A DNA stretch of 64,000 bases, taken from the NCBI GenBank assembly GCA_964036195.1, contig OZ038454.1:2852001-2916000 (forward strand), written 5' to 3'. A program made the translations under genes and the position numbers. Below the pieces are notes generated by a model, which searched no databases, was not told where the DNA came from, and saw only the letters and a list, made by a program, of their open reading frames with translations. Positions 1 through 64,000 of this stretch are shown piece after piece. The stretch's first letter is position 1; each line of letters begins with the position of its first letter. The stretch is from Sphaerolaimus hirsutus. Its lineage: Eukaryota > Nematoda > Chromadorea > Monhysterida > Sphaerolaimidae.

Positions 1-348
1 CCGTTTTTTTCACTTGACACTTTTTCAAGTGATTTTCAGATATGAGTGAAGTGAAAAAAAGTTGTGCAATGACATTAGTGGACTTTTTCACTTCATTCAT
101 ATCTGAAAATCACTTGAAAATGTGTCAAGTGAAAAAAACACAGTGAAAAATAGCCATTTTTCACTGTTTTTCACCTGACACATTTTCAAGTGATTTTCAG
201 ATATGAGTGAAGTGAAAAAAGTTCACTAATGTCATTGCGAAGCGTTTTTCACTTTACTCATATCTGAAAATCACTTGAAAAAGTGTCAAATGAAAAAAAA
301 CGGGAAAATGTGCGTATCAGGCAGATGTGCGTATCAGTGCACCCCCGT
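1..348. mobile_element. Hairpin MITE, tandem copy (family with 'gtgcgtatcag' ends)
   Basis: Two consecutive imperfect hairpins have arms built from cacttgacactttttcaag / tcagatatgagtgaagtg and their reverse complements. The right end reads gtgcgtatcaggcagatgtg followed by tgcacccccgtc. The same ends and core recur at 58848-59147 and 60648-60893, so this is a dispersed non-autonomous element. There is no coding capacity, and the left end lies outside the window. Confidence 0.75.
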
Positions 349-1878
349 CTGGGAGTGCCCCCAGATCGTGTGCTTAGAATACTGCATGTATTTTGGCACC
401 AAAAAAAACAAGAACAGCAGAAAACTGTTTATTTATCGTGACTAGTCTTCTGTGTTCATGTTACCTATTCATTAAATTTGGTTTCCCGTGGGACATTGTC
501 TGGAGCAAATTGTATTGTTGCAAATTGAACTGGCGTTATAAAAATAACCAATTTCTTCAGTCCATAAATATTTAAAGCCTGCGCGTATAATAACAGTTTT
601 AATGCACTTTGCAAATTTCTTAGATAGCCAGTCAATTCAAGTTTATGTGTCAAGTAAATACGAGTTAAATCAAGTCAAGTAAAAAAGTTTAGGTAGACTT
701 GTTTCCATGCCTAACCAACGATGGAAAAAACACAGAAATTGAACACAGAAACTCATTGAGTTTCTGTGTTTTTGTTTTACACAGAAACACGGAAACTCAC
801 AAATTTTGAAAAACTCAAAACTCAAATGAGTTTTTTTTTGGAGAACACAGAAACACAGAAACACGGAAACACAGAAAAGTTTTTTGAGTTTTTGAGTTTT
901 TTTCAGCGAAGTGGTTGAACACATTTTCAAAACGCACATGAATTCAGTTAAACTAAACAAGATAAGATATGCATGTATACCATGTAAATATGTACATAAT
1001 GTATTCAAATTTTATGATGGAACAAAAAATAATTTAAGGATGGCATGCACATCTCCTGGTGGACATGTTTAAATATAGTTGTAGTTCAAATCAATTCTGT
1101 AGTCTTCCATACAGTGCACATCGATTGAAGAATTTTGGAGTACTGCGTAAATTGTCCTTTGTGAGCATTTTGTTGATGCTGGTGTTGCGATGTGGGTGGA
1201 TGTTCTCATTGAGGACATTTTTATGGACTTTTTTGACACTTGAATGAATACACTTATGTTATGTGGGGTTTAAACATGTGCAAAACCAATATTTTATAAG
1301 AAAACCGCTGTTTCCACATCAAAATGCTGTAAATCAGATTTTTTGGGGGAAAACTCGAGTTTTTGTCACTCGAGTTTTTTAGACAAAAACTCAAGTTTTT
1401 TAGACAAAAACTCGAGTTTTTTAGAAAAAAACTCAAAAAACTCGAGTTTTAACAAAAAACACAGAAATAAAAACAGAGTTACTCAAGTTTTTTTCGATAA
1501 AAAAACTCAAAACACAGGTATTCATTTTTGAAAAACTCAAAACACAGAAAGTGTTTTTTTTTGGAGAACTTACCCATCGTTGTGCCTAACACATCTGCAT
1601 CTATGCCAATCAGTGCCTGTGCTATCCCCTGGCCAAAGATGGGAACTCATTTTTACTTAAAAAACAACTTTTTTGAATTAAAAAACGTTCAACATTTGCC
1701 AGCCTTCATTAAATACAATGCTCGAATTTGTTTGTAATGAATCCATTGTGCATAAATTGTTCAATGTGCACTTTATTTTACCCAGGTATATATTTACTAA
1801 AATATTTGTGGTTCAACATGCCAAACACTTTATGTACTTGTGATGTTTAATGCAGTAATGTAAAAGTGCCATTTTGCC
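349..1878. other. No gene seen; low-complexity DNA
   Basis: 349-365 is a fragment of the end of the GTGCC/GCCCC MITE family. Around 725-900 there are short repeats of cacagaaacacgg. Around 1345-1540 a roughly 20-bp unit containing actcgagttttttagac is repeated several times. ORFs here are short and repeat-derived. I see no supported exon. Confidence 0.5.
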
Positions 1879-1942
1879 CTGGTGCCATTGCCAAGGGCAA
1901 GAAAATCCTCCTGGTGCCATTGCCAAGGGCAAGAAAATCCTC
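1879..1942. repeat. Two tandem copies of a 32-bp unit (third copy at 2761-2792)
   Basis: The unit begins ctggtgccattgccaagggc and is present twice head to tail. A third copy resumes immediately after the MITE at 1946-2760. That MITE therefore inserted into a pre-existing 32-bp array. Confidence 0.85.
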
Positions 1943-1945
1943 CTG

Positions 1946-2760
1946 GGGCCAGTTCCGCAAGTAGACAAGTTAAGAGTTAAAAGTTAAGAGTTGAGTTAAA
2001 GGTTAAAAGTTGAGTCAAAAGTTGAGTTAAAAGTTAAGAGTTGAGTTAAAGGTTAAAAGTTGAGTCAAAAGTTGAGTTAAAAGTTAAGAGTTGAGTTAAA
2101 GGTTAAAAGTTGAGTCAAAAGTTGAGTTAAAAGTTAAGAGTTGAGTTAAAGGTTAAAAGTTGAGTCAAAAGTTGAGTTAAAAGTTAAGAGTTGAGTTAAA
2201 GGTTAAAAGTTGAGTCAAAAGTTGAGTTAAATGTTTAGAGTTGAGTTAAAGGTTAAAAGATGAGTTAAAAGTTGATTTAAAAGACAAATGGGTCATTCGT
2301 TGCAGAAGCGCGATACGCTGATCTTCAATCATATTTTGTCCCCGCACGGCCATTTCGAAACAACGTTCGGCGATTTTTTCTTTTTTTAGCGATAATTTTT
2401 TTGGATACGTTATTTTCAAATGACGTGCATACAACATTGGCACCATGCCAGCGAACAGCCGTATCGATACCAATTTCATATTTTTATTTTTTTATATCTT
2501 TTTACCTTCATTTTCCACTTGTCTCTTAACTCAACTCTTACCTCAACTTTTAACTCAACTTTTAACTCTTAACTCAACTTTTAACCTTTAACTCAACTCT
2601 TAACCTGTAACTCAACTTTTAACTTTTCTCTTAAATTTTAACTTTTCTCTTAAACTTTAACTTTACTCTTAAACTTTAACTTTACTCTTAACTCGCCATT
2701 TGTCTTTTTACTCAACTCTTAACTTTTAACTCTTAACTTGTCCACTTGCGGAACCGGCAC
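1946..2760. mobile_element. Long member of the GTGCC/GCCCC MITE family with CTG target duplication
   Basis: The left end is GGGCCAGTTCCGCAAGTAG and the right end is CTTGCGGAACCGGCAC. They are inverted copies extending through gacaagttaagag / cttaacttgtc. It is flanked by CTG at 1943-1945 and CTG at 2761-2763. On the minus strand the insertion reads CAG|GTGCC...GGCCC|CAG, the same architecture as the shorter copies. The interior is only gttaaaagttgag-type repeats and their reverse complement, with no transposase. Confidence 0.8.
1991..2240. repeat. Five tandem copies of a 50-bp unit
   Basis: The unit starts ttgagttaaaggttaaaagt and repeats with a 50-bp period from 1991, nearly identical in all five copies, inside the MITE at 1946-2760. 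The right half of that element carries a more degenerate inverted version (ctcaacttttaactctt). Confidence 0.9.
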
Positions 2761-2862
2761 CTGGTGCCATTGCCAAGGGCAAGAAAAGCCTCCTGGCGCT
2801 TTTTGCACCACTAATTCAATGTGTGTATTGTGTATTTTACACATTTGATTTTGAATTCAATA

Positions 2863-4109
2863 CACTACTGTGCAGAATAGTTGAGACTTTTTGCGCTGCG
2901 TGATTAATGTTGCCAGAATTTCAAAATGGTCAATATGCAAAACATTTGGATACTATACATGGGTACCCTGGGGGTTGACTACACATGCCTGGGATGACTG
3001 CCCCTCAAGTTCAAATCTGCATATATTCCTAGTGTACAAACATATTAACTCAGTTCATTCATGTTTCAGAATAGTTGAGACTTTTCTTGTTTTGGGCAGT
3101 AGCCACCCAGTATCTCACTTTATAGTCTATATCCAGATCCTATGTTCATTTTTTGCTAAATTTTCACCATGGCAACTGCTTGCCTGCATCACTGAGCTCT
3201 GTGTGCAGCAAGAAACATTCTAAGCATGAACAGCATATGGCAATGCATATATGGAAATGTGGCATTTATTTATTTTTGCTGCAGTTTTGCATCCATTGCC
3301 AGCAACTCAGAAATGGGGTAGGCATACTACTGAGTGGGGCTATTTGGTGTGTAAATTTGAGGTTTTGGCTTTGCTCTATTAGGGAGAAAAGTTGGCCCAA
3401 CTGTGAATGAGTAATGTGCAATTATTTTGGATGGAATTAAGATGGTAAGTTTGTAAGTGCTATAACTTTTGATTGGAATTTCCGTTTTTTTCATATTAAT
3501 TCTCTCTGTCTAAAGTATGTTATAGACTGTTCAATAAAAAAAATTTTCATGCTGCAAATCCCAGTAAAATAAGCATAAAATATTTAGACACCATTGAAAA
3601 TTTTGAAGTGCCATAACTTTTGATTGGAAAGAGATATTGAACTCATTTTTGTTCTAAATGAATCCTTGTTGTCTAAAGTTAAATAGCATGTTCAAAACAA
3701 TTATTTTTCCATGTTTGAAAACTGGGTCAAATTGACATACGGAATTTAGACATAACTAAACCAACAACAAAAATAGAATCTGCAGTTGTCCCGATCATTT
3801 TAAGTGTCGAATGATTCAAATCAGCCCAGAAATGGTTGAGATATTAAGCTTCAAAGACACTCATCCAGATTGCCCATTTTTTGTATATTTGTTGACCATC
3901 TTTTTATAGACCCCCTTTATCTCAGACCTGGGGGATTATTTTAGCAAACAAAATTTTTTCATTGTAGCCCCAGCATCAAACCCCAACACACTCAAATGGC
4001 ATCAAAATTGGGCAAGGGACAAGAAATTGAGAAGCAAAAAAAGTGCGGTGGACCCCCAGCCTACTGTTTCTCTATGTGTGAAAAGTCTCAACTATTCTGC
4101 ACGGTAGTG
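2863..4109. mobile_element. Non-autonomous Tc1/mariner-like element (TA target, ~29-bp TIRs)
   Basis: The left end CACTACTGTGCAGAATAG is matched in inverted orientation by CTATTCTGCACGGTAGTG at the right end. TA is duplicated at 2861-2862 and 4110-4111. TA duplication is typical of the Tc1/mariner/IS630 group. A second partial copy of the terminal sequence (cagaatagttgagactttt) lies internally near 3068. No transposase ORF of adequate size is present. Parts of the interior (3443-4080) belong to a repeat found elsewhere in the window. Confidence 0.75.
3443..4080. repeat. Dispersed repeat, shared with 18590-18764 and 55895-56830
   Basis: Recognisable shared words include cataacttttgattggaaag, gatcattttaagtg, cagcccagaaatgg and ctgggggattatt. 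The 55.9-56.8 kb copy is in the same orientation and the 18.6 kb copy is inverted and partial. I see no ORF in the shared part. Confidence 0.75.
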
Positions 4110-4564
4110 TACTTCACGGTAAAAATTCGCAAAAAGCAAAAGCACAACAAAATTCGGAAATTCACATTCAAATGATTTTTTCTGCACTTTTTGCCAACTT
4201 TACGTCTGGCAAATAGTTTATCTCACATGGCACAAAATTGCCTGCCTAACTGACCGTGCACTTTGGACGCTGCGAGAATTATTCACCAGGTTATGCAGAT
4301 TTGTGAAATCGTGCTGGCGTTGGCGTAAAATTATTCATTTTTGGATGTTTTATGTGACAAAATCCTGATAGGTGTCTAAATTATTTACTTTAAACCAAAG
4401 GCCCGCGGAAAGGCAGCGTAAAAATCAGTCGAATTGTTTTTAAGAAATGATTCCAAATTTTAGGATCAAATTGGCGATTGACTTTATGAATGCAAGCTCA
4501 CTTTTTTATGTAAAATTTGACATTCGATAGAAATGGTAGGCCGAATTCTCAGCACCTAGACTGA

Positions 4565-4683
4565 TACCGTATTTCTTCTAATAGAACGGCGCCGTTCTAT
4601 TTTTTCGTCAACTCTTTTGCTTGCCTGCTATTGGAGGTGCCGTTCCATTGGAGGTATGCCGTTCTATTTGAAGAAATACGGTA
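4565..4683. mobile_element. Short MITE, 'accgtatttcttctaatagaac' ends
   Basis: taccgtatttcttctaatag at the left is inverted at the right as ctatttgaagaaatacggta. It is about 119 bp and near-palindromic, with an internal gaacggcgccgttc. Related to the C-tract elements listed below. A fragment with similar ends lies near 6270-6373. Confidence 0.7.
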
Positions 4684-4918
4684 AATATTATTCACAGCAG
4701 AAGTTATTTACAGTCGGAACATGACCAGCGAACTTCAAATTCCCATGTGTAGAAAGTGCCAACTGGCGTGTCGGGAAATGTGGTGTGTTATTTGATAAGT
4801 TAGCAGCAATAACATGACAAATGCCCCCGGCGCATGCATTCGTGCACGCAGCTGTTGAAAAATACTTAAATAATATTTGTTTGAAATACGCAATTGATAA
4901 AGTATTGAGGGTATTTTA

Positions 4919-5055
4919 ACCGTATTTCCTTGAAATACCCCCCCCCGCCGCCCCCAAAAATAGACACTATGAGTTGTTAACCCCCCTCGTTTAAACACCC
5001 TCTCAATTTCCACCCTGAAAAAATAAACCCCCCGGGGGTAAATCAAGGAAATGCG
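4919..5055. mobile_element. C-tract MITE, 'accgtatttccttgaaatacccc' ends
   Basis: The left end has accgtatttccttgaaatac followed by a C tract. The right end has a G tract followed by taaatcaaggaaatgcgg. The ends are diverged. Other members are at 7223-7619, 11531-11994, 16588-16838, 17272-17391, 21500-21694, 24746-24927, 25667-26086 and 60114-60552. Confidence 0.65.
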
Positions 5056-6736
5056 GCAGTTACCCCTGCCATTTTTTGTCTCATGGTAAAATGGTCGGTA
5101 TTCAAGTTTTAGGACAGCATTGCTCTTATAAATACTTCAAAGTAAGTCCATGATAGTGAAAGCTATGTTTTGTCTATAATACTCTTGTTGGATGTGTTCT
5201 GTCAGATGTCTTCTTCTCAACATGTTGCACAAATGTTGAACATTGTGAATTTTAGCATTGGTAGTCAATTACCCAAATACCCAGGTATTACGGGTAAATG
5301 TAAATACATTTTGGCAACTCTGGGAAATACCCCCTTCTCTGTACCCATAGTAAATCTTCAGAGTATTTGTGTTGACATTATCATAGAATCATATGCCATC
5401 TCTCTAGCCAAAGCTGAGTTGTACAGCCAAAGGCACTATTCTGGGATTAACTTATTGCCTGCATGAAATGAACTTTGCCATTTTCTAAATATTTCAATAT
5501 TTTTAACATGAAATATTAAGAAAAGAGTTTTTATTTACCTAGCAGTATAGTTCAATGCATATACATCAAAAATCTACTGGTTTCATGAAGCAAATCAATC
5601 ATCATTTGTCTTATATTCTTTTTCTCAATAAAGTAGATACATAAAATACTAGGTGTCACAGCCAGGAATGTGATCAATCCAACATAATGTTTCTTGAACC
5701 CAACTTTTTGAACAAAAAAATCACCACTTTGAAAATTTCAGTGGCATTTTACCTACTTTGAAACTCAAAAAGCCGCTAATTAAGAATGAAATGTTTTATG
5801 TGCAAATAATGGATGTGAGAAGTAGTAGCAAATGACCAAATTTCTATCTTATAAACTATAAAAATATTACCTACAAAAATGCCCATCCATATAACAACAT
5901 TAGTCATGATATTTTAGTATTTCACAGTTTTTGGAGTGGACCATTTTTATCAAATAAACCATTTAATAATCAATTTTACAATCAAATGTGCACTGCCACC
6001 TAAAAAAATATCCTCACATTTTGCAGGATGGCAGGAATAGGATACCCGAGGAAAAAACCAATGCAAATTCACCTTACAACTATATATGACTACTTCACAC
6101 ACCAAAGTACATCGTCATTCAACCCTGCAATACCACAAATGCTTCACGTTAAACTAAAACGGATCAATTCCTTCAAACGGCTCAGAGATTGCGCACTTGC
6201 CGACGTTATTTTCACGATCATTTCTGGCGCTGCCGCCGGCAGAACACCGCACAGAGTTGGTTATGTAAATATTACCATATTTCTAATAAAAGGGCGCCCC
6301 TCTAATTTCTTTCGTGAACTTTTCTATCCCCTTTTCTATTCGAGATGTTACTGTGTTAGAAGAAATACGGTAAATATCATTATGTCGGTGCACACTAGTT
6401 TACTTATTACACTTTTTACAACAAATTTAGGAAATTTAGTCAACTCAGAAATCCGCTTAGAAAACCTTGGGTTTTAAGGGTTTCAGATTCCTAGCAATAC
6501 TTCATTTTCACAGTAACTTTTCATGAACGGCAGTTTGCAAGGAATAGAAAATTTGTTTAAAATCTGTCACTTGACAGGATGCGTTTTTGTCATATGTCAA
6601 CCGGTTTGACAAACACACCTCATGTTGTTTCGCTGTGCATACCATTGACAAAATATCTGGGAGATTTAGATATATCTATTTAAAAAATATCAGAAAATTT
6701 TTTCGCAAGCGTCTTCTCAACTGAATTTCGATGCAG
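5056..6736. other. No supported gene; possible isolated exon near 6027-6264
   Basis: 5056-6026 is AT-rich with no motif I recognise. An open stretch on the plus strand starts after an acceptor-like ttttgcag at about 6026 and ends near a gtaaat at about 6264. It encodes about 79 residues with no recognisable domain, so it is only a weak exon candidate. Near 6270-6373 there is a degenerate MITE end (agaagaaatacggtaaat). Confidence 0.3.
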
Positions 6737-6885
6737 AGGGCACTCCCAGACCCTGTAAAAAGCCCTGTGAAATGTCAAATGTCATGCAAAGTGTCAAAAT
6801 TTTACCGGGCATTTTACATGACTTTCGACACTTTGCATGACATTAGACATTTTACAGGGCTTTTTACAGGGTCTGGGACTGGCAC
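6737..6885. mobile_element. GTGCC/GCCCC MITE family, CAG target duplication
   Basis: The ends are GGGCACTCCCAGACCCTG and CAGGGTCTGGGACTGGCAC, inverted relative to each other. It is flanked by CAG at 6734-6736 (plus one extra A) and CAG at 6886-6888. The core consists of aaatgtcaaatgtcatg-type repeats. On the minus strand it begins with GTGCC. Confidence 0.8.
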
Positions 6886-6925
6886 CAGGTGTCAATCAAG
6901 TATTTTATCACGCCAAAATCCACAG

Positions 6926-7120
6926 ACACCCCCAGCCAGTGTCCTGCTCACTTCAAGTGATACAAACGGGACACTTTTTGGCACGACATCGGACAACGGC
7001 ACCTCGTGCGGTGATTGTTATGAGGCTGGATATGCCCTGCCCATAGTTTACGTTTCCATGGCATTCGGTTGTATGTTTTTGTTCATCGCATTGGCCTATT
7101 TCTACTTGACGTCGTACTGA
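6926..7120 (+). CDS. Candidate terminal exon of a host membrane protein
   Basis: An acceptor-like atccacag precedes an open frame of 64 codons ending in TGA at 7118-7120. The frame begins TPPASVLLTSSDTNG, contains a CGDC, and ends in one hydrophobic segment (LPIVYVSMAFGCMFLFIALA) followed by a very short tail (YFYLTSY). This looks like the last exon of a single-pass membrane protein. I cannot identify the family or place the upstream exons. The MITE at 6737-6885 lies about 40 bp upstream, in the presumed intron. Inferred from composition and splice signal only. Confidence 0.35.
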   Translation, partial: TPPASVLLTSSDTNGTLFGTTSDNGTSCGDCYEAGYALPIVYVSMAFGCMFLFIALAYFYLTSY

Positions 7121-7222
7121 TTTTGATACTGGATGAATTTGGGTGATTTGGTTGAAAGAAATGAAGTTTGTAGTTTTAGTTTGGAGAAATGGAAATGGTT
7201 GATTTATACAAAAGTTTGATTT

Positions 7223-7619
7223 ATTACCTCGAATTACCCCCCCCCCCTTGAATTAACCCCTCCCCTCGAATTAACCCCCCCTCAAAATGGGCTGTGGAAA
7301 TAATAACCCCTCCCTCGAAATACCCCCCCCCCCCCCTGTAATGGAGTACATCATGTATGCAATGTACATGATGTATATATTGCGACTAAACGCATCGCAA
7401 CTAACCATAGAGACTAGTTTGTGTAGCAATGCACGTTGATACAGCCTAATATTTATATCCCGTTTGAACGCATTTATTACCTGTTTTAAATGCCTACTCT
7501 TTACTACAATACTTATGAAAATTTCTGACGAAATAATAAACCCCCTCGAATAACCCCCCCCCTCAAACTTTGCTGGCTAAATAATAAACCCCATGGGGGT
7601 ATTTCGAGGTAATACGGTA
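7223..7619. mobile_element. C-tract MITE ('attacctcgaattacccc' ends)
   Basis: The left end attacctcgaattacccc is matched by an inverted gtatttcgaggtaatacgg at the right. C runs occur at 7238-7350 and 7545-7570. The interior contains tgtacatgatgtatatattg, also seen inside the copy at 25.8-26.0 kb. Non-coding. Confidence 0.7.
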
Positions 7620-7712
7620 GTTGAGAAAGCAGCGATTTACCTAGTTGAAAGAAATGAAGGAATGTATCCCCCTCGAATTTCCCCGCCGAATTTCTTCGAA
7701 TGATCCGTCCTG

Positions 7713-7861
7713 GTGCCACTTTCAGACCCTGTAAAATGCCCTGTAAAATTTCAAAGTGTCAAAAGTCATGGAACATGCCCTGCAGGGCATTTTCCATGAC
7801 TTTTGACACTGCATGACATTTGACATTTTACAGGGCATTTTACGGGGTCTGGGAGTGCCCC
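7713..7861. mobile_element. GTGCC/GCCCC MITE family copy
   Basis: It begins GTGCCACTTTCAGACCCTG and ends CGGGGTCTGGGAGTGCCCC. It is preceded by CTG (7710-7712) and followed by CAG (7862-7864), so one trinucleotide has changed at its middle base. In plus orientation the insertion has GT at one border and CAG at the other. Confidence 0.75.
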
Positions 7862-8374
7862 CAGTTGAGTGAGCTGTGGAAGTTACCAACCATACCTTCG
7901 AGTGACGTTCCCCCCACTTTCAAAATTTTGTTTCCTCAGTTTGTGCATAAAATATTTATGAAGGAATAATAATTATTATTATTCACATAGAGGGGGGGGC
8001 TATTTCGAGGTTATTTAAATGGGTGTTTAAAAAAAGTTTAGAAAAGAAGAAAATTAAAAAACTACATCTCTGTAAAAGTAGAAAAAAATAAAAGATGTTT
8101 TTATATTGCTGAATATTCCGAAATTATAATTGGAAATTGCATCAGATCGAGGTATACTCATTTTTACATTTAAAATGTGAAAAAAATATATCACAAATCA
8201 ATGGAATATCCCATTGCGTGCATTTTGCCAACCTTCAAGAGAATGTCCACCCTTCTCTGACCCTCATCCTGCGATTATAAAAATTACATTTTTGTGATCT
8301 TCTGAATATATTTTTCTATACACCATGACTAGGTAGTGGCAGAAAAACATCCGAAAGGAAAGAGCGCCGCCCTC

Positions 8375-8812
8375 ACAGCAAAAATGGGTGTGTGGATGCG
8401 CGGTGAAGTGTCGTGAAGCGCCGTAAAGTGTCTTCACGCCAACACTTCCCGACGCTTCACCAAGCACGCTAGCGCTTCCACACACATCAGGAAATATCTA
8501 TTCAGATGGGATATGGTACAATTTACTGTATTTTATTGTGGAGTCAGTGGACTATCACAGCAAAAAATGGATCCGTGAAGCGTATGGAAGCGGACTGGAT
8601 GCGCGTGAAGCGGCGCGCTTCCACACGCTTCCCCTACGTATACATTTGGGTGGGACCGCCGTATTAAGAAGCGTGAAGTGCCTTCACGCAGATTTTCGCG
8701 ATGCGTGTGGAAGCGCCGGCAAGCTGCGTGAAGCGTCGGGATGTGTCGGCGTGAAGACACTTCACGACGCTTCACCGCGCATCCACACACCCATTTTTTG
8801 CTGTGTATGTGA
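8375..8812. repeat. GC-rich inverted-repeat cluster with recurring GTGAAGCG words
   Basis: A copy at about 8553-8812 has ends cacagcaaaaaatgg and ccattttttgctgtg. A second, partial copy at about 8375-8490 starts cacagcaaaaatgggtgtgtg. Between the ends, gtgaagcg, gcttcacg and ggaagcg are repeated many times in both orientations, so the DNA could fold extensively. Long ORFs on both strands are products of the repeat. No gene is called. Confidence 0.6.
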
Positions 8813-9083
8813 TGTATGCTCACCAAAATCGCCTGCTTCACAGTCGCCAGTGCTGCCTTGACTTTGTCAACTGGAAACGATGCATTATCTGATATTTGCT
8901 CGAAATTGTTGTCATAAAGCAGTCGGGATATCGTGTCCTTTTGTACCTGTAATCAAACCTGTTTTAATGCAAATTATGCTATGGCTACAAAAGTAGTTCT
9001 TGGGCAAAGAACTGATTATCTCCCTGAGTCAGACGACCAGCTTACATTTTGTTGAAATCCTTCAAAATGTTATATAAAATGTT

Positions 9084-9569
9084 GGCTATTTACACAGGTC
9101 CCGGCCGGGGACGAACGTCCCCGGTCCGGGACAAAAATTATTTGTTTACTGCAAAAAAAAATTTCTCACCGGGGACGTTTGACCCCGGTCGGGGCCATTT
9201 CGACATTGCCGGGGACCTGGCCCCGGCAGGATTTCGATCACTATACAAAAATACAGTGATCGAAAAAAATTAAAATATGAATAAAATAAAAACCGGTAAC
9301 CGCCCGGAGCTAAAATTTGACATGCGTACTCACTAAACAAAGGAGTACACGCATGCCAAATTTGACACTAATCGGAATAATTTTACACACCCGCCCAAAG
9401 AATATGCATTGGCGGGTGTAAAAGTCCTGCAAAAATTCTGTGCATGCTAATTTGGTGATAATTCACCTTATTAACATGCAAATAACCTATACACACCAAT
9501 TATTCACTTTTGAAAAAAAATTATTTTTTGCCGGGTCCCGGTCCCCGGCCGGGACCTGTGTAAATAGCC
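9084..9569. mobile_element. TIR element with 9-bp target duplication (Mutator-like size)
   Basis: The ends GGCTATTTACACAGGTCCCG and CGGGACCTGTGTAAATAGCC are inverted repeats. TAAAATGTT flanks both sides (9075-9083 and 9570-9578), a perfect 9-bp duplication. Nine bases is the usual duplication of Mutator-like elements. The subterminal region is CCGGGG-rich (gtccccggtccgggac, ccggggac). No transposase ORF is present. Confidence 0.75.
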
Positions 9570-9998
9570 TAAAATGTTTGGTCACTAATGCCACCAGTTT
9601 ACTTTTGAATTGTCAAGGCCCATGACATCAGAAAGTGCATTCGAAACATCATCAGTCAACACACAACACCTGGAATTTGAAACTTTTTGGAACCTAAAAA
9701 CCCATTCCTGCCAAATTTACAACCCATTAACATCTGGCAATCATAACAAACCTGAGTGATGTTGCTCAACTTGTTCCCTTGCTGCCCATTTCTGTCCCAT
9801 ACTCTGTGGACAGCACTGTACCCAAACATTGCAATAGCACAGGGGTGGTGTCCACTGGGATTGTCAGGGCATGACAATCACAGAATGGAAGGGTGGTGTC
9901 TGTTACTGTGCTAAATGTGTGTGTCTTTTACAAATATAGGCTTTTTGTGTATATAAATTGGGTAATCTCAATCATGTTGGTATATTGTTGGACATAAA
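9570..9998. other. No gene seen
   Basis: Unique-looking DNA between two mobile elements. A few short ORFs occur, without supporting splice signals or recognisable motifs. Confidence 0.4.
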
Positions 9999-11459
9999 CA
10001 CCTTCCCGGACAAGTTCACCACCCATTTTTTTATTTCACTTCAGATGCAATTTCTCTGGCTATGGGAATCGTATAAAGCTAATATTTGGTTGGTATATAG
10101 TCCTAACACTACGCTACTCCGTATTAATGGGGGGACGTGCGGCGACTCACTACAGGGTCGGTCGCCCTACATGCAAACATTTTTTTGGCTTTTTCAGTGT
10201 CCCAAACAAGTTCACCACCCACTTGATTGGTTACACTATGAGGGCTATATCTCCAGCTGTGTGGGCAATAGAAAGCTGAAATTTGGGGAATGTCTTGCAA
10301 ACAACCCCCTCTCACAATTCACCAGTGGGTGGCACCATTCACCACTACAGCATGGGTCGCCGCATATAAAGTTATTCATTTTTTAAAAACAACTCAAGTC
10401 TCCATAACAGGTTCACCATCTGTCTGCATTATAAAAAAATGTTGTGAGAATGTACCTGATATAAAATTGAATAAAATTTGAACCCTAGTTCTGCTCACAA
10501 AAATTTTTTCAGTAGGGCACCCACCCCGCCCTATAAACAGCAGACTGAAAATTTCCTTAAAGAAAAGACTTAAACCAATTTTTTGTTTCACACTTAAAAA
10601 GTTGGTTTACAAAGTTCACTAGGGAAGGGTTTAAGGTTCAAAGTTATGTAAACAACATAACCTCTAAAACGCCTCTAAAAGGAAATTTTTTTGGGGTGAA
10701 TGAAAAAGTGGAAATTTTGTCAAATTTTGTTCCTGTGATGATGTCATTATGACACCATAATTTTCACCCCAAATAAATTTCCTTATGGAGGCATTTTAGA
10801 GGTCATGTTGTTTACGTAACTTTGAACATTGGACCATTCCCGGTGAACTTTGTAAACCAACTTTTTAAGTGTGAAACAAAAAATTGGTTTAAAGTGAAAT
10901 TTTCAGCCTGCTGTTTATGGGACGGGGTTGGTGCCCTACTGAAAAATTCTTAATGAGCAGAATCAGGGTTTAAATCTAACTCAATTTTATATCAGGTATG
11001 TTCTCACAACATTTTTAAAAATGCAGTTTGGTGGCAAACTTGTTTGGGACGCCTGGGTTGTTTTGAAAAAAATGAACAACTGTACATGCAGCAATGCATA
11101 CTGTAGTGGGTCGTTGGCAGACAGCCCCACTGGTGTATTGTAAGGGGGGTTGTTAGCAAGACATCCCCCAAATTTCAGCGTCATACCAGCCTCACAGCTG
11201 GAGATACAACCCTTGAAGTGTAGCTAATCAAGTGGGTGGTGAACTTGTTGGGTTGGGACACCAAAAAAGCCAACAAAATTGTTGCATATAGGGCAACCCA
11301 CCCTGCAGTGAGTCGCTCCACCTCCCCCCATGGAAGCAGAGTAGAGGGATGTTACAACTTTATATATTCAAAGTTTCAGCTTTATAACACCCCCATAGAC
11401 GGAGATATTACATCCGACGTGAAATAAAAAATTGGTAGGTGAACTTGTCCGGGAAGGTG
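9999..11459. mobile_element. Fold-back element, ~1.46 kb, imperfect palindrome over its whole length
   Basis: The left end caccttcccggacaagttca is inverted at the right end as tgaacttgtccgggaaggtg. The symmetry continues inward: cagtagggcaccca near 10510 pairs with ggtgccctactg near 10930, and gttggtttacaaagttcac near 10600 with gtgaactttgtaaaccaac near 10845. The whole element can therefore fold into one long hairpin centred near 10720. No transposase was recognised. Confidence 0.75.
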
Positions 11460-11530
11460 CTTACAAATGCCATTTATAACTTGTCACTTCTCAATATCCA
11501 GGTAAGTAATGCAATGAACTATTCGATGCA

Positions 11531-11994
11531 TACCGTATTTCCTCGAAATACCCCACGGGGGGTGATTGTTTCATAATGGTCCCGAGAGGGGGGGGGGGGG
11601 TTAAACGAGGGGGGGGGGGGTATTTCGAGGGGGGGGGTTATTATTGCACAAGAAAATTTTTCAAATACCAGTACGAAATTGTCGTCTGAAACGTACGCAG
11701 ACGTCAAAAAATACAGCAAAAACCGCCATTTATAAGGTTATGTAGACTAATATTAGTACGTAGATGGTAAATATAAACACTGTTCTAACGTGACACCGAC
11801 ATTGTTTTAACGTGTGTTCTGCACTACGCAGAACACAAACTGCAGTATGTGTCATGTACGTTTTCTTTACACTCAATCTGGGGGGGGTATTTCGAGGGGG
11901 GGGGGTGATTGTTTCATAGTGGTCTCGAGAGGGGGGGGGGGTCAAACGAGGGGTGGGGTATTTCGAGGGGGGGGTATTTCGAGGAAATACGGTA
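11531..11994. mobile_element. C-tract MITE, long version with conserved core
   Basis: The ends taccgtatttcctcgaaata and tatttcgaggaaatacggta are inverted repeats, with G/C runs at 11590-11640 and 11880-11975. The core around 11790-11870 (ttaacgtgtgttctgcac, cacaaactgcagta, cactcaatctggggg) is clearly related to the core of 60114-60552, showing a shared ancestor element. Non-coding. Confidence 0.75.
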
Positions 11995-12079
11995 ATTATC
12001 AGACAACACAGTCTTCTAATTCGACACATCAAGGTCAACCCAAGTGATCCAAATCGAATTGCAAAAATATTTTACCTAC

Positions 12080-12163
12080 CGGCTGTGGAAACTGGTGCCA
12101 GCAAAAATACAGCATAAATGCTGACTATCAGAAGTAGTGAAAATCCGCACATCACGAAGCACA
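12080..12163 (-). CDS. Candidate hydrophobic exon (signal peptide or membrane segment)
   Basis: On the minus strand an acceptor-like ccatgcag (ending 12164) is followed by an open frame encoding a strongly hydrophobic run (FVMCGFSLLLIVSIYAVFLL). It ends at a good donor (g|gtaggt at about 12079). The short length and the two splice-like borders suggest one exon of a host membrane or secreted protein. There is no family assignment and no neighbouring exons were placed, so this could be chance. Confidence 0.25.
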
Positions 12164-12387
12164 CTGCATGGGGTAAATTATTTTTGGTGAATATATAGGT
12201 GCAAAGACAAGCTTACATTATAAAGTGGGTCTTCCTAGTTTGCTAAAGTGTATTGAAATAATGATGTCATTTTCTGACATTTCAAAATTATTTGTGTACA
12301 TATGCAATGAAAAGTTCTGAAATATCATGAAATGACATAATTCATTTACAAACACATAAATATAATTATTGAATAATTTCAGTTTAT

Positions 12388-12759
12388 GTATACTCGGCGG
12401 ACATCACACTTAGTATGAAAACCTACCATAACCCATCTGAATAATGAACCGAAAATTATACAGTTTTTTATCATAATATTTCGTTTTTACTATGGAATAC
12501 TTAATGCCAACACACACACTAGTTTACCAACATGAAATGCTCGACCATTATGGTAAACTGTTTTGACAAAACAGTACGAAACACCGTACAACTCGGTACA
12601 GTGTTTCGTACTGTTTCGTCAAAACAGTTTACCAAAATGGTCAAGCATTTCATGTTGGTAAACTAGTGTGTGTGGGCCCAATTACGAAATTTGTCACAAG
12701 ATTTTATTCATTAAGTTACGGTAGCTTTCCATACTAGGTGCGATGTCGGCCGAGTATAC
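12388..12759. mobile_element. TIR element containing a nested near-perfect palindrome
   Basis: The outer ends gtatactcggcggacatc and gatgtcggccgagtatac are inverted repeats of about 34 bp. Nested inside, 12509-12675 is another palindrome with ends cacacacactagtttaccaa / ttggtaaactagtgtgtgtg and inner arms gacaaaacagtacgaaacac / tgtttcgtactgtttcgtc. Non-coding. Confidence 0.75.
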
Positions 12760-13473
12760 CAAAGCACACATTTAGATAATCCCAGTTATCACGTTTGCTT
12801 GGGTATCTCTTCAAAATGCTTTTACGTACTAGGTATTTAGTGTGAGTACTCAACACTTGTAAATATGAGTGAAGAATATCCGTTTAAACAGAAAATCAAA
12901 TTTGAAAATTCAAACAAACTCAAAAACTCACGACTTTTGCGACTCAAAAATTTGTGATGCGAATTCCCTTCTAGCAATAGATCGCTATCCATTTTTCATC
13001 AGATGCTGGTGAATGTTTTATCAAATATTCACTTGAATGGTGCTCACAGAGCTGGACAATGAGTGCATGTAAGTCCAGGGCCCATTTCCAATTCCTACAA
13101 GTAAAATCATTTTAACCTCTTATATTTTTATAAAATTTCCTCTGGTCATACTGTGCATGAAATATAAAAATAAATACATCTTCAATATGTATACTCTTTA
13201 AACATTGTATGTACTGTGGATTTTCATGTTGCATATGATTTTTGACCATTTCTTTACAAACTATTCATATAAATTTGGAAATGGTCCCAGCTCTGTTATA
13301 TAATTCAGTCTTTTAATCACACATGAAAGCACTTGATAAAAGTTGTGAATAGCCAGACTCATAAAGAAAACAGACACTGTGGAAAAGGCAATTCATCATG
13401 TGTAGTTTCAACTGAATGACTCAATTTGGCATGGCTGGAAAAGTTACATGTTATATCAGCTAGCTAAAAACTG

Positions 13474-13616
13474 GGGGAAGTCCCAGACTCTGTAAACAGC
13501 TCTGTGAAATGACTGTAAAGTGTAAAACCACAGCTCATTGTTCAGGGCATTTTACATGATTTTTGACACTTTGCATGACATTTTACAGTTTACAGGGCTT
13601 TTTTTACAGTGTCTGG
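13474..13616. mobile_element. GTGCC/GCCCC MITE family, right end truncated
   Basis: CTG (13471-13473) is followed by GGGGAAGTCCCAGACTCTG. The right arm (tacagggctttttttacag then tgtctgga) stops before the terminal GGCAC. A degraded copy. Confidence 0.65.
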
Positions 13617-13923
13617 ATAAATCTTAGCGCAAAATTTTACATACCTAGGTAGTTCAAATAGATTACTGGTTGTCTAAAAGAGGCTGTTTTCTCTCAACAT
13701 TTTCAATACCCAAAAATTCTGGAAGCAATTCCCCAATTAGTGAATGTAAACATTTCCCCGCCAATGCAATAAACGTGCGGGATTAGCTTGCGTGCAGTGT
13801 GTCTTTCAAATAATAATAAATTGCGGTAAATGTGGACTGACTTTTCAGGGCTTGTACACGTTGGCGCATAGTCATTATGGAATGAGACATTTTGGTAATT
13901 AAGCCATCATATAGCGAGCAAAT

Positions 13924-14607
13924 GAAGGGTGTGCTTCTAAAAGTACCGATCTACAAAAAATCGATTTTGAGATAATCGCAATTGAAAGTTTGGAGTATGC
14001 AATACCCATACATGGGTATTGGGTATGGGAATTTTGGGTATGGGTATTTCAGCCATATTTTTGGGTATCCACATGCATGGGTAGAAGCATTGTTGTTACA
14101 TATAACACTAGCTATATAACATTTAGTTAATTGTATTTTTTGTAGTACAGTACATTTTAAAGGAACAAATTGGTAATAGCGTGTAGATCGGTACATTTTA
14201 AAGCACAACATCAGATAGATGTAGATCAGTACTTTTACCCATATTAAAAAAGCACAAATTGAGTTTTTGCTGCTAATGATGCCAAGCTGACATTGGTACT
14301 TTTAGAAGCACAAAAAATAAAGTGCAGATCGGTACATTTAGAAGTACAATTTTTGAAAATGTGTGTAGATCGGTACTTTTAAAAATACAAAAGCTGAAAA
14401 GCTTGTAGATCGGTACTTTTAAAATTTTAAAAACTTTATTTTGCATTTTTTTTTGCTTTTTTTGACCCCCCATATCTCAAAATTGAATTTCGCACCCTCC
14501 CACATATTATATATTTTTTTGAAGCGCATTTTTATGGGGACCCCAAAAATGGTCCTAACTCAAATTTGAAAAATTTGTAGATCGGTACTTTTAGAAGCAC
14601 ACCCTTC
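13924..14607. mobile_element. TIR element with repeated internal 'gtagatcggtacttttaaaa' words
   Basis: The ends gaagggtgtgcttctaaaag and cttttagaagcacacccttc are inverted repeats that extend through gtaccgatctaca / tgtagatcggtac. The terminal word gatcggtac(a/t)tttta recurs internally at about 14186, 14327, 14369, 14410 and 14581. The arrangement suggests repeated subterminal binding sites. Non-coding. Confidence 0.75.
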
Positions 14608-16587
14608 AAATTGACAGTTGGATACCGTTGCACATCGATTAGATACAATTGGATATGCAAACCAGTTGCCTTTACATACAGCTGGTGAATTTCCATTGAC
14701 TGCACTTTTTACAATAGTATGCGTGAAAGTGCACATTACTGCAAAACCGAACCGAAGGTCTAGAGGGTATCCCGCTAGTTACAGCCGGTGCACGTGCAAA
14801 TCGAGTTTCCTCTGCAAGCGTGAAATTTGGGACATGCACGCATTGGACATACCGCATTTAATTACATTACCTATATTGAATACACACATCAGTGTATCAA
14901 AACAAATACTTGAACAAACTTTAATTCAACTGTTTTTCAGAAAGCAAATACTTTTAAATATAATATAAAAAAATTCAACGAATTATTTTTTTATTTATCT
15001 ATTTTTCAGAATAAAGATTTTACGAGCACCTTGTACTCATCAGGCACATCAGTAGAAAAACAATAAAAATAGATTAAGCGTGATTGTTTTCTTCCGTTCA
15101 TTTGAATACCTAAAACATGATTATCAAGGAAATTTACTCCTGGCACCACTCAAAATTTTTAGAATGACTTCTGAATGCAACACTCGTTCTACTTTTAATT
15201 TTTCGTGCTTGAATATAACAATAATTTACAGTGAAAGGAGAAGCGAGAATAACATGCTAATAGAAATTTACACTGATTTCATGAAGATAAGTGCAGCGAC
15301 ATTGTTTAAGTACACAAAAGTCTGACTGGGGTTGATAAATAAGCGACTTGGACAGCGGTTTACGGTGGGTTTTTATCGACTAAAACTAGTACACCACGTA
15401 ATCTGACCAATCAGCAATGAGTCAGCTGCATTTGACCCAAAAAGTTCAACTATTTTAGCTGTGAAAATGATAATTTTGATAATGTTTGAAAAGGATGGGA
15501 TAGGTTACAAGAATGATATTGAAAAAATAATGTTTCGTTTGCGTAAACTCACGCATTAAAATGAAGTTTCACGAACTGGGAAAAAATAAGTGGACACAAC
15601 TAGATATTTTCCGGTAAATTTTTTTCTTTTTAAATATTAAAAAAGGAAAGAGCGCTGCCGGTTCAGTTAATTGCAACTTATTTTTCGCATCAACAATGCG
15701 CTATAATTTCGGTCGCGCTGCCCCGACGTGCATCGGAACAACATTCTCGTTGACTGTGTGGCGACTGACCGTTTTTGTGACATTTATCGGACTTGACTGG
15801 CCAAATATGCGGTAATTTTCTTTGAAGTTTTTTTGTGCGTACCGAGCGCTCTCTGGATACTTTGGCGGCGTGATTTTGCCCACCCAATAGAACGTTTCGT
15901 TTGGGATCTAGCGTCATTCAAAGACCCTGTAAAATGTCGAATATGATGCATGCAATGTGCGTCAAAGTCATGTAAAATTGTTTTGTTTTCTTAGTCGTTT
16001 GACATTTTGAGGTTTAAAAGCGTTTCTATCCTTGCGTTTTTTTAAAAACCTTTGAAAACCCCCGCCATCCCTATGCATGATATTTGACTCTTTATGTGGT
16101 CTGGAATTGGTACCTGTCACCGCAAACAATTTGTCAGTGTTCGTTTACTGATTGGCTTAGGTCCAAGTGACACTCGTACCTCCTTCCAGAGTATGAGCGT
16201 GTCAGCAAAACACTCAGACCTGAGCCTAAGCAGAGCCTAAAATAGAGTGAAAATATTACAAATTTGTATGTAAAGCATATCCAAACCAAATGAATGCGAA
16301 GTACAAACCGTATCCAAATCAATAATCCCAATCAAATTTTTGGCACATTATCAAAAAATATCGCAAAAAGAATGCCGATGAATTGAATCACCACCTTGGC
16401 TGTCTTGTCAATTTTTCCCACTTCAGCTAGTTTTCATTTCCAGCGCTTCAGCTACATGGACCGGATACATTTACCCGTGATCGGTTGAAACTTAGCGGAC
16501 GCATCTATATACCTTTACTGGTTTGTTTTCTATATTTCGATTATCTGTGCACTGGAAGTATTTGTTTGTCTGGATGTTTTTTGGGCA
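14608..16587. other. No supported gene; degenerate GTGCC-family MITE at ~15920-16112
   Basis: At 15920-16112 an element has ends aagaccctgtaaaatgtcg and tggtctggaattggtac followed by CTG. It resembles the GTGCC/GCCCC family but is decayed. The rest contains short ORFs on both strands, such as about 116 codons at 14618-14968, without recognisable motifs or splice support. Confidence 0.45.
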
Positions 16588-16838
16588 TTTCCTCGAAATC
16601 CTCCCCCACCTCAAAATTGACACCATGAATTTATGAACCCCACCCTCTAAATACCCCCAAATACTCGAACCCCAAATACCCGCACCCCAAATACATCACC
16701 CCAAATACCCTCAAATTCAAAAAATTTCTGGCGAAAAAATAACCCCCCTCGAAATACCCCCCTCGTTTAACCCACCCTCAAAATTTTCATTCTGAAAAAA
16801 TAACCCCTCCCGGGCGGCAATTTGAGGAAATACGGTAA
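16588..16838. mobile_element. C-tract MITE
   Basis: Diverged left end atttcctcgaaatcctccccc and right end caatttgaggaaatacggta. The interior has repeated accccaaatacc words. Directly to the right (16860-17100) is an open plus-strand stretch beginning after 'acacatac' that I could not identify. Confidence 0.6.
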
Positions 16839-17111
16839 TCGTTACGCGTTTTTTACACACATTGCATTGTGTTTCTCGAATCCACATACAATGCAGCGCT
16901 GCAAAAAGTGTCTGGACGTGGAAGCAAATTTGGTTGCCGTTGTTCTGTTGTCTCAAAATTATTGCCTTTATTATGCAGGGGCGCGTGGACTCGAGTGGTT
17001 GGCAGCGTGCCAAGTGAAACTGCTGTCAGACTGCTTTGGGTGTTGCTGTAGCCTAGCATTCACGAATGGTTGGTTAGTTCCCGGTGACTGTTGTTTTGAT
17101 TGCGTTTTCTC

Positions 17112-17903
17112 AGGTGTCTCGAATGGGGGGGGGGGGTAAGCCCCACAAACCGCTCATCTATTTATCTTTCCGAAAGCGAATTTGTTGGCTACTAGCCCCT
17201 GAACCCCTCCCCATTGATTTTGCCTCCAGGATAGATTGATAGTTCTGTGGCCTTTGGGATAGATAGATAGATACCGTATTTGCTTGAATAGTTCCCCACT
17301 TGAATAATTCCCCCCTCAAATAGTCCCCCCACCACAAAAGTCTGACGAAATAATGATCCCCCAGGGAGAATTATTCAAGCAAATACGGTACCTAGCTTGG
17401 ATTTTGAGGGTTAAACCAGGGGTATCTTGAATTTTGACCCTCCGAGTGGTTGGATAGATAGCAAATCGCTCCTCCAGAGGGATAGATAGCTGAAAAATTT
17501 TCTGGGGGGAGGTTGTGGTGGGGTTGTGGTGGTTCGATATATAGGCTTTTTCGGGGCATAGAAGGAAGAAAAGGGCGAAAAATCGCTAAAAGTAGGTGTA
17601 AAATAGCTCAAAATGGGTATACAAGAGCATATAGTACTTAAAATAGCTGAAATAGGCAGTTAGACGCATGAACCAGTGATTTTGGAGGTGAAAATCTATA
17701 TATAGGTATGAAAAACAGCAATTTTGAGCGAAAATTGGGGTATAGTTTCTGAAAAGTCGCTCCAGATAGGTAGATAGCTGAGCGATTTGGGGGGGGGGTT
17801 AGGGGGTAGTAGCCCAAAATTTTGCCTCCGGGATAGATAGATAGCTGGGCGGTTTGGGGGGGTGTAAACCCCCCAACCCCCCCATTCGAGACCCCTGGGT
17901 TAA
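17112..17903. mobile_element. TIR element with GATA-repeat subtermini, interrupted by a C-tract MITE
   Basis: The left end caggtgtctcgaatggggg and right end cccccattcgagacccctgg are inverted. The inverted similarity continues through aaaccgctcatctatttatc / gatagatagctgggcggttt. Fragments of the same subterminal sequence occur near 56890-56930 and 58340-58400. A separate MITE (17272-17391) is nested inside. Confidence 0.65.
17272..17391. mobile_element. C-tract MITE nested in the 17.1-17.9 kb element
   Basis: taccgtatttgcttgaatag at the left is inverted at the right as tattcaagcaaatacggtac. The core has two C runs. It is 120 bp long. Confidence 0.75.
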
Positions 17904-18764
17904 ACCCCAACCCCCTTTCCGACCCGTGCTGCCTCTGCTAGTCCAATCGGTTATGCGAGTGTTCTTCAGAGGTTGTTCTAAATAAGAGTGTAAGGTTCGT
18001 GCTAGAAAATAATTCAACATCGAACCCCGCCATTTGTGTAACGTCCATCTATAGCGTTTACCTAATTGTCTCACAATATTCACTTTCAGCCCGTGGGTGC
18101 GAATGGGCTATGATGCCGTGTCTTGGCACCGTGCCAAATGCTGCTTCCGGTAACCTATCCTGCGAACTGGTGCTGCTATCACTGGGATGGACTGCTAAAC
18201 TTGCTGCGCGCGTCTGATGCTATGGGCGAGCGACTGATTTGAGCCATATCTGCATTATGGTTGGTGATGTGTATTTTATCGAGTTTTGCGAGTGTATTGA
18301 TAGGTGGTACTCTGACTAGTGTGAATACAAGTGTCAGGGCAAAAGGGGTAGGCATAGCATAAATGGAGGATGGCATTTTATGGGTGGAGGGTCCACCAGA
18401 CTTTCGTGTCGTCCCATCCTGTTCTATGTTGGCCGTTCGAAACAGCTCGGCTTTAAGGTCAGGCTCAGGGCTACGACCAAATTTTGTTGTTTCCTCGAAT
18501 AATTCCGCAATCCCGAGATACGGGTGTCTAGAAAAAGGTGGTCATTTTACATGTCCGATCTGGATATTGAATTAAATGCTAAACAATAACTCAGCTATTT
18601 CTGGGCCGGTTGGTATCGTTTAACACTGAAATGATCGGGACAACCTGCAGATTCCATTTTTGTAGTTATATTAGTGATGTGTAAATTCTGAATGCCGATT
18701 TGACTCGGTTTTTCAATACGAAGAATACATTTTTGTGAACATGCTATCATATACTAGCAGAATA
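17904..18764. other. No supported gene; partial dispersed repeat at its right end
   Basis: 18080-18160 has a tttcag acceptor-like site followed by an open stretch ending at cttccg|gtaacc, a weak exon candidate. 18590-18764 is a partial, inverted copy of the dispersed repeat of 55.9-56.8 kb (ctgaaatgatcgggacaacctgcag, etc.). Confidence 0.4.
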
Positions 18765-18979
18765 CAAGAGCCTTTGGACCTAAGGAGACCTACCGTAATC
18801 TGACTACGCATTTTACCGATGACGTCATAGTGCTCAATGCACATTGTAAAAGACGCAAGAGGGACATAAGTTCTCAAAATGGGACATAAGTATTTTTTAA
18901 TATGGATTTTGGATATTTTGCAAAAAATGTAAAATGCGTAGTCAGATTACGGTATGTCTCCTTAGGTCCAAAGGCTCTT
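18765..18979. mobile_element. MITE, ~44-bp TIRs, inverted relative to the copy at 55678-55890
   Basis: The ends aagagcctttggacctaagg and ccttaggtccaaaggctctt are inverted repeats, continuing through ctaccgtaatctgactac / gtagtcagattacggta. The two copies in the window are nearly identical but in opposite orientation, and both lie at the edge of the same dispersed repeat. Confidence 0.85.
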
Positions 18980-19109
18980 ATGAGAGTTGAATATTGTACA
19001 AGGTTAAGTATAGCTTTATTAAGTAAAATGCAGCAGTAAAAGGCAGCAGTAATGTAAAATAAGCAAAACAAGTGTTACATAAATATAAATCTTAAGAATT
19101 GAATTTAAG

Positions 19110-22100
19110 TCAAGCATTATGAGCTGTTTTAAGTTTCTTGACAGCCTTGGAATGCCTATGTCCAGGTGCCAATTTTTTCACAGATTTTTTCACATCTCTT
19201 TTTTCATGTGAAGTGCCAGATGTGCTAGCCATGTCACTCTCAATGATCTGCAATTCAAAAAGCTCAGGCAAGCCCACATCTGTTTGTGTGCCTTGATCAG
19301 TATGTGTTTTCTTCAGGACAAAATTGATGGCAGAGTCAGATAGCCTGGTTTTGGGGGGGGAGGGGGAGGGGGGAATAAGTTTTGAATAATAGTGATGCAA
19401 AAGAATAAAAATGAGGAAAATGTGAGAACCTCATTTGCAATTTATCAGTTTGTTGACATTCTTTGGGTATTGTTGCATGAGGTCTTTTATATGTAGGACA
19501 TGAACTGGACACCTTTTTTTCTCCATGCACAGGGTCTATATTGCGCCAGTTAAAACTGAGAAATGGAATCATTTCCTGGGGAATACAGAGTGGTTCATGA
19601 CTGTAGCAGCCTGTGCATACCAGGTATGGTATGTGCAACATGAATCTTTTATTTTTGTTTTCAGTGCAATATCGGCAGCTGTATGTAAAAGAACATGTAT
19701 GTATGCATGCATGTATGTATTTTAGGTGGAAAAATAAGGTATTTTTAACTGACACATGTAAAATGTCTCCATCATTTGTGGTTATGCATTGTTCTTTCAG
19801 TGCATAATGTTTGAAGTTTTCCAATGTTTCACAGTTTTTGAAGTGCTGAGCAAACTGTTCCTCACTTATTGTGGTAAACACTTTGTCAGCCCACCCAGCC
19901 ACTGTTTTTGGCATGTCCCCTGAACAAATTCATATGCATAAATGACATTTATTCATTCAAAAGCAAATAAAGTGGTCCCCAAAGCACTCACTTTTCAGGA
20001 ATTCAGAGTTTTGATATAGACGGCACCTTTTGGCCTTGTCGACATTATCCTCCTTGTGTTTTGCTCCATCTTTACGGTGTGCCGGGTGCAATTGAGAAAA
20101 ATCCATGTAAAATGGAATTTTGGCCTTGTCGCCGGTAGCCGTGATGCCATGATTTGTAGAAATGTAGTCTAACGGAACGGAATGAATTTCTGTTGGGAGG
20201 TTTTACCAATTTTCGCCAGTGTAATGTAATGCATGGAAGTGTCAGAGCATGTATAAGGCAAAATCAAATGTGTATTACTGACTAAATTGATCGTGGAAAA
20301 ACTTTTTCAGCACTGTGGTGAGTACACATTGAATTTGATTCGATGTGAGTACCACTGAGAGATGTTTCATGAAACCATTTGGGATGCAGACATGTATTTC
20401 AGGTTCTGAGAATCGCCAGTCAATTGTATATACCTGAATGAAGTGCATCCTTATTTAATGTTTACACTTCTTCTAATGTACATGCATGCATACATAAACA
20501 CATACCTCGATTTCTGTGTGATAGTCATTGAACTTTAGGGTCAATTTTTGTGTTTCAGGGCACACAGAGGCAATTATTGTGATAAAGTTGTACACTGCAC
20601 TTTTGAGAGAAAAATCCGTGAATTTGATCGACTTGGATGGCAGGGCTTGCATGAGTTTTTTGTTGTATACATTCAGAGAGACATTCAGGGGGCAGTCCCA
20701 AGCCTTGTAAAGTGTAAAGTAAAGTGTCAAATGTAAAGTCAAATGCAAAGTAAAGTGTCAATCAAAACAAAAAAGATTTTATTACGGAACTTTACATAGT
20801 AATTGACATTTTATTTTACATTTGACACTTTACTTTACACTTTACAGGACTTGGGATTGGCACCAGGGATGTCATTGCGATAATATTTGCGACGTGACGT
20901 GATATTTGTGAAGTGTTACCCTAAACTTTGAGGTTGTGAAATGGTAAAAAGTATGCAAATAATAAAATTGAAGTTTGAATTTGGTGATTACGTCTCAATT
21001 ATCATAATGTTTACATAAATGCAAATTGAAAATGAAAACCTGTATTACAAGCAGAATAAGGTAAATGTAAGTAAAATACGGCAGTAGTGAGTAAAAATCA
21101 AAATAAAACCGGAATCACAAACAGAGTGGGGATAAATGCGAAAAATGTAAATATGGCGCGCAAAATATGGCAGGCGAGAACACGTGAACACGCAAGGTCA
21201 CACCTTCCTTCTTAATACCTTACTACTGGAAAATTTCTACCATATTTCAGCGAATTATTTGGATGTTTTCAAGATAAATCAGTACGAGAGTAGAGTATCA
21301 GGTTCACTGAGTATATTGCAAATATATGAAATGCATAGAATGTGCCACAAAAACGTTTGCAAAATATGATTGGTTTGCAACTTGAAAATTGGAAAAGAAA
21401 TTTGAGTTGATATGCTTGCTATGTAGGGGGGGAAAAACGTAAACGGAATGCAAAGAAAAAATAAGACAGTTTATGATAAAACAGTAAAATAAAAAAATGT
21501 ATCGTATTTCCTCAAAGTACCCCCCGGGTTATCCCCCCGGGTTACCCCCCGGATTACCCCTTTCAATGTTTTAATGTAACACAGTGAATGTTTTGAACGT
21601 CTGTTGTGCATTTCCATGACTACAAAATCACCATGTCCTTTTTGAGTGGGGGTATTTTGAGGGGGAAAGGGGGGTATTTCGAGGAAATACGGTAGCTGTA
21701 AAACGTAAATGCGGAAAAATGTGTAAAACATATCATACAAATAAAAACATCTAAATGCGACAGAATACCGAAAAGTGGTTGATCTAAACTGTATGCACGG
21801 CGCATGTATGCGTGTATTCATTGCGAAGGGAGGCAAGGCACTAACTAGTGATAGAAAAAACGTTTTTTAAATGAAGTTTTTTAGATTGCTGATTTTTGCC
21901 TAATATTGTACTATATTTACTACTGTAATGATTGGTAAATTCATTAATTAGTTGTGAATGCATTTTATGTGCTAGAAATGAAGTATGAAAAGAGGAAAAT
22001 TGCTAAAAATATTTCTTCAAGTTTTTAAAAAATGTTTTTTTAAATTTGAGTATAAAAATGTAAATATGCGTCAAAATATGATAGAAAACGGTTATCGAAA

Positions 22101-25067
22101 ACGAAAAGTTTTTTACCTTATTTTTATTTTTTAAAAATGAACAAAACATTTTTTATTATCACTAGTATAGTAGATACGTGCAAATGTGTAGCCGAATGTT
22201 TTTCGTTTTACGTGTCTGGATTTTGCTCGCTCAGAGTGTTCAATGTTTACTCTCTAGAAATGTACAAGATTGCAAAAGGGATGGAAAGTTGAAGTTGAAC
22301 CCAGGGGGCATGTTTTTAGCGGCGTACCTGTAATCTTTAATTGAGTAAACATTGCTACCGATTTTGCAATTTTAGTCAAATGTTTGCGATATTTTGAAAA
22401 TCCAGATGCGTATTTCGGAAAATAATTGGTAAAATAACTGGAAATTTTAAAATCTGAGCAACTGAAGTTTTAAAAAACCGGTAGCCATATCAAGCCTAGG
22501 AATTTTCCAATTAGTGGGTGGCTACTTAATGCAACGCGGGGCACCCCAAACGGCACTCAGTTTTCAGCGATCCCAAAGCAGCCACATTTTCGTCATCCAG
22601 AGATACGGGGGTCGAACATTTCTGAGACACAAACATAGTCATAGTCATTTNNNNNNNNNNNNNNNNNNNNNNNNNNNNNNNNNNNNNNNNNNNNNNNNNN
22701 NNNNNNNNNNNNNNNNNNNNNNNNNNNNNNNNNNNNNNNNNNNNNNNNNNNNNNNNNNNNNNNNNNNNNNNNNNNNNNNNNNNNNNNNNNNNNNNNNNNN
22801 NNNNNNNNNNNNNNNNNNNNNNNNNNNNNNNNNNNNNNNNNNNNNNNNNNCTATAGAGAAAAAGATTTTTTATTACTTTGAAAAAGTGTTCCATTTGAAA
22901 AAAAGTTACATGAAAATCAGTCATTGTCTGTCTAAAGTTTTTGGTATTCAATTCCAACAGTGATGCCATGTGAACATTTTCTCCAGTCATATTGTTTCTG
23001 ATATCATTTGTAATTTTGTTCACTGCATTTTCCACCAGTGTGGCAAACTTTTCATGGGTTTTCTGCATGGTATTTAAATATGCCTTTTTTCACACATAAT
23101 TATAGAAAAATAAAAGGTAAGTATGTACATACCATGAACTGTGCATCCAGATTGGAACATGATACTTTCTGAGTGTCCAGATATTTTTTGACACTTTCCA
23201 AGGGTGCAGATGACTTTGTTGCAGGTGGGCATGTCAAATTTTTTTCATTGAGAGTCTCCATTTTGGTCAATATTATGCCCAGATTCGAACATGAGCATGA
23301 CATGTTTTGAGCACCAAGATATTGTTTCACATTTTCCAAAATTGTTGATGACTTTATTACATTTGGGCATGTAAGGTTTTGATTCTGAATTAGTTTTTCC
23401 ATTTTAGTCAAAATGGTGGCATCATGCTGGGGGCAGTCCCAAGCCCTGTAAAGTGTAAAGTAAAGTGTCAAATGTAAAGTCAAATGCAATGTCAAGTGTC
23501 AATCAAAACAAAAAGAAAAGATTTTATTACTTGAACTTTACATGACAATTGACACTTTATTTTGCATTTGACTTTACATTTGACACTTTACTTTACACTT
23601 TACAGGGCTTGGGATTGGCACCTGTTCTGCTTCTTTTACTGCTGTTTTATCTGAAGCCAAAATCATGCTCTGTATCATTGCAATATCATTTTCATGTATT
23701 TGACATGTGACATGTTTGTCATTGATGTTTTCCTGCATTCATAGGAAACATTGCAAGCACACTCCCCCCATGTTTGTGAAAGTGAAAGTTGATAAAAAAA
23801 ACCCTACCGCTTTCGACATTGTCACGGTGTCAGAAGGCTGAGTGCGCAGGTATTCAATGTCAAATACTGCACTCGTGGTGATTGGTCCAGTTGTAGTTTT
23901 GACATTGTCAGTGATGGTGCTCGGTTTGATTGGTGTTGTTGTACTTTGTGGAATAGTGAATAATTCTGCAAAATCAGTTATCGTGTACCACTTTGTGCTT
24001 GCCGCCGCCGCCGCCGTTGTAGTTTCCAGCGTCGTACATTCCACTTCAATTTTGGGGCCAAGCCTGTAAAAAATAAATATACCTATTTAGAAATACGTAT
24101 TTAGAATAGCATTCATTGAAATATCCCCCCCCCCCCTCCCACAAAGTGAAACGACAAGTGAATTGACAAAAGTTAAATTAAAAAAATAAGAAGACATAAT
24201 TTTTTATAATACGTTTTTTGTCATTTCACTTGTCAATTCACTTACCATTTCACTTCGCATTTAAGTGTTTACTTTAACTTTGCCGTTTCACTTCTCACTT
24301 CTCATTTTGTGGAACTGATATCAGGTAAATGCGATAGATATAAGCTTGGCAATTACAAGTTGAAGTGTTTCGAAATATCAAAATACACACCCATTTCCTC
24401 TCATTATTTATATGGAATGCTTTTCGTAAAAAGTTGAATACTTTTCAATATTTTCAAAATTATAAAGGTTTTACCTGGGTGCCAAGTCATCAGCCAGATT
24501 GCAGTATTTGCCAGGTAAAATAAGTTTTTTTCCCTTATTCCACTGATAAAGTATGTCGTTCTGAAAAGTGAGAGGGGTCTGTTGAGAGGAATTATAACCG
24601 TATTTCTGCGAATAGAAGGGCCATCTTGTCGTTTTTTCTTCAAAATTAATTCACTAATATTCGCTAATAATTTTTGATTTTTGGTGTATATATTTGGCAT
24701 AATTATTCTAACAATTTAAATGCCTTTTATCGGAGATTGTCATTTTACCGTATCACCTTGAATTATCCCCCCCTTTTTCCATTGAATTGAATTAATTTAC
24801 AAAAAATTGTTGCCAAAATAATAAATCGCACTCTCTAATAACTTTTTTCGCTTCTCAAATTAGCACCCTTAAATTTTGTTGAAAGAAAAAATCCATCCCC
24901 GTGGGGGTATTTCTAGGTAATACGGTATTTAGTTTGTACCGAAATAAAGCCAGAAAGTGTACAGAAGGTGTACAGTGCACAGTCAGAATAAAAAAAAGTT
25001 ACAAAATTACCATGTCCACGTGAGCCAAATCTGCCTGCGAACAGTCGATTGCGTGAGAAGTATCCAT
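19110..25067 (-). CDS. Multi-exon gene of unknown function with a CxxC zinc-ribbon-like region
   Basis: Starts at ATG 25067 and stops at TGA 19110-19112. Exons, minus strand, with phases that agree at each checked junction: 25067-25011, 24560-24475, 24063-23808, 23732-23622, 23426-23133, 23062 into the N gap (22850), then, after an unread part, about 20680-20506, 20433-20283, 20189-19992, 19919-19754, 19678-19430 and 19344-19110. The N-terminal part is Thr/Ala-rich (TTTAAAAAS). A middle region has two similar blocks around ILTKMEKL and ILTKMETL, each followed by LTCP. The exon at 19678 carries CRYC and VCTGC, a possible zinc ribbon, followed by CYSHEPLC. The C-terminus is Lys-rich. I do not recognise the family, and a host gene or a domesticated transposon are both possible. 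The 23622/23426 junction is occupied by a MITE acting as the intron. The part between the gap and 20.7 kb is unresolved. Confidence 0.65.
20689..20863. mobile_element. GTGCC/GCCCC MITE family, CAG target duplication, inside the 19.1-25.1 kb gene
   Basis: The ends GGGGCAGTCCCAAGCCTTG and CAAGTCCTGTAAAGTG-type (inverted) finish in GATTGGCAC. CAG is duplicated at 20686-20688 and 20864-20866. On the gene's strand the borders read CTG|GTGCC...GCCCC|CTG, so unlike the copy at 23.4 kb it lacks a terminal AG. It abuts or overlaps the start of the exon ending at 20506, whose 5' border I could not fix. Confidence 0.8.
20867..22650. other. No exon recognised; C-tract MITE at 21500-21694
   Basis: Presumably intronic to the 19.1-25.1 kb gene. 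21500-21694 has ends gtatcgtatttcctcaaag and gtatttcgaggaaatacggt with C and G tracts. The rest is AT-rich with no supported coding exon, although exons next to the assembly gap could be missing. Confidence 0.5.
22651..22850. other. Assembly gap of exactly 200 N
   Basis: 200 consecutive unknown bases interrupt the gene on the minus strand. ORFs that appear to run through it are artefacts. Confidence 0.99.
23430..23621. mobile_element. GTGCC/GCCCC MITE forming a complete intron (introner-like)
   Basis: On the minus strand the exon ends ...GAACAG at 23622. The element begins GTGCCAATCCCAAGCCC and ends GGGCTTGGGACTGCCCC. CAG (23429-23427) follows and then the next exon, CATGATGCC. The intron is 23621-23427: the 192-bp element plus one copy of the duplicated CAG. 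Both flanking exons are phase 0 and continue the same coding style, so precise removal leaves the frame intact. The TIRs continue through taaagtgtaaagtaaagtgt. This is what is expected if insertion into a CAG created a GT...AG intron. Confidence 0.85.
24120..24330. mobile_element. Short palindromic element (cacaaagtgaaacgacaag type) in an intron
   Basis: cacaaagtgaaacgacaagtg near 24139 is inverted as cacttctcactt...ttgtg near 24295-24313. A long internal arm (gaattgacaaaag / gtcaattcacttac) allows a hairpin. The right end ggaactgatatcag resembles GTGCC-family ends but is diverged. It lies in the intron between the exons ending at 24475 and starting at 24063. Confidence 0.5.
24746..24927. mobile_element. 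C-tract MITE in intron 1 of the minus-strand gene
   Basis: The ends taccgtatcaccttgaatta and tatttctaggtaatacggta are inverted. C runs occur at 24768 and G runs at 24902. A solo end-like aaccgtatttctgcgaatag also occurs at 24597. Confidence 0.65.
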
Positions 25068-26487
25068 TGGGCAAATGCACCATATGCAAATTGAATGTAG
25101 GGAACTTTCATTGTCAGCTGCGGTTTTGTCATGTATATGAAATGTATATTAATGATATACATTCAAACATACCGAATAGAGTGTAGAGAAAAAAAACATA
25201 TAGCCATTTATTCATTTTGTCCAGTGTTTAGTACTCGGAATGAGAATGTAAAGTGTCGTTAGTCTGGTTAGTAAGAATGCTATATCTAGATTTTGCTGTT
25301 TTCTTATTTTCGATATTTGAATGCAAAATATCTGGATAATTGTTTTGGATACTTGAACAGCAATGCCATATTTTTAACCTTTGATTCAGTACTTTTTTAG
25401 ATTTGATATGTTTCCGAGCAGACTGAGGAAATGGCAACGATTTAGTTTCTTTACACTCTATTCATTTTTTGTAGACTCGTGAGTTGCTACATATGAAGGG
25501 GGGCGTTTTTTTACTTTTCATTTCAGTTTTACGTTTATGTCGTTTATGTTGTCGTTTTTTAGTACGCGTAAATCATCGTTGGCACACTTCCAGCGGGAAC
25601 CACGCGTGCGTACAAGGTGTAAAGTAACCGGAGTATGCTATTTACATGACATACATCATTCCGGAGGGGGTGGGGGGTTAATTCGAAGAGGGTAATTCAA
25701 AGTAATATGGTATTCAACTATGTTCTTAGATATTTAAAAGCATATCATATTAGTTTTCTACTAGTATAAGCTCAATATAATATTTACCCAAATACCGTGT
25801 TTCCTCGAAATACCATATTACTTTGAATTACCCCCCCTTCGAATAAACCCCCCACCCTCTCCGGAATGATGTATGCCATGTACGTAATAAATACACCATA
25901 TATGCAATGTTCATGATGTATTTATTATTGTTAATTTACACCGCAGCTTTAATTAGACTTGTTTGTGTAGTTATAACCCCTCCACCCCCATCGAATAAGC
26001 ACCCCTTGAATTAAACACTCATTCTCAAATTTTATTGATGAAATAATAACTCTTTATGGGGGTATTTTGAGGTAATACAATATTATATAAACTTAGAGTA
26101 TCACATGCTGCTGAGTATCATGTCTGCCAGTGTGAGGGCGATGTGAGTTCCTGAGTATTGGGATGTGGAATTGACAAGTGCGGATTTTTTTTCTCCTTAA
26201 ATGGCACAGGAAATTTATTTATTGAGTGATAAAATGGTTTTTTACTGAATAAACTATTTATGCTTACACAAATATCTAAAAAAATTATTTTCTACTTAAA
26301 TGACATCACTTTGTGAGGTGCCAAGTACTTGAAAGTTTTGTGATAAATTAATACAGTTCTCACAGATTTGTCAAGTACTTGACATAGTGATGTGTTTAGA
26401 TCTTTACACTGACATATTACTCCCCCCCCCATTTTTTGTAATTTTTTATTCTATTATCTAAATTACTCGATTTTCAGGTATTTATAT
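25068..26487. other. Upstream/intergenic DNA with composite C-tract MITE at ~25667-26086
   Basis: 25667-25714 (gggttaattcg, gtaattcaaagtaatatgg) and 25792-25860 (accatattactttgaatta) are inverted relative to each other. 26062-26086 has a third end (gtattttgaggtaatac). The arrangement suggests two overlapping or nested elements. The rest shows no coding signal. The promoter of the minus-strand gene must lie near 25068-25300, but no element was recognised. Confidence 0.45.
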
Positions 26488-29400
26488 ATGCATTGTGCTG
26501 TGGCTATTCTGCTCGCCAGCTTATTTGTATATTCAATTGAGCTGGCTGGCAAGGGGAAAGCAGATTGTGGAGTTAATCAAAAATTAAAATTTGATTTTCT
26601 ACATTTTGAAGGCGACTCCAAAGCAGAGAAAATAATTGAACAGTTCAAGGAGCCATTGGAGCAGCTTGAAATAGAGTTTGGCTCAGTGACAAGCATTGAT
26701 GAAAGTGGCAAACAAAAAACAGAAACAGCAACAGAGGCGGGGAAGGAAAGCTTTGCAGGAAAGGTTTGTTTCTACTTTTTTTACAAAACCCCTCCCTTCA
26801 AAAAATGTGAATTTTTTGCTTCTTTTTTCAGTCTAGCTCGTCAGACTCCGGTACCATCGCCAGAATCGGAGAATCCAGTGGAGCTGTTCAGGGAGCAGAG
26901 GATTTTACTGTTGCTTCAACTTTTGCTGCTGGCTACCCTGATACAACTGGGACACCAAAGTCAACCTTCTGGAAATCTGGTTAGTACTTCAATTGTCCAC
27001 ATGCATGCATGCTATATACTTGTGTACATACATGTACATACACAAACACATACCCCACCCCCCTCATTACAGGTGCATCTGCCACATTCTTGGCAATTGT
27101 CCACGACGTGCTCATTGAGTGCAGCAGTGGTGCAGAAGAAGCTGAGCAAGAAGTAGAACAGAGACAGAACTTGGTGGAGGTGACAAAGGTGGATTCTATT
27201 GTTCCCCCTAAGATACGTTCAAGAGGTCGCGGTCGCTGCCTGAAGGGAACTGCAAAGTTGGAGGACGTTAAAGTGTTTGTGGGACCGGAAGCAAGAAAGC
27301 CTACAAAGGTGCCAATTGAGGGAATTGATGTGGAATCAGAGTCCACAGCAAGGTCATTTTTTATTGATAAAAATGCAAAAAATTAGTGAGGAGAGTACAT
27401 AATATGAATAATGAGTAAATGCGAATGTCATTTAAGCATGTCTTATAAACATTTATATATACTCAGGTGTGGCGGAAGTGCCGGCATCAATACAAGACAC
27501 AACACAGCAGACATCATTGATTCAGGGAAGGGCACAGTCGCCAGGACCGATCATTGCATCGATTCCTGTGTCCCAGCTGCCGTGTGTGACAGTGGAACAG
27601 CTGAGAAGCCAGCAAGCAGGCTGTCCGCAGCGGAAACCCTTTAAGGTATAAACGCGTTACGCGTGGCCTTAAAGAGTTTCCCAACACGCAAGCGCTCTGG
27701 CTCATGCATGCGCACAAATGCAAGCGCGCATAAACACGTCGCTTAAAGCGACTCCCAAATTATCGACGCGCAAGCGCGCACACGCTAAAGTGTTTGCCAC
27801 TCTGGAAACCCTCTGTTAAAGGGTTTCCATGAGCGCAAGCGCTTTAAGAAAAATATAACCTAACTGGCTTTATGACGTAACACCATTAAAACCTTGGCAA
27901 AACTTAAAAAACGGCTAAAATAAAGTGAAAAACGGCTAGTCAAAAATAAATAAGGAATAAAAAGTGAAGTAAAAGGAAGTGAAGTGAAGTGTCAAGTGTG
28001 TGTAAAACGTAAAAATAATGCACCACCATGTAAAACAGTACTTTGTTGATCTCAGTGAGTGACACTATTTTTTATCTAACCCACAATTGCTGTGTCGATA
28101 GTTTAAAAAAATAAGTCACTTTGCGAATAATCATAAGCAAATTTAAAAAGTGAAATAGCGCGGGAAAACTAGCAGCACTTGCGCGGAGCAACTGCACGTG
28201 CAGGCAAACCTTATTTGGTTGCACGCGATTCTTCCAACCCACCCGATTATAGACTAGTGCCATACATGAGTTATGTCGGTGACACTAAAATGGCAATGGA
28301 GTGAATGAGTAGCTGTTGGACAGGAAAAACATAGACACGTCACACACACTGGATGTCAACTTAATTTGTGTCAACTAAATTTTATTGGATAATGTGATTT
28401 CAACTTTCCTAGCTGATAGAGCATAATTAATTTTGTTATAATTAGAGCATTGATTTTGCATTATGACACTTAATTTTCATTGTTTCTGTAAAGTGTGATG
28501 CTGTAAAACAAATTTTTTGTGCCATTTAGTTGACATTGATATGGATTTAGTTGACACACATTTGTGATGTCAACTAGCGTGTGTGAGCCTATAGCTGCAG
28601 CCGCGGCAAGTTCATAGGGCCGATATACTAAATGTAAATTGTATGCTATGTATTGGTGTATCACCAATCAATAATTATTGAGTGGTCTCACTTTGAGCAT
28701 CTGCAATGCTCGTGCATGCATGGTGGCAAATCGCTCAGTGAAATAACATGGCAAAAACTACCTGGGCCTGCGCGGAACAACTGCACACACGACTTATCGC
28801 GGGCCACTGATTGAAATAGCGTTCCAAAAATGTCAGGAGATTTATTTTCCTGAGGGGTTTTACTATATTTAATTTATGAGAAGAAATATAAAAAATCTGT
28901 TATTTATACTTAGTTATTTATTTTCTCAGCATTTTTCAGATATTTATTTTAAAAAAACTTTTGAGAGATTTTCTGAGATTATATTTTCTGAAAAACACCC
29001 ATTTTTGGAATGCTAGATGGGAAGGGGAAACAGCAACGTCGATAAAATTAGGACTATATGTAGGAATTCATTCCGTCAACTCATGCATTCCAGGTATTTA
29101 ACAGTTCGATGACAAGAAAAAAAGTAACAATTCTAAAACAATCTCAAAGCATACATGCTACATGTTGAAAAATAAATACTGCGGTATGCGTGTTTGTGAG
29201 TTTTGGCTTTATTTAATTACTAATTGCTAATTGTTGGATTTAATGGGACACACAGCAAAAATACCGTCATTATGTACTAATTAATTTCTTAACACATTTC
29301 GCGGTGGTAAACATGAACTCATTTTGCACTAACGGGGTTCCCAAACTCACAAACGCGCACACCTAAAGCGTCTCCCCCCGGCAAGCGCGCAGTGGCACAT

Positions 29401-31386
29401 GCGCTACGCGACTGCAGCGGCGGGAACCACGCGCCTTAAAGCGGTTCCCCCCCGCAAACACTTTAGTGGCATTGGCTTAACGCGACTCCGATTTGGCAGT
29501 CGCTTTAAGAATAAACGCGCTGGAAACACTACGCGTTTCCGGCGCGGTCAGCCTGCCAGCAAGCGAATCAGTCGTCGGTGATTACAAGGCTAAACTTTGC
29601 GGCACTGAATCAGAGCGCCGCAGGTCCAAGAGTAAACTCAATTGTGGCAGAGCTGATAGGGGACGAAACGTTGGTGGTGAACGGTGCAGTAAGCAGGCCA
29701 GAAGAGACAGTCAGAACAGCGGAGATGGTTCGAACAAAATGGACAGTTCGTCGCGATGCAGCGATGACAAACTATTTACGCAATGTGCGCAGGAGAACAG
29801 CGGCAGAGGAACAGGAAGCGACAAACAGTCAGGAACAGCCCCCACAGACATCATCAACGACGGATGTTGGACCGGTGTCGGGAGTACCCAAGAGAAAAAG
29901 GGAAAGCAGTGCGGAGACGGTTGCGGCATTGAGTGTGCTGGATGCATGCAGAGCAGTGGTAAGAGAAGTGACGAAGGGTCAGTCAAAGGTTCAGAGGACA
30001 GGCAATGCGACGTCCCCGCCGACCCCGATTCCGAGTCCACAGGAGGAGGAGGAGGAGGAGGAGGAGGAGGAGGAAGTGGAAGTGGAAACAGAAGAGGAGG
30101 AGGAAACGGAGGAGGTGGAAACCGAGGGGGAGGAAATGAACGAGAATCTGAAAAATGTGAAAGGAGGGATGGACATGTTGCTGCAGAGAGCAGAGGATTC
30201 TCTGGCAGATGCGGAGCGGGGATTGAAGCGGGCAAAGCTTGTAGAAATCGACACAGAGGAGGGGAGGGAAGCTGCTGTGGAGGAGATGACTTATATATTG
30301 TCCTGGGTGGATCGAGCCCTGACGAAGGCAGAACGGTCAATACATGGGGCGAAAGAGATTCAGCGTGTGTCGGATCGGATGGTGGAATTGATGCAGAAAG
30401 AGGTGGAAATGAGACGGGAACAGATAGAAATGCTGAAACAGTACCATCAAATGGAGATGGAGAGAGTAGAGAAGACAAAGGTGACTCCCACAATGAAAAA
30501 AGAAGAAAAAATGGTGCAGAAGGTTTCTCAGGTACCGGGACAAAAATTACAAAGGAGTGTTCAAAAGAGCAGCTCGAAGGAATCAGCAAGGCGAAGGTTG
30601 TTTTCGCCAGTGCTGAAGAACGGAAGGAGTTCTTCTGCAGTGAACAAGGAAAAAGTGCCAGAAAAGAATGGGAAAAGTCTGTCGAAAAGGGCCATCAAGA
30701 AAAGCAGCACCAGCTCACAATCACCATCCCCCCGGACAATGACATTGAGAAGTGCAAAAATACGGGAGGAATTGGAACGAGTACTGGGAAACAATGCAAC
30801 AAAAGACAGCTCACAGCAAGTGGAAAGTTGGAAAGAGTTGTTAAAGGACTCAAAGACACAGAAAAGTCAAGAAATGTCCAAGACATCACCATCAGAGAAT
30901 GTACAGATACAGGAGGAGGAGGAAACTGGAGAAAATCTGGATCTGGAGAGTCTGCCAGCGGAAACGGCAAAAATGAAGGAAATGTTGGAGATGAGTCCAG
31001 ATGGACAGTTGGATATGTGCCCCCGTTTGAGACAAATTGCACGTCGGCAGCTGAACTTGCCAGCACTCAGCAAATTATCAGAATTGCTAACCCAGGAGAG
31101 ACAGAAGGCGCTGTCTGCATTGAAAGGGGGCAATCAGTCAGAAGCCAAGCACCGCGCAATGACAGAACTGGATATACTGTCTGTTATGTCAGTCAGGGCG
31201 TCGGCCAATCCACACATGGACGCATGTCCAGAGGCAGATCTGGACATTCTGGTGAGAGGCGCAGAGGAGAGTGCAATTTGCGACCTGCTTCAATTGAACC
31301 CCATAATGGATGTAATTCCCAAAATGACGGAACAGCTGCGTCAAGTGGCTCGCAAGAAGTTGCGTTGGCCAGAACACGATCAGTAG
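26488..31386 (+). CDS. Multi-exon gene of unknown function encoding an acidic, helical protein with an NLS-like motif
   Basis: Proposed exons: about 26488-26763, 26832-26979, 27073-27352, 27467-27645 and 29560-31386 (stop TAG). Introns 1 and 2 have clear GT...ttttttcag / ttacag borders and keep phase. The exon 3/4 phase does not agree with the most protein-like frame of exon 4, so that junction is unresolved. The long last exon (about 600 codons) encodes a nuclear-localisation-like PKRKRE, a Glu run, Glu/Lys/Met-rich helical stretches and, near the C-terminus, two related blocks (CPRLRQIARRQLNLP and IPKMTEQLRQVARKKLRWP). I do not recognise the family. It might be part of the Polinton-like element, which starts just to the right on the opposite strand, or a host gene. 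The first exon's start is uncertain. Confidence 0.5.
27646..29559. repeat. 1.9-kb intron bounded by two CpG-rich arrays of TTAAAG / CGCAAGCGC words
   Basis: 27637-27850 and 29340-29530 are each built from short recurring blocks: (c)ttaaag(c/a)g followed by tttccc or gactccc, alternating with cgcaagcgcgca. ctttaag-ataaacgcg occurs at both edges (about 27640 and 29505). The 1.5 kb between is AT-rich and contains a TIR element (28341-28592) plus a diverged direct repeat (gcgcggagcaactgcac near 28190, gcgcggaacaactgcac near 28778). The exon before ends at AAG|GTATAA and a matching-phase acceptor is tgccag at 29559. The arrays probably mark the ends of an inserted element. Confidence 0.5.
28341..28592. 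mobile_element. TIR element, 'cacacacactggatgtcaac' ends
   Basis: gtcacacacactggatgtca at the left is inverted at the right as tgatgtcaactagcgtgtgtg, with inner arms gtgtcaactaaat / atttagttgacac. The same family appears at 62563-62701 (cacacacgctagttgacatc). It lies in the large intron of the plus-strand gene. Confidence 0.7.
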
Positions 31387-31433
31387 ATGAGAGTAGAAAT
31401 GTACTTTGGCAGGCTGGACGACAGCCGTATAAT

Positions 31434-33583
31434 ATGTTTGCACCGACACCAGCGCCATTGTCATATGGTCAAATGCCACTAGGGCAACAAATGCACCTGT
31501 TACAAAGTCAGACACAGCAAAGACAGATGTCACATGGCCAGCAAATCATGCAAATGGGGCAAATGGGGCAAATGGCAATGCAATTCCCATGCAATCAGCC
31601 ACAAATGGGAGGCATGCCATGGACAAGGTTTCTAAACAATCCGATGCAAATGGCCTGTCAAATGCAAATGGCACAACCACCACAGATGGCACAAACACCA
31701 ATTGCTGCAATGGAAACAATGTCATCAACACCTGTCAGGCCATTCCCACCACCATATCCAACGACATCAAATGTTCCAGGAATGTCAGAAATGCCACCAC
31801 AGAATCCATTTCGAATGTCCCCCATGGAAAATCCACCAATGTATTCCGCTGTGAAAATAAAGGGTGGAATGGAAGAAAGTGAAAGGCAGTTGCATTTCCA
31901 GCAACAACACATTCAGCAACAGATGCACCAACATGCAACATCTCAGATGCAGCAACACATGATTCAAGCGCAACAGTTACAAGGATTGCAGCAACAACCA
32001 CTTCAACAGGCACAGCTGGTCCAGCAGGAACAGCCACCACAACAGCAGCAGACACCACAACCACAGTTAACAAAGAAAAAGAAAAGAAACAAAAAAAGTG
32101 TACCTGCAATAGAGCCAGAAAAGAAAACAGAAAGGTTGGGTGCTGTGGTCGTTAGCCAGGAAGCTGCAAGAACCCAGATTGAACGGAATGTGTGTGTTGG
32201 ACGGGCGGAACAGGAAGCAAGGGAGTTATACAATGCTGCGGATTGTGCAATGTTGGCAGCAACATTATCATGCACAAAGTTTTTAATGATGGAGAGTGTG
32301 GTGCAGCAAGAAAGTAATGGAGGAATTAACCTGGAAGAATTGAACAAGGATCAATTGTTAGACGTGCCCTCGTTTGCCTTTGATGTGGTGTGGGAGTTGC
32401 CTGGGAATAATGGAGAAACATATGTGCAGAAAAAAGGTGAACTGTGCCCAAAAGCTGTGGGGAAAAAGATTGCCACTCACTTGAACAGCGGCCTGCCTGT
32501 CAGATTGCACCGTCCAATTTCTAGCCATACGCACAGAATGGGCTTAAACAACCCAATCATTGTGACACTGAGAAGAAATCGAGATTTGAATGGGGTGGAT
32601 CTTGGCGACACATATTTGACCAGAAGCGGACGCGTGACCAGTATGAAAAGAAGCCGTCAAATTGGTGACAGCAGCAGCACCAGTTGTAGCAGCAGTGGCA
32701 ATCAGCAACAACAACAGAATTCATTGGTCATGTATGCCACAGTGAAAAGGGGCTATGGTGAACCGCCCCTGCCATGGTTTGAATTCCCAGTAGTGCAAAT
32801 GACAGTGGACAGTGCAACAAAGCAACCACAACTCAAAGTGACTGGACATGTTGGTTTGGAGTTTTTTATGCACATGTATACATATATACGTACACACTCA
32901 TTACACATTTGACAGATTCCGCGCGCAACCTCGGTCACTTCATTGCAAGAGGGATTTGTTGAGACATTGGAATCTGCGGCAGAGGACCTGGAGCAGAAAC
33001 AACGCTCAAATGCAGTGTATTATCCTGAAGGCAGCAGTACATTGGACAAACAAGATGGACAGAATCAACAGGACAAGGATTCCACTCTGATGCCACCACC
33101 TGTGGATGTGCCAAAATGGTCCAAGAAGGCTGTCAAGTTATGGGAGCCAAACATCCATGAACTGATCATGCAGAAAATCATGCAGTGGAAACAGTGTGAA
33201 AAAGCGTTGGCGGAAATGCTTCAGTTTCATTTCAATCCAAACCAAGAACCCAGGCAACCGCTGCGCACTGATTACCCCCGTGGGCTCGGCTCAACTGATC
33301 CAAATACAACTGGTCATGTAAAGTACCAAAACAATGAAAATGCCAGTGCAGTGTCAACAAATGGATTGGAGCTGTGGCAGGATTGTCGGTCAGTTTCTGT
33401 AGTAGCAATGTCGAAATGTGTGGGGGTGGGTGAACAAAAACATATTTAATTTGAAATTGCAGATTCTGCAACACCAAGGAAGCCACCCATCACTTCTTCA
33501 TCAGATGCGCACACTGCGATTGTGAGGGCAACATGAGAGTGAATCAAAATGCATTCATTGACAGTTGTTGCAAAAAAATGTGA
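31434..33583 (+). CDS. Q/M-rich protein with a Cys-rich C-terminus, unknown function
   Basis: The proposed start is ATG 31434, in a frame different from the preceding gene's last exon. The frame is in fact open far upstream, so this may instead be a continuation of that gene through splicing or frameshifting. Exons: 31434-32849, 32916 to about 33390, and 33463-33583 (stop TGA). The junction at 32849/32916 is phase 0 with acceptor tttgacag. The first 200 residues are Met/Gln/Pro-rich, then a basic KKKKRNKK, then a compact region around WELPGNNGETYV and WFEFPVVQM. The last exon carries FCNTKEATHHFF and CAHCDCEG, a possible zinc-binding end. It is tail-to-tail with the major capsid gene. Low-complexity Q-rich regions are common in transcription regulators, but I assign no function. 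Confidence 0.55.
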
Positions 33584-34028
33584 TTTGGTGTGAAGTGATT
33601 TATATGTACATAAACAATTTTTTTTTTTTTTCCACTTTTAACAGTTCAATGGTGCAAGCAAAATGCATTTCGCGTATAGTTCACATAGATGTAAGTAAGT
33701 ATGCGAAGTTGCAAGCTTGTATTCTCACATGTTCACCCCGGAGGGGCTAAATAATTATTGATATTCTGCCAATTCATTGTGGTGCTGGTAAATTCGCCCA
33801 TGTACTTTTGTCATTGAAGCTGCCATTGAAGCGCAATTATTTTATTTTATTTTGTCTGAGACATCGACTATATCCTACAAAATGTGCACGTATTTATGAT
33901 TCTCTTTTGGTGTTTGGTGAGCTGTCCAAAATAAAAAATGTATAAAAAAAAAATTGAAAGCAAACAAAATGAAAAGTTCACAAAAATAAAATCAACAAAA
34001 ATCAACAATCGACAAAACAATTAATCAT
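33584..34028. other. Convergent 3' intergenic region
   Basis: AT-rich sequence between two converging genes, with a T run at 33619-33631 and several aataaa-like words on both strands (for example near 33930-33990). These could serve polyadenylation. No gene seen. Confidence 0.5.
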
Positions 34029-36031
34029 TCATTCATCACAGTTTATCCATGAACTTGTTGTGTATGAATAGTGTTGGTAGGATCTGAAAAGTTGAAAAAA
34101 TAAAAAATAAAAAAAATTAAAAAATTTTTTTTTTTTTTTTTTAATTTTTAATTAATTAATTATCATACCAATTCTGAGGAAAGCGTCATTCACCATGATT
34201 GTGTATAATATGGCACCAGCTGTCGGAATTGGTTTTGAAAATGTAAGATTTAAGAATGCATCTCCAGTATTCAAAGCTTCCCAGCTATTGCTGAAAAAAT
34301 AGGATTATTTTTCAAAGTGAAAAAAAGAAGAAGTAAAAAAGTACATGTTTTATTACATACCTTGTGACTTTATCATTACATAAGCTTATGCAAACAAAAA
34401 ATTGACATGTCGTAAATTTTGTCATGCTTATTTCATTTTGAATGTTTGTCCAGTTTTCCATGAGACTGTAGCATTCACGGAAAATATCTGATCTGGATGG
34501 TTCATACCATTGAAAACGTAAAGGACGATTTGGACAAAGACGTGAACCAATTTGGACTGATAAGTCTGAAACACTCATTGGTACGTATTTATGTCGGGGT
34601 ACGTCTGTTCTTTGTGGATTAGCTGCGTCTGTAGCAGTCAAGCAAATTATAATTCCGCGAGGAAGCCTCCCGACCTGCACTATTAATTAATTAATTAATT
34701 TTTTTAATTAATTAATTTTTTAATTAATTAATTAATTATTTGACCTGAGTTCCAAGAGCAATTGGAGGCGCAGCTCTGGCGCCTTCCGTTAAATAGATGG
34801 AACCAACATTATACTGCCTAAACGAATGATATATACCATGCGTTTTGACACGATCTGCCAGTGCAATTGAAAGTGATGTTACCTGCATAAGGAATAAAAA
34901 ACTATGTTACATTTCCATTTAAAAAAATTGATGAAAAATGTCATTCTAATGTACTGGATGTATTTTGCGTACAGACAGTTCAATACTGTCAAACACAATT
35001 TTGAGTTTTGACACATGTTCACGATCCAAAGTGAACGATTCAAACATAAGACTATCCGGAACTCTTCTTAGAACAAGTGTCAGCTGCATTCCAGCGTGCC
35101 TGTATTGTAAAAATATTGTAGAAAAAAGGGGGATAATGAAAAATAATAATGCTCAAGTGTACATGTGGGTAGTAAATTAACCATGGTTTACTCTGTTCAC
35201 CAAAATCTATAGCTAGTCGTCCATAAAACTCTTGACTTTGGAAAACTGGCTCTGATCGTTTTTTATAATAGTCCGTTATGTTTGTTTCCACTGCGCCAGC
35301 TTCTGAATCTTCCATTTCAACCCAACTGGAAAAAATAATAATAATATCAAGTATACGTATCAAACCACTATCACTTTTCAATAGATAAAAGTATTTTCAT
35401 ACCCGCTTGCAGCCAATTGTGTTCGCCTGTAAACGCCACTAGTCTGCAGCAGTTTCTTTATGTATGCTTTTTTTCCATACATTGATTCTCTACTCAAAAG
35501 TAAAGAATTGTGAAATATTTCAATGCCATCCCAAAGACTTTCTAGCGGATTTGGCACATATGCTACATTATTTTTTAACGTGATTGGCGCTGCAGAAAAA
35601 ATGTTATTTGCTTCATAACTTTCCTTTATAGGATGGCCATCGCTGGTTTGAACACGCATAATCACATGCAAATTTAACGATGAGAAATCCAATAATCCAG
35701 TACTCGATGCAATTGTCGTGAAGACATCTGAAACATTTCTTCATGTCTGACATTTTTAATAGTGATACAAAAAAGATATGCATTCAACTCACAAGGAGAT
35801 GTTTCATTTCCATCGCTGATCAACAAAAGTTGTTCACGTTCACAGTGACTGACATATGCTTGTGTTGGTGGCAATGCATCTATGAGAAAACAGAGTCATT
35901 GTGTGAGTCGATTGTGTCGTAGATACTAAATTACCTGGACGAAACTCTGGTGGGCATGGTAATAAATGCGATCCACTATCTAGCAATTTTTTTCTTGGAC
36001 TAAGAATTCTAGCTGGATGATTAGATGCCAT
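34029..36031 (-). CDS. Polinton-type major capsid protein (hexon-like, double jelly roll)
   Basis: Starts at ATG 36031. Exons include 36031-35935, 35879-35793, 35727-35403, 35325 to about 35190, about 35099-34960, further exons through 34890-34750 and 34680-34370, 34270-34170, and a last exon ending at stop 34029-34031. Several junctions keep phase exactly. Segments typical of Polinton/adintovirus capsid proteins include the early strand-rich NLHVIMRVQTSDG, the WDGIEIFHNSLLLS / YGKKAYIKKLL block, FYGRLAIDFGEQ and GMQLTLVLRRVPDSLMFES, where an L...R(L)VR-type strand is expected. This is assignment by family resemblance and gene order. Such proteins form the pseudo-hexameric shell of the virion. 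The exon 35192/35099 junction is not resolved. The gene has at least seven short introns, many for a viral capsid gene. Confidence 0.65.
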
Positions 36032-36384
36032 GTTTGTTTTTTTCGTTCTTCAATCTGTCTCAGCTTGACTTGAACATGTATAAAAAATACAAAAGTAATG
36101 TTGTTACAGTAATTTATATTAAATAAATGAATGCTCTCTCACATCCAAATGCATAGAAAACAACATTATGTTTAAGATGAAAATAAATAAACCGGTAATA
36201 CTTTTATTCTTTAACGATGGCGAAAAATAAAATAATAGAGCACATACAATATAATAGAGTAAACGGCATGACAGAGGGTAAAAACACTATTTTTCACCAG
36301 CAACCATAGCAAAGTAATAGTTATAATGTCAATTAAAATCATATTTCCACTATGCATGTAAAACATTAGTGGGGGGGAAAAAAA

Positions 36385-36909
36385 TCACAACCATTCAGAA
36401 GAGACAGTAATTCCAGCAGTATTACTGTTATTATTAGCATTTGATGTTTTGTCACATGCACGACTGGGTGGCTGCACAAATTGCACTATATCTTGTTGTT
36501 GTTTATTTTTTGCACCTCTCTTTCCACTTTTTATTGTTGCACTTACTGGTGGCTGCTGCGAATGAAGTTCACCAGGTGCAGCTGCAGGTTCACCAGTTTC
36601 TTTGTGAAATTGATCTTGTTGTTGATGTAGGTTAACATTGGATTTTTCTTGGTTTTCTGGGGTTACCAATTTTTGAGACGTTAATTCTGATAACATAGCC
36701 GATGACCATTTGTCACGATTTGTGCCTTCTAAGTCGCCAGTGTTTTGATCAAACTGTTGAGTCCAGTATTCTTTAGTGAATACACCATCTGGCACATTGG
36801 CCATGTTATCAGACCAATGAGTACCACGTGGTGCAAATTGCAAATAAGAGTTACAACTGGTAATTTGATGACCTGTTGATGATAAAAAATTCCCTGTAGA
36901 TCGACACAC
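36385..36909 (-). CDS. Small Q-rich hypothetical protein of the element
   Basis: An open frame of about 174 codons ends in TGA at 36385-36387. The frame continues upstream to about 36953, where an aaag|CTGGCT could be an acceptor, so a short 5' exon may be missing. The N-terminal part is basic (GKRRRSAV), then GTHWSDNMANVPDGVFTKEY, then Gln/Asn/Ser-rich, with another basic patch (KSGKRGAKNK). It is located between the penton and major capsid genes on the same strand, so it may be a virion component. Not recognised from any family. Confidence 0.5.
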   Translation of the reverse strand: MCRSTGNFLSSTGHQITSCNSYLQFAPRGTHWSDNMANVPDGVFTKEYWTQQFDQNTGDLEGTNRDKWSSAMLSELTSQKLVTPENQEKSNVNLHQQQDQFHKETGEPAAAPGELHSQQPPVSATIKSGKRGAKNKQQQDIVQFVQPPSRACDKTSNANNNSNTAGITVSSEWL

Positions 36910-37184
36910 GGCACTACGACGACGTTTGCCAGAAGCAGCCAGCTTTGATCAATTAGAGACAACTATATTTTTTTAATTATATATATACACACATTTTCAA
37001 AAAGTATTTTCAGCTGCAATTACACGCAGTGATTGTATGTAATCACAATGAACTGTAACAAGTACAAAAACATGTCATGCGGGGAGTTTATTTTAAACAG
37101 TAACAACGTTAACAGCAATAAATTTAATAATAATAATAATAATAATAACAAGGTGTAATGTAATCAACAATAAACAGGCATTTT

Positions 37185-39727
37185 TTAAATCCAGTCTGCA
37201 TCAACGGTACCATTTGAATCTGAGCCAGTCAATGCACACTTTGCAAAAACAAGACCATTAACGCGAAACGGTCGACCCCAGTGATTGTACAGCGCTAGTT
37301 TGAGCCCTTTTTCACAGCCGCTTGTTGGTGTCTGAGTAGTGTAGTTTACTGAAAGATAGTTTTTAATCAGTAGAAAAAACAAATAAACAAAAGAAATAGA
37401 CATACCTGCTTTAGTTGAACAAAATGTGGCACCTGTGGTTCATATACATATGTGCGACGTGAATTTAACCATGCATTTGTGCCGCTGTCTGGAGTATGCA
37501 GTGCAGGCTTCCATGTGAAAACAGATAATAATGGAGCCTCTTCAGATTGGAATACAGCACATGTGGATTCTACACTGTCGCATCGCACTTGAACACGCCG
37601 ACGTAAATCCAACTGATGTGGTACTGTTGCATAGATGCGCCTTGTATCACTGCTAAAACCATACTGAATGTTGCTGGAATCTAGCCAATCAATTTGGTTG
37701 GCTGGTACATTGCTAGCTACGGTGACAAAACCCAATTCCGCTGCCAAGTTTTCACTGAGGTACATTCTGGTCACAAGGTTTGGATCTGGATTCTTGATTG
37801 CAAATCGTCGCACACCAATTAACGACGGAGTCTCATAGCTTGCCTCAAATGCCAGTGTTTCTATGCGTGCTGCATCTCCAACTAGTGGCCCGTGGTCTAA
37901 TATCATGTCTGCAACTACGATGCTGGCGTCGCTCATGAGCATTTTATCGTGTCTTCTCAGTGTCTGTCTCAATTTTTTCATCACCCAATAATCGAATGTT
38001 GACGTGGTCACATCAGATAGCCATGCACTAGGCATTTGATATCCATTTCCAACAAGAATTTGTTTCACTTTGAAAAGACCTTCATTCATTTCTTCTACAT
38101 TATTGATCAAGTTTGCATTTGCCAATAATCGCTGTTTGCCATTCACCATCATTTGTCTTTTATCTTTAATTTGTCTTTTTGTTCTTGTCAATAGTGGTGA
38201 ATTACTACCTTGATCAGCACCATTCTGAAATAATGGTGGAGTTGGTGGAAGTGTATCGATACTTGCATTACTAAAATTACTATAGTCACCAACCATATCG
38301 TCATCATGCAAGTAGTCATATGCACTGTCGATAAAATCTGTTCCCTCCTCGAAAACATCATTACTCTCATCATAAACATAATCGTCAACAATATTGACAT
38401 CACTATTGTCACTCTGTCTGTCATTTATGGCTTTGCCGTTACCACTGTTGGACCCCCACTGGGTGTCGCCTGCATACTCCCACTCGGCATTGTCACGCTG
38501 CCTGTTGCTACCATAGTGTTGCCCTGGCTTGCCTGTTTCTGTTGTTGCTGCTTTGCTGTTGATTGTGACAGTTGTGTCACTGCCGTTTTCGCTGCCGCCA
38601 TTTTCGCCACTAATTGATTGTTCCTCGGTCGTGGATACTTCCATGTCGTGAAGTGGGACAGTTTCGAGCTGCTCCCCAGAGGTTCGTTTCTCAGGTTTGG
38701 ACAGATTCGTCGATTCATTCTGCCCGCCCCCGCTGTTAACGGCGGTTTTTTTCTCTTGTTTTGTACCATTTCTTTCTTTTTTCTCCCCTTTGTTGTTCCC
38801 CCCATTGATGACGTTGGCATTATCGACATTGGCATGGGATTTGTCATTTGATTTGGATTTGACATGTCCAACATTTGACCCATTTTTGGCAGAAACGCCA
38901 TTCTCGTTGTTGATGGTTGATGTCGTTGAAGGCTCATTATGCCGAGGCCTTTTCTCGTGGCCACCAATGACAGACCTTTTTTGTTGTTGTTCCTTGTCCT
39001 TTTTACTTTTGACTTTGTTTGCGCCATCCTGCAGCCAATTCATAAAACCTGGCTCTAATCGTGACAGTAGAGCTGCAGTTGACTGATCCAATTCCTTTAG
39101 TTGATAGCCAAACTTTTCCACGCGTGCACCACCACTCAAAATGGCATTCAATTCACGTTCAACAACCTTTGCCCAATCTTCTGAACTGTTACTTTGGAAG
39201 GAAAGGACGCTCGATATATCCACTTGACACCAAACCAATGAGCCAGCACAATCAATAACAATAAAGGCCGGTGTTGTATCTTTGCCCTCAAAAACTGGAG
39301 ATCCCCACAATTCCAACTCTACGAGACTGATAAAGTCGGCACGATTTTGCAAATCTGCACAGCGTTTGAAAGTTTCTTCTAATACTACAGTACTACCATC
39401 ATCAATGCGCGACACTGGTTTTGTTGTTGTTGTCTTTGTCTTTGATCCTGTGTATATATACAGTGGTGACCACAACTACAACAAAATAGTAAAAACAGTC
39501 AAAAACAAAAAAAATGACAACTAACGCGGTGCTGTCAGTGGTGCTGGGATATTATCAACGTATTGTTCTTGCTGAGAGTAAGGCCGTGGCGACTGTTGGT
39601 GTTGATCATATGATGGAGGCGGTGGCGGTGGCGGTTGTGGAAACTTTGTGGCGAAGAAGTTTGGTGCACTTGTTCGTTCATTCCACTGTCGATCGCTACT
39701 CAGATAGACAATTTGTCGCATTTTCAA
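37185..39727 (-). CDS. Penton-like minor capsid protein (single jelly roll) with a large low-complexity insertion
   Basis: Three exons whose phases agree: 39727-39526, 39447-37406 and 37331-37185 (stop TAA). The N-terminus has YLSSDRQWNERTSAPNFFA then a proline run. Further on is a LVELELWGSP block. The C-terminal part contains YLSENLAAELGFVTV, VQVRCDSVES, APLLSVFTWKP and RTYVYEPQVPHFVQLKQ, with ALYNHWGRPFRVNGLVFA in the last exon. This pattern (LS..La..LGF, pLL..F, Y.P....f..l) is that of the Polinton minor capsid/penton protein. Between roughly residues 220 and 520 lies an Asn/Ser/Gly/Lys/Asp-rich insertion, including NGGNNKGEKKERNG and a tribasic-type TRTKRQIKDKR, that is not part of the usual jelly roll. 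It could be a surface projection or an expansion. Confidence 0.7.
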
Positions 39728-39899
39728 TGAGCTTTTTTAAATTCACCAACAAATTATCTTTCTTCCGGCAATTGTTCACTGTTGTTGTTGTTGTTGTGGT
39801 CGTAATTAGAGTAGAGAGATATAACTGGTATAATCCTGTTATTCATTATTTTCGCATTGTTAACAAAACATTGTCAAGAAAATAATAACAATAATAATA

Positions 39900-40374
39900 A
39901 CATGAAAAAATTACAAATACAACAACATTAAAGTAGAATGAAATGAGAATAACCACAGCAACGGCATCATTTTATATGCATTTTTTATTATCAACTATGC
40001 AAACATAGAGTCACACTGTCATGACAACCATCACTACCGCGCAACTAATAATAATAATAATAGTAACAGAAAAAAAATTGTATGACTCATACGTTTTCAA
40101 AATCAATCATAGTATCACCATAACCATCACCACCATCACCATAATTATAATAATAATAATAATAATAATAATTATAACTTGACTCTACCGGGGCGCATAA
40201 ATACGCAACGTCAGTCTGCACGTTTGTGGGCAGCCCCCTCCGGGGGCTGCCCACAAACGTACATCCTGAACGTTTGGTGCTTTTCCGTCCCCGCTCACTC
40301 CGGGGGCGGCGCCGCAGGCGTCGCGAGTTACGCGCGCGCGCCCCTATGATTGGTCTAGATAATAATAATAATCA

Positions 40375-40434
<60 letters not shown>

Positions 40435-40597
40435 AATTGAATCATTTTACTTTATTTGTCTGTCTGTCTGTCTATCTGTCTGTCTGTCTGTCTGTCTGCG
40501 CGTGGAGATAGTAATTACCATAATGACAATTATGGTGCAATATCATGGAATTTAAAGTGATATTTCTAACCACGTTTATTCCTTCTGTTTTTTCTCT
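39900..40597. other. Intergenic region with trinucleotide microsatellites and a GC-rich palindrome
   Basis: Contains (taa)n at 40145-40175, the GC island at 40180-40350, (att)n at 40376-40436 and a (tctg)n run at 40457-40498. No coding exon was recognised. This is the upstream region of the penton gene on the minus strand. Confidence 0.7.
40180..40350. promoter_or_regulatory. GC-rich island with a perfect 39-bp palindrome (18-bp arms)
   Basis: 40221-40259 is a perfect inverted repeat: arms cgtttgtgggcagccccc and its complement around TCC. It is followed by a CpG-dense stretch (gggggcggcgccgcaggcg, cgcgcgcgcc). A CCAAT box (attgg at about 40349) and a TATA-like tatttat on the minus strand at about 40196-40203 are arranged as expected for a minus-strand promoter reading toward the penton gene. 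The contrast with the AT-rich surroundings is sharp. A promoter or replication-related role is inferred only. Confidence 0.4.
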
Positions 40598-42569
40598 TCA
40601 ATATTTCCTCCCCCCATGATGTTCTCGTAGTCGTTGTTGTTGCCTTGTTGAAGGAGGTTGTGGCGACCTTGATTGTGACAAGTGGCGCGGTAACAACAAC
40701 GAGGTGCTCGAGCGTGGTGATGGTGATGACTTTGTACTGATGATGGCAGGGGGTTGTTTTCTTGTTGATGCTGTTGCAGCGGTGGCGACAACTGCTGTTG
40801 ACGGTGACGGCCATGGCCACTGCCTTCTTTGCCTCCGTAGCGCAGGCGGAGCATGACGATTATTGGATGGTGATGCGTGCAGTTGTTGTTGTTTCGATGA
40901 ACTCCGGGTAATAGGTGCACTATATGAGTCGTCATTTTTCCTCCTGCGGGTGCGGCTACTGTGTTGTCTGCTGCTGTCGATGGAGTTGCTGCTGTTGCTG
41001 CTATTGTGTGAGGTGGTCTTGGTGGAATTATTGGAGGGGAGGGGACTGTCGGAAGTTGTTGTTGTTGTAGTAGTATTGGCGGTAGTGATAGTGGCCTTCT
41101 TTTTGGCAAGTTGTTGTTGTTGTTGTTGTCCTTGGATAATGTCTTCCAATGATAATAGTATGGGCATTTGTTGTTGATGTTGACCATCATTTGTGTCATC
41201 ATCACCATCTGTTTATGAATAATGAGTAGTAATAATATTAATATTATAGTTGGGGAAAATAGTAACCAAATAAGTAGAAATATTATAATAATTAATGATA
41301 AAATCATTTTATTAGATTGACTCACTAATTGTTCTTGTTGTAGTTGTTGAAAACACTTGGCTAGGTGGTTTTGAACTTTGAGGTTGTGCAGCTGGAATCA
41401 ATTCCTGTCTGTAGAAACGACCTTGTAAAGGTGCTAAACTTTCATCCATAGGATCCAAAACCAAATAAGTATCTGGTTTATTGATTTGAGTAAACCGGCG
41501 CCCCAATGGAAACACTTCACGTGTATATTTCTCGCGTGCAACCAGTTTTATAGGATTACCATGACTAGGGGGCGGTCTTGAAAGTCGCACCCAACCAGTG
41601 AGCGTGGACAGACGTTCATGGGCTGTATCGGCAGCCTGCCGACTTGTTCCACTGTAGTTTGTATTTGGCTGTGCACGCCTCCGTTTGTGACGTAATTGGC
41701 GTGCAATCAATAATGCATGAGCATTTCCACTTTGCGGCTGAGATACTTCAACTGGTGCAGCTCCAAATAAAGCTCGTGTTCGAGTTGTATTCATTTGTCG
41801 CTCAATCGCTGGGAGTACATCAATCCACCGTCGATGCGGCGTTGCCATAGTGTTGTCATCATTACCGTTTTGTTTATTTGTCTTTTCAGCAACCGCAATG
41901 AAATACATTTCAAGACGTTTTCGAATGTTACGTATAAAACAGTCGAGTTTGGGTAGCCGAGTCACATCTTCAGCTGCTGGAGCAAATGTACATTTGATCT
42001 GCATTATTATTTTTTTATAATTAAATACATACATACATATATGAATAAAGAGAAAACAAACTTGATAAAGTGTTTTTTGAAAGTGTAGTGATGTAAAACA
42101 CCGATCAAAATCTGATCGCAACTTCATGGGTGCTCGACCATTGTTTCGTGCCATAATAGTCTTGAATGCTTGAGTCACTTCAACACCAGTTTTGTGCTTT
42201 AAAGCTTCGAGCCAAACTTCATTAGTAAAATCATCACAGCAAACAAAAATGTAACGATAATTGTCATTGACAGGCATATCTCGTTCTGGCATTACCATCA
42301 AATCAACAGACCAAAATCTATCAGGACCACTGACCTGCAAGGGGAAGTCAACAATGTTTAAAATTATTTTTTTTTAATAAATAAAAAATAAAAAGCTGAC
42401 TTATCAGTATTGGCAAACGTTCAAAACCGCGTCTCCATGATGGATGTCCCTTCAAATAATAGGCAGGTTCATTTAATAACACGTGTTCTTTCCACGCCTC
42501 GTTTGGAAGATTATACTGAGTACGTAACCATTTGCCGCCACCAACATTTTCAGCCCATTGTTTGTGCAT
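40598..42569 (-). CDS. Polinton integrase (retroviral-type rve core) with a Q/S/R-rich C-terminal extension
   Basis: Likely start ATG 42569. A first exon runs to about 42400 (NLPNEAWKEHV, then a HPSWRRGFERLP block), followed by 42342 to about 42062, 42000-41326 and 41208-40598. The rve core starts at FWSVDLMVM (first Asp, about 42305), then YRYIFVCCDDFT. LRSDFDRCF (about 42110) is in the place of the second Asp. LDCFIRNIRKRLEMYF (about 41930) is where VERFNRTL-like sequence with the catalytic Glu is expected. The C-terminal SH3-like part has YLVLDPMDESLAPLQGRFYRQEL, typical of Polinton integrases. A gtgagt donor at 41325 and a phase-matching acceptor at 41209 add about 200 residues rich in Gln, Ser and Arg, a possible core/DNA-binding tail. 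The enzyme inserts the element into host DNA. Third acidic residue atypical. Confidence 0.7.
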
Positions 42570-42627
42570 TGTGTTAGCACACAATTAAAAATAATTAGCT
42601 GCTGATTAATCAAAAATCATTAAAATA

Positions 42628-43892
42628 CTAATGTCCATATTGATGCTTCATGACTTCAGTAAACTGTTTTGGTACTTCCTGCTTCGCATCTGGATTACTT
42701 CTCATCAAGTATTTTCGTGGTTCACCACGTTCGGTCTCTGCTCTAGCTGCAGCTATTGCAGCTGCGTTTGCTTGACGTCTACGGTCTTTAGCGTCAGCTG
42801 CTGCTTGTTTGCGTCGTTCTGCTGCGGCTTTTTTGCGTTGCTCTGCAATGCTATCAGTCTTGCTGCTGGTACCACTACTGCTACTTTCACCTATTCCTGC
42901 TCCTTTTGATTGATGATGAGACTGTACTCGACTTGTAGTAGGTGTTGTAGCATTTTGACCCTTTTTTCTTGGTTCTTGTGATGGAGTTTCGAAATCGCCA
43001 TGAGCATCACCATCGCCACCAATGTCATCATCATCATCACTTATTACGTCTTCATCACCTGTTTCCAGTTTTTCTCCCTCAAAGTCATCCACATCTAGAT
43101 CACTATCAATTACAATTGATGGTGCTCTGTCACCATACTTGTTGTCCTTTGAATCACTTCCTGTAGCAGCGGCCGCACTTTTTTCGATTGGTTCCTGTTT
43201 TGCTATATCTCTTTCTTTTCTTAACTGTACAGTCGATTCAGAATCTGGCACTGTGCCTGCAGCTTGTGTTGAACTTTCACTTTCCTTTGCCAGTGATGAT
43301 TCAGCGTGATCTAAATACTTTTTCCAAAAGTAATTGGATCCGCTAGGGGGTGGTTCTCCACTGTCTGAACCAACAATAGAGTGATGTATTGCATCATATA
43401 TATATCCGCGCCTGGTTGTTTATTTCCTGGTATCTTGATTCTCCCTAATGGATCCAAAAGTTCTGGTGCGACAGGCTCCAAATGCTTCAGTACTTTGTCA
43501 ACTGTAGCTCTATGCTCAGGTGCAAAGCTGGCACGTATAAGTGAAGGTGAGTAAGGCAGCGGAACTGCACTCGGTGTGTGTGGTATAGGTGCACCTTGAC
43601 TTTTATCATTGATATTTTCTTGAAGTTTATGTGCCTCTTCGAGAATAGCTTCTGGTGGGATTGCTGGAATTGATGGATCGACTACTCCACGTAATTCTTT
43701 CAAATGTTGACCTTGATACTTGCGTGCTGCACCATGTAAAAAACGAGCTAATCTCTCATTATCTGTAACTGTTTGAGCATATAGGTTGGATGCATTTGCT
43801 GCATCAACTCGTACAGTTTTCACGGGTTCTTCCAATGGATTTCGAAGAACTATAGAGCCAATGACATTCTTCCTTTTAGGTATATGACTCAT
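42628..43892 (-). CDS. Structural-type hypothetical protein, broken by a frameshift at an (AT)n tract
   Basis: Two open frames on the same strand, 43892-43311 and a frame that becomes open from about 43405 to 42628, overlap in the region 43405-43311. The N-terminal half starts MSHIPKRKNVIGSIV and has a Pro-rich middle. The C-terminal half has an acidic block (DVDDFEGEKLETGDEDVISDD shortened), an Ala/Arg-rich helix (AAAERRKQAAADAKDRRR) and ends RGEPRKYLMRSNP. Near 43396-43405 there is a run of five AT dinucleotides. The frame moves there by two bases relative to the protein-like continuation. The position between integrase and ATPase genes suggests a virion or accessory protein. I could not name it. 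The break may be real decay, a polymorphic microsatellite or an assembly error. Confidence 0.5.
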
Positions 43893-44192
43893 AATTAAGG
43901 AATGTCGAAAGGGGTTGTAGTGTTAGAATGTTATTTTATTATTATTATTATTATTCGTTGATAAAACAGTAGCTGCAACAACAATAACAATCGTAATAAT
44001 AATGTTGAAATTGATTAAATCCAAAAAATAAAAAAAATAAATAAAAAAAATAAGTTTAAATTGTAGTAGACAAAAATAACAACAACAACAATTTATATAC
44101 ATACGAAACAATACAGAATGTGTCATCAAAAACATAACACATGTGTACACGTCAAAATGTAAACAACATGTAAACAGATAGTCAAATTTCAT

Positions 44193-44708
44193 CTACTTTT
44201 TGATTTTTGAGGGACGTGCATATTGCGACAAAAATGCCTTTAACACAAGTACAAGAGCTTGACCTTTAGACAAAACTAATAAAATACGACGTAAAGAATT
44301 CTCCAACATGCTGCCAGAAAGAACTGTCTTAAGCTTACGCCTATACCTTCTAAGAACTTTCTTTTGCTTTTGATTTACGTTTATTACACCGGACATCAAA
44401 TTGGCAATAATATCTTGTAAACAACGTAATGCATCTTCGGAAATTGTACTTATCATATTTCGTCGTTCCTTCACACTCGGTGTATTCGCCAATTTCTCCA
44501 GAATTAACCAGTTTCGAGACAATCTACTTGTACTTTTCCTACGCTTAACAACATCGTTTTTTCTACTACTATTGTCTCCACCGTTGTCGGCGATCTGCTG
44601 TTGCTGCTGCTGCACTTGCTGCCTGCCTAGCTGCTCCGATTGCTGTTGTGGTATATGGGGGATAGTTTTGGAATGTCCATTTTTCATTAGATGATCGTTG
44701 TTGGCCAT
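44193..44708 (-). CDS. Small basic conserved protein of the element (171 aa)
   Basis: A single open frame starting MANNDHLMKNG. A Gln-rich N-terminus is followed by a basic RRKSTSRLSRNW, then a helical LEKLANTPSVKERRNMIS, a DALRCLQDIIANLMSG helix, a strongly basic KQKKVLRRYRRKLK and a C-terminal hydrophobic GQALVLVLKAFLSQ. Animal Polintons and adintoviruses carry a small protein with this layout (KLA..S..ERR.LI / ALRCL..I..N...G / basic / hydrophobic). The role is uncertain, perhaps a core or membrane-active virion peptide. Its first 140 bases overlap the C-terminal end of the ATPase frame. Family match is from memory, so moderate confidence. Confidence 0.6.
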   Translation of the reverse strand: MANNDHLMKNGHSKTIPHIPQQQSEQLGRQQVQQQQQQIADNGGDNSSRKNDVVKRRKSTSRLSRNWLILEKLANTPSVKERRNMISTISEDALRCLQDIIANLMSGVINVNQKQKKVLRRYRRKLKTVLSGSMLENSLRRILLVLSKGQALVLVLKAFLSQYARPSKIKK

Positions 44709-46088
44709 CCTCTTCCTTTATTATTTTTTGTTCTTTGTTCTGGCGTTGTGTACGTCGTAAATTAGACCACTTTGCTTTTAATGGTCCTCCAGCTGCACAA
44801 ATATCTTTTCGAAATGACTCATCAGAATCGCAAACACGTTCAATTGCAACATCTGCAGGTACAGTGACAACTTTACGGCCAACTTTCTGTGCACGTCGTG
44901 ATAATGGAGCGAATCTTGGTAATTGATTCTTGTCTTGTTGATGGGGTCCTTCTATTTCTTGTCCTTGTTGTTTTACGTCTTGTTGTTTGGTGGTTGTGTC
45001 ACCACTAGTGCCGTCAATCCCAATGTCACTGGATAACTTTTCCCACTGATAAAAAACACGATCTTTATCCCATGGAAAAAGTGAATTTGACAATCTCAAA
45101 TCGTCAGGAATTGAAGGATCGGAATTTGCAAATAAATATCCAAAATTTTTATCTGATATAGCCTGCTTATAAGCTCCAATAAACAAAGCTGGATCTTGCC
45201 ACCTTTGTGCAAATGATTTTGTTGTCAATGCATCAGACGGGAAACTGAAAGTAATTATTTTTATTATATGTAATTGAAAAAATAAAATAAAAATATAAAG
45301 AAGAGAAAACAGTGTCACCAACCTGAACAGAACAAAGTAAACACTGGAACTGCGTGTTTGCTTCAAATTCTGTGTATGTATTTGAAAATGATGACTCTTC
45401 AAAAATAATAAATCTTTTAAATAAATAAAAATGTTGAAAAATACCTGAGTATCGAATAGACTTTGTAACGTCGCTACAAGTGATATATTATGATGACGTG
45501 CTGCACCCTGTGCCAAATCACGTAATAAGCGTGTTGGATTACTATTACTCAAACTTGTACTATTTCTCCCTTCACCCGTTGTACTTGCATTAGTGTCATC
45601 AATTTCAATTGATGATGCGACACTTGCTGAAAGATCATCCAGAACTAGTAGCAAATGTGAATTCTTTGTATTGGATCGTTCATCCAATTCATCTTTATAT
45701 CGAACAATAGTACGCCAAGAATCACAAAAGTCTTCAATTCGACCAAATTCAGCACATGACTTCAGCGCTAAATATTTTTCTTGCCAATAGCTAAAAAGAA
45801 ATAGACAATGATCTGGTGGACGATCATAAACCAATTGACGATTTTTTATCAACTCTATTAATAGAGTAGTCTTCCCGGAACAAGTTAATTTATGCAGATA
45901 ATCTTTTATCACAAAGCAATCAAGTGTTAGTGTAGTACAAGGAGTTTTTTTTTCCTCTTCTATACACTTTCTTTTTTACTTTGTAATAACAAATTATTTG
46001 CATAAATTTTTATCTGAAGATCCGAAAATTAGCATTGGAAAGGAGTGATGTAGTCTCTGCATTTTTTCTTTTCTTTCAATAATAACTC
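44569..46088 (-). CDS. FtsK/HerA-type genome-packaging ATPase (A32-like)
   Basis: Exons: about 46088-46014 (RVIIERKEKMQ...FPMLIFGSS), about 45883-45445 (SGKTTLLIELIKNRQLVYD ... LLLVLDDLSA ... HHNISLVATLQSLFDTQ), 45369-45323 and 45244-44569. Walker B is at about 45626-45660. SLVATLQSLF matches the sensor region, and FGYLFANSDPSIPDDLRLSNSLF matches the C-terminal conserved block of Polinton ATPases. Two later junctions keep phase. The C-terminus extends as an Ala/Gln/Arg-rich tail over the start of the next gene. This enzyme drives DNA packaging into the capsid. Odd: the two halves of the P-loop (FGSS and SGKTT) are about 130 bp apart and no GT-AG pair that unites them is visible, so the gene may be damaged here or use an unusual intron. 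The true 5' end is not located. Confidence 0.7.
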
Positions 46089-46267
46089 TGCAAAAATAAT
46101 TTGACCTTTTTTCACAGTAAATAAAACATGAACAGACAAATAAACAACAACAACAACAAACAAACAAATGATCAATGTAAAAAAGGTCAATAAATAACAT
46201 TCAGCCTAAATGTCCTAAATGTTCAAATCACATGCATCCATGTGCACATACATGTATGGATCACTAA

Positions 46268-48261
46268 TTAGTCACGAACACATTTTCCATGTGTTTTGAT
46301 CACTCTGCTTGGTCCATCCTGAGACATTCCTGCAAAGTATTGCCTACGATCACTTTGGCGATTCAATTCTGCTTGCGTTGGAAATAGTGACATGGATATT
46401 TCATTATTGACATCACTGCATTTCTGGCACAAATCAATGGTAATCTGTACAGGTGACATTTAACAACAACAAATGTGGAATGATGACTAATAATGATAAA
46501 CAAACATACCCGGCACCTTCCATTTATATCACGTGTACTCGGTCGATGTGATGTTACAGTGCTGAAAAGGATAGTAGTGGTAATAATAATGAAGTTTATC
46601 ATAAAATACAGTTAACAAGCATACATACCGACAGTATTCACACATTACAATTACAACAGCCTCAGTGTGTGTTAAACTAAATGGTGCACTGGCCAGTTGT
46701 GTATATTGCCCTTGGTATGGAAACTGTACATGCATCTCTTCAATGCTGGTAGAATCCATGGTTCCATATATGGAAACCTGACCTTCAAAACAGTCACGGA
46801 CCTCACAATTCAAAGTGCGGCATGGCTGTATGAAAAAAAAATAAAACAATTAGTATTATCATTATTAATGATAAAATCAATTGGAGATTGTTGACCTTGC
46901 ACATGTCAATTGTGAAAACTGTGCGCTCATTGTAATATACTTTGCCCTTTGTCCGCTGAGAAATTTCGCGACATGTTCTGCACAACCAATACACAACAGT
47001 GTGTGGTGGTTGAATTGGAAATGGTGGTCCATCAAGCATGTCTTTCTTCATGAATTGGATATCAAACAGTGTTGGGTCTCCACCTATAAATAACAAAAAT
47101 TCACCTTTTTTTATAATATAAAAAAAATCAATTATTGTAATACTAACGTGCAACTGTTGATGTATGGCCATATTTATTAATCTTTGGAATGCCACGTTCA
47201 AACTCTGTCAAGCCCACATACTTTCTACCAGCTGCTGTAGCTGTTTTTGGACCTTTGCCATCACTACCAGTGTTGATGCCATGTTTCATTATCTTTCGAG
47301 GTGGAGATTCATTCTCCTTCTGTTTTTTGGCCATTTGCTCCTTCAACTTTTCAGCAGCAGCAGCGACATCATACGCGTCATTGAATATGTCATCATCCTC
47401 ATTATTTGTGTCAGATCCCGCCGCCATATTTGAAATTGTATTTTCGGGTTCCTCATGTTCATCATCCATTTCATTGTCACTATTGATTACAATGGTCTCA
47501 CTCCACTGAGTTGCCTTTTTCATTTTTTTGTTGTCATTTTGCTCTTGACCTGATTCGTCAGCGGCTTCTTGCGAAAGTCCGACAATATCTTTTTCAAAGC
47601 GTCTTGGTTTTGATCTCTTTAACATTTGCAAATCGCTCCCAATATATTCAAATTCTTCTTCATGTTCACTCGTGTCACCCCTGAGCGGTGCCATACTCCC
47701 AGTGTCAATATCCTCTAAATCTTTCTCTTGTTCTGTCCTTTTTCGTGGTGGTGCAACTGTGGTGGCGACAGTGGTGCTTGCTGTAGTTGTTGTCCTTGTT
47801 GATGTAGTATTTGTTTTTCCACCTCGGCTTTTGTTTGTGTTACTGTTGCCAGCATTGACATCGTTGGAGTTACCTCCCTGTTCAATTTGTTTCTTGTGGA
47901 TGTTGACGGCTTCTCGGGAATTGAGATATTCTGTTTAAAAAATTATATATAAAAAATAAAACATGAAAAAAAATTAATTAGTGTAAACGAAAACGTAATG
48001 CATACCAGGGGGGGAAGATTCATAGCCAGGGGGAGATGTATCGGCGGTGGAGGACATGATGGGTATAGTCCTTGATTTGTCACGAGCAGTCCCCCCCTGT
48101 TTGCGATTTCCACCTCTCTGCGCATTTGACTTGCCACCACGTCCACCTCTGGAAGGTTTGTCAGTATTCGTGGTGTTTGATGACTGTAACACATTGGATT
48201 CTTTTCTGATATATGTATCATTTCCATCCCGGTTTTCAGGGTTTGCATGACCATCGGACAT
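46268..48261 (-). CDS. Acidic N-terminus / Cys-rich C-terminus protein, 550 aa, unknown function
   Basis: Six exons, all phase-consistent: 48261-48006, 47930-47148, 47083-46896, 46825-46629, 46561-46510 and 46444-46268. The start MSDGHANPENRDG is followed by a Gly/Arg-rich stretch (RGGRGGKSNAQRGG), a Thr-rich stretch and an acidic region (INSDNEMDDEHEEPEN). The C-terminal third carries paired cysteines: WLCRTC, MCKPC...C, VMCEYC, RCR and DLCQKC, spread over exons 3-6. They are spaced like a compound zinc-binding domain. It is located between polymerase and ATPase genes on the same strand. No family recognised. A nucleic-acid-binding or regulatory role is a guess from composition. The intact splicing and lack of stops argue that it was functional recently. 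Confidence 0.65.
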
Positions 48262-48582
48262 TCTATATAAAAAATAAAAAAACATAAGTTATATAGAAGA
48301 CATAAGTCAAATATGAAGAGTTAAAAATACAAACAAACTTTTTAAATAATCCAATTGTTTCTGGCAATTGACCAAATACCTGTACTCACTTTCTCTAATT
48401 ATCCTGACTGAATCAACTTGAAATCCTGCTACTTTCGCTGTAGAATGAGAATCAATATTGAATATTTTGAATGTTTTGATAATATATAGTTAGATGCCTG
48501 CATTTTTTTATTTTATTATTAATAGAGTATAATAATGTAAACAATAAAAAATGTAAAATACAGTATATACTCAATATAGCGA

Positions 48583-51500
48583 TTACAAGCGATTAAAACC
48601 AAAGGGATATGTGCGAACAACTTTTGCCCCACCAGGTCCTGGTGGAATAAAATAACGCTTGTTAGATACAGGCTTATACAATTTCTTTCGACCATCTACA
48701 TGCACTTTAAAATCCTTTGTTATAACGAAATTCATTTCGTTGACACCTAGTTTTTTAATTCTAGTATTTTCTAATAGAGATGTTACAGCATCACACATAT
48801 TCTCATATGTCACAGCCGGTTTTCGATTTCCGTATCCTTGATCATCAGCCTCTGCGGCACTTGCAAAACCGCGTAAACGTACGGTTTTATATGTTTCACC
48901 ACTGTGACAATGTTTTGCTGTATAAGCATACTGCTTTGGCTGAAAATTATGTATGCTATTCAAATTGTAAGTTGTATTTTTTTAAAGTATAAAATAAACA
49001 TACCCCAACAATGCAAATGTGATTTAAAAAATAATTATTTTTCAGAACCGGTGTTAATTGACCCAAATGATGACCACACAATGGTTTTAAATTTGTTCCT
49101 TCCAATGTCATTATGGAATCCCTAAAAAACATGAAAACAAAATATTTCAATGAAAAATATAAATAAAGAATAATAATAATAATAATAATAACAACAAACG
49201 TGTCTGTATAAATTAGTGTCTCTTCTGGCACTCTCAGCATTGCTTCATATAATTCAACTCTGGCATAACCAGTTACCAGAGCTGTGATAATTGGTATACT
49301 AAATGCATTGTTTGGACCAACATGACCTAAACTAGATTCTTGTTCAATAGAATGTTGCACCATTACAACTGATTCCTTCCCCAATTTTGATGGATCAGCG
49401 GATCCAAAATGCTGCGCATTTCCACTTCTTATTATTTTGAAATAATGAAAAATAAAACAATGTTATTATACCTGTAGCCAATGAACATTCACATTTGGAT
49501 TTTCCAGCACCTTCAATAAACTGCCATGATCTTTATAAAAATCTGTGTTGATATGAACTCTCTTCTGTGCAAATTTGCCAATTAATGCATTTATCATTAA
49601 TTTTGCAATTGATCGTTTTACAGGGTTAGAACGAAAGGACACTGGTGGAATTCTGATTCCAAAATGTTCAAAAATTTCATCTGAATATTCTTGAGGAGTT
49701 TTGTCTGGTGGTACTTCTGAAAAAATAAAAAAACACCGTTGATAATAAAAAATAGTTTCAAAACTTTTTAAGAACCAACCGCTAGATTTGCATTTCAAAC
49801 TGTAAAACTCCAACATAAATGCACTAATTAAACCAGAGTGCATCCCGTTTTCCTTTGTGGCTCATACGTATGTGCTGATAAAATGCGTACCACTTTTAAA
49901 TTGGCATGCTTGATTGCAGCAGCCAATTCTACCGTAGTCCATGTTCCTCGAAAAATTTGTTCATCAAAAGTGTGCATACATATATTCATGTTTTGTTCAA
50001 TACAACATGTTGCACAAGTACTATAAAAAATCTTTTCATCACCATTTGGCAAATGGGCTCGGAATGGTAATGGCGGGATGAAAATATCACTTCTTGGATA
50101 GTGGACCCAAGCTTTTGCAACACCAAGGTGATTCTGAAATAAGCATATTTTTGAATATGCATCAAAATCATAATGATGTAATATTCAACTAAATCAAAAA
50201 ACTAGCCAAAATCCATTCATTCAAATCACCCTGAATGGCACCTTCAGACCATATTTGACCAGGACCTTGAGCCATTGGCTTCATTAAACACATTGCTGGG
50301 TACAAACTACAAAAATCTAAAAAAGTTGCATTTGGCATATTTATTTCCATATTGCTATACATTCCAACTTGGAATGTGTCAATTCTTCCTCCTGAAAATG
50401 AAAATGCAAAAATACAACCACGGTTTTCAAACTTTATTATTGATAAATAACTAACCAAAGTTTGCATCATATATATTCAAAGGCTTTTCTGTTAATGCAC
50501 TTGTGAAAAACTGTTTCATCAAACTATTTGTACTCAAAATGTTACGACATTCATGCTCCCAATAAACATCATAATGTATTGGCGAAACTGCCTTTGCTAT
50601 ACGATTGCCTCGCAAAAAATCCAATTCTCGAACTTGCAATGGTGTCTTTCCACCGAGCAATGTATGTGGTCTGCATGGTGCACACTTTTTTCATATATTA
50701 TACATGTGCACTCAAAAAACATATGTACAAACCTTGAGGCTGTTAAATGATTTGTACATGTTCTACAAGAATGCCAAAAACATCCATGAATGTCAATTAA
50801 TGCTGAAACTTGATCTGAATTTGGCTCAAATTCTACACCATCCACTTTATAGTTATTTGCACCACAATTTACCACTAATTCACGTTCATTTCCTGCATGC
50901 TGTATATGAACCTGAAAAGTAAACATAAAATTATAAAAACGTCTCACTCCAGGAGCAATGTAAAAAACTAACTCCAAAATATCTACTATATGCATCAAGA
51001 AAAGCCATTCCAAAACGACTGTTACGATCAATCAAACTTTCACCACGATAAATTGATAATGTATCTTCTTGCAGATATTGAGCTGAAAAAAAAATATTAT
51101 GACAAATATTTTATATACAATTGAAATATAATTTAAAAAAATTACTTTGAAAAACTCGAAGTGCCAATCCAGAAATTGTAAATGTCCCTGTCTCTGCAAA
51201 AAGGTCCACATTTACCAGATTTATTAGTTCATCTCGAAATCTCATTGCTGTGAAGCTTAATGCATAACTATCTCTCTGACAATAAACAGACATTGCTTGT
51301 GCCACCGGAAAAACCTTATCATAATATTCATCATGATATGCTTCAAATTCATTATGATCCCTTCCGTTTGCTGGAAACTCCCATGCTGGTCTCAAATGAC
51401 AAAATGCATCACTCACATGCAACTCATTCATATCATAACAAAAAAACCTGAGTATGCATAAATTGTACATTTTACATGTATTCACATACAGTAACCTTAA

Positions 51501-53942
51501 AAAACTTACGATTTTACACATGGTGCATCAAATGATTTACATAGCTTTTCCAATGATGTGGCTATATAATTTGCCCAACAAATTAATCTAATTCCACATT
51601 TGAACTTTGCATATAAAATTCTATTTCCACGACTAAATGTTTTCTCTGGGGTTTTGCATTGACTTGCAAGTGCAGACATTAAAAATTGAAAATCAAATCT
51701 GCTTCCAAAATGGCTAACAATTGTTGCATCAGCATTTTCTGCAAGATGGTTGAAAAAAGATTATTACGAAAAAAACAAAATTTAACTTTAAGTATACTGA
51801 CCAAAGGTAAAAAAATTCTCAACAAATTCATCCACACAGTTTTCACCTTGCCATACTGAAACCCTTGCATCTCCACATTTTCGATTTTTACAGGGATTAT
51901 ATATGTCCTTGTGAAAACACCTTGAACATGAACTGAAACAAAAAAAAAAAAATGTAATAATGGAAATGTTTGAAAACGCCAAATAAAAAACAATAACATA
52001 CGTGACAGTTGTCAACAGATTTGCCACATGTAAATTGGTTTTCTCACAAACTCGTGTTTCTAAATCAAGAAAAACGATTGATCTGGTTTTCTCAACTTTT
52101 TTAGCTTTCAAAACTGGTAGAAAACAATTTTTATGTGGATCTCCCATTGGAATCTCCTTTTTACAATAGTTGCATGTATATACTCTTTGTTCTGAACATT
52201 TATGTGCATTGATAAAACCTTCACCATTCTTCTTCAAACTGAAATAATGTCCACATTTAATACAAAGTCGTTGACTATAACACTTTGGAATCCCCCATCG
52301 TCCAGTGCCTTGTACATATTTATGTTGCCTATAAATAAAATGAAAAAAGAATATGCAATATACATTGAAAATGAAAAAACAAAAAACACTCACTGATAAC
52401 AATGTCTTGAAAAAAACCTCCGTAAACAATCCGCACATGTTATATCTTCATCCAAAACTTTCTTACAATCAGCTAATGCACTAGTATGACCAGAAATGGA
52501 ACCAATTGCTACGGTTCCACAGTAATTGCATCGAAATGGACATGAATGCCTTTATAATAAAGTATGTACATAGTTAATAGTAACTATTTATATTAAGTAA
52601 ATAAACATACCTTTTCAAATCAAACTGTACTTCATGGCATGTTTCACAGTAGCCTCTGGCACTCAAAAATGTCACAATCCCCCAAATTACGCAAAAATAT
52701 ATATGCCCGTCATGATGATATAAACATATATTTATGACATGATGGTTCAATGGAAATTTAAATCGACCCCATACTTGTTCCTTAGTTCCTTCCTTAAACA
52801 CTCTAATTGAAATACCACTTAACATTGGTGTTCTTGATATACGATCCAAAAACTCTAAACCTACAAAAACATGTGCTGGTGGCAACTCAGCTTCAATGCG
52901 CAACCTACATGCAAGCTTCTCTAATTCTACAGATGGGCTCTTTTCACAATGACGTCTCACACAACGCCAATAATTTTTTGATTCTTTTCCTTTGTCAGGA
53001 TTGAAAGCTCGATATTTACCAACTGCCAAACATATAGCATAAACAAGAGTTTGCTCACAAGTAACTACATATTCACAATGTTTACGATTTTTCCCCTTTA
53101 ACAATGATTGACGCAATCTTGCTGTTGTTACATCTTGATAAACAGATCTTCTCTTGCCACCACTTAATCTACCTACAGTTCCAAAATTCTCTAAATTAGT
53201 CAAATCTTCATCGTCTGAATTTGATTCATCAACTGAAATTGCAGGACCTTGTCTTGTTGGAAAGTGAGAACAACCAGGCTGATCTGATGAATCCATTATC
53301 GTTCTGAGTATAAACAGATATTATATTAAATATTATATGAAAAATAAAAATGAAAACACACCTATAACATTCACAAACAAAAAAAGTGAATTGTCAGATA
53401 AATTAATTGTTTGATTGGAATTCAACAAATTTACAATATCCTGTGCAGCACCAAAACTGCTGAATCTTGACCCCAAACGAAAATGCTCAATGTATGCTGA
53501 AAAAACAAATATAATTATAACAATAATGTTAAATACACATTGAAAATTACATTATAACTAACATTCTGGTAAATTTTCGTGCTGTAATGAAATACCAACA
53601 TAAACACTTGAAGGATGCCGATTTCCAACGGAATGTCTGTGATCAAACCAGTTTTATTTTAATTGGAAAAAATCACATATATAAGAGTAGTGGTTCTTAC
53701 CTAAAAGTACAATCAATTGCTTCAGAAAGAACACCTCCAATGTTAGGATGTTCATCCAAGTTCTGGAATAATATTCTATAAGCATCCAAATTTAACTTGA
53801 ACCTTTCAGTATATTGTGAAATAGGTTTGAAAATTCTAAAAAACTCTCTCTCATATAGAATACCGGAAGCTGAATTACTATTAACAATACCAGACAAGAA
53901 CTTTTTTCGCCTATTGACTGCAGAACGTGCACCTGCTGACAT
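48583..53942 (-). CDS. polB: Protein-primed family B DNA polymerase (pPolB), intron-rich, with one frame break
   Basis: About 18 short exons from ATG 53942 to TAA 48583. The N-terminal domain spans 53942 to about 52140 and contains KGKNRKHCEYVV, ICLYHHDGHIYF and several zinc-type CxxC/H pairs (CETCHEV, CNYCG, CIKCGHYF), as in Polinton/adintovirus polymerases. The 3'-5' exonuclease follows: ExoI FLDLET (about 52060), ExoII SHFGSRFDFQF (about 51690) and ExoIII YCQRDSYAL (about 51280). Palm motifs: PolA DFCSLYP (about 50300), PolB KLMINALIGKFAQ (about 49585), and PolC YTDT/DS, split by an intron between 49204 and 49126. The C-terminus ends PFGFNRL. It would copy the element's DNA from a protein primer. 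All catalytic motifs are visible, but around 49845-49858 the frame shifts by one base (see findings), and the exon border near 50190 is not clear. Confidence 0.85.
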
Positions 53943-53950
53943 ATTTTATT

Positions 53951-55087
53951 ATGGCAAACAGAACACAAAATAACTATAATGTAACACCTGCAGTGTTACA
54001 AGTAATTACAGGAAAAAAAGCATATATAACACAGGTAAAAAAAAACAACAGTCTTCTTCTCATATTGATAAAACATCACATAATATTTATATATATATTT
54101 CAATACAGAGCGAATATCTATGGATACAAAACATTTTACAATATTTCAAAAAAGGTGTCCCATTGGAAGTTGGAGCAGCTCTACTAGCATATGTTCCACT
54201 TGGCTATATACTTGAGCTGATAAAGAATGTAGCTACAAAGAAAAGAGCCGATGATGAAAATAATGAAGAAAACTATATACAAAGAACATTGATTCATTTG
54301 TTAGATAGTAATCATACAACTTCTATAATGAAACACAAAATGATTACGCTTATAGAATTCCAATCTAGATGCTATACTTCTCATGGCGAAAACATGTTAC
54401 TGATAAATTATTTTGGTAGTGGAAGTACCGACAGTTTTAAAACTTTTGTCAAGTTTGAAGATGATATACCACTTCATGTTATGAACATGATAAAATACTG
54501 TAAAAATATTAAAAGAGCCTGTTTCATCATTAGAGATGAAATGGACGATAATTGCATATTTTATATGAAAAAACTATGGCCTATTTTTGCTAGTAAAAAG
54601 AAAATGTGCCAATTAGCTCTTTTTGCTGTAGGCAATGTAAACATGTATGCATTTGATCATTCTTTGGTATATATCAATTCAATTATTACTGATTTAAGAC
54701 CAAATCAATTAGTTCTATCATTTTATTGTACTAATGATATGCTTGTAAGAACACTAATGCATCGCTGTATTCATTCAAATCAACTAGGACATATTATTGT
54801 AAAATGCTTAAAAATAACTTATAACTTTTTCTGTTTATATTTATAAAGATCTACAATACTTCAACTGTATTGGAACTCCACATAATACCTGGAGAAATGG
54901 AATCATGCAAATAAGAAATACCTTACCACATGCTCATGTAGATAAATTCCACTTTGATTTCAAGTATGATACTATACAAGATCCTAAAACTAGAAAAATT
55001 AAAGAACAATTCCACTTTTGTAATAAAATAGCTAGTGAATATGCACTTACACACCCTTCTAATCTCTGTACAAGAATTAGTTTTTAA
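53951..55087 (+). CDS. Divergent plus-strand gene next to pPolB, unknown function
   Basis: Exon 1 53951-54034 (starting MANRTQNNYNVTPAVLQ) joins in phase 0 to exon 2 54109-54798 (230 codons). A further open stretch 54849-55087 ends in TAA, but its protein-like frame does not match the phase of exon 2, so the last junction is unsolved. Exon 2 has VPLEVGAALLAYVPLGYILEL near its start, then repeated short Leu/Ile/Cys-containing segments (KRACFIIRDEMDDN, QLALFAVGNVNMYAFD, PNQLVLSFYCTN) resembling leucine-rich-repeat spacing of an F-box/LRR protein. That likeness is weak. AT-rich codons resemble those of pPolB. Its start codon lies 8 bp from that of pPolB on the other strand. Confidence 0.5.
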
Positions 55088-55677
55088 TTATTATCACTTA
55101 TATACTCATGGTTAATTGTTAACTGTTCAAATTATTGTTGAGTTGAATATGAATAAAGTGAATAGGCGAGATATTCTGAAAATATCTCAACTCAAACTGA
55201 AATAGTATGCATAACACCTCAGTATTTATAGAAGGATCATACAGCAATAACATTGCAATCAAAATTACCATCATACCAAACATGATGCTACAAACCTGTT
55301 TATGCACGTACACACATGTAAACAACTAATTACAGCATTACATTTGACCTACATACCAAAACCTGTTTACACTACATGCAACAAACCAATTACAACTATG
55401 TACACATGAGACACGTAGGCAAAATCCAATTACTGCTATGCACACATACAACATACAGGTAAAAAATCTAATTATGACTATGTATACATGCAGATAAAAA
55501 TCCAATTACAGTATACCTTCCATGCTAAACAAACATGACCTACTTTTCATCAAATTATACTGTATACACATGTACACTATGTGTACATTACATTTGCAAT
55601 CTTGCTAAGTCAGTCTTACCAGTTTTCATTTCATTAAAAAATTATTCATCCCACACCTGACCACATTCAACCCCCAC
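55088..55677. repeat. Right flank of the element, with ~40-bp degenerate tandem repeats at 55386-55520
   Basis: Between 55386 and 55520 a unit of about 40 bp (caattacaactatgtacaca...gtaaaaatc) recurs about four times with substitutions. The sequence is otherwise AT-rich and noncoding. I looked for a matching inverted copy on the left side of the element (25.1-26.5 kb and 33.6-34.0 kb) and saw none, so a terminal inverted repeat cannot be claimed. Confidence 0.5.
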
Positions 55678-55890
55678 AAGAGCCTTTGGACCTAAGGAAA
55701 CCTACCGTAATCTGACTACACATTTTACATTTTTTGCAAAATATCCAAAATCCATATTAAAAAATACTTATGTCCCATTTTGAGACTTATGTCCCTCTTG
55801 CGTCTTTTACAATGTGCATTGAGCACTATGACGTCATCGGTAAAATGCGTAGTCAGATTACGGTAGGTCTCCTTAGGTCCAAAGGCTCTT
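55678..55890. mobile_element. MITE, inverted copy of 18765-18979
   Basis: It begins aagagcctttggacctaagg and ends ccttaggtccaaaggctctt. The interior (tacttatgtcccattttgag, gtgcattgagcactatgacg) is the reverse complement of the 18.8 kb copy with very few differences. Confidence 0.85.
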
Positions 55891-55894
55891 GTAT

Positions 55895-56830
55895 TCTGCT
55901 TATACTTTAGAAAACAAAAATCAGTTCAATATCTCTTTCCAATCAAAAGTTGTTGTGCTTCGAACTTTTCGCCCTCATTTACATAAATAACCACATGACA
56001 TTAGTAAGAATGATGCATGCCACTTCAAAACGCCATATCTCGACCATTTTTCTGCCGATTTTAACCAATGAACACTTGAAATGATCAGAATAACATGGAG
56101 ATATCGTTCAATTCACAGTTAATTTGTATGCAGTTTCATTATGGTGATTTCATTCAAGAATTCACATTATTTTCTTTTATGGGAAATCTGATGAAATATA
56201 CTGATAATCTGGGAATAAAAATGAAATCTCCATGTCATTCTGATAATTTTAAGTGTTCATTGGTGAGCATCAGCTGAGAAACGGTTGAGATATGGAGTTT
56301 TGGATTTGCATGCATCATTCTTCATGTGGATAGGAAGAAAAAGTTTGAAGCACCGTAACTTTTGACTGGAAAGAGTTTTTGAACTCATTTTTGTTTTTTT
56401 TATGAATTATCGTTGTCTAGAGTATATTATAGCATGTTCAGGAAAAAAATTGATTTTTCATGTTGAAAAACCAGGTCAAATTGGCGTAGTGAATTTACAC
56501 ACCACTAATATAGGTAACTACAGAAATTTAATCTGCAGGTTGTGCAGATCATTTTAAGTGTTAAACGGTCCAAATCGGCCCAGAAATGGCTGAGTTATTG
56601 AGCTTTAAATTCAATACGCCAGACAATGGACGTGTGAAATGGCCACCTTTTGATAGACCCCCCTTATCTCGGGACTGGGGGATTATTCGAGCAAACATTT
56701 TTTTGTTGTAGCTCTGGCTTTAAAGCTGAACATATTCGAATGGCATAAAAATCGGCCAACATACAACAGAATGGGATGACATGAAAGTCTGGTGAACCCC
56801 CCACCAAAATGCCACCTTCGATTTATGCTA
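55895..56830. repeat. Dispersed repeat, longest copy
   Basis: Shares blocks with 3443-4080 (accgtaacttttgactgg, gatcattttaagtg, cggcccagaaatggctgag, ctgggggattattcgagc) and with the inverted partial copy at 18.6 kb. Internally, 56080-56110 and 56225-56260 contain an inverted pair around aacatggagat / atctccatg. No ORF conserved between copies was seen. Confidence 0.7.
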
Positions 56831-56947
56831 TGGGGGTAGGTCGATATACTGTGTCGAATATCAAATATAATGTTTTGTATTTAGCCAATTGTGTGCCCCC
56901 GAGATAGATAGCTGTGCGATTTGGGGTGGTGCGGGACCTGTCACCTG

Positions 56948-57242
56948 GTGGCAATCCCAAGCCCTGCAAAGTGTAAAGTAAAGTGTCAAATGCAAAGTAA
57001 AGTGTCAAATGCAAAGTTAAATGTCAAATGTAAAGTGAAGTGTCAAATGTAAAGTAAAGTGTCAATCATGTATCCAAATCTTGTGTCGAAAAGTGAGATT
57101 TGAATACAAAAACATAAGATTTGGATACGAAAAATATTTGGATACACAATTGGCACTTTACTTTTTACATTTGACTTTACATTTGACACTTACTTTACAT
57201 TTGACACTTTATTTAACACTTTACAGGACTTGGAACTGCCCC
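56948..57242. mobile_element. GTGCC/GCCCC MITE family, CTG target duplication
   Basis: It begins GTGGCAATCCCAAGCCCTG and ends CAGGACTTGGAACTGCCCC. CTG flanks at 56945-56947 and 57243-57245. The arms are tandem aaagtgtcaaatgtaaagt words. A small inverted pair (tatccaaatcttgtg / aagatttggata) sits at the centre. Confidence 0.8.
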
Positions 57243-58847
57243 CTGGTTTGATCCGTCATTATTTGTCTCATCTCTCAATCCCCTCTCAGTGTACATCAGC
57301 GGGTCGCCGCAGTGCTGCGTCTTGGTGCTGCGGTCTTCGTGTCGATCAGTGCCCCGTTTTGGTGCTGTTCTGTCGCCGTTCGCTGCTGTTGCGGATTATA
57401 TACGCCTGCATGTCTACTACTACCCCCATTCGCTATGGTGAGACGACTTTGACTTGATTTGTGGTGTGTTGACACTGGGGGTGTTCTGAATTTTCACCCT
57501 CAGGGGGTTTGGGTAGGTGGTAGACGGGGGGAGGGGTTGAATGCAGGGACGTATCCAGGATTTTTGAGCGGAGGGGCTGCTTGTTAACGGGGGCCGGCGA
57601 GCGGGGGCCTAAATTTTTTTTCCCTGTATAGGGACGAGAAGGTGTTTTGGCGCTAGCGCCATACCAGAGCGCCACGCATGGCGCTATTGGCGTTGGCTCT
57701 AGCGCCAGGAACCGCTTTATATAAATGTAAATATGCACACATATGCAGCGAAAGTCGCAAACATGTGTTTATTTTCCGGGATATTTGTTTACGGGGACCG
57801 ATCCGATAAAAATACAGGATATTTGTTTACGGGGACCGATCCGATAAAAATACAATGTATGGGGAAGAAATTGCGCGCTTGTGCGCAAAATTTTTAAGAA
57901 ACATTGAAAAATGTTTAGAAAAAATTGCATTTTCCGGGACTTTTTAGGTCTCGGCCCGGGAGGGGGGCTGCAGCCCCCCCGCCCCCCCCCAGGATACGCC
58001 CCTGGTTGAATGTATGCCTTTTCAAGGTAGGGGTTGAATGTATGCCTTTCCAAGGTAGGAATAAATGGTAGTCTTTAAAAGGTAGGAATTAAAATCGAAT
58101 TAAATTTAAACACATTAGAACACCACTGTGCAAAACTTAGGTATTTAGGGTATTTAAGCACGTAGTACGAAATAGCTGAAATAGGCAATAGAACACATGA
58201 CCATGGGTAGTGATTTTGATATATAAAAGTATGACACTTAGCGAGGTAGTGATTTTGATTTATAAAAGTATGACACTTAGCGATATTGAGGCGATATTGA
58301 GTCAAAATTTGGGTAAAATTTCTAAAAATATCGCTCCAGATGCTAGATAACTGGGCGATTTGGGGGGGGGGGGCCTCTCCCACCCTTGGTTGAAACCCGG
58401 GTTGTTCTGAATTTTTGCACAGTGGTGAGTTTTGATTCGAGGGGGTGGATAGATTGTAATTCATTTTGAGAACCCGGTCCTCTACATTTTCTCTTTCGTT
58501 GAATATCCCCAATTCTCTCAGCTCGCGGGTGGGGCTCCATTCAGCACCCTGTCTTGGTGCTGTTTTGGCTCTGCAGTAGATTTGCGGCACCGCGTCCTGG
58601 TGCTGCGATGGCTGATGCGTTTGGCACCTTTTTGCTGCTCGACTATTTACGTTGGCAGTGAGCCAGGTTTTGGTCGGTGATTTCTGGGGGTGGTTTTTGT
58701 GGGGTGCGGTAGTGGGTGGATGCTTTTTATTCGTCTGCGATTATTGAAATGTGAAGTTTTAAAAATTCTATGCATAGTAGTTGACAACGACACAGATGTC
58801 AAACTGGCTCCGATCCGCTCAATTCGGTGTCGTTGATGGGGCAGGCC
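57243..58847. other. No supported gene; 'gggacgtatccagga' TIR element at ~57544-58003 and GATA-subterminal fragment at ~58340-58400
   Basis: gggacgtatccaggattttt near 57547 is inverted as aggatacgcccctg near 57990, with G/C runs and gggcctaaat / aggtctcggcccgg inside. A short direct repeat, tttacggggaccgatccgat, occurs twice (about 57788 and 57825). At 58340-58400 there is ctgggcgatttgggg, shared with 17.8 kb. 57280-57420 is open in several frames but has no recognisable product. Confidence 0.5.
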
Positions 58848-59147
58848 TGATACGCACATCTGCCCGTTACGCACATTTGCCCGTTTTTTCACTTGACACT
58901 TTTTCAAGTGATTTTCAGATATAAGTGAAGTGAAAAAAAGTTGCGCAAGATTTTCAGATATAAGTGAAGTGAAAAAAGTTGCGCAAGATTTTCAGATATA
59001 GGTGAAGTGAAAAAAGTTGCGCAATGACATTAGTGAACTATTTTCACTTCACTCATATCTGAAAATCACTTGAAAAAGTGTCAAGTGAAAAAACGGGCAA
59101 ATGTGCGTAACGGGGAGTTGTGCGTATCAGTGCACCCCCGTCGTTGA
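58848..59147. mobile_element. Hairpin MITE, second copy
   Basis: The ends ggcctgatacgcacatctgc and gtgcgtatcagtgcaccccc flank arms acgcacatttgcccgttttt / acgggcaaatgtgcgta. The core matches that of 1-348, with the gattttcagatataagtgaag word present three times. Confidence 0.8.
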
Positions 59148-60113
59148 CTACTATTGTGTGTAGGGCCGTAGTGACGTTGTTAGCCTTAGTTTCGCTCTCT
59201 TCGCATTCCCAATTTGTGGCGCCCTGCGGTGTTGTGAATGTCCACGTTGTCAGGAACGTATCCAGGATCTTTCGGGGGGGGGGGGGGGGTTTATGCCGAG
59301 CCCGGCGAAAATTGATCTGCTGGGAATCTTTATTTTGAAACGGAACGATGCGCGTATTTTCCGGCATTTTTTCATGTCTGACCGGGGACGGTGCTATCCC
59401 CCCCCCCTGGATACGTTTTTGAAAAAATGGCGAAAATATCACTTGCAAACTGCGAATTTTATCGTCTGAATTGATAGCCAGTTCGATACAACGATGGCAA
59501 ACAAAAATTAGAAAATGTTTCTAGAAAAATCAGAAACGAGTTTTCAATTTTTTTGGTATTTTTAGTCGAAAATGCATATTTCCGATGATTATTGCGGTAA
59601 TTTCCCGTGGAACTATGCAAAATAGTACAAAAAGTCGTTTTAAAAAACAGATTGTTTAATTACCGTGGTGTTTGCCATCCTTAGTTCGACGTGCGTGTTA
59701 AGTTAAATTTAACGATGTTTCTCTTACCAGCCTGTGGTATTTACGATGTAATCTGATTTCATTTTTTTCTTCATAAAATAATCGTTCAAATAGATATCCG
59801 GAATTATACGGTTCATGTTATTTGTTGTATGACTTAATTAGTGCCGCGGTCGTGTCTAGTTAAATTGGTCTGGCGTTTTTTCCGTTTACATGGTTCAATG
59901 ATTTGCTCATTGATAAATTTATATGCCTCGGATTTCATATTGTCCACCCGTATTTTTTTCCGCCCCTGCACTGGATTTGAGGCGTCTAATTCTTAAAGTC
60001 GACAAGTCCACAAGTTTCAGACCCCATTCCAGGCCCGTGGTGAGTGTCAAATTTGGCAATTTCCAATTTTCATATTTTGGACTTGTCGACTATTAGAATT
60101 GAATAACTAGAAT
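59148..60113. other. No supported gene; truncated 'gtatccagga' element at ~59249-59415
   Basis: caggaacgtatccaggatct near 59250 is inverted as cctggatacgtttttg near 59405, with a G run at 59275-59289 and a C run at 59398-59406. 59416-60113 is AT-rich without coding or repeat features I recognise, apart from a weak inverted gtcgacaagtcc / ggacttgtcgac pair at 59998 and 60079. Confidence 0.5.
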
Positions 60114-60552
60114 TACCGTATTACCTCGAAATACCCCCAGGGGGTTTATTATTTCGCCAGCAAAATTTTAGGGGGGATAATTCGAGGGGGGGGGGGGTTT
60201 ATTCGAGGGGGGGTCTATTATTTCGCCAGAAAATTTCGGAAATTCCCCATACTCAGACGTAGAAAAAACACACAATTACATGGATATATATATGTGTTTA
60301 TAGGCATTTATAACTGTATATACACAGTAACCCTTCTCTAACGTCACTTTATCATCAGTTTTAACGTGTGTTCTGCATTGTACAGATCACAAACTGCGGT
60401 ATTTGTCATGCACGTTATCTTTACACTCAACTTTAGGGGGGGTATTTCGAGGGGGGGGGGGTTATTATTTCCTCAGCCGAATTTTAGGGGGGGTATTTCG
60501 AGGGGGGGGGGGGTTAATTCAAGGGGGGGGGTTAATTCGAGGTAATACGGTA
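60114..60552. mobile_element. C-tract MITE, long version
   Basis: The ends taccgtattacctcgaaata and aattcgaggtaatacggta are inverted. The core (taacgtgtgttctgcattg, cacaaactgcgg, ctttacactcaac) matches 11531-11994. Multiple G-run segments at the right suggest two overlapping ends. Confidence 0.75.
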
Positions 60553-60647
60553 GATATAATTTGATAGAATTAGATAATTTGATAGAATTAGAACTCAATT
60601 CAGTTCTAGTGAAATGCCCTTTCGCTCTAGTTGACAAGAAGGGGGTG

Positions 60648-60893
60648 CACTGATACGCACATCTGCCCGTTACGCACATTTGCCCTTTGTTTTCACTTGA
60701 CACATTTTCAAGTGATTTTCAGATATGAGTGAAGTGTAAAAAGTTCACTAATGTCATTGCACAACTTTTTTCACTGCACAACTTTTTTCACTTTACTCAT
60801 ATCTGAAAATCACTTGAAAAAGTTTCAAGTGAAAAAACGGGCAAATGTGCGTAACGGGCAGATGTGTGTATCAGGCCTGCCCCGACAAGAAAA
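60648..60893. mobile_element. Hairpin MITE, third copy
   Basis: It starts gggtgcactgatacgcacat and ends gtgtatcaggcctgcccc. The orientation is opposite to the copy at 58848-59147. The core hairpin is the same (tcagatatgagtgaagtg / cactttactcatatctga). Confidence 0.8.
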
Positions 60894-61777
60894 CCAGTAC
60901 AAATATAGATTTTTTCTCAAGCTTAGTGTTACTCGTTAGCAAGCTTCTATTCGAGAGATGACCAGAGTTTTTAATCGTTTTTTAAAAGCTCAACACGATT
61001 TTAAAGTGTCAGCTTGAATTTTTAGTACTCATTCACTATGTATTTTGCAACGTTTTGCGGATATCTAGCTGTGTAATTTCACACACAAATTACGATTGAG
61101 GGTTGTTTTCGCTGGTTTTGCTTTTTCTTACGGTTCGGTAACGCCTAATAATGAGCTAACGAAATTGGAAATTTGACGCCCCAGTTTTCAGCGCAGCTTG
61201 TGTATCCAAAAATTTACTTCTCCAAAAAGAAAAACTATTAATTTCGCAATTTCTGGTTGAACCTGGATTGGGAGTTCAACCAATCTGTAAATAGTTCGTT
61301 CGGTTCTCTGGTAACCGCCACATTTGGAGGTCAATCGTGTTACTTTTTGGACCCCAGACATTTGCCAGTGACAAGATTTAATTGGAACGTGAGTGGCACG
61401 CGCGAATTTTAAGTTTACTGTGTTTCCTCTGATAGAACGGCATACCTCAAATAGAAGGGCATCTCTAATAGAACGGCAGGTTTTTCCTGTTTTTGTGACC
61501 CATGATGAATAGAGCAACAACGTTGGAAGAATGCCACGTAGAAATAAAATTGGAACAGTGCCAAACCTCAAAAAATGTTTGAAATAGTGGTTGATAAGTG
61601 AAACTCTTGATAAAATTGATATTAAATTTCGACTTGATTCTCTGATATTCAGATTTTGGAAGAATTGATGAAATTTTTTTGGGCCCACATGCATCCAGAA
61701 AAATTATTTGGCTTCCGAAACCGATTCCTATTATTCTCCGCAGGTGAAAAGAACAACATATATTCCGATGACAAAAA
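60894..61777. other. Region upstream of the NIT2-like gene
   Basis: A short 'agaacggca' repeat cluster at 61425-61490 (tgatagaacggcatacctc, tctaatagaacggcagg) is related to the MITE at 4565-4683. The rest shows no coding signal. The promoter of the NIT2-like gene should be near 61600-61777, but no TATA or initiator element was clear. Confidence 0.5.
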
Positions 61778-62525
61778 ATGGCTGCCGCTGCGTCTAAAAG
61801 TGCGTTTTTTTAGGATTTTCCAAAATTCTTTGTCCTAAATTTTTTAAAACGTTGCACGATTACTTTTGCTCGCGCAGGATTCAAATTGGCAGCGATCCAA
61901 ATGCTTGTGGGCCACGACAAGGCGTCAAATGTGCAAAAAGCTCTTGTTAAAATTGCAGAGGCCGCAGGAAATGGCGCGAATTTGGTTGTGTTGCCTGTGA
62001 GTTTTTTCCAGATTCAATTAGGATGTTTGAGGTTTTTTCAGAAATGTTGTCTTCAGATTTGTTACATTTTGACATCGCGAAATTCTTGACGTTCGGCGCT
62101 GTATTAGATTTTATTAATCGTGGTGCCAGTTCCGCAAATTGAGAAGTGATAAGTAAAACGGCAAAAGTGAAGTGAAATGGCAAGTAAAAGCGAAGTAAAA
62201 AATAAAAAAAGTAATTTCTCTTCGCTTTGCCATTTTACTTCTTAATTTCTCTTCACTTTTGCCATTTTAGTTCTCAATTTTCGGAACTGCCCCAGCTCTT
62301 CCTGATAACCTGATTTTTCACAGCCATATCAGTTTACTTATCAAAAAACTACAGGGCTTCATCCAACCCACCTACACTGCACTTATACGCCCTCCCACAG
62401 GAGTTTTTCAACGCGCCCTACGGCAACGAGCACTTCGCGCCCTACGCCGAGTGCGTGCCCGACGGCGACACGTGCACCCAGCTCGCAGCCGCCGCGCGCA
62501 AACACAATGTTCGTGTCATGACAAG
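61778..62525 (+). CDS. NIT2: Omega-amidase (NIT2-like, nitrilase superfamily), first three exons
   Basis: Exon 1 61778-61799 (ATG, MAAAASK), exon 2 61878-61996 (FKLAAIQMLVGHDKASNVQK ... NGANLVVLP) and exon 3 62401 to about 62525 (EFFNAPYGNEHFAPYAE ... ARKHNVRVM). Phases agree at both introns (1 and 0). Family knowledge: omega-amidases hydrolyse alpha-ketoglutaramate and alpha-ketosuccinamate to the keto acids, with a Glu-Lys-Cys triad. The first catalytic Glu is the one in LPE-FNxPYG, here the first codon of exon 3. The Lys and Cys exons are not in the window. They must lie further right, or the gene is truncated. Exon 3 is much richer in G+C than its surroundings. The residue after the Glu is Phe where many relatives have Cys. 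Intron 2 carries a GTGCC-family MITE. Clear host gene. Confidence 0.85.
62127..62292. mobile_element. GTGCC/GCCCC-type MITE in intron 2 of the NIT2-like gene
   Basis: It begins GTGCCAGTTCCGCAAATTG and ends CAATTTTCGGAACTGCCC, then CAG. The arms are aagtgataagtaaaacggc and inverted gccattttacttct. The left flank is GTG rather than CAG or CTG, so the duplication is not clean. It lies inside a larger intron and does not itself define the splice sites. Confidence 0.7.
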
Positions 62526-62562
62526 GTTTTTGAAGGGTGATTGGTGATAATGGCCCCACACA

Positions 62563-62701
62563 CGCTAGTTGACATCGACACCGAATGTCAACTGGTGCCG
62601 GTCCCGATTCAAAGCTTGCTGACGAGTGGACGAACGACGTTCAAACGCAATCTTTGAATTAGGAACGGAACCAGTTGACATTTGGTGTCGATGTCAACTA
62701 G
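62563..62701. mobile_element. TIR element, 'cacacacgctagttgacatc' family
   Basis: gctagttgacatcgacaccg is inverted as ggtgtcgatgtcaactag, with inner ccgaatgtcaactggtgccg / accagttgacatttggtg. Related to 28341-28592 and to fragments at 58780-58840 and 59145-59165. Confidence 0.7.
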
Positions 62702-64000
62702 GATTTTTGAGCGGAGGGGCAGATTGTATACGGAGCCCGGCGAACGGGGGGGGGGGGCGGCGCACCCCCCCCTAAAATTTAAGCTGGGAATGGTGCCATT
62801 CGTAGGCGCCACGCGTTGGCACTGGCGTTGGCACGGTATTTACAGACATACAGCGACTGGACAAGACTTTTCACATTTTCAGTGCGTTTTCACAGGATTT
62901 GAGGCTGGCGCGACCGGTCAGCCGAAAATACCTGTCGCGTGAAGGAAAAATTGTGCGCTTGCGCGCAAAAATTGTTTACACTGGCGACGAAATCGCTTAA
63001 TGGATTTCTGGAAAGGGTAAAAATTTTCCTCCGGAAAACGGAAAGTTGACACCCTAGTCAGGCCGGTCTCAAATTCAATCGGTAAAATAGGTAAAATATC
63101 ACTTTCAGCTGGAAACTAGAAATTTGTTGTTTACAGACAAATTTAAACACTTAAATTATGTCGAAAAATTCAGATCTATCTCGTGGGCGGATCGATTCCC
63201 GAGAAACACGACGGCAGCTTGTATAATACTTCAGTCACTTATTCGCCGCGCGGAGAACTTCTCGCAAAGCACAGAAAAGTTCGTTGTATTTAGTTTTTAA
63301 CATTTTTACGTTATTTTCGATTTACGGTAAGTTTGCCTTACGGGTAATTTATGCATTTCTTTACATTTATGCATTGCGAAAAAATTCTCACTATTTTTCC
63401 CACAAAAACGGTGAAATTTTTACTGGATCTTGCTTGAAGTTATCGATTTATTGCTCGAGAATTTCAGAGTTGTTAAAAGTACTGTACTTTTTCGAAAGTA
63501 AACGTTAAGTATTGATTTTTTACTCACAAGTGAGTACAGAAAACGTAAAGTGTTTATTTTTTAGTTTTACTCATGAGTAAACGTGAGTAAATTAGGTACT
63601 TTTGTCCCCGGAAAACATAAAAGTGGGTATTTTTGGGAAATTTTGCCTCAATTTTTTTCTCAAAATCATTAATTTTCGAACTTATTCACAATCAAATTCA
63701 CTATTTAAGGTGTTTTGACTTTTATGCTTTTTTGGATATTTTGTCCCTATTCTCTCCCTTAAAGCCAATTAAAAAACTTGTTTAAAATACGTTTTCTGTA
63801 CTCGCGTCCTTTCAAAAAGTACGCGAGTAAGTGAGTACCGGTATTTTTTCGGGAGTAAACGTATTTACGCAGTACTCGAGTATCCGTATTTATCGAGTAA
63901 ATGTAAATACGTTTAACCACTATGGAGATTTTTCGAAAATTGTTCCTGATTGTCCCAAAAGTGTTAAAATATGACACTTTAGAAAGGGGCAATTTACATT
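62702..64000. other. No further exon recognised
   Basis: 62702-62775 is a fragment of the 'gtatccagga...gagcggaggggc' element with G and C runs. The remaining 1.2 kb is AT-rich, with agtac/gtact-rich stretches near 63520-63600 and 63790-63900 (tactcgcgtacttt-like words). No NIT2 exon 4 was identified. Confidence 0.45.

Follow-up and report, generated by a model that had tools for sequence, protein, structure and literature searches.

Does the miniature transposable element lying on the minus strand at positions 23427..23621 constitute, as a sequence-only reading had proposed, a complete and frame-preserving intron of its host gene? The origin of new spliceosomal introns is a long-standing question and introners are rare in animals. 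Introns created by MITE-like elements, in which element and target both contribute to the splice sites, are reportedly found in Micromonas and Aureococcus (2016) and in Fritillaria (2019). Introners have been described as non-autonomous, TIR- and TSD-bearing, intron-forming elements that, once inserted and spliced, as a rule do not alter the length of the mRNA (PMC9860276). This 2022 survey reports them from two animal groups only and names copepods (PMC9860276). The window, i.e. the whole stretch of 64,000 nucleotides that was analysed, corresponds to C6:2852001-2916000 in a genome assembly of 348,482,957 bases.

The window locus reads, on the minus strand, ...GCAGAACAG / GTGCCAATCCC ... GGGACTGCCCC CAG / CATGATGCC...; as had been claimed, the preceding exon part ended in CAG, the element started with GTG and a downstream CAG supplied the AG. 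The predicted intron (23427..23621, 195 nt, GT..AG) was composed of exactly one element and one target-site triplet, namely a palindromic MITE copy of 192 bp (23430..23621, GTGCCAATCCC...GGGACTGCCCC) followed by CAG (23427..23429), which is the right flanking triplet and the source of the putative acceptor AG. The left flanking triplet, also CAG (23622..23624), was the final codon of the upstream exon part, and it was kept at the empty site of paralogue L046 (GAT CAG / CAC). The two arms of the element, 75 nt each, were 92 % complementary. A short length, a long palindrome, in-frame stops and hundreds of copies are all typical of a MITE. If the element were retained, a stop would be met in frame at its codon 16, which ruled out its retention and translation. 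The window copy differed from a 93-copy consensus by three substitutions in 191 positions (1.6 %) and two indel events and is, by this measure, a young insertion. Because of this young age, the intact frame of the gene is little evidence on its function since the insertion.

The interrupted exon was represented by an upstream part of 37 codons (23622..23732, minus strand, ...KEAEQ) and a downstream part of 98 codons (23133..23426, minus strand, HDATILTKMEKL...DAQFM). Both parts were open and homologous to paralogues; their phase 0 was confirmed by sequence and the announced ILTKMEKL and ILTKMETL blocks were found downstream. The preceding exon (23808..24063, minus strand, LGPKIEVEC...MSKA) has counterparts carrying a MITE in loci L052 and L042/L043. 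An assembly gap of 200 N at 22651-22850 was located downstream in the host gene, the 3' part of which was thus not fully readable.

A genome search was run with the two exon parts joined (135 residues, the junction following residue 37); it returned 49 matches with E values of at most 10, with several matches per locus and the two halves of the window exon included. Of twelve loci fetched, L041 and L044 corresponded to the window, while ten (L042, L043 and L045-L052) were paralogues and were used in place of orthologues for the empty-site comparison. At the junction all ten loci, of which L042 and L043 were identical in this region, displayed a single open frame that was gapless and intronless. 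Since they read straight through, the window exon was formerly uninterrupted, and taking out precisely 195 nt brings it back to its ancestral length, which agrees with the frame preservation claimed. An intron at this site without the element was looked for in the ten paralogous loci and none had one. An old intron later invaded by the MITE was ruled out as well, as these loci were intronless there and the window intron consisted of the element alone. No homologue of the window gene was found in the protein collection at E <=10 among 1540 candidates, so far as these searches went the gene family being encountered in the present genome alone.

The element belonged to a homogeneous multi-copy family inserted at many unrelated sites, as introners do. 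The window copy and 39 others, displaying 95-97 % identity, made up the 40 candidates scored, out of 1707, in the genome search. Exact left ends were counted 246 times next to CAG and 296 times next to CTG (reversed control, 0 each), i.e. at least 542 exact left ends genome-wide; together with the 39 listed copies this excluded a chance resemblance and upheld the identification as a palindromic MITE of a large family. The consensus was 192 bp long and median divergence was 2.1 %. Few of the copies examined looked exonic. The window itself harbored, as identified by sequence, another copy with CTG on both sides (20689..20863, minus strand), a longer relative also flanked by CTG on both sides (56945..57243, plus strand), a shorter relative of the GTGCCAGTCCCAGACCCTG type with CAG flanks (6735..6890, plus strand) and a further shorter relative whose GTG end adjoins CTG and whose opposite end adjoins CAG (7713..7864, plus strand).

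Flanking triplets were compared among the 40 best-scoring copies, 40 more with CAG on the left and 40 with CTG on the left (loci L001-L132). Three of the 40 CAG-left and 14 of the 40 CTG-left loci, whose right end was unrecognisable, and nine copies with altered ends were left out before counting. CWG was encountered on both sides of 87 of the 94 intact-end copies, the two triplets being identical in 58 of those 87, in a sample of which the second and third parts were picked by left triplet and in which L131 and L132, with identical flanks, were both counted. The pairs (left/right) were CAG/CAG in 36 copies, CTG/CTG in 22, CTG/CAG in 18 and CAG/CTG in 11. Left and right triplets agreed at the outer C in 90/94 copies, at the G in 92/94 and at the middle base in 62/94. 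The clean CAG duplication proposed for this locus applies to the window copy, with CAG on both sides, but not throughout the family, in which the middle base differed in 29 of the 87 copies flanked by two CWG triplets; mutation at a copy divergence of ~2 % cannot explain such differences. Preferred surroundings were A-C-CWG-G-T (94 copies), and comparison of the filled locus L125 with its empty duplicate L161 uncovered a clean CTG duplication. This CWG target-site duplication is that of NuwaI elements of the PHIS superfamily. An 8-bp duplication of hAT type was ruled out, the flanks having just the CWG triplet in common. A GT..AG frame was displayed by 54 of the 94 intact copies (36 CAG/CAG and 18 CTG/CAG). 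As GT..AG is the family default wherever the left end is GTG and the flanks are CWG, the GT..AG ends of the window copy alone are not evidence of splicing.

Two side observations concern the sampled copies. L066 and L067 (C1, 30.48 and 30.56 Mb) displayed alike flanks, with CAG as right triplet in one and CTG in the other, and perhaps represent one old insertion that was duplicated. L008 and L097 each consisted of two directly adjoining element copies with one CWG triplet in common, as though the flank of one had served as target for the other.

Four exonic cases of the window family were backed by homology: the window copy itself, L052, L072 and L113. In the window gene, L052 and L113, the copy made up the whole predicted intron and was absent from the homologues, as in introners. 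The L052 copy was located in the preceding exon (...ATC AGC TCC AG / element CAG / T ACT ATT...), which was continuous in the window gene and, over the aligned parts, in L045-L051 as well. It lay 8.4 % from the consensus, while 618 nt of the exon were still open; under neutrality such open exons had a probability of 0.17 with substitutions only and of 0.0003 with indels at the rate of the element, whose distance from the consensus may overstate its age. The L072 copy split a collagen exon (Pfam Collagen, E 5.9e-22, residues 25-83, junction at 42) and kept the Gly-X-Y register. On C2, the L113 copy (CTG / element / CAG) split a conserved exon (dN 0.18 and dS 1.09 against L156) whose paralogues L156, L158, L159 and L160 were gapless across the junction; L157 also read through the junction, with a gap and a stop near its end. 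Four of these five paralogues displayed Leu at the site, from which the L113 target was probably CTG, though the right triplet is CAG. The acceptor AG of L113 was thus probably not present in its target.

Related or different MITEs made up whole predicted introns in further paralogues of the window gene. L046 carried a related 153-bp MITE (CTG / GTGACAG...GCCTC / CAG), the exact removal of which left a single long frame, homologous to an exon that is continuous in L042. L042 and L043 carried a different palindrome of 102 bp, CAG / GTGTGAGTTCC...GGAACTAACTC / CAG, in the preceding exon and at another point than that of L052; its exact removal from L042 (revcomp 883-988) again resulted in one frame (...SKKQQ / IQSTIV...). 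The arms of this palindrome resemble an element at 62.1 kb of the window.

Other candidates were less informative. L039, L092 and L095 looked exact-ended from their open frame only, and a genome search for a paralogue of L039 matched L039 itself only. Pfam and PDB look-ups of the exonic candidates besides the collagen returned weak sub-cutoff matches or none. A codon score, for which 20 kinase exons had served as training set, missed the known exons of the window gene, L052 and L113 and is for this reason a weak test; it placed 7/58 CWG-left/CAG-right copies and 1/34 CTG-right copies above threshold in sense, a difference that was not significant with this weak score. Antisense hits were also obtained for three of the seven (L015, L066 and L123) and, in the CTG-right class, for L067. 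L125, a CTG/CTG copy located within an open frame, seemed initially to be a counter-example; compared with its near-identical empty duplicate it displayed little constraint (pN 0.047, pS 0.059, over 60 codons only). An exon of L045 harbored a related MITE whose acceptor end was flanked by CTG. Its exact removal would restore the frame, and since this end lacks an AG, splicing at terminal GT-AG sites cannot do so.

The window element quite probably represents a NuwaI-like MITE that entered an uninterrupted exon and is spliced at its exact ends in the manner of an introner. The paralogues show the insertion and the restored length; splicing at the element ends is what we infer. On this reading, a non-autonomous palindromic MITE with CWG target (PHIS superfamily, NuwaI-like) inserted at a CAG codon, its GTGCC end creating a CAG/GTG donor and the CAG at its other end providing the acceptor AG; removal of the element with one CAG leaves the protein length unchanged. 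In the pre-mRNA, the palindrome may fold into one long hairpin, bringing the terminal splice sites together and burying internal GT and AG sites, which would favour splicing at the exact ends.

Predictions of pairing and folding are consistent with this. Predicted pairing of the U1 5' end with CAG/GUGCCA amounted to -6.8 kcal/mol, against -5.1 to -8.4 kcal/mol for the donors of six further introns predicted in these genes, to which the terminal donor is thus predicted to be about equal; the CTG version reached -3.8 kcal/mol. The predicted fold of the element RNA had an energy of -112.1 kcal/mol (shuffles -43.4, sd 4.3), with both internal rival sites fully paired and the terminal triplets partly open. 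When 18 GT..AG pairs in and near the element were tried, an open frame resulted from six of them and an unchanged length from the terminal pair only. Use of an internal site is very unlikely. A donor GTAAAG located 18 nt inside the element, combined with the terminal CAG acceptor, does keep an open frame and would add six residues (VPIPSP); this donor (CCU/GUAAAG) displayed, however, a weak predicted U1 pairing of -2.4 kcal/mol, is buried in the predicted fold, and the paralogues lack extra residues there.

It is more difficult to dismiss a plain disruptive insertion, in which this gene copy was recently broken, the element being rarely or never spliced and the loss being tolerated by a large family. 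The youth of the window copy and the many paralogues speak for it, as do the exonic L045 relative without AG and the non-significant codon test. Nevertheless we regard it as unlikely, because splicing is favoured by several exonic copies that arose independently, have matching ends and lie in genes still open, one of them (L052) being well diverged and another (L113) belonging to a constrained family, and because three further paralogues (L046, L042/L043) display MITEs exactly between CWG and CAG. Removal at the DNA level, by precise transposase excision or by an elimination programmed in some parts of the body, would likewise restore the exon and would account equally for exonic copies whose acceptor end bears CTG, such as that of L045; PIF/Harbinger elements are capable of precise excision. 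This appears highly improbable, as copies were retained in the assembly and the matches of the joined-exon search included no second, element-free version of the window locus.

The splicing proposed here, by an exact-ended introner-like MITE, matches that of published introners. Recruitment of the donor from the element and of the acceptor from the target is already published for other introners: in some of them the 5' splice site belongs to the element and the 3' one is drawn from the copied target, as exemplified by Chrysochromulina (PMC9860276). Like these, the window family comprises non-autonomous TIR elements, with a putative donor from the element and a putative acceptor from the target copy; unlike them, its flank is a 3-bp CWG, most sampled copies were not evidently exonic and splicing is predicted. 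NuwaI elements of the PHIS superfamily, which occur mainly in animals, have the same CWG target triplet, in contrast to which the window family is a non-autonomous MITE whose two triplets often differ in their middle base (PMC4482050). Amoebophrya introner elements also display inverted repeats, a predicted hairpin joining the exon ends and boundary direct repeats of 3-5 nt; their introns are mostly non-canonical, while the window MITE has GT-AG ends and a nearly full-length stem (PMC7789003). At title and abstract level, no CWG-target PHIS elements tied to introners were found in the literature, PMC8476143 being the one match for introner and harbinger. Two traits are unusual with regard to known introners, namely a target rule of only 3 bp, CWG, and the switch of its middle base. 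Somewhat more doubtfully, a whole group of CWG-target MITEs, of more than one sequence family, might make introns in this genome, which is probably that of an animal, the 3-bp target rule enabling both donor and acceptor, the middle-base switch letting CTG insertions gain an acceptor, and the asymmetric tips, GT on one side and GG on the opposite one, setting the spliceable orientation. Since the family is young, numbers hundreds of copies, has paralogous sites that are still empty and follows a simple rule as to the insertions open to splicing, donor and acceptor recruitment, the role of the hairpin and the cost of new introns could be studied copy by copy.

Elsewhere in the window, the region of about 37000-54000 (minus strand) had by eye the appearance of a Maverick/Polinton-type element with introns; the only Pfam match there was the integrase core PF00665 (E 1.9e-8, ORF 41312-42373). 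An autonomous partner with the ends of the window MITE was not among the three DDE_Tnp_4 loci read, out of 163 matches in the genome. More than 100 of these matches were nearly equal in score and length, so that a DDE transposon looks recently amplified.
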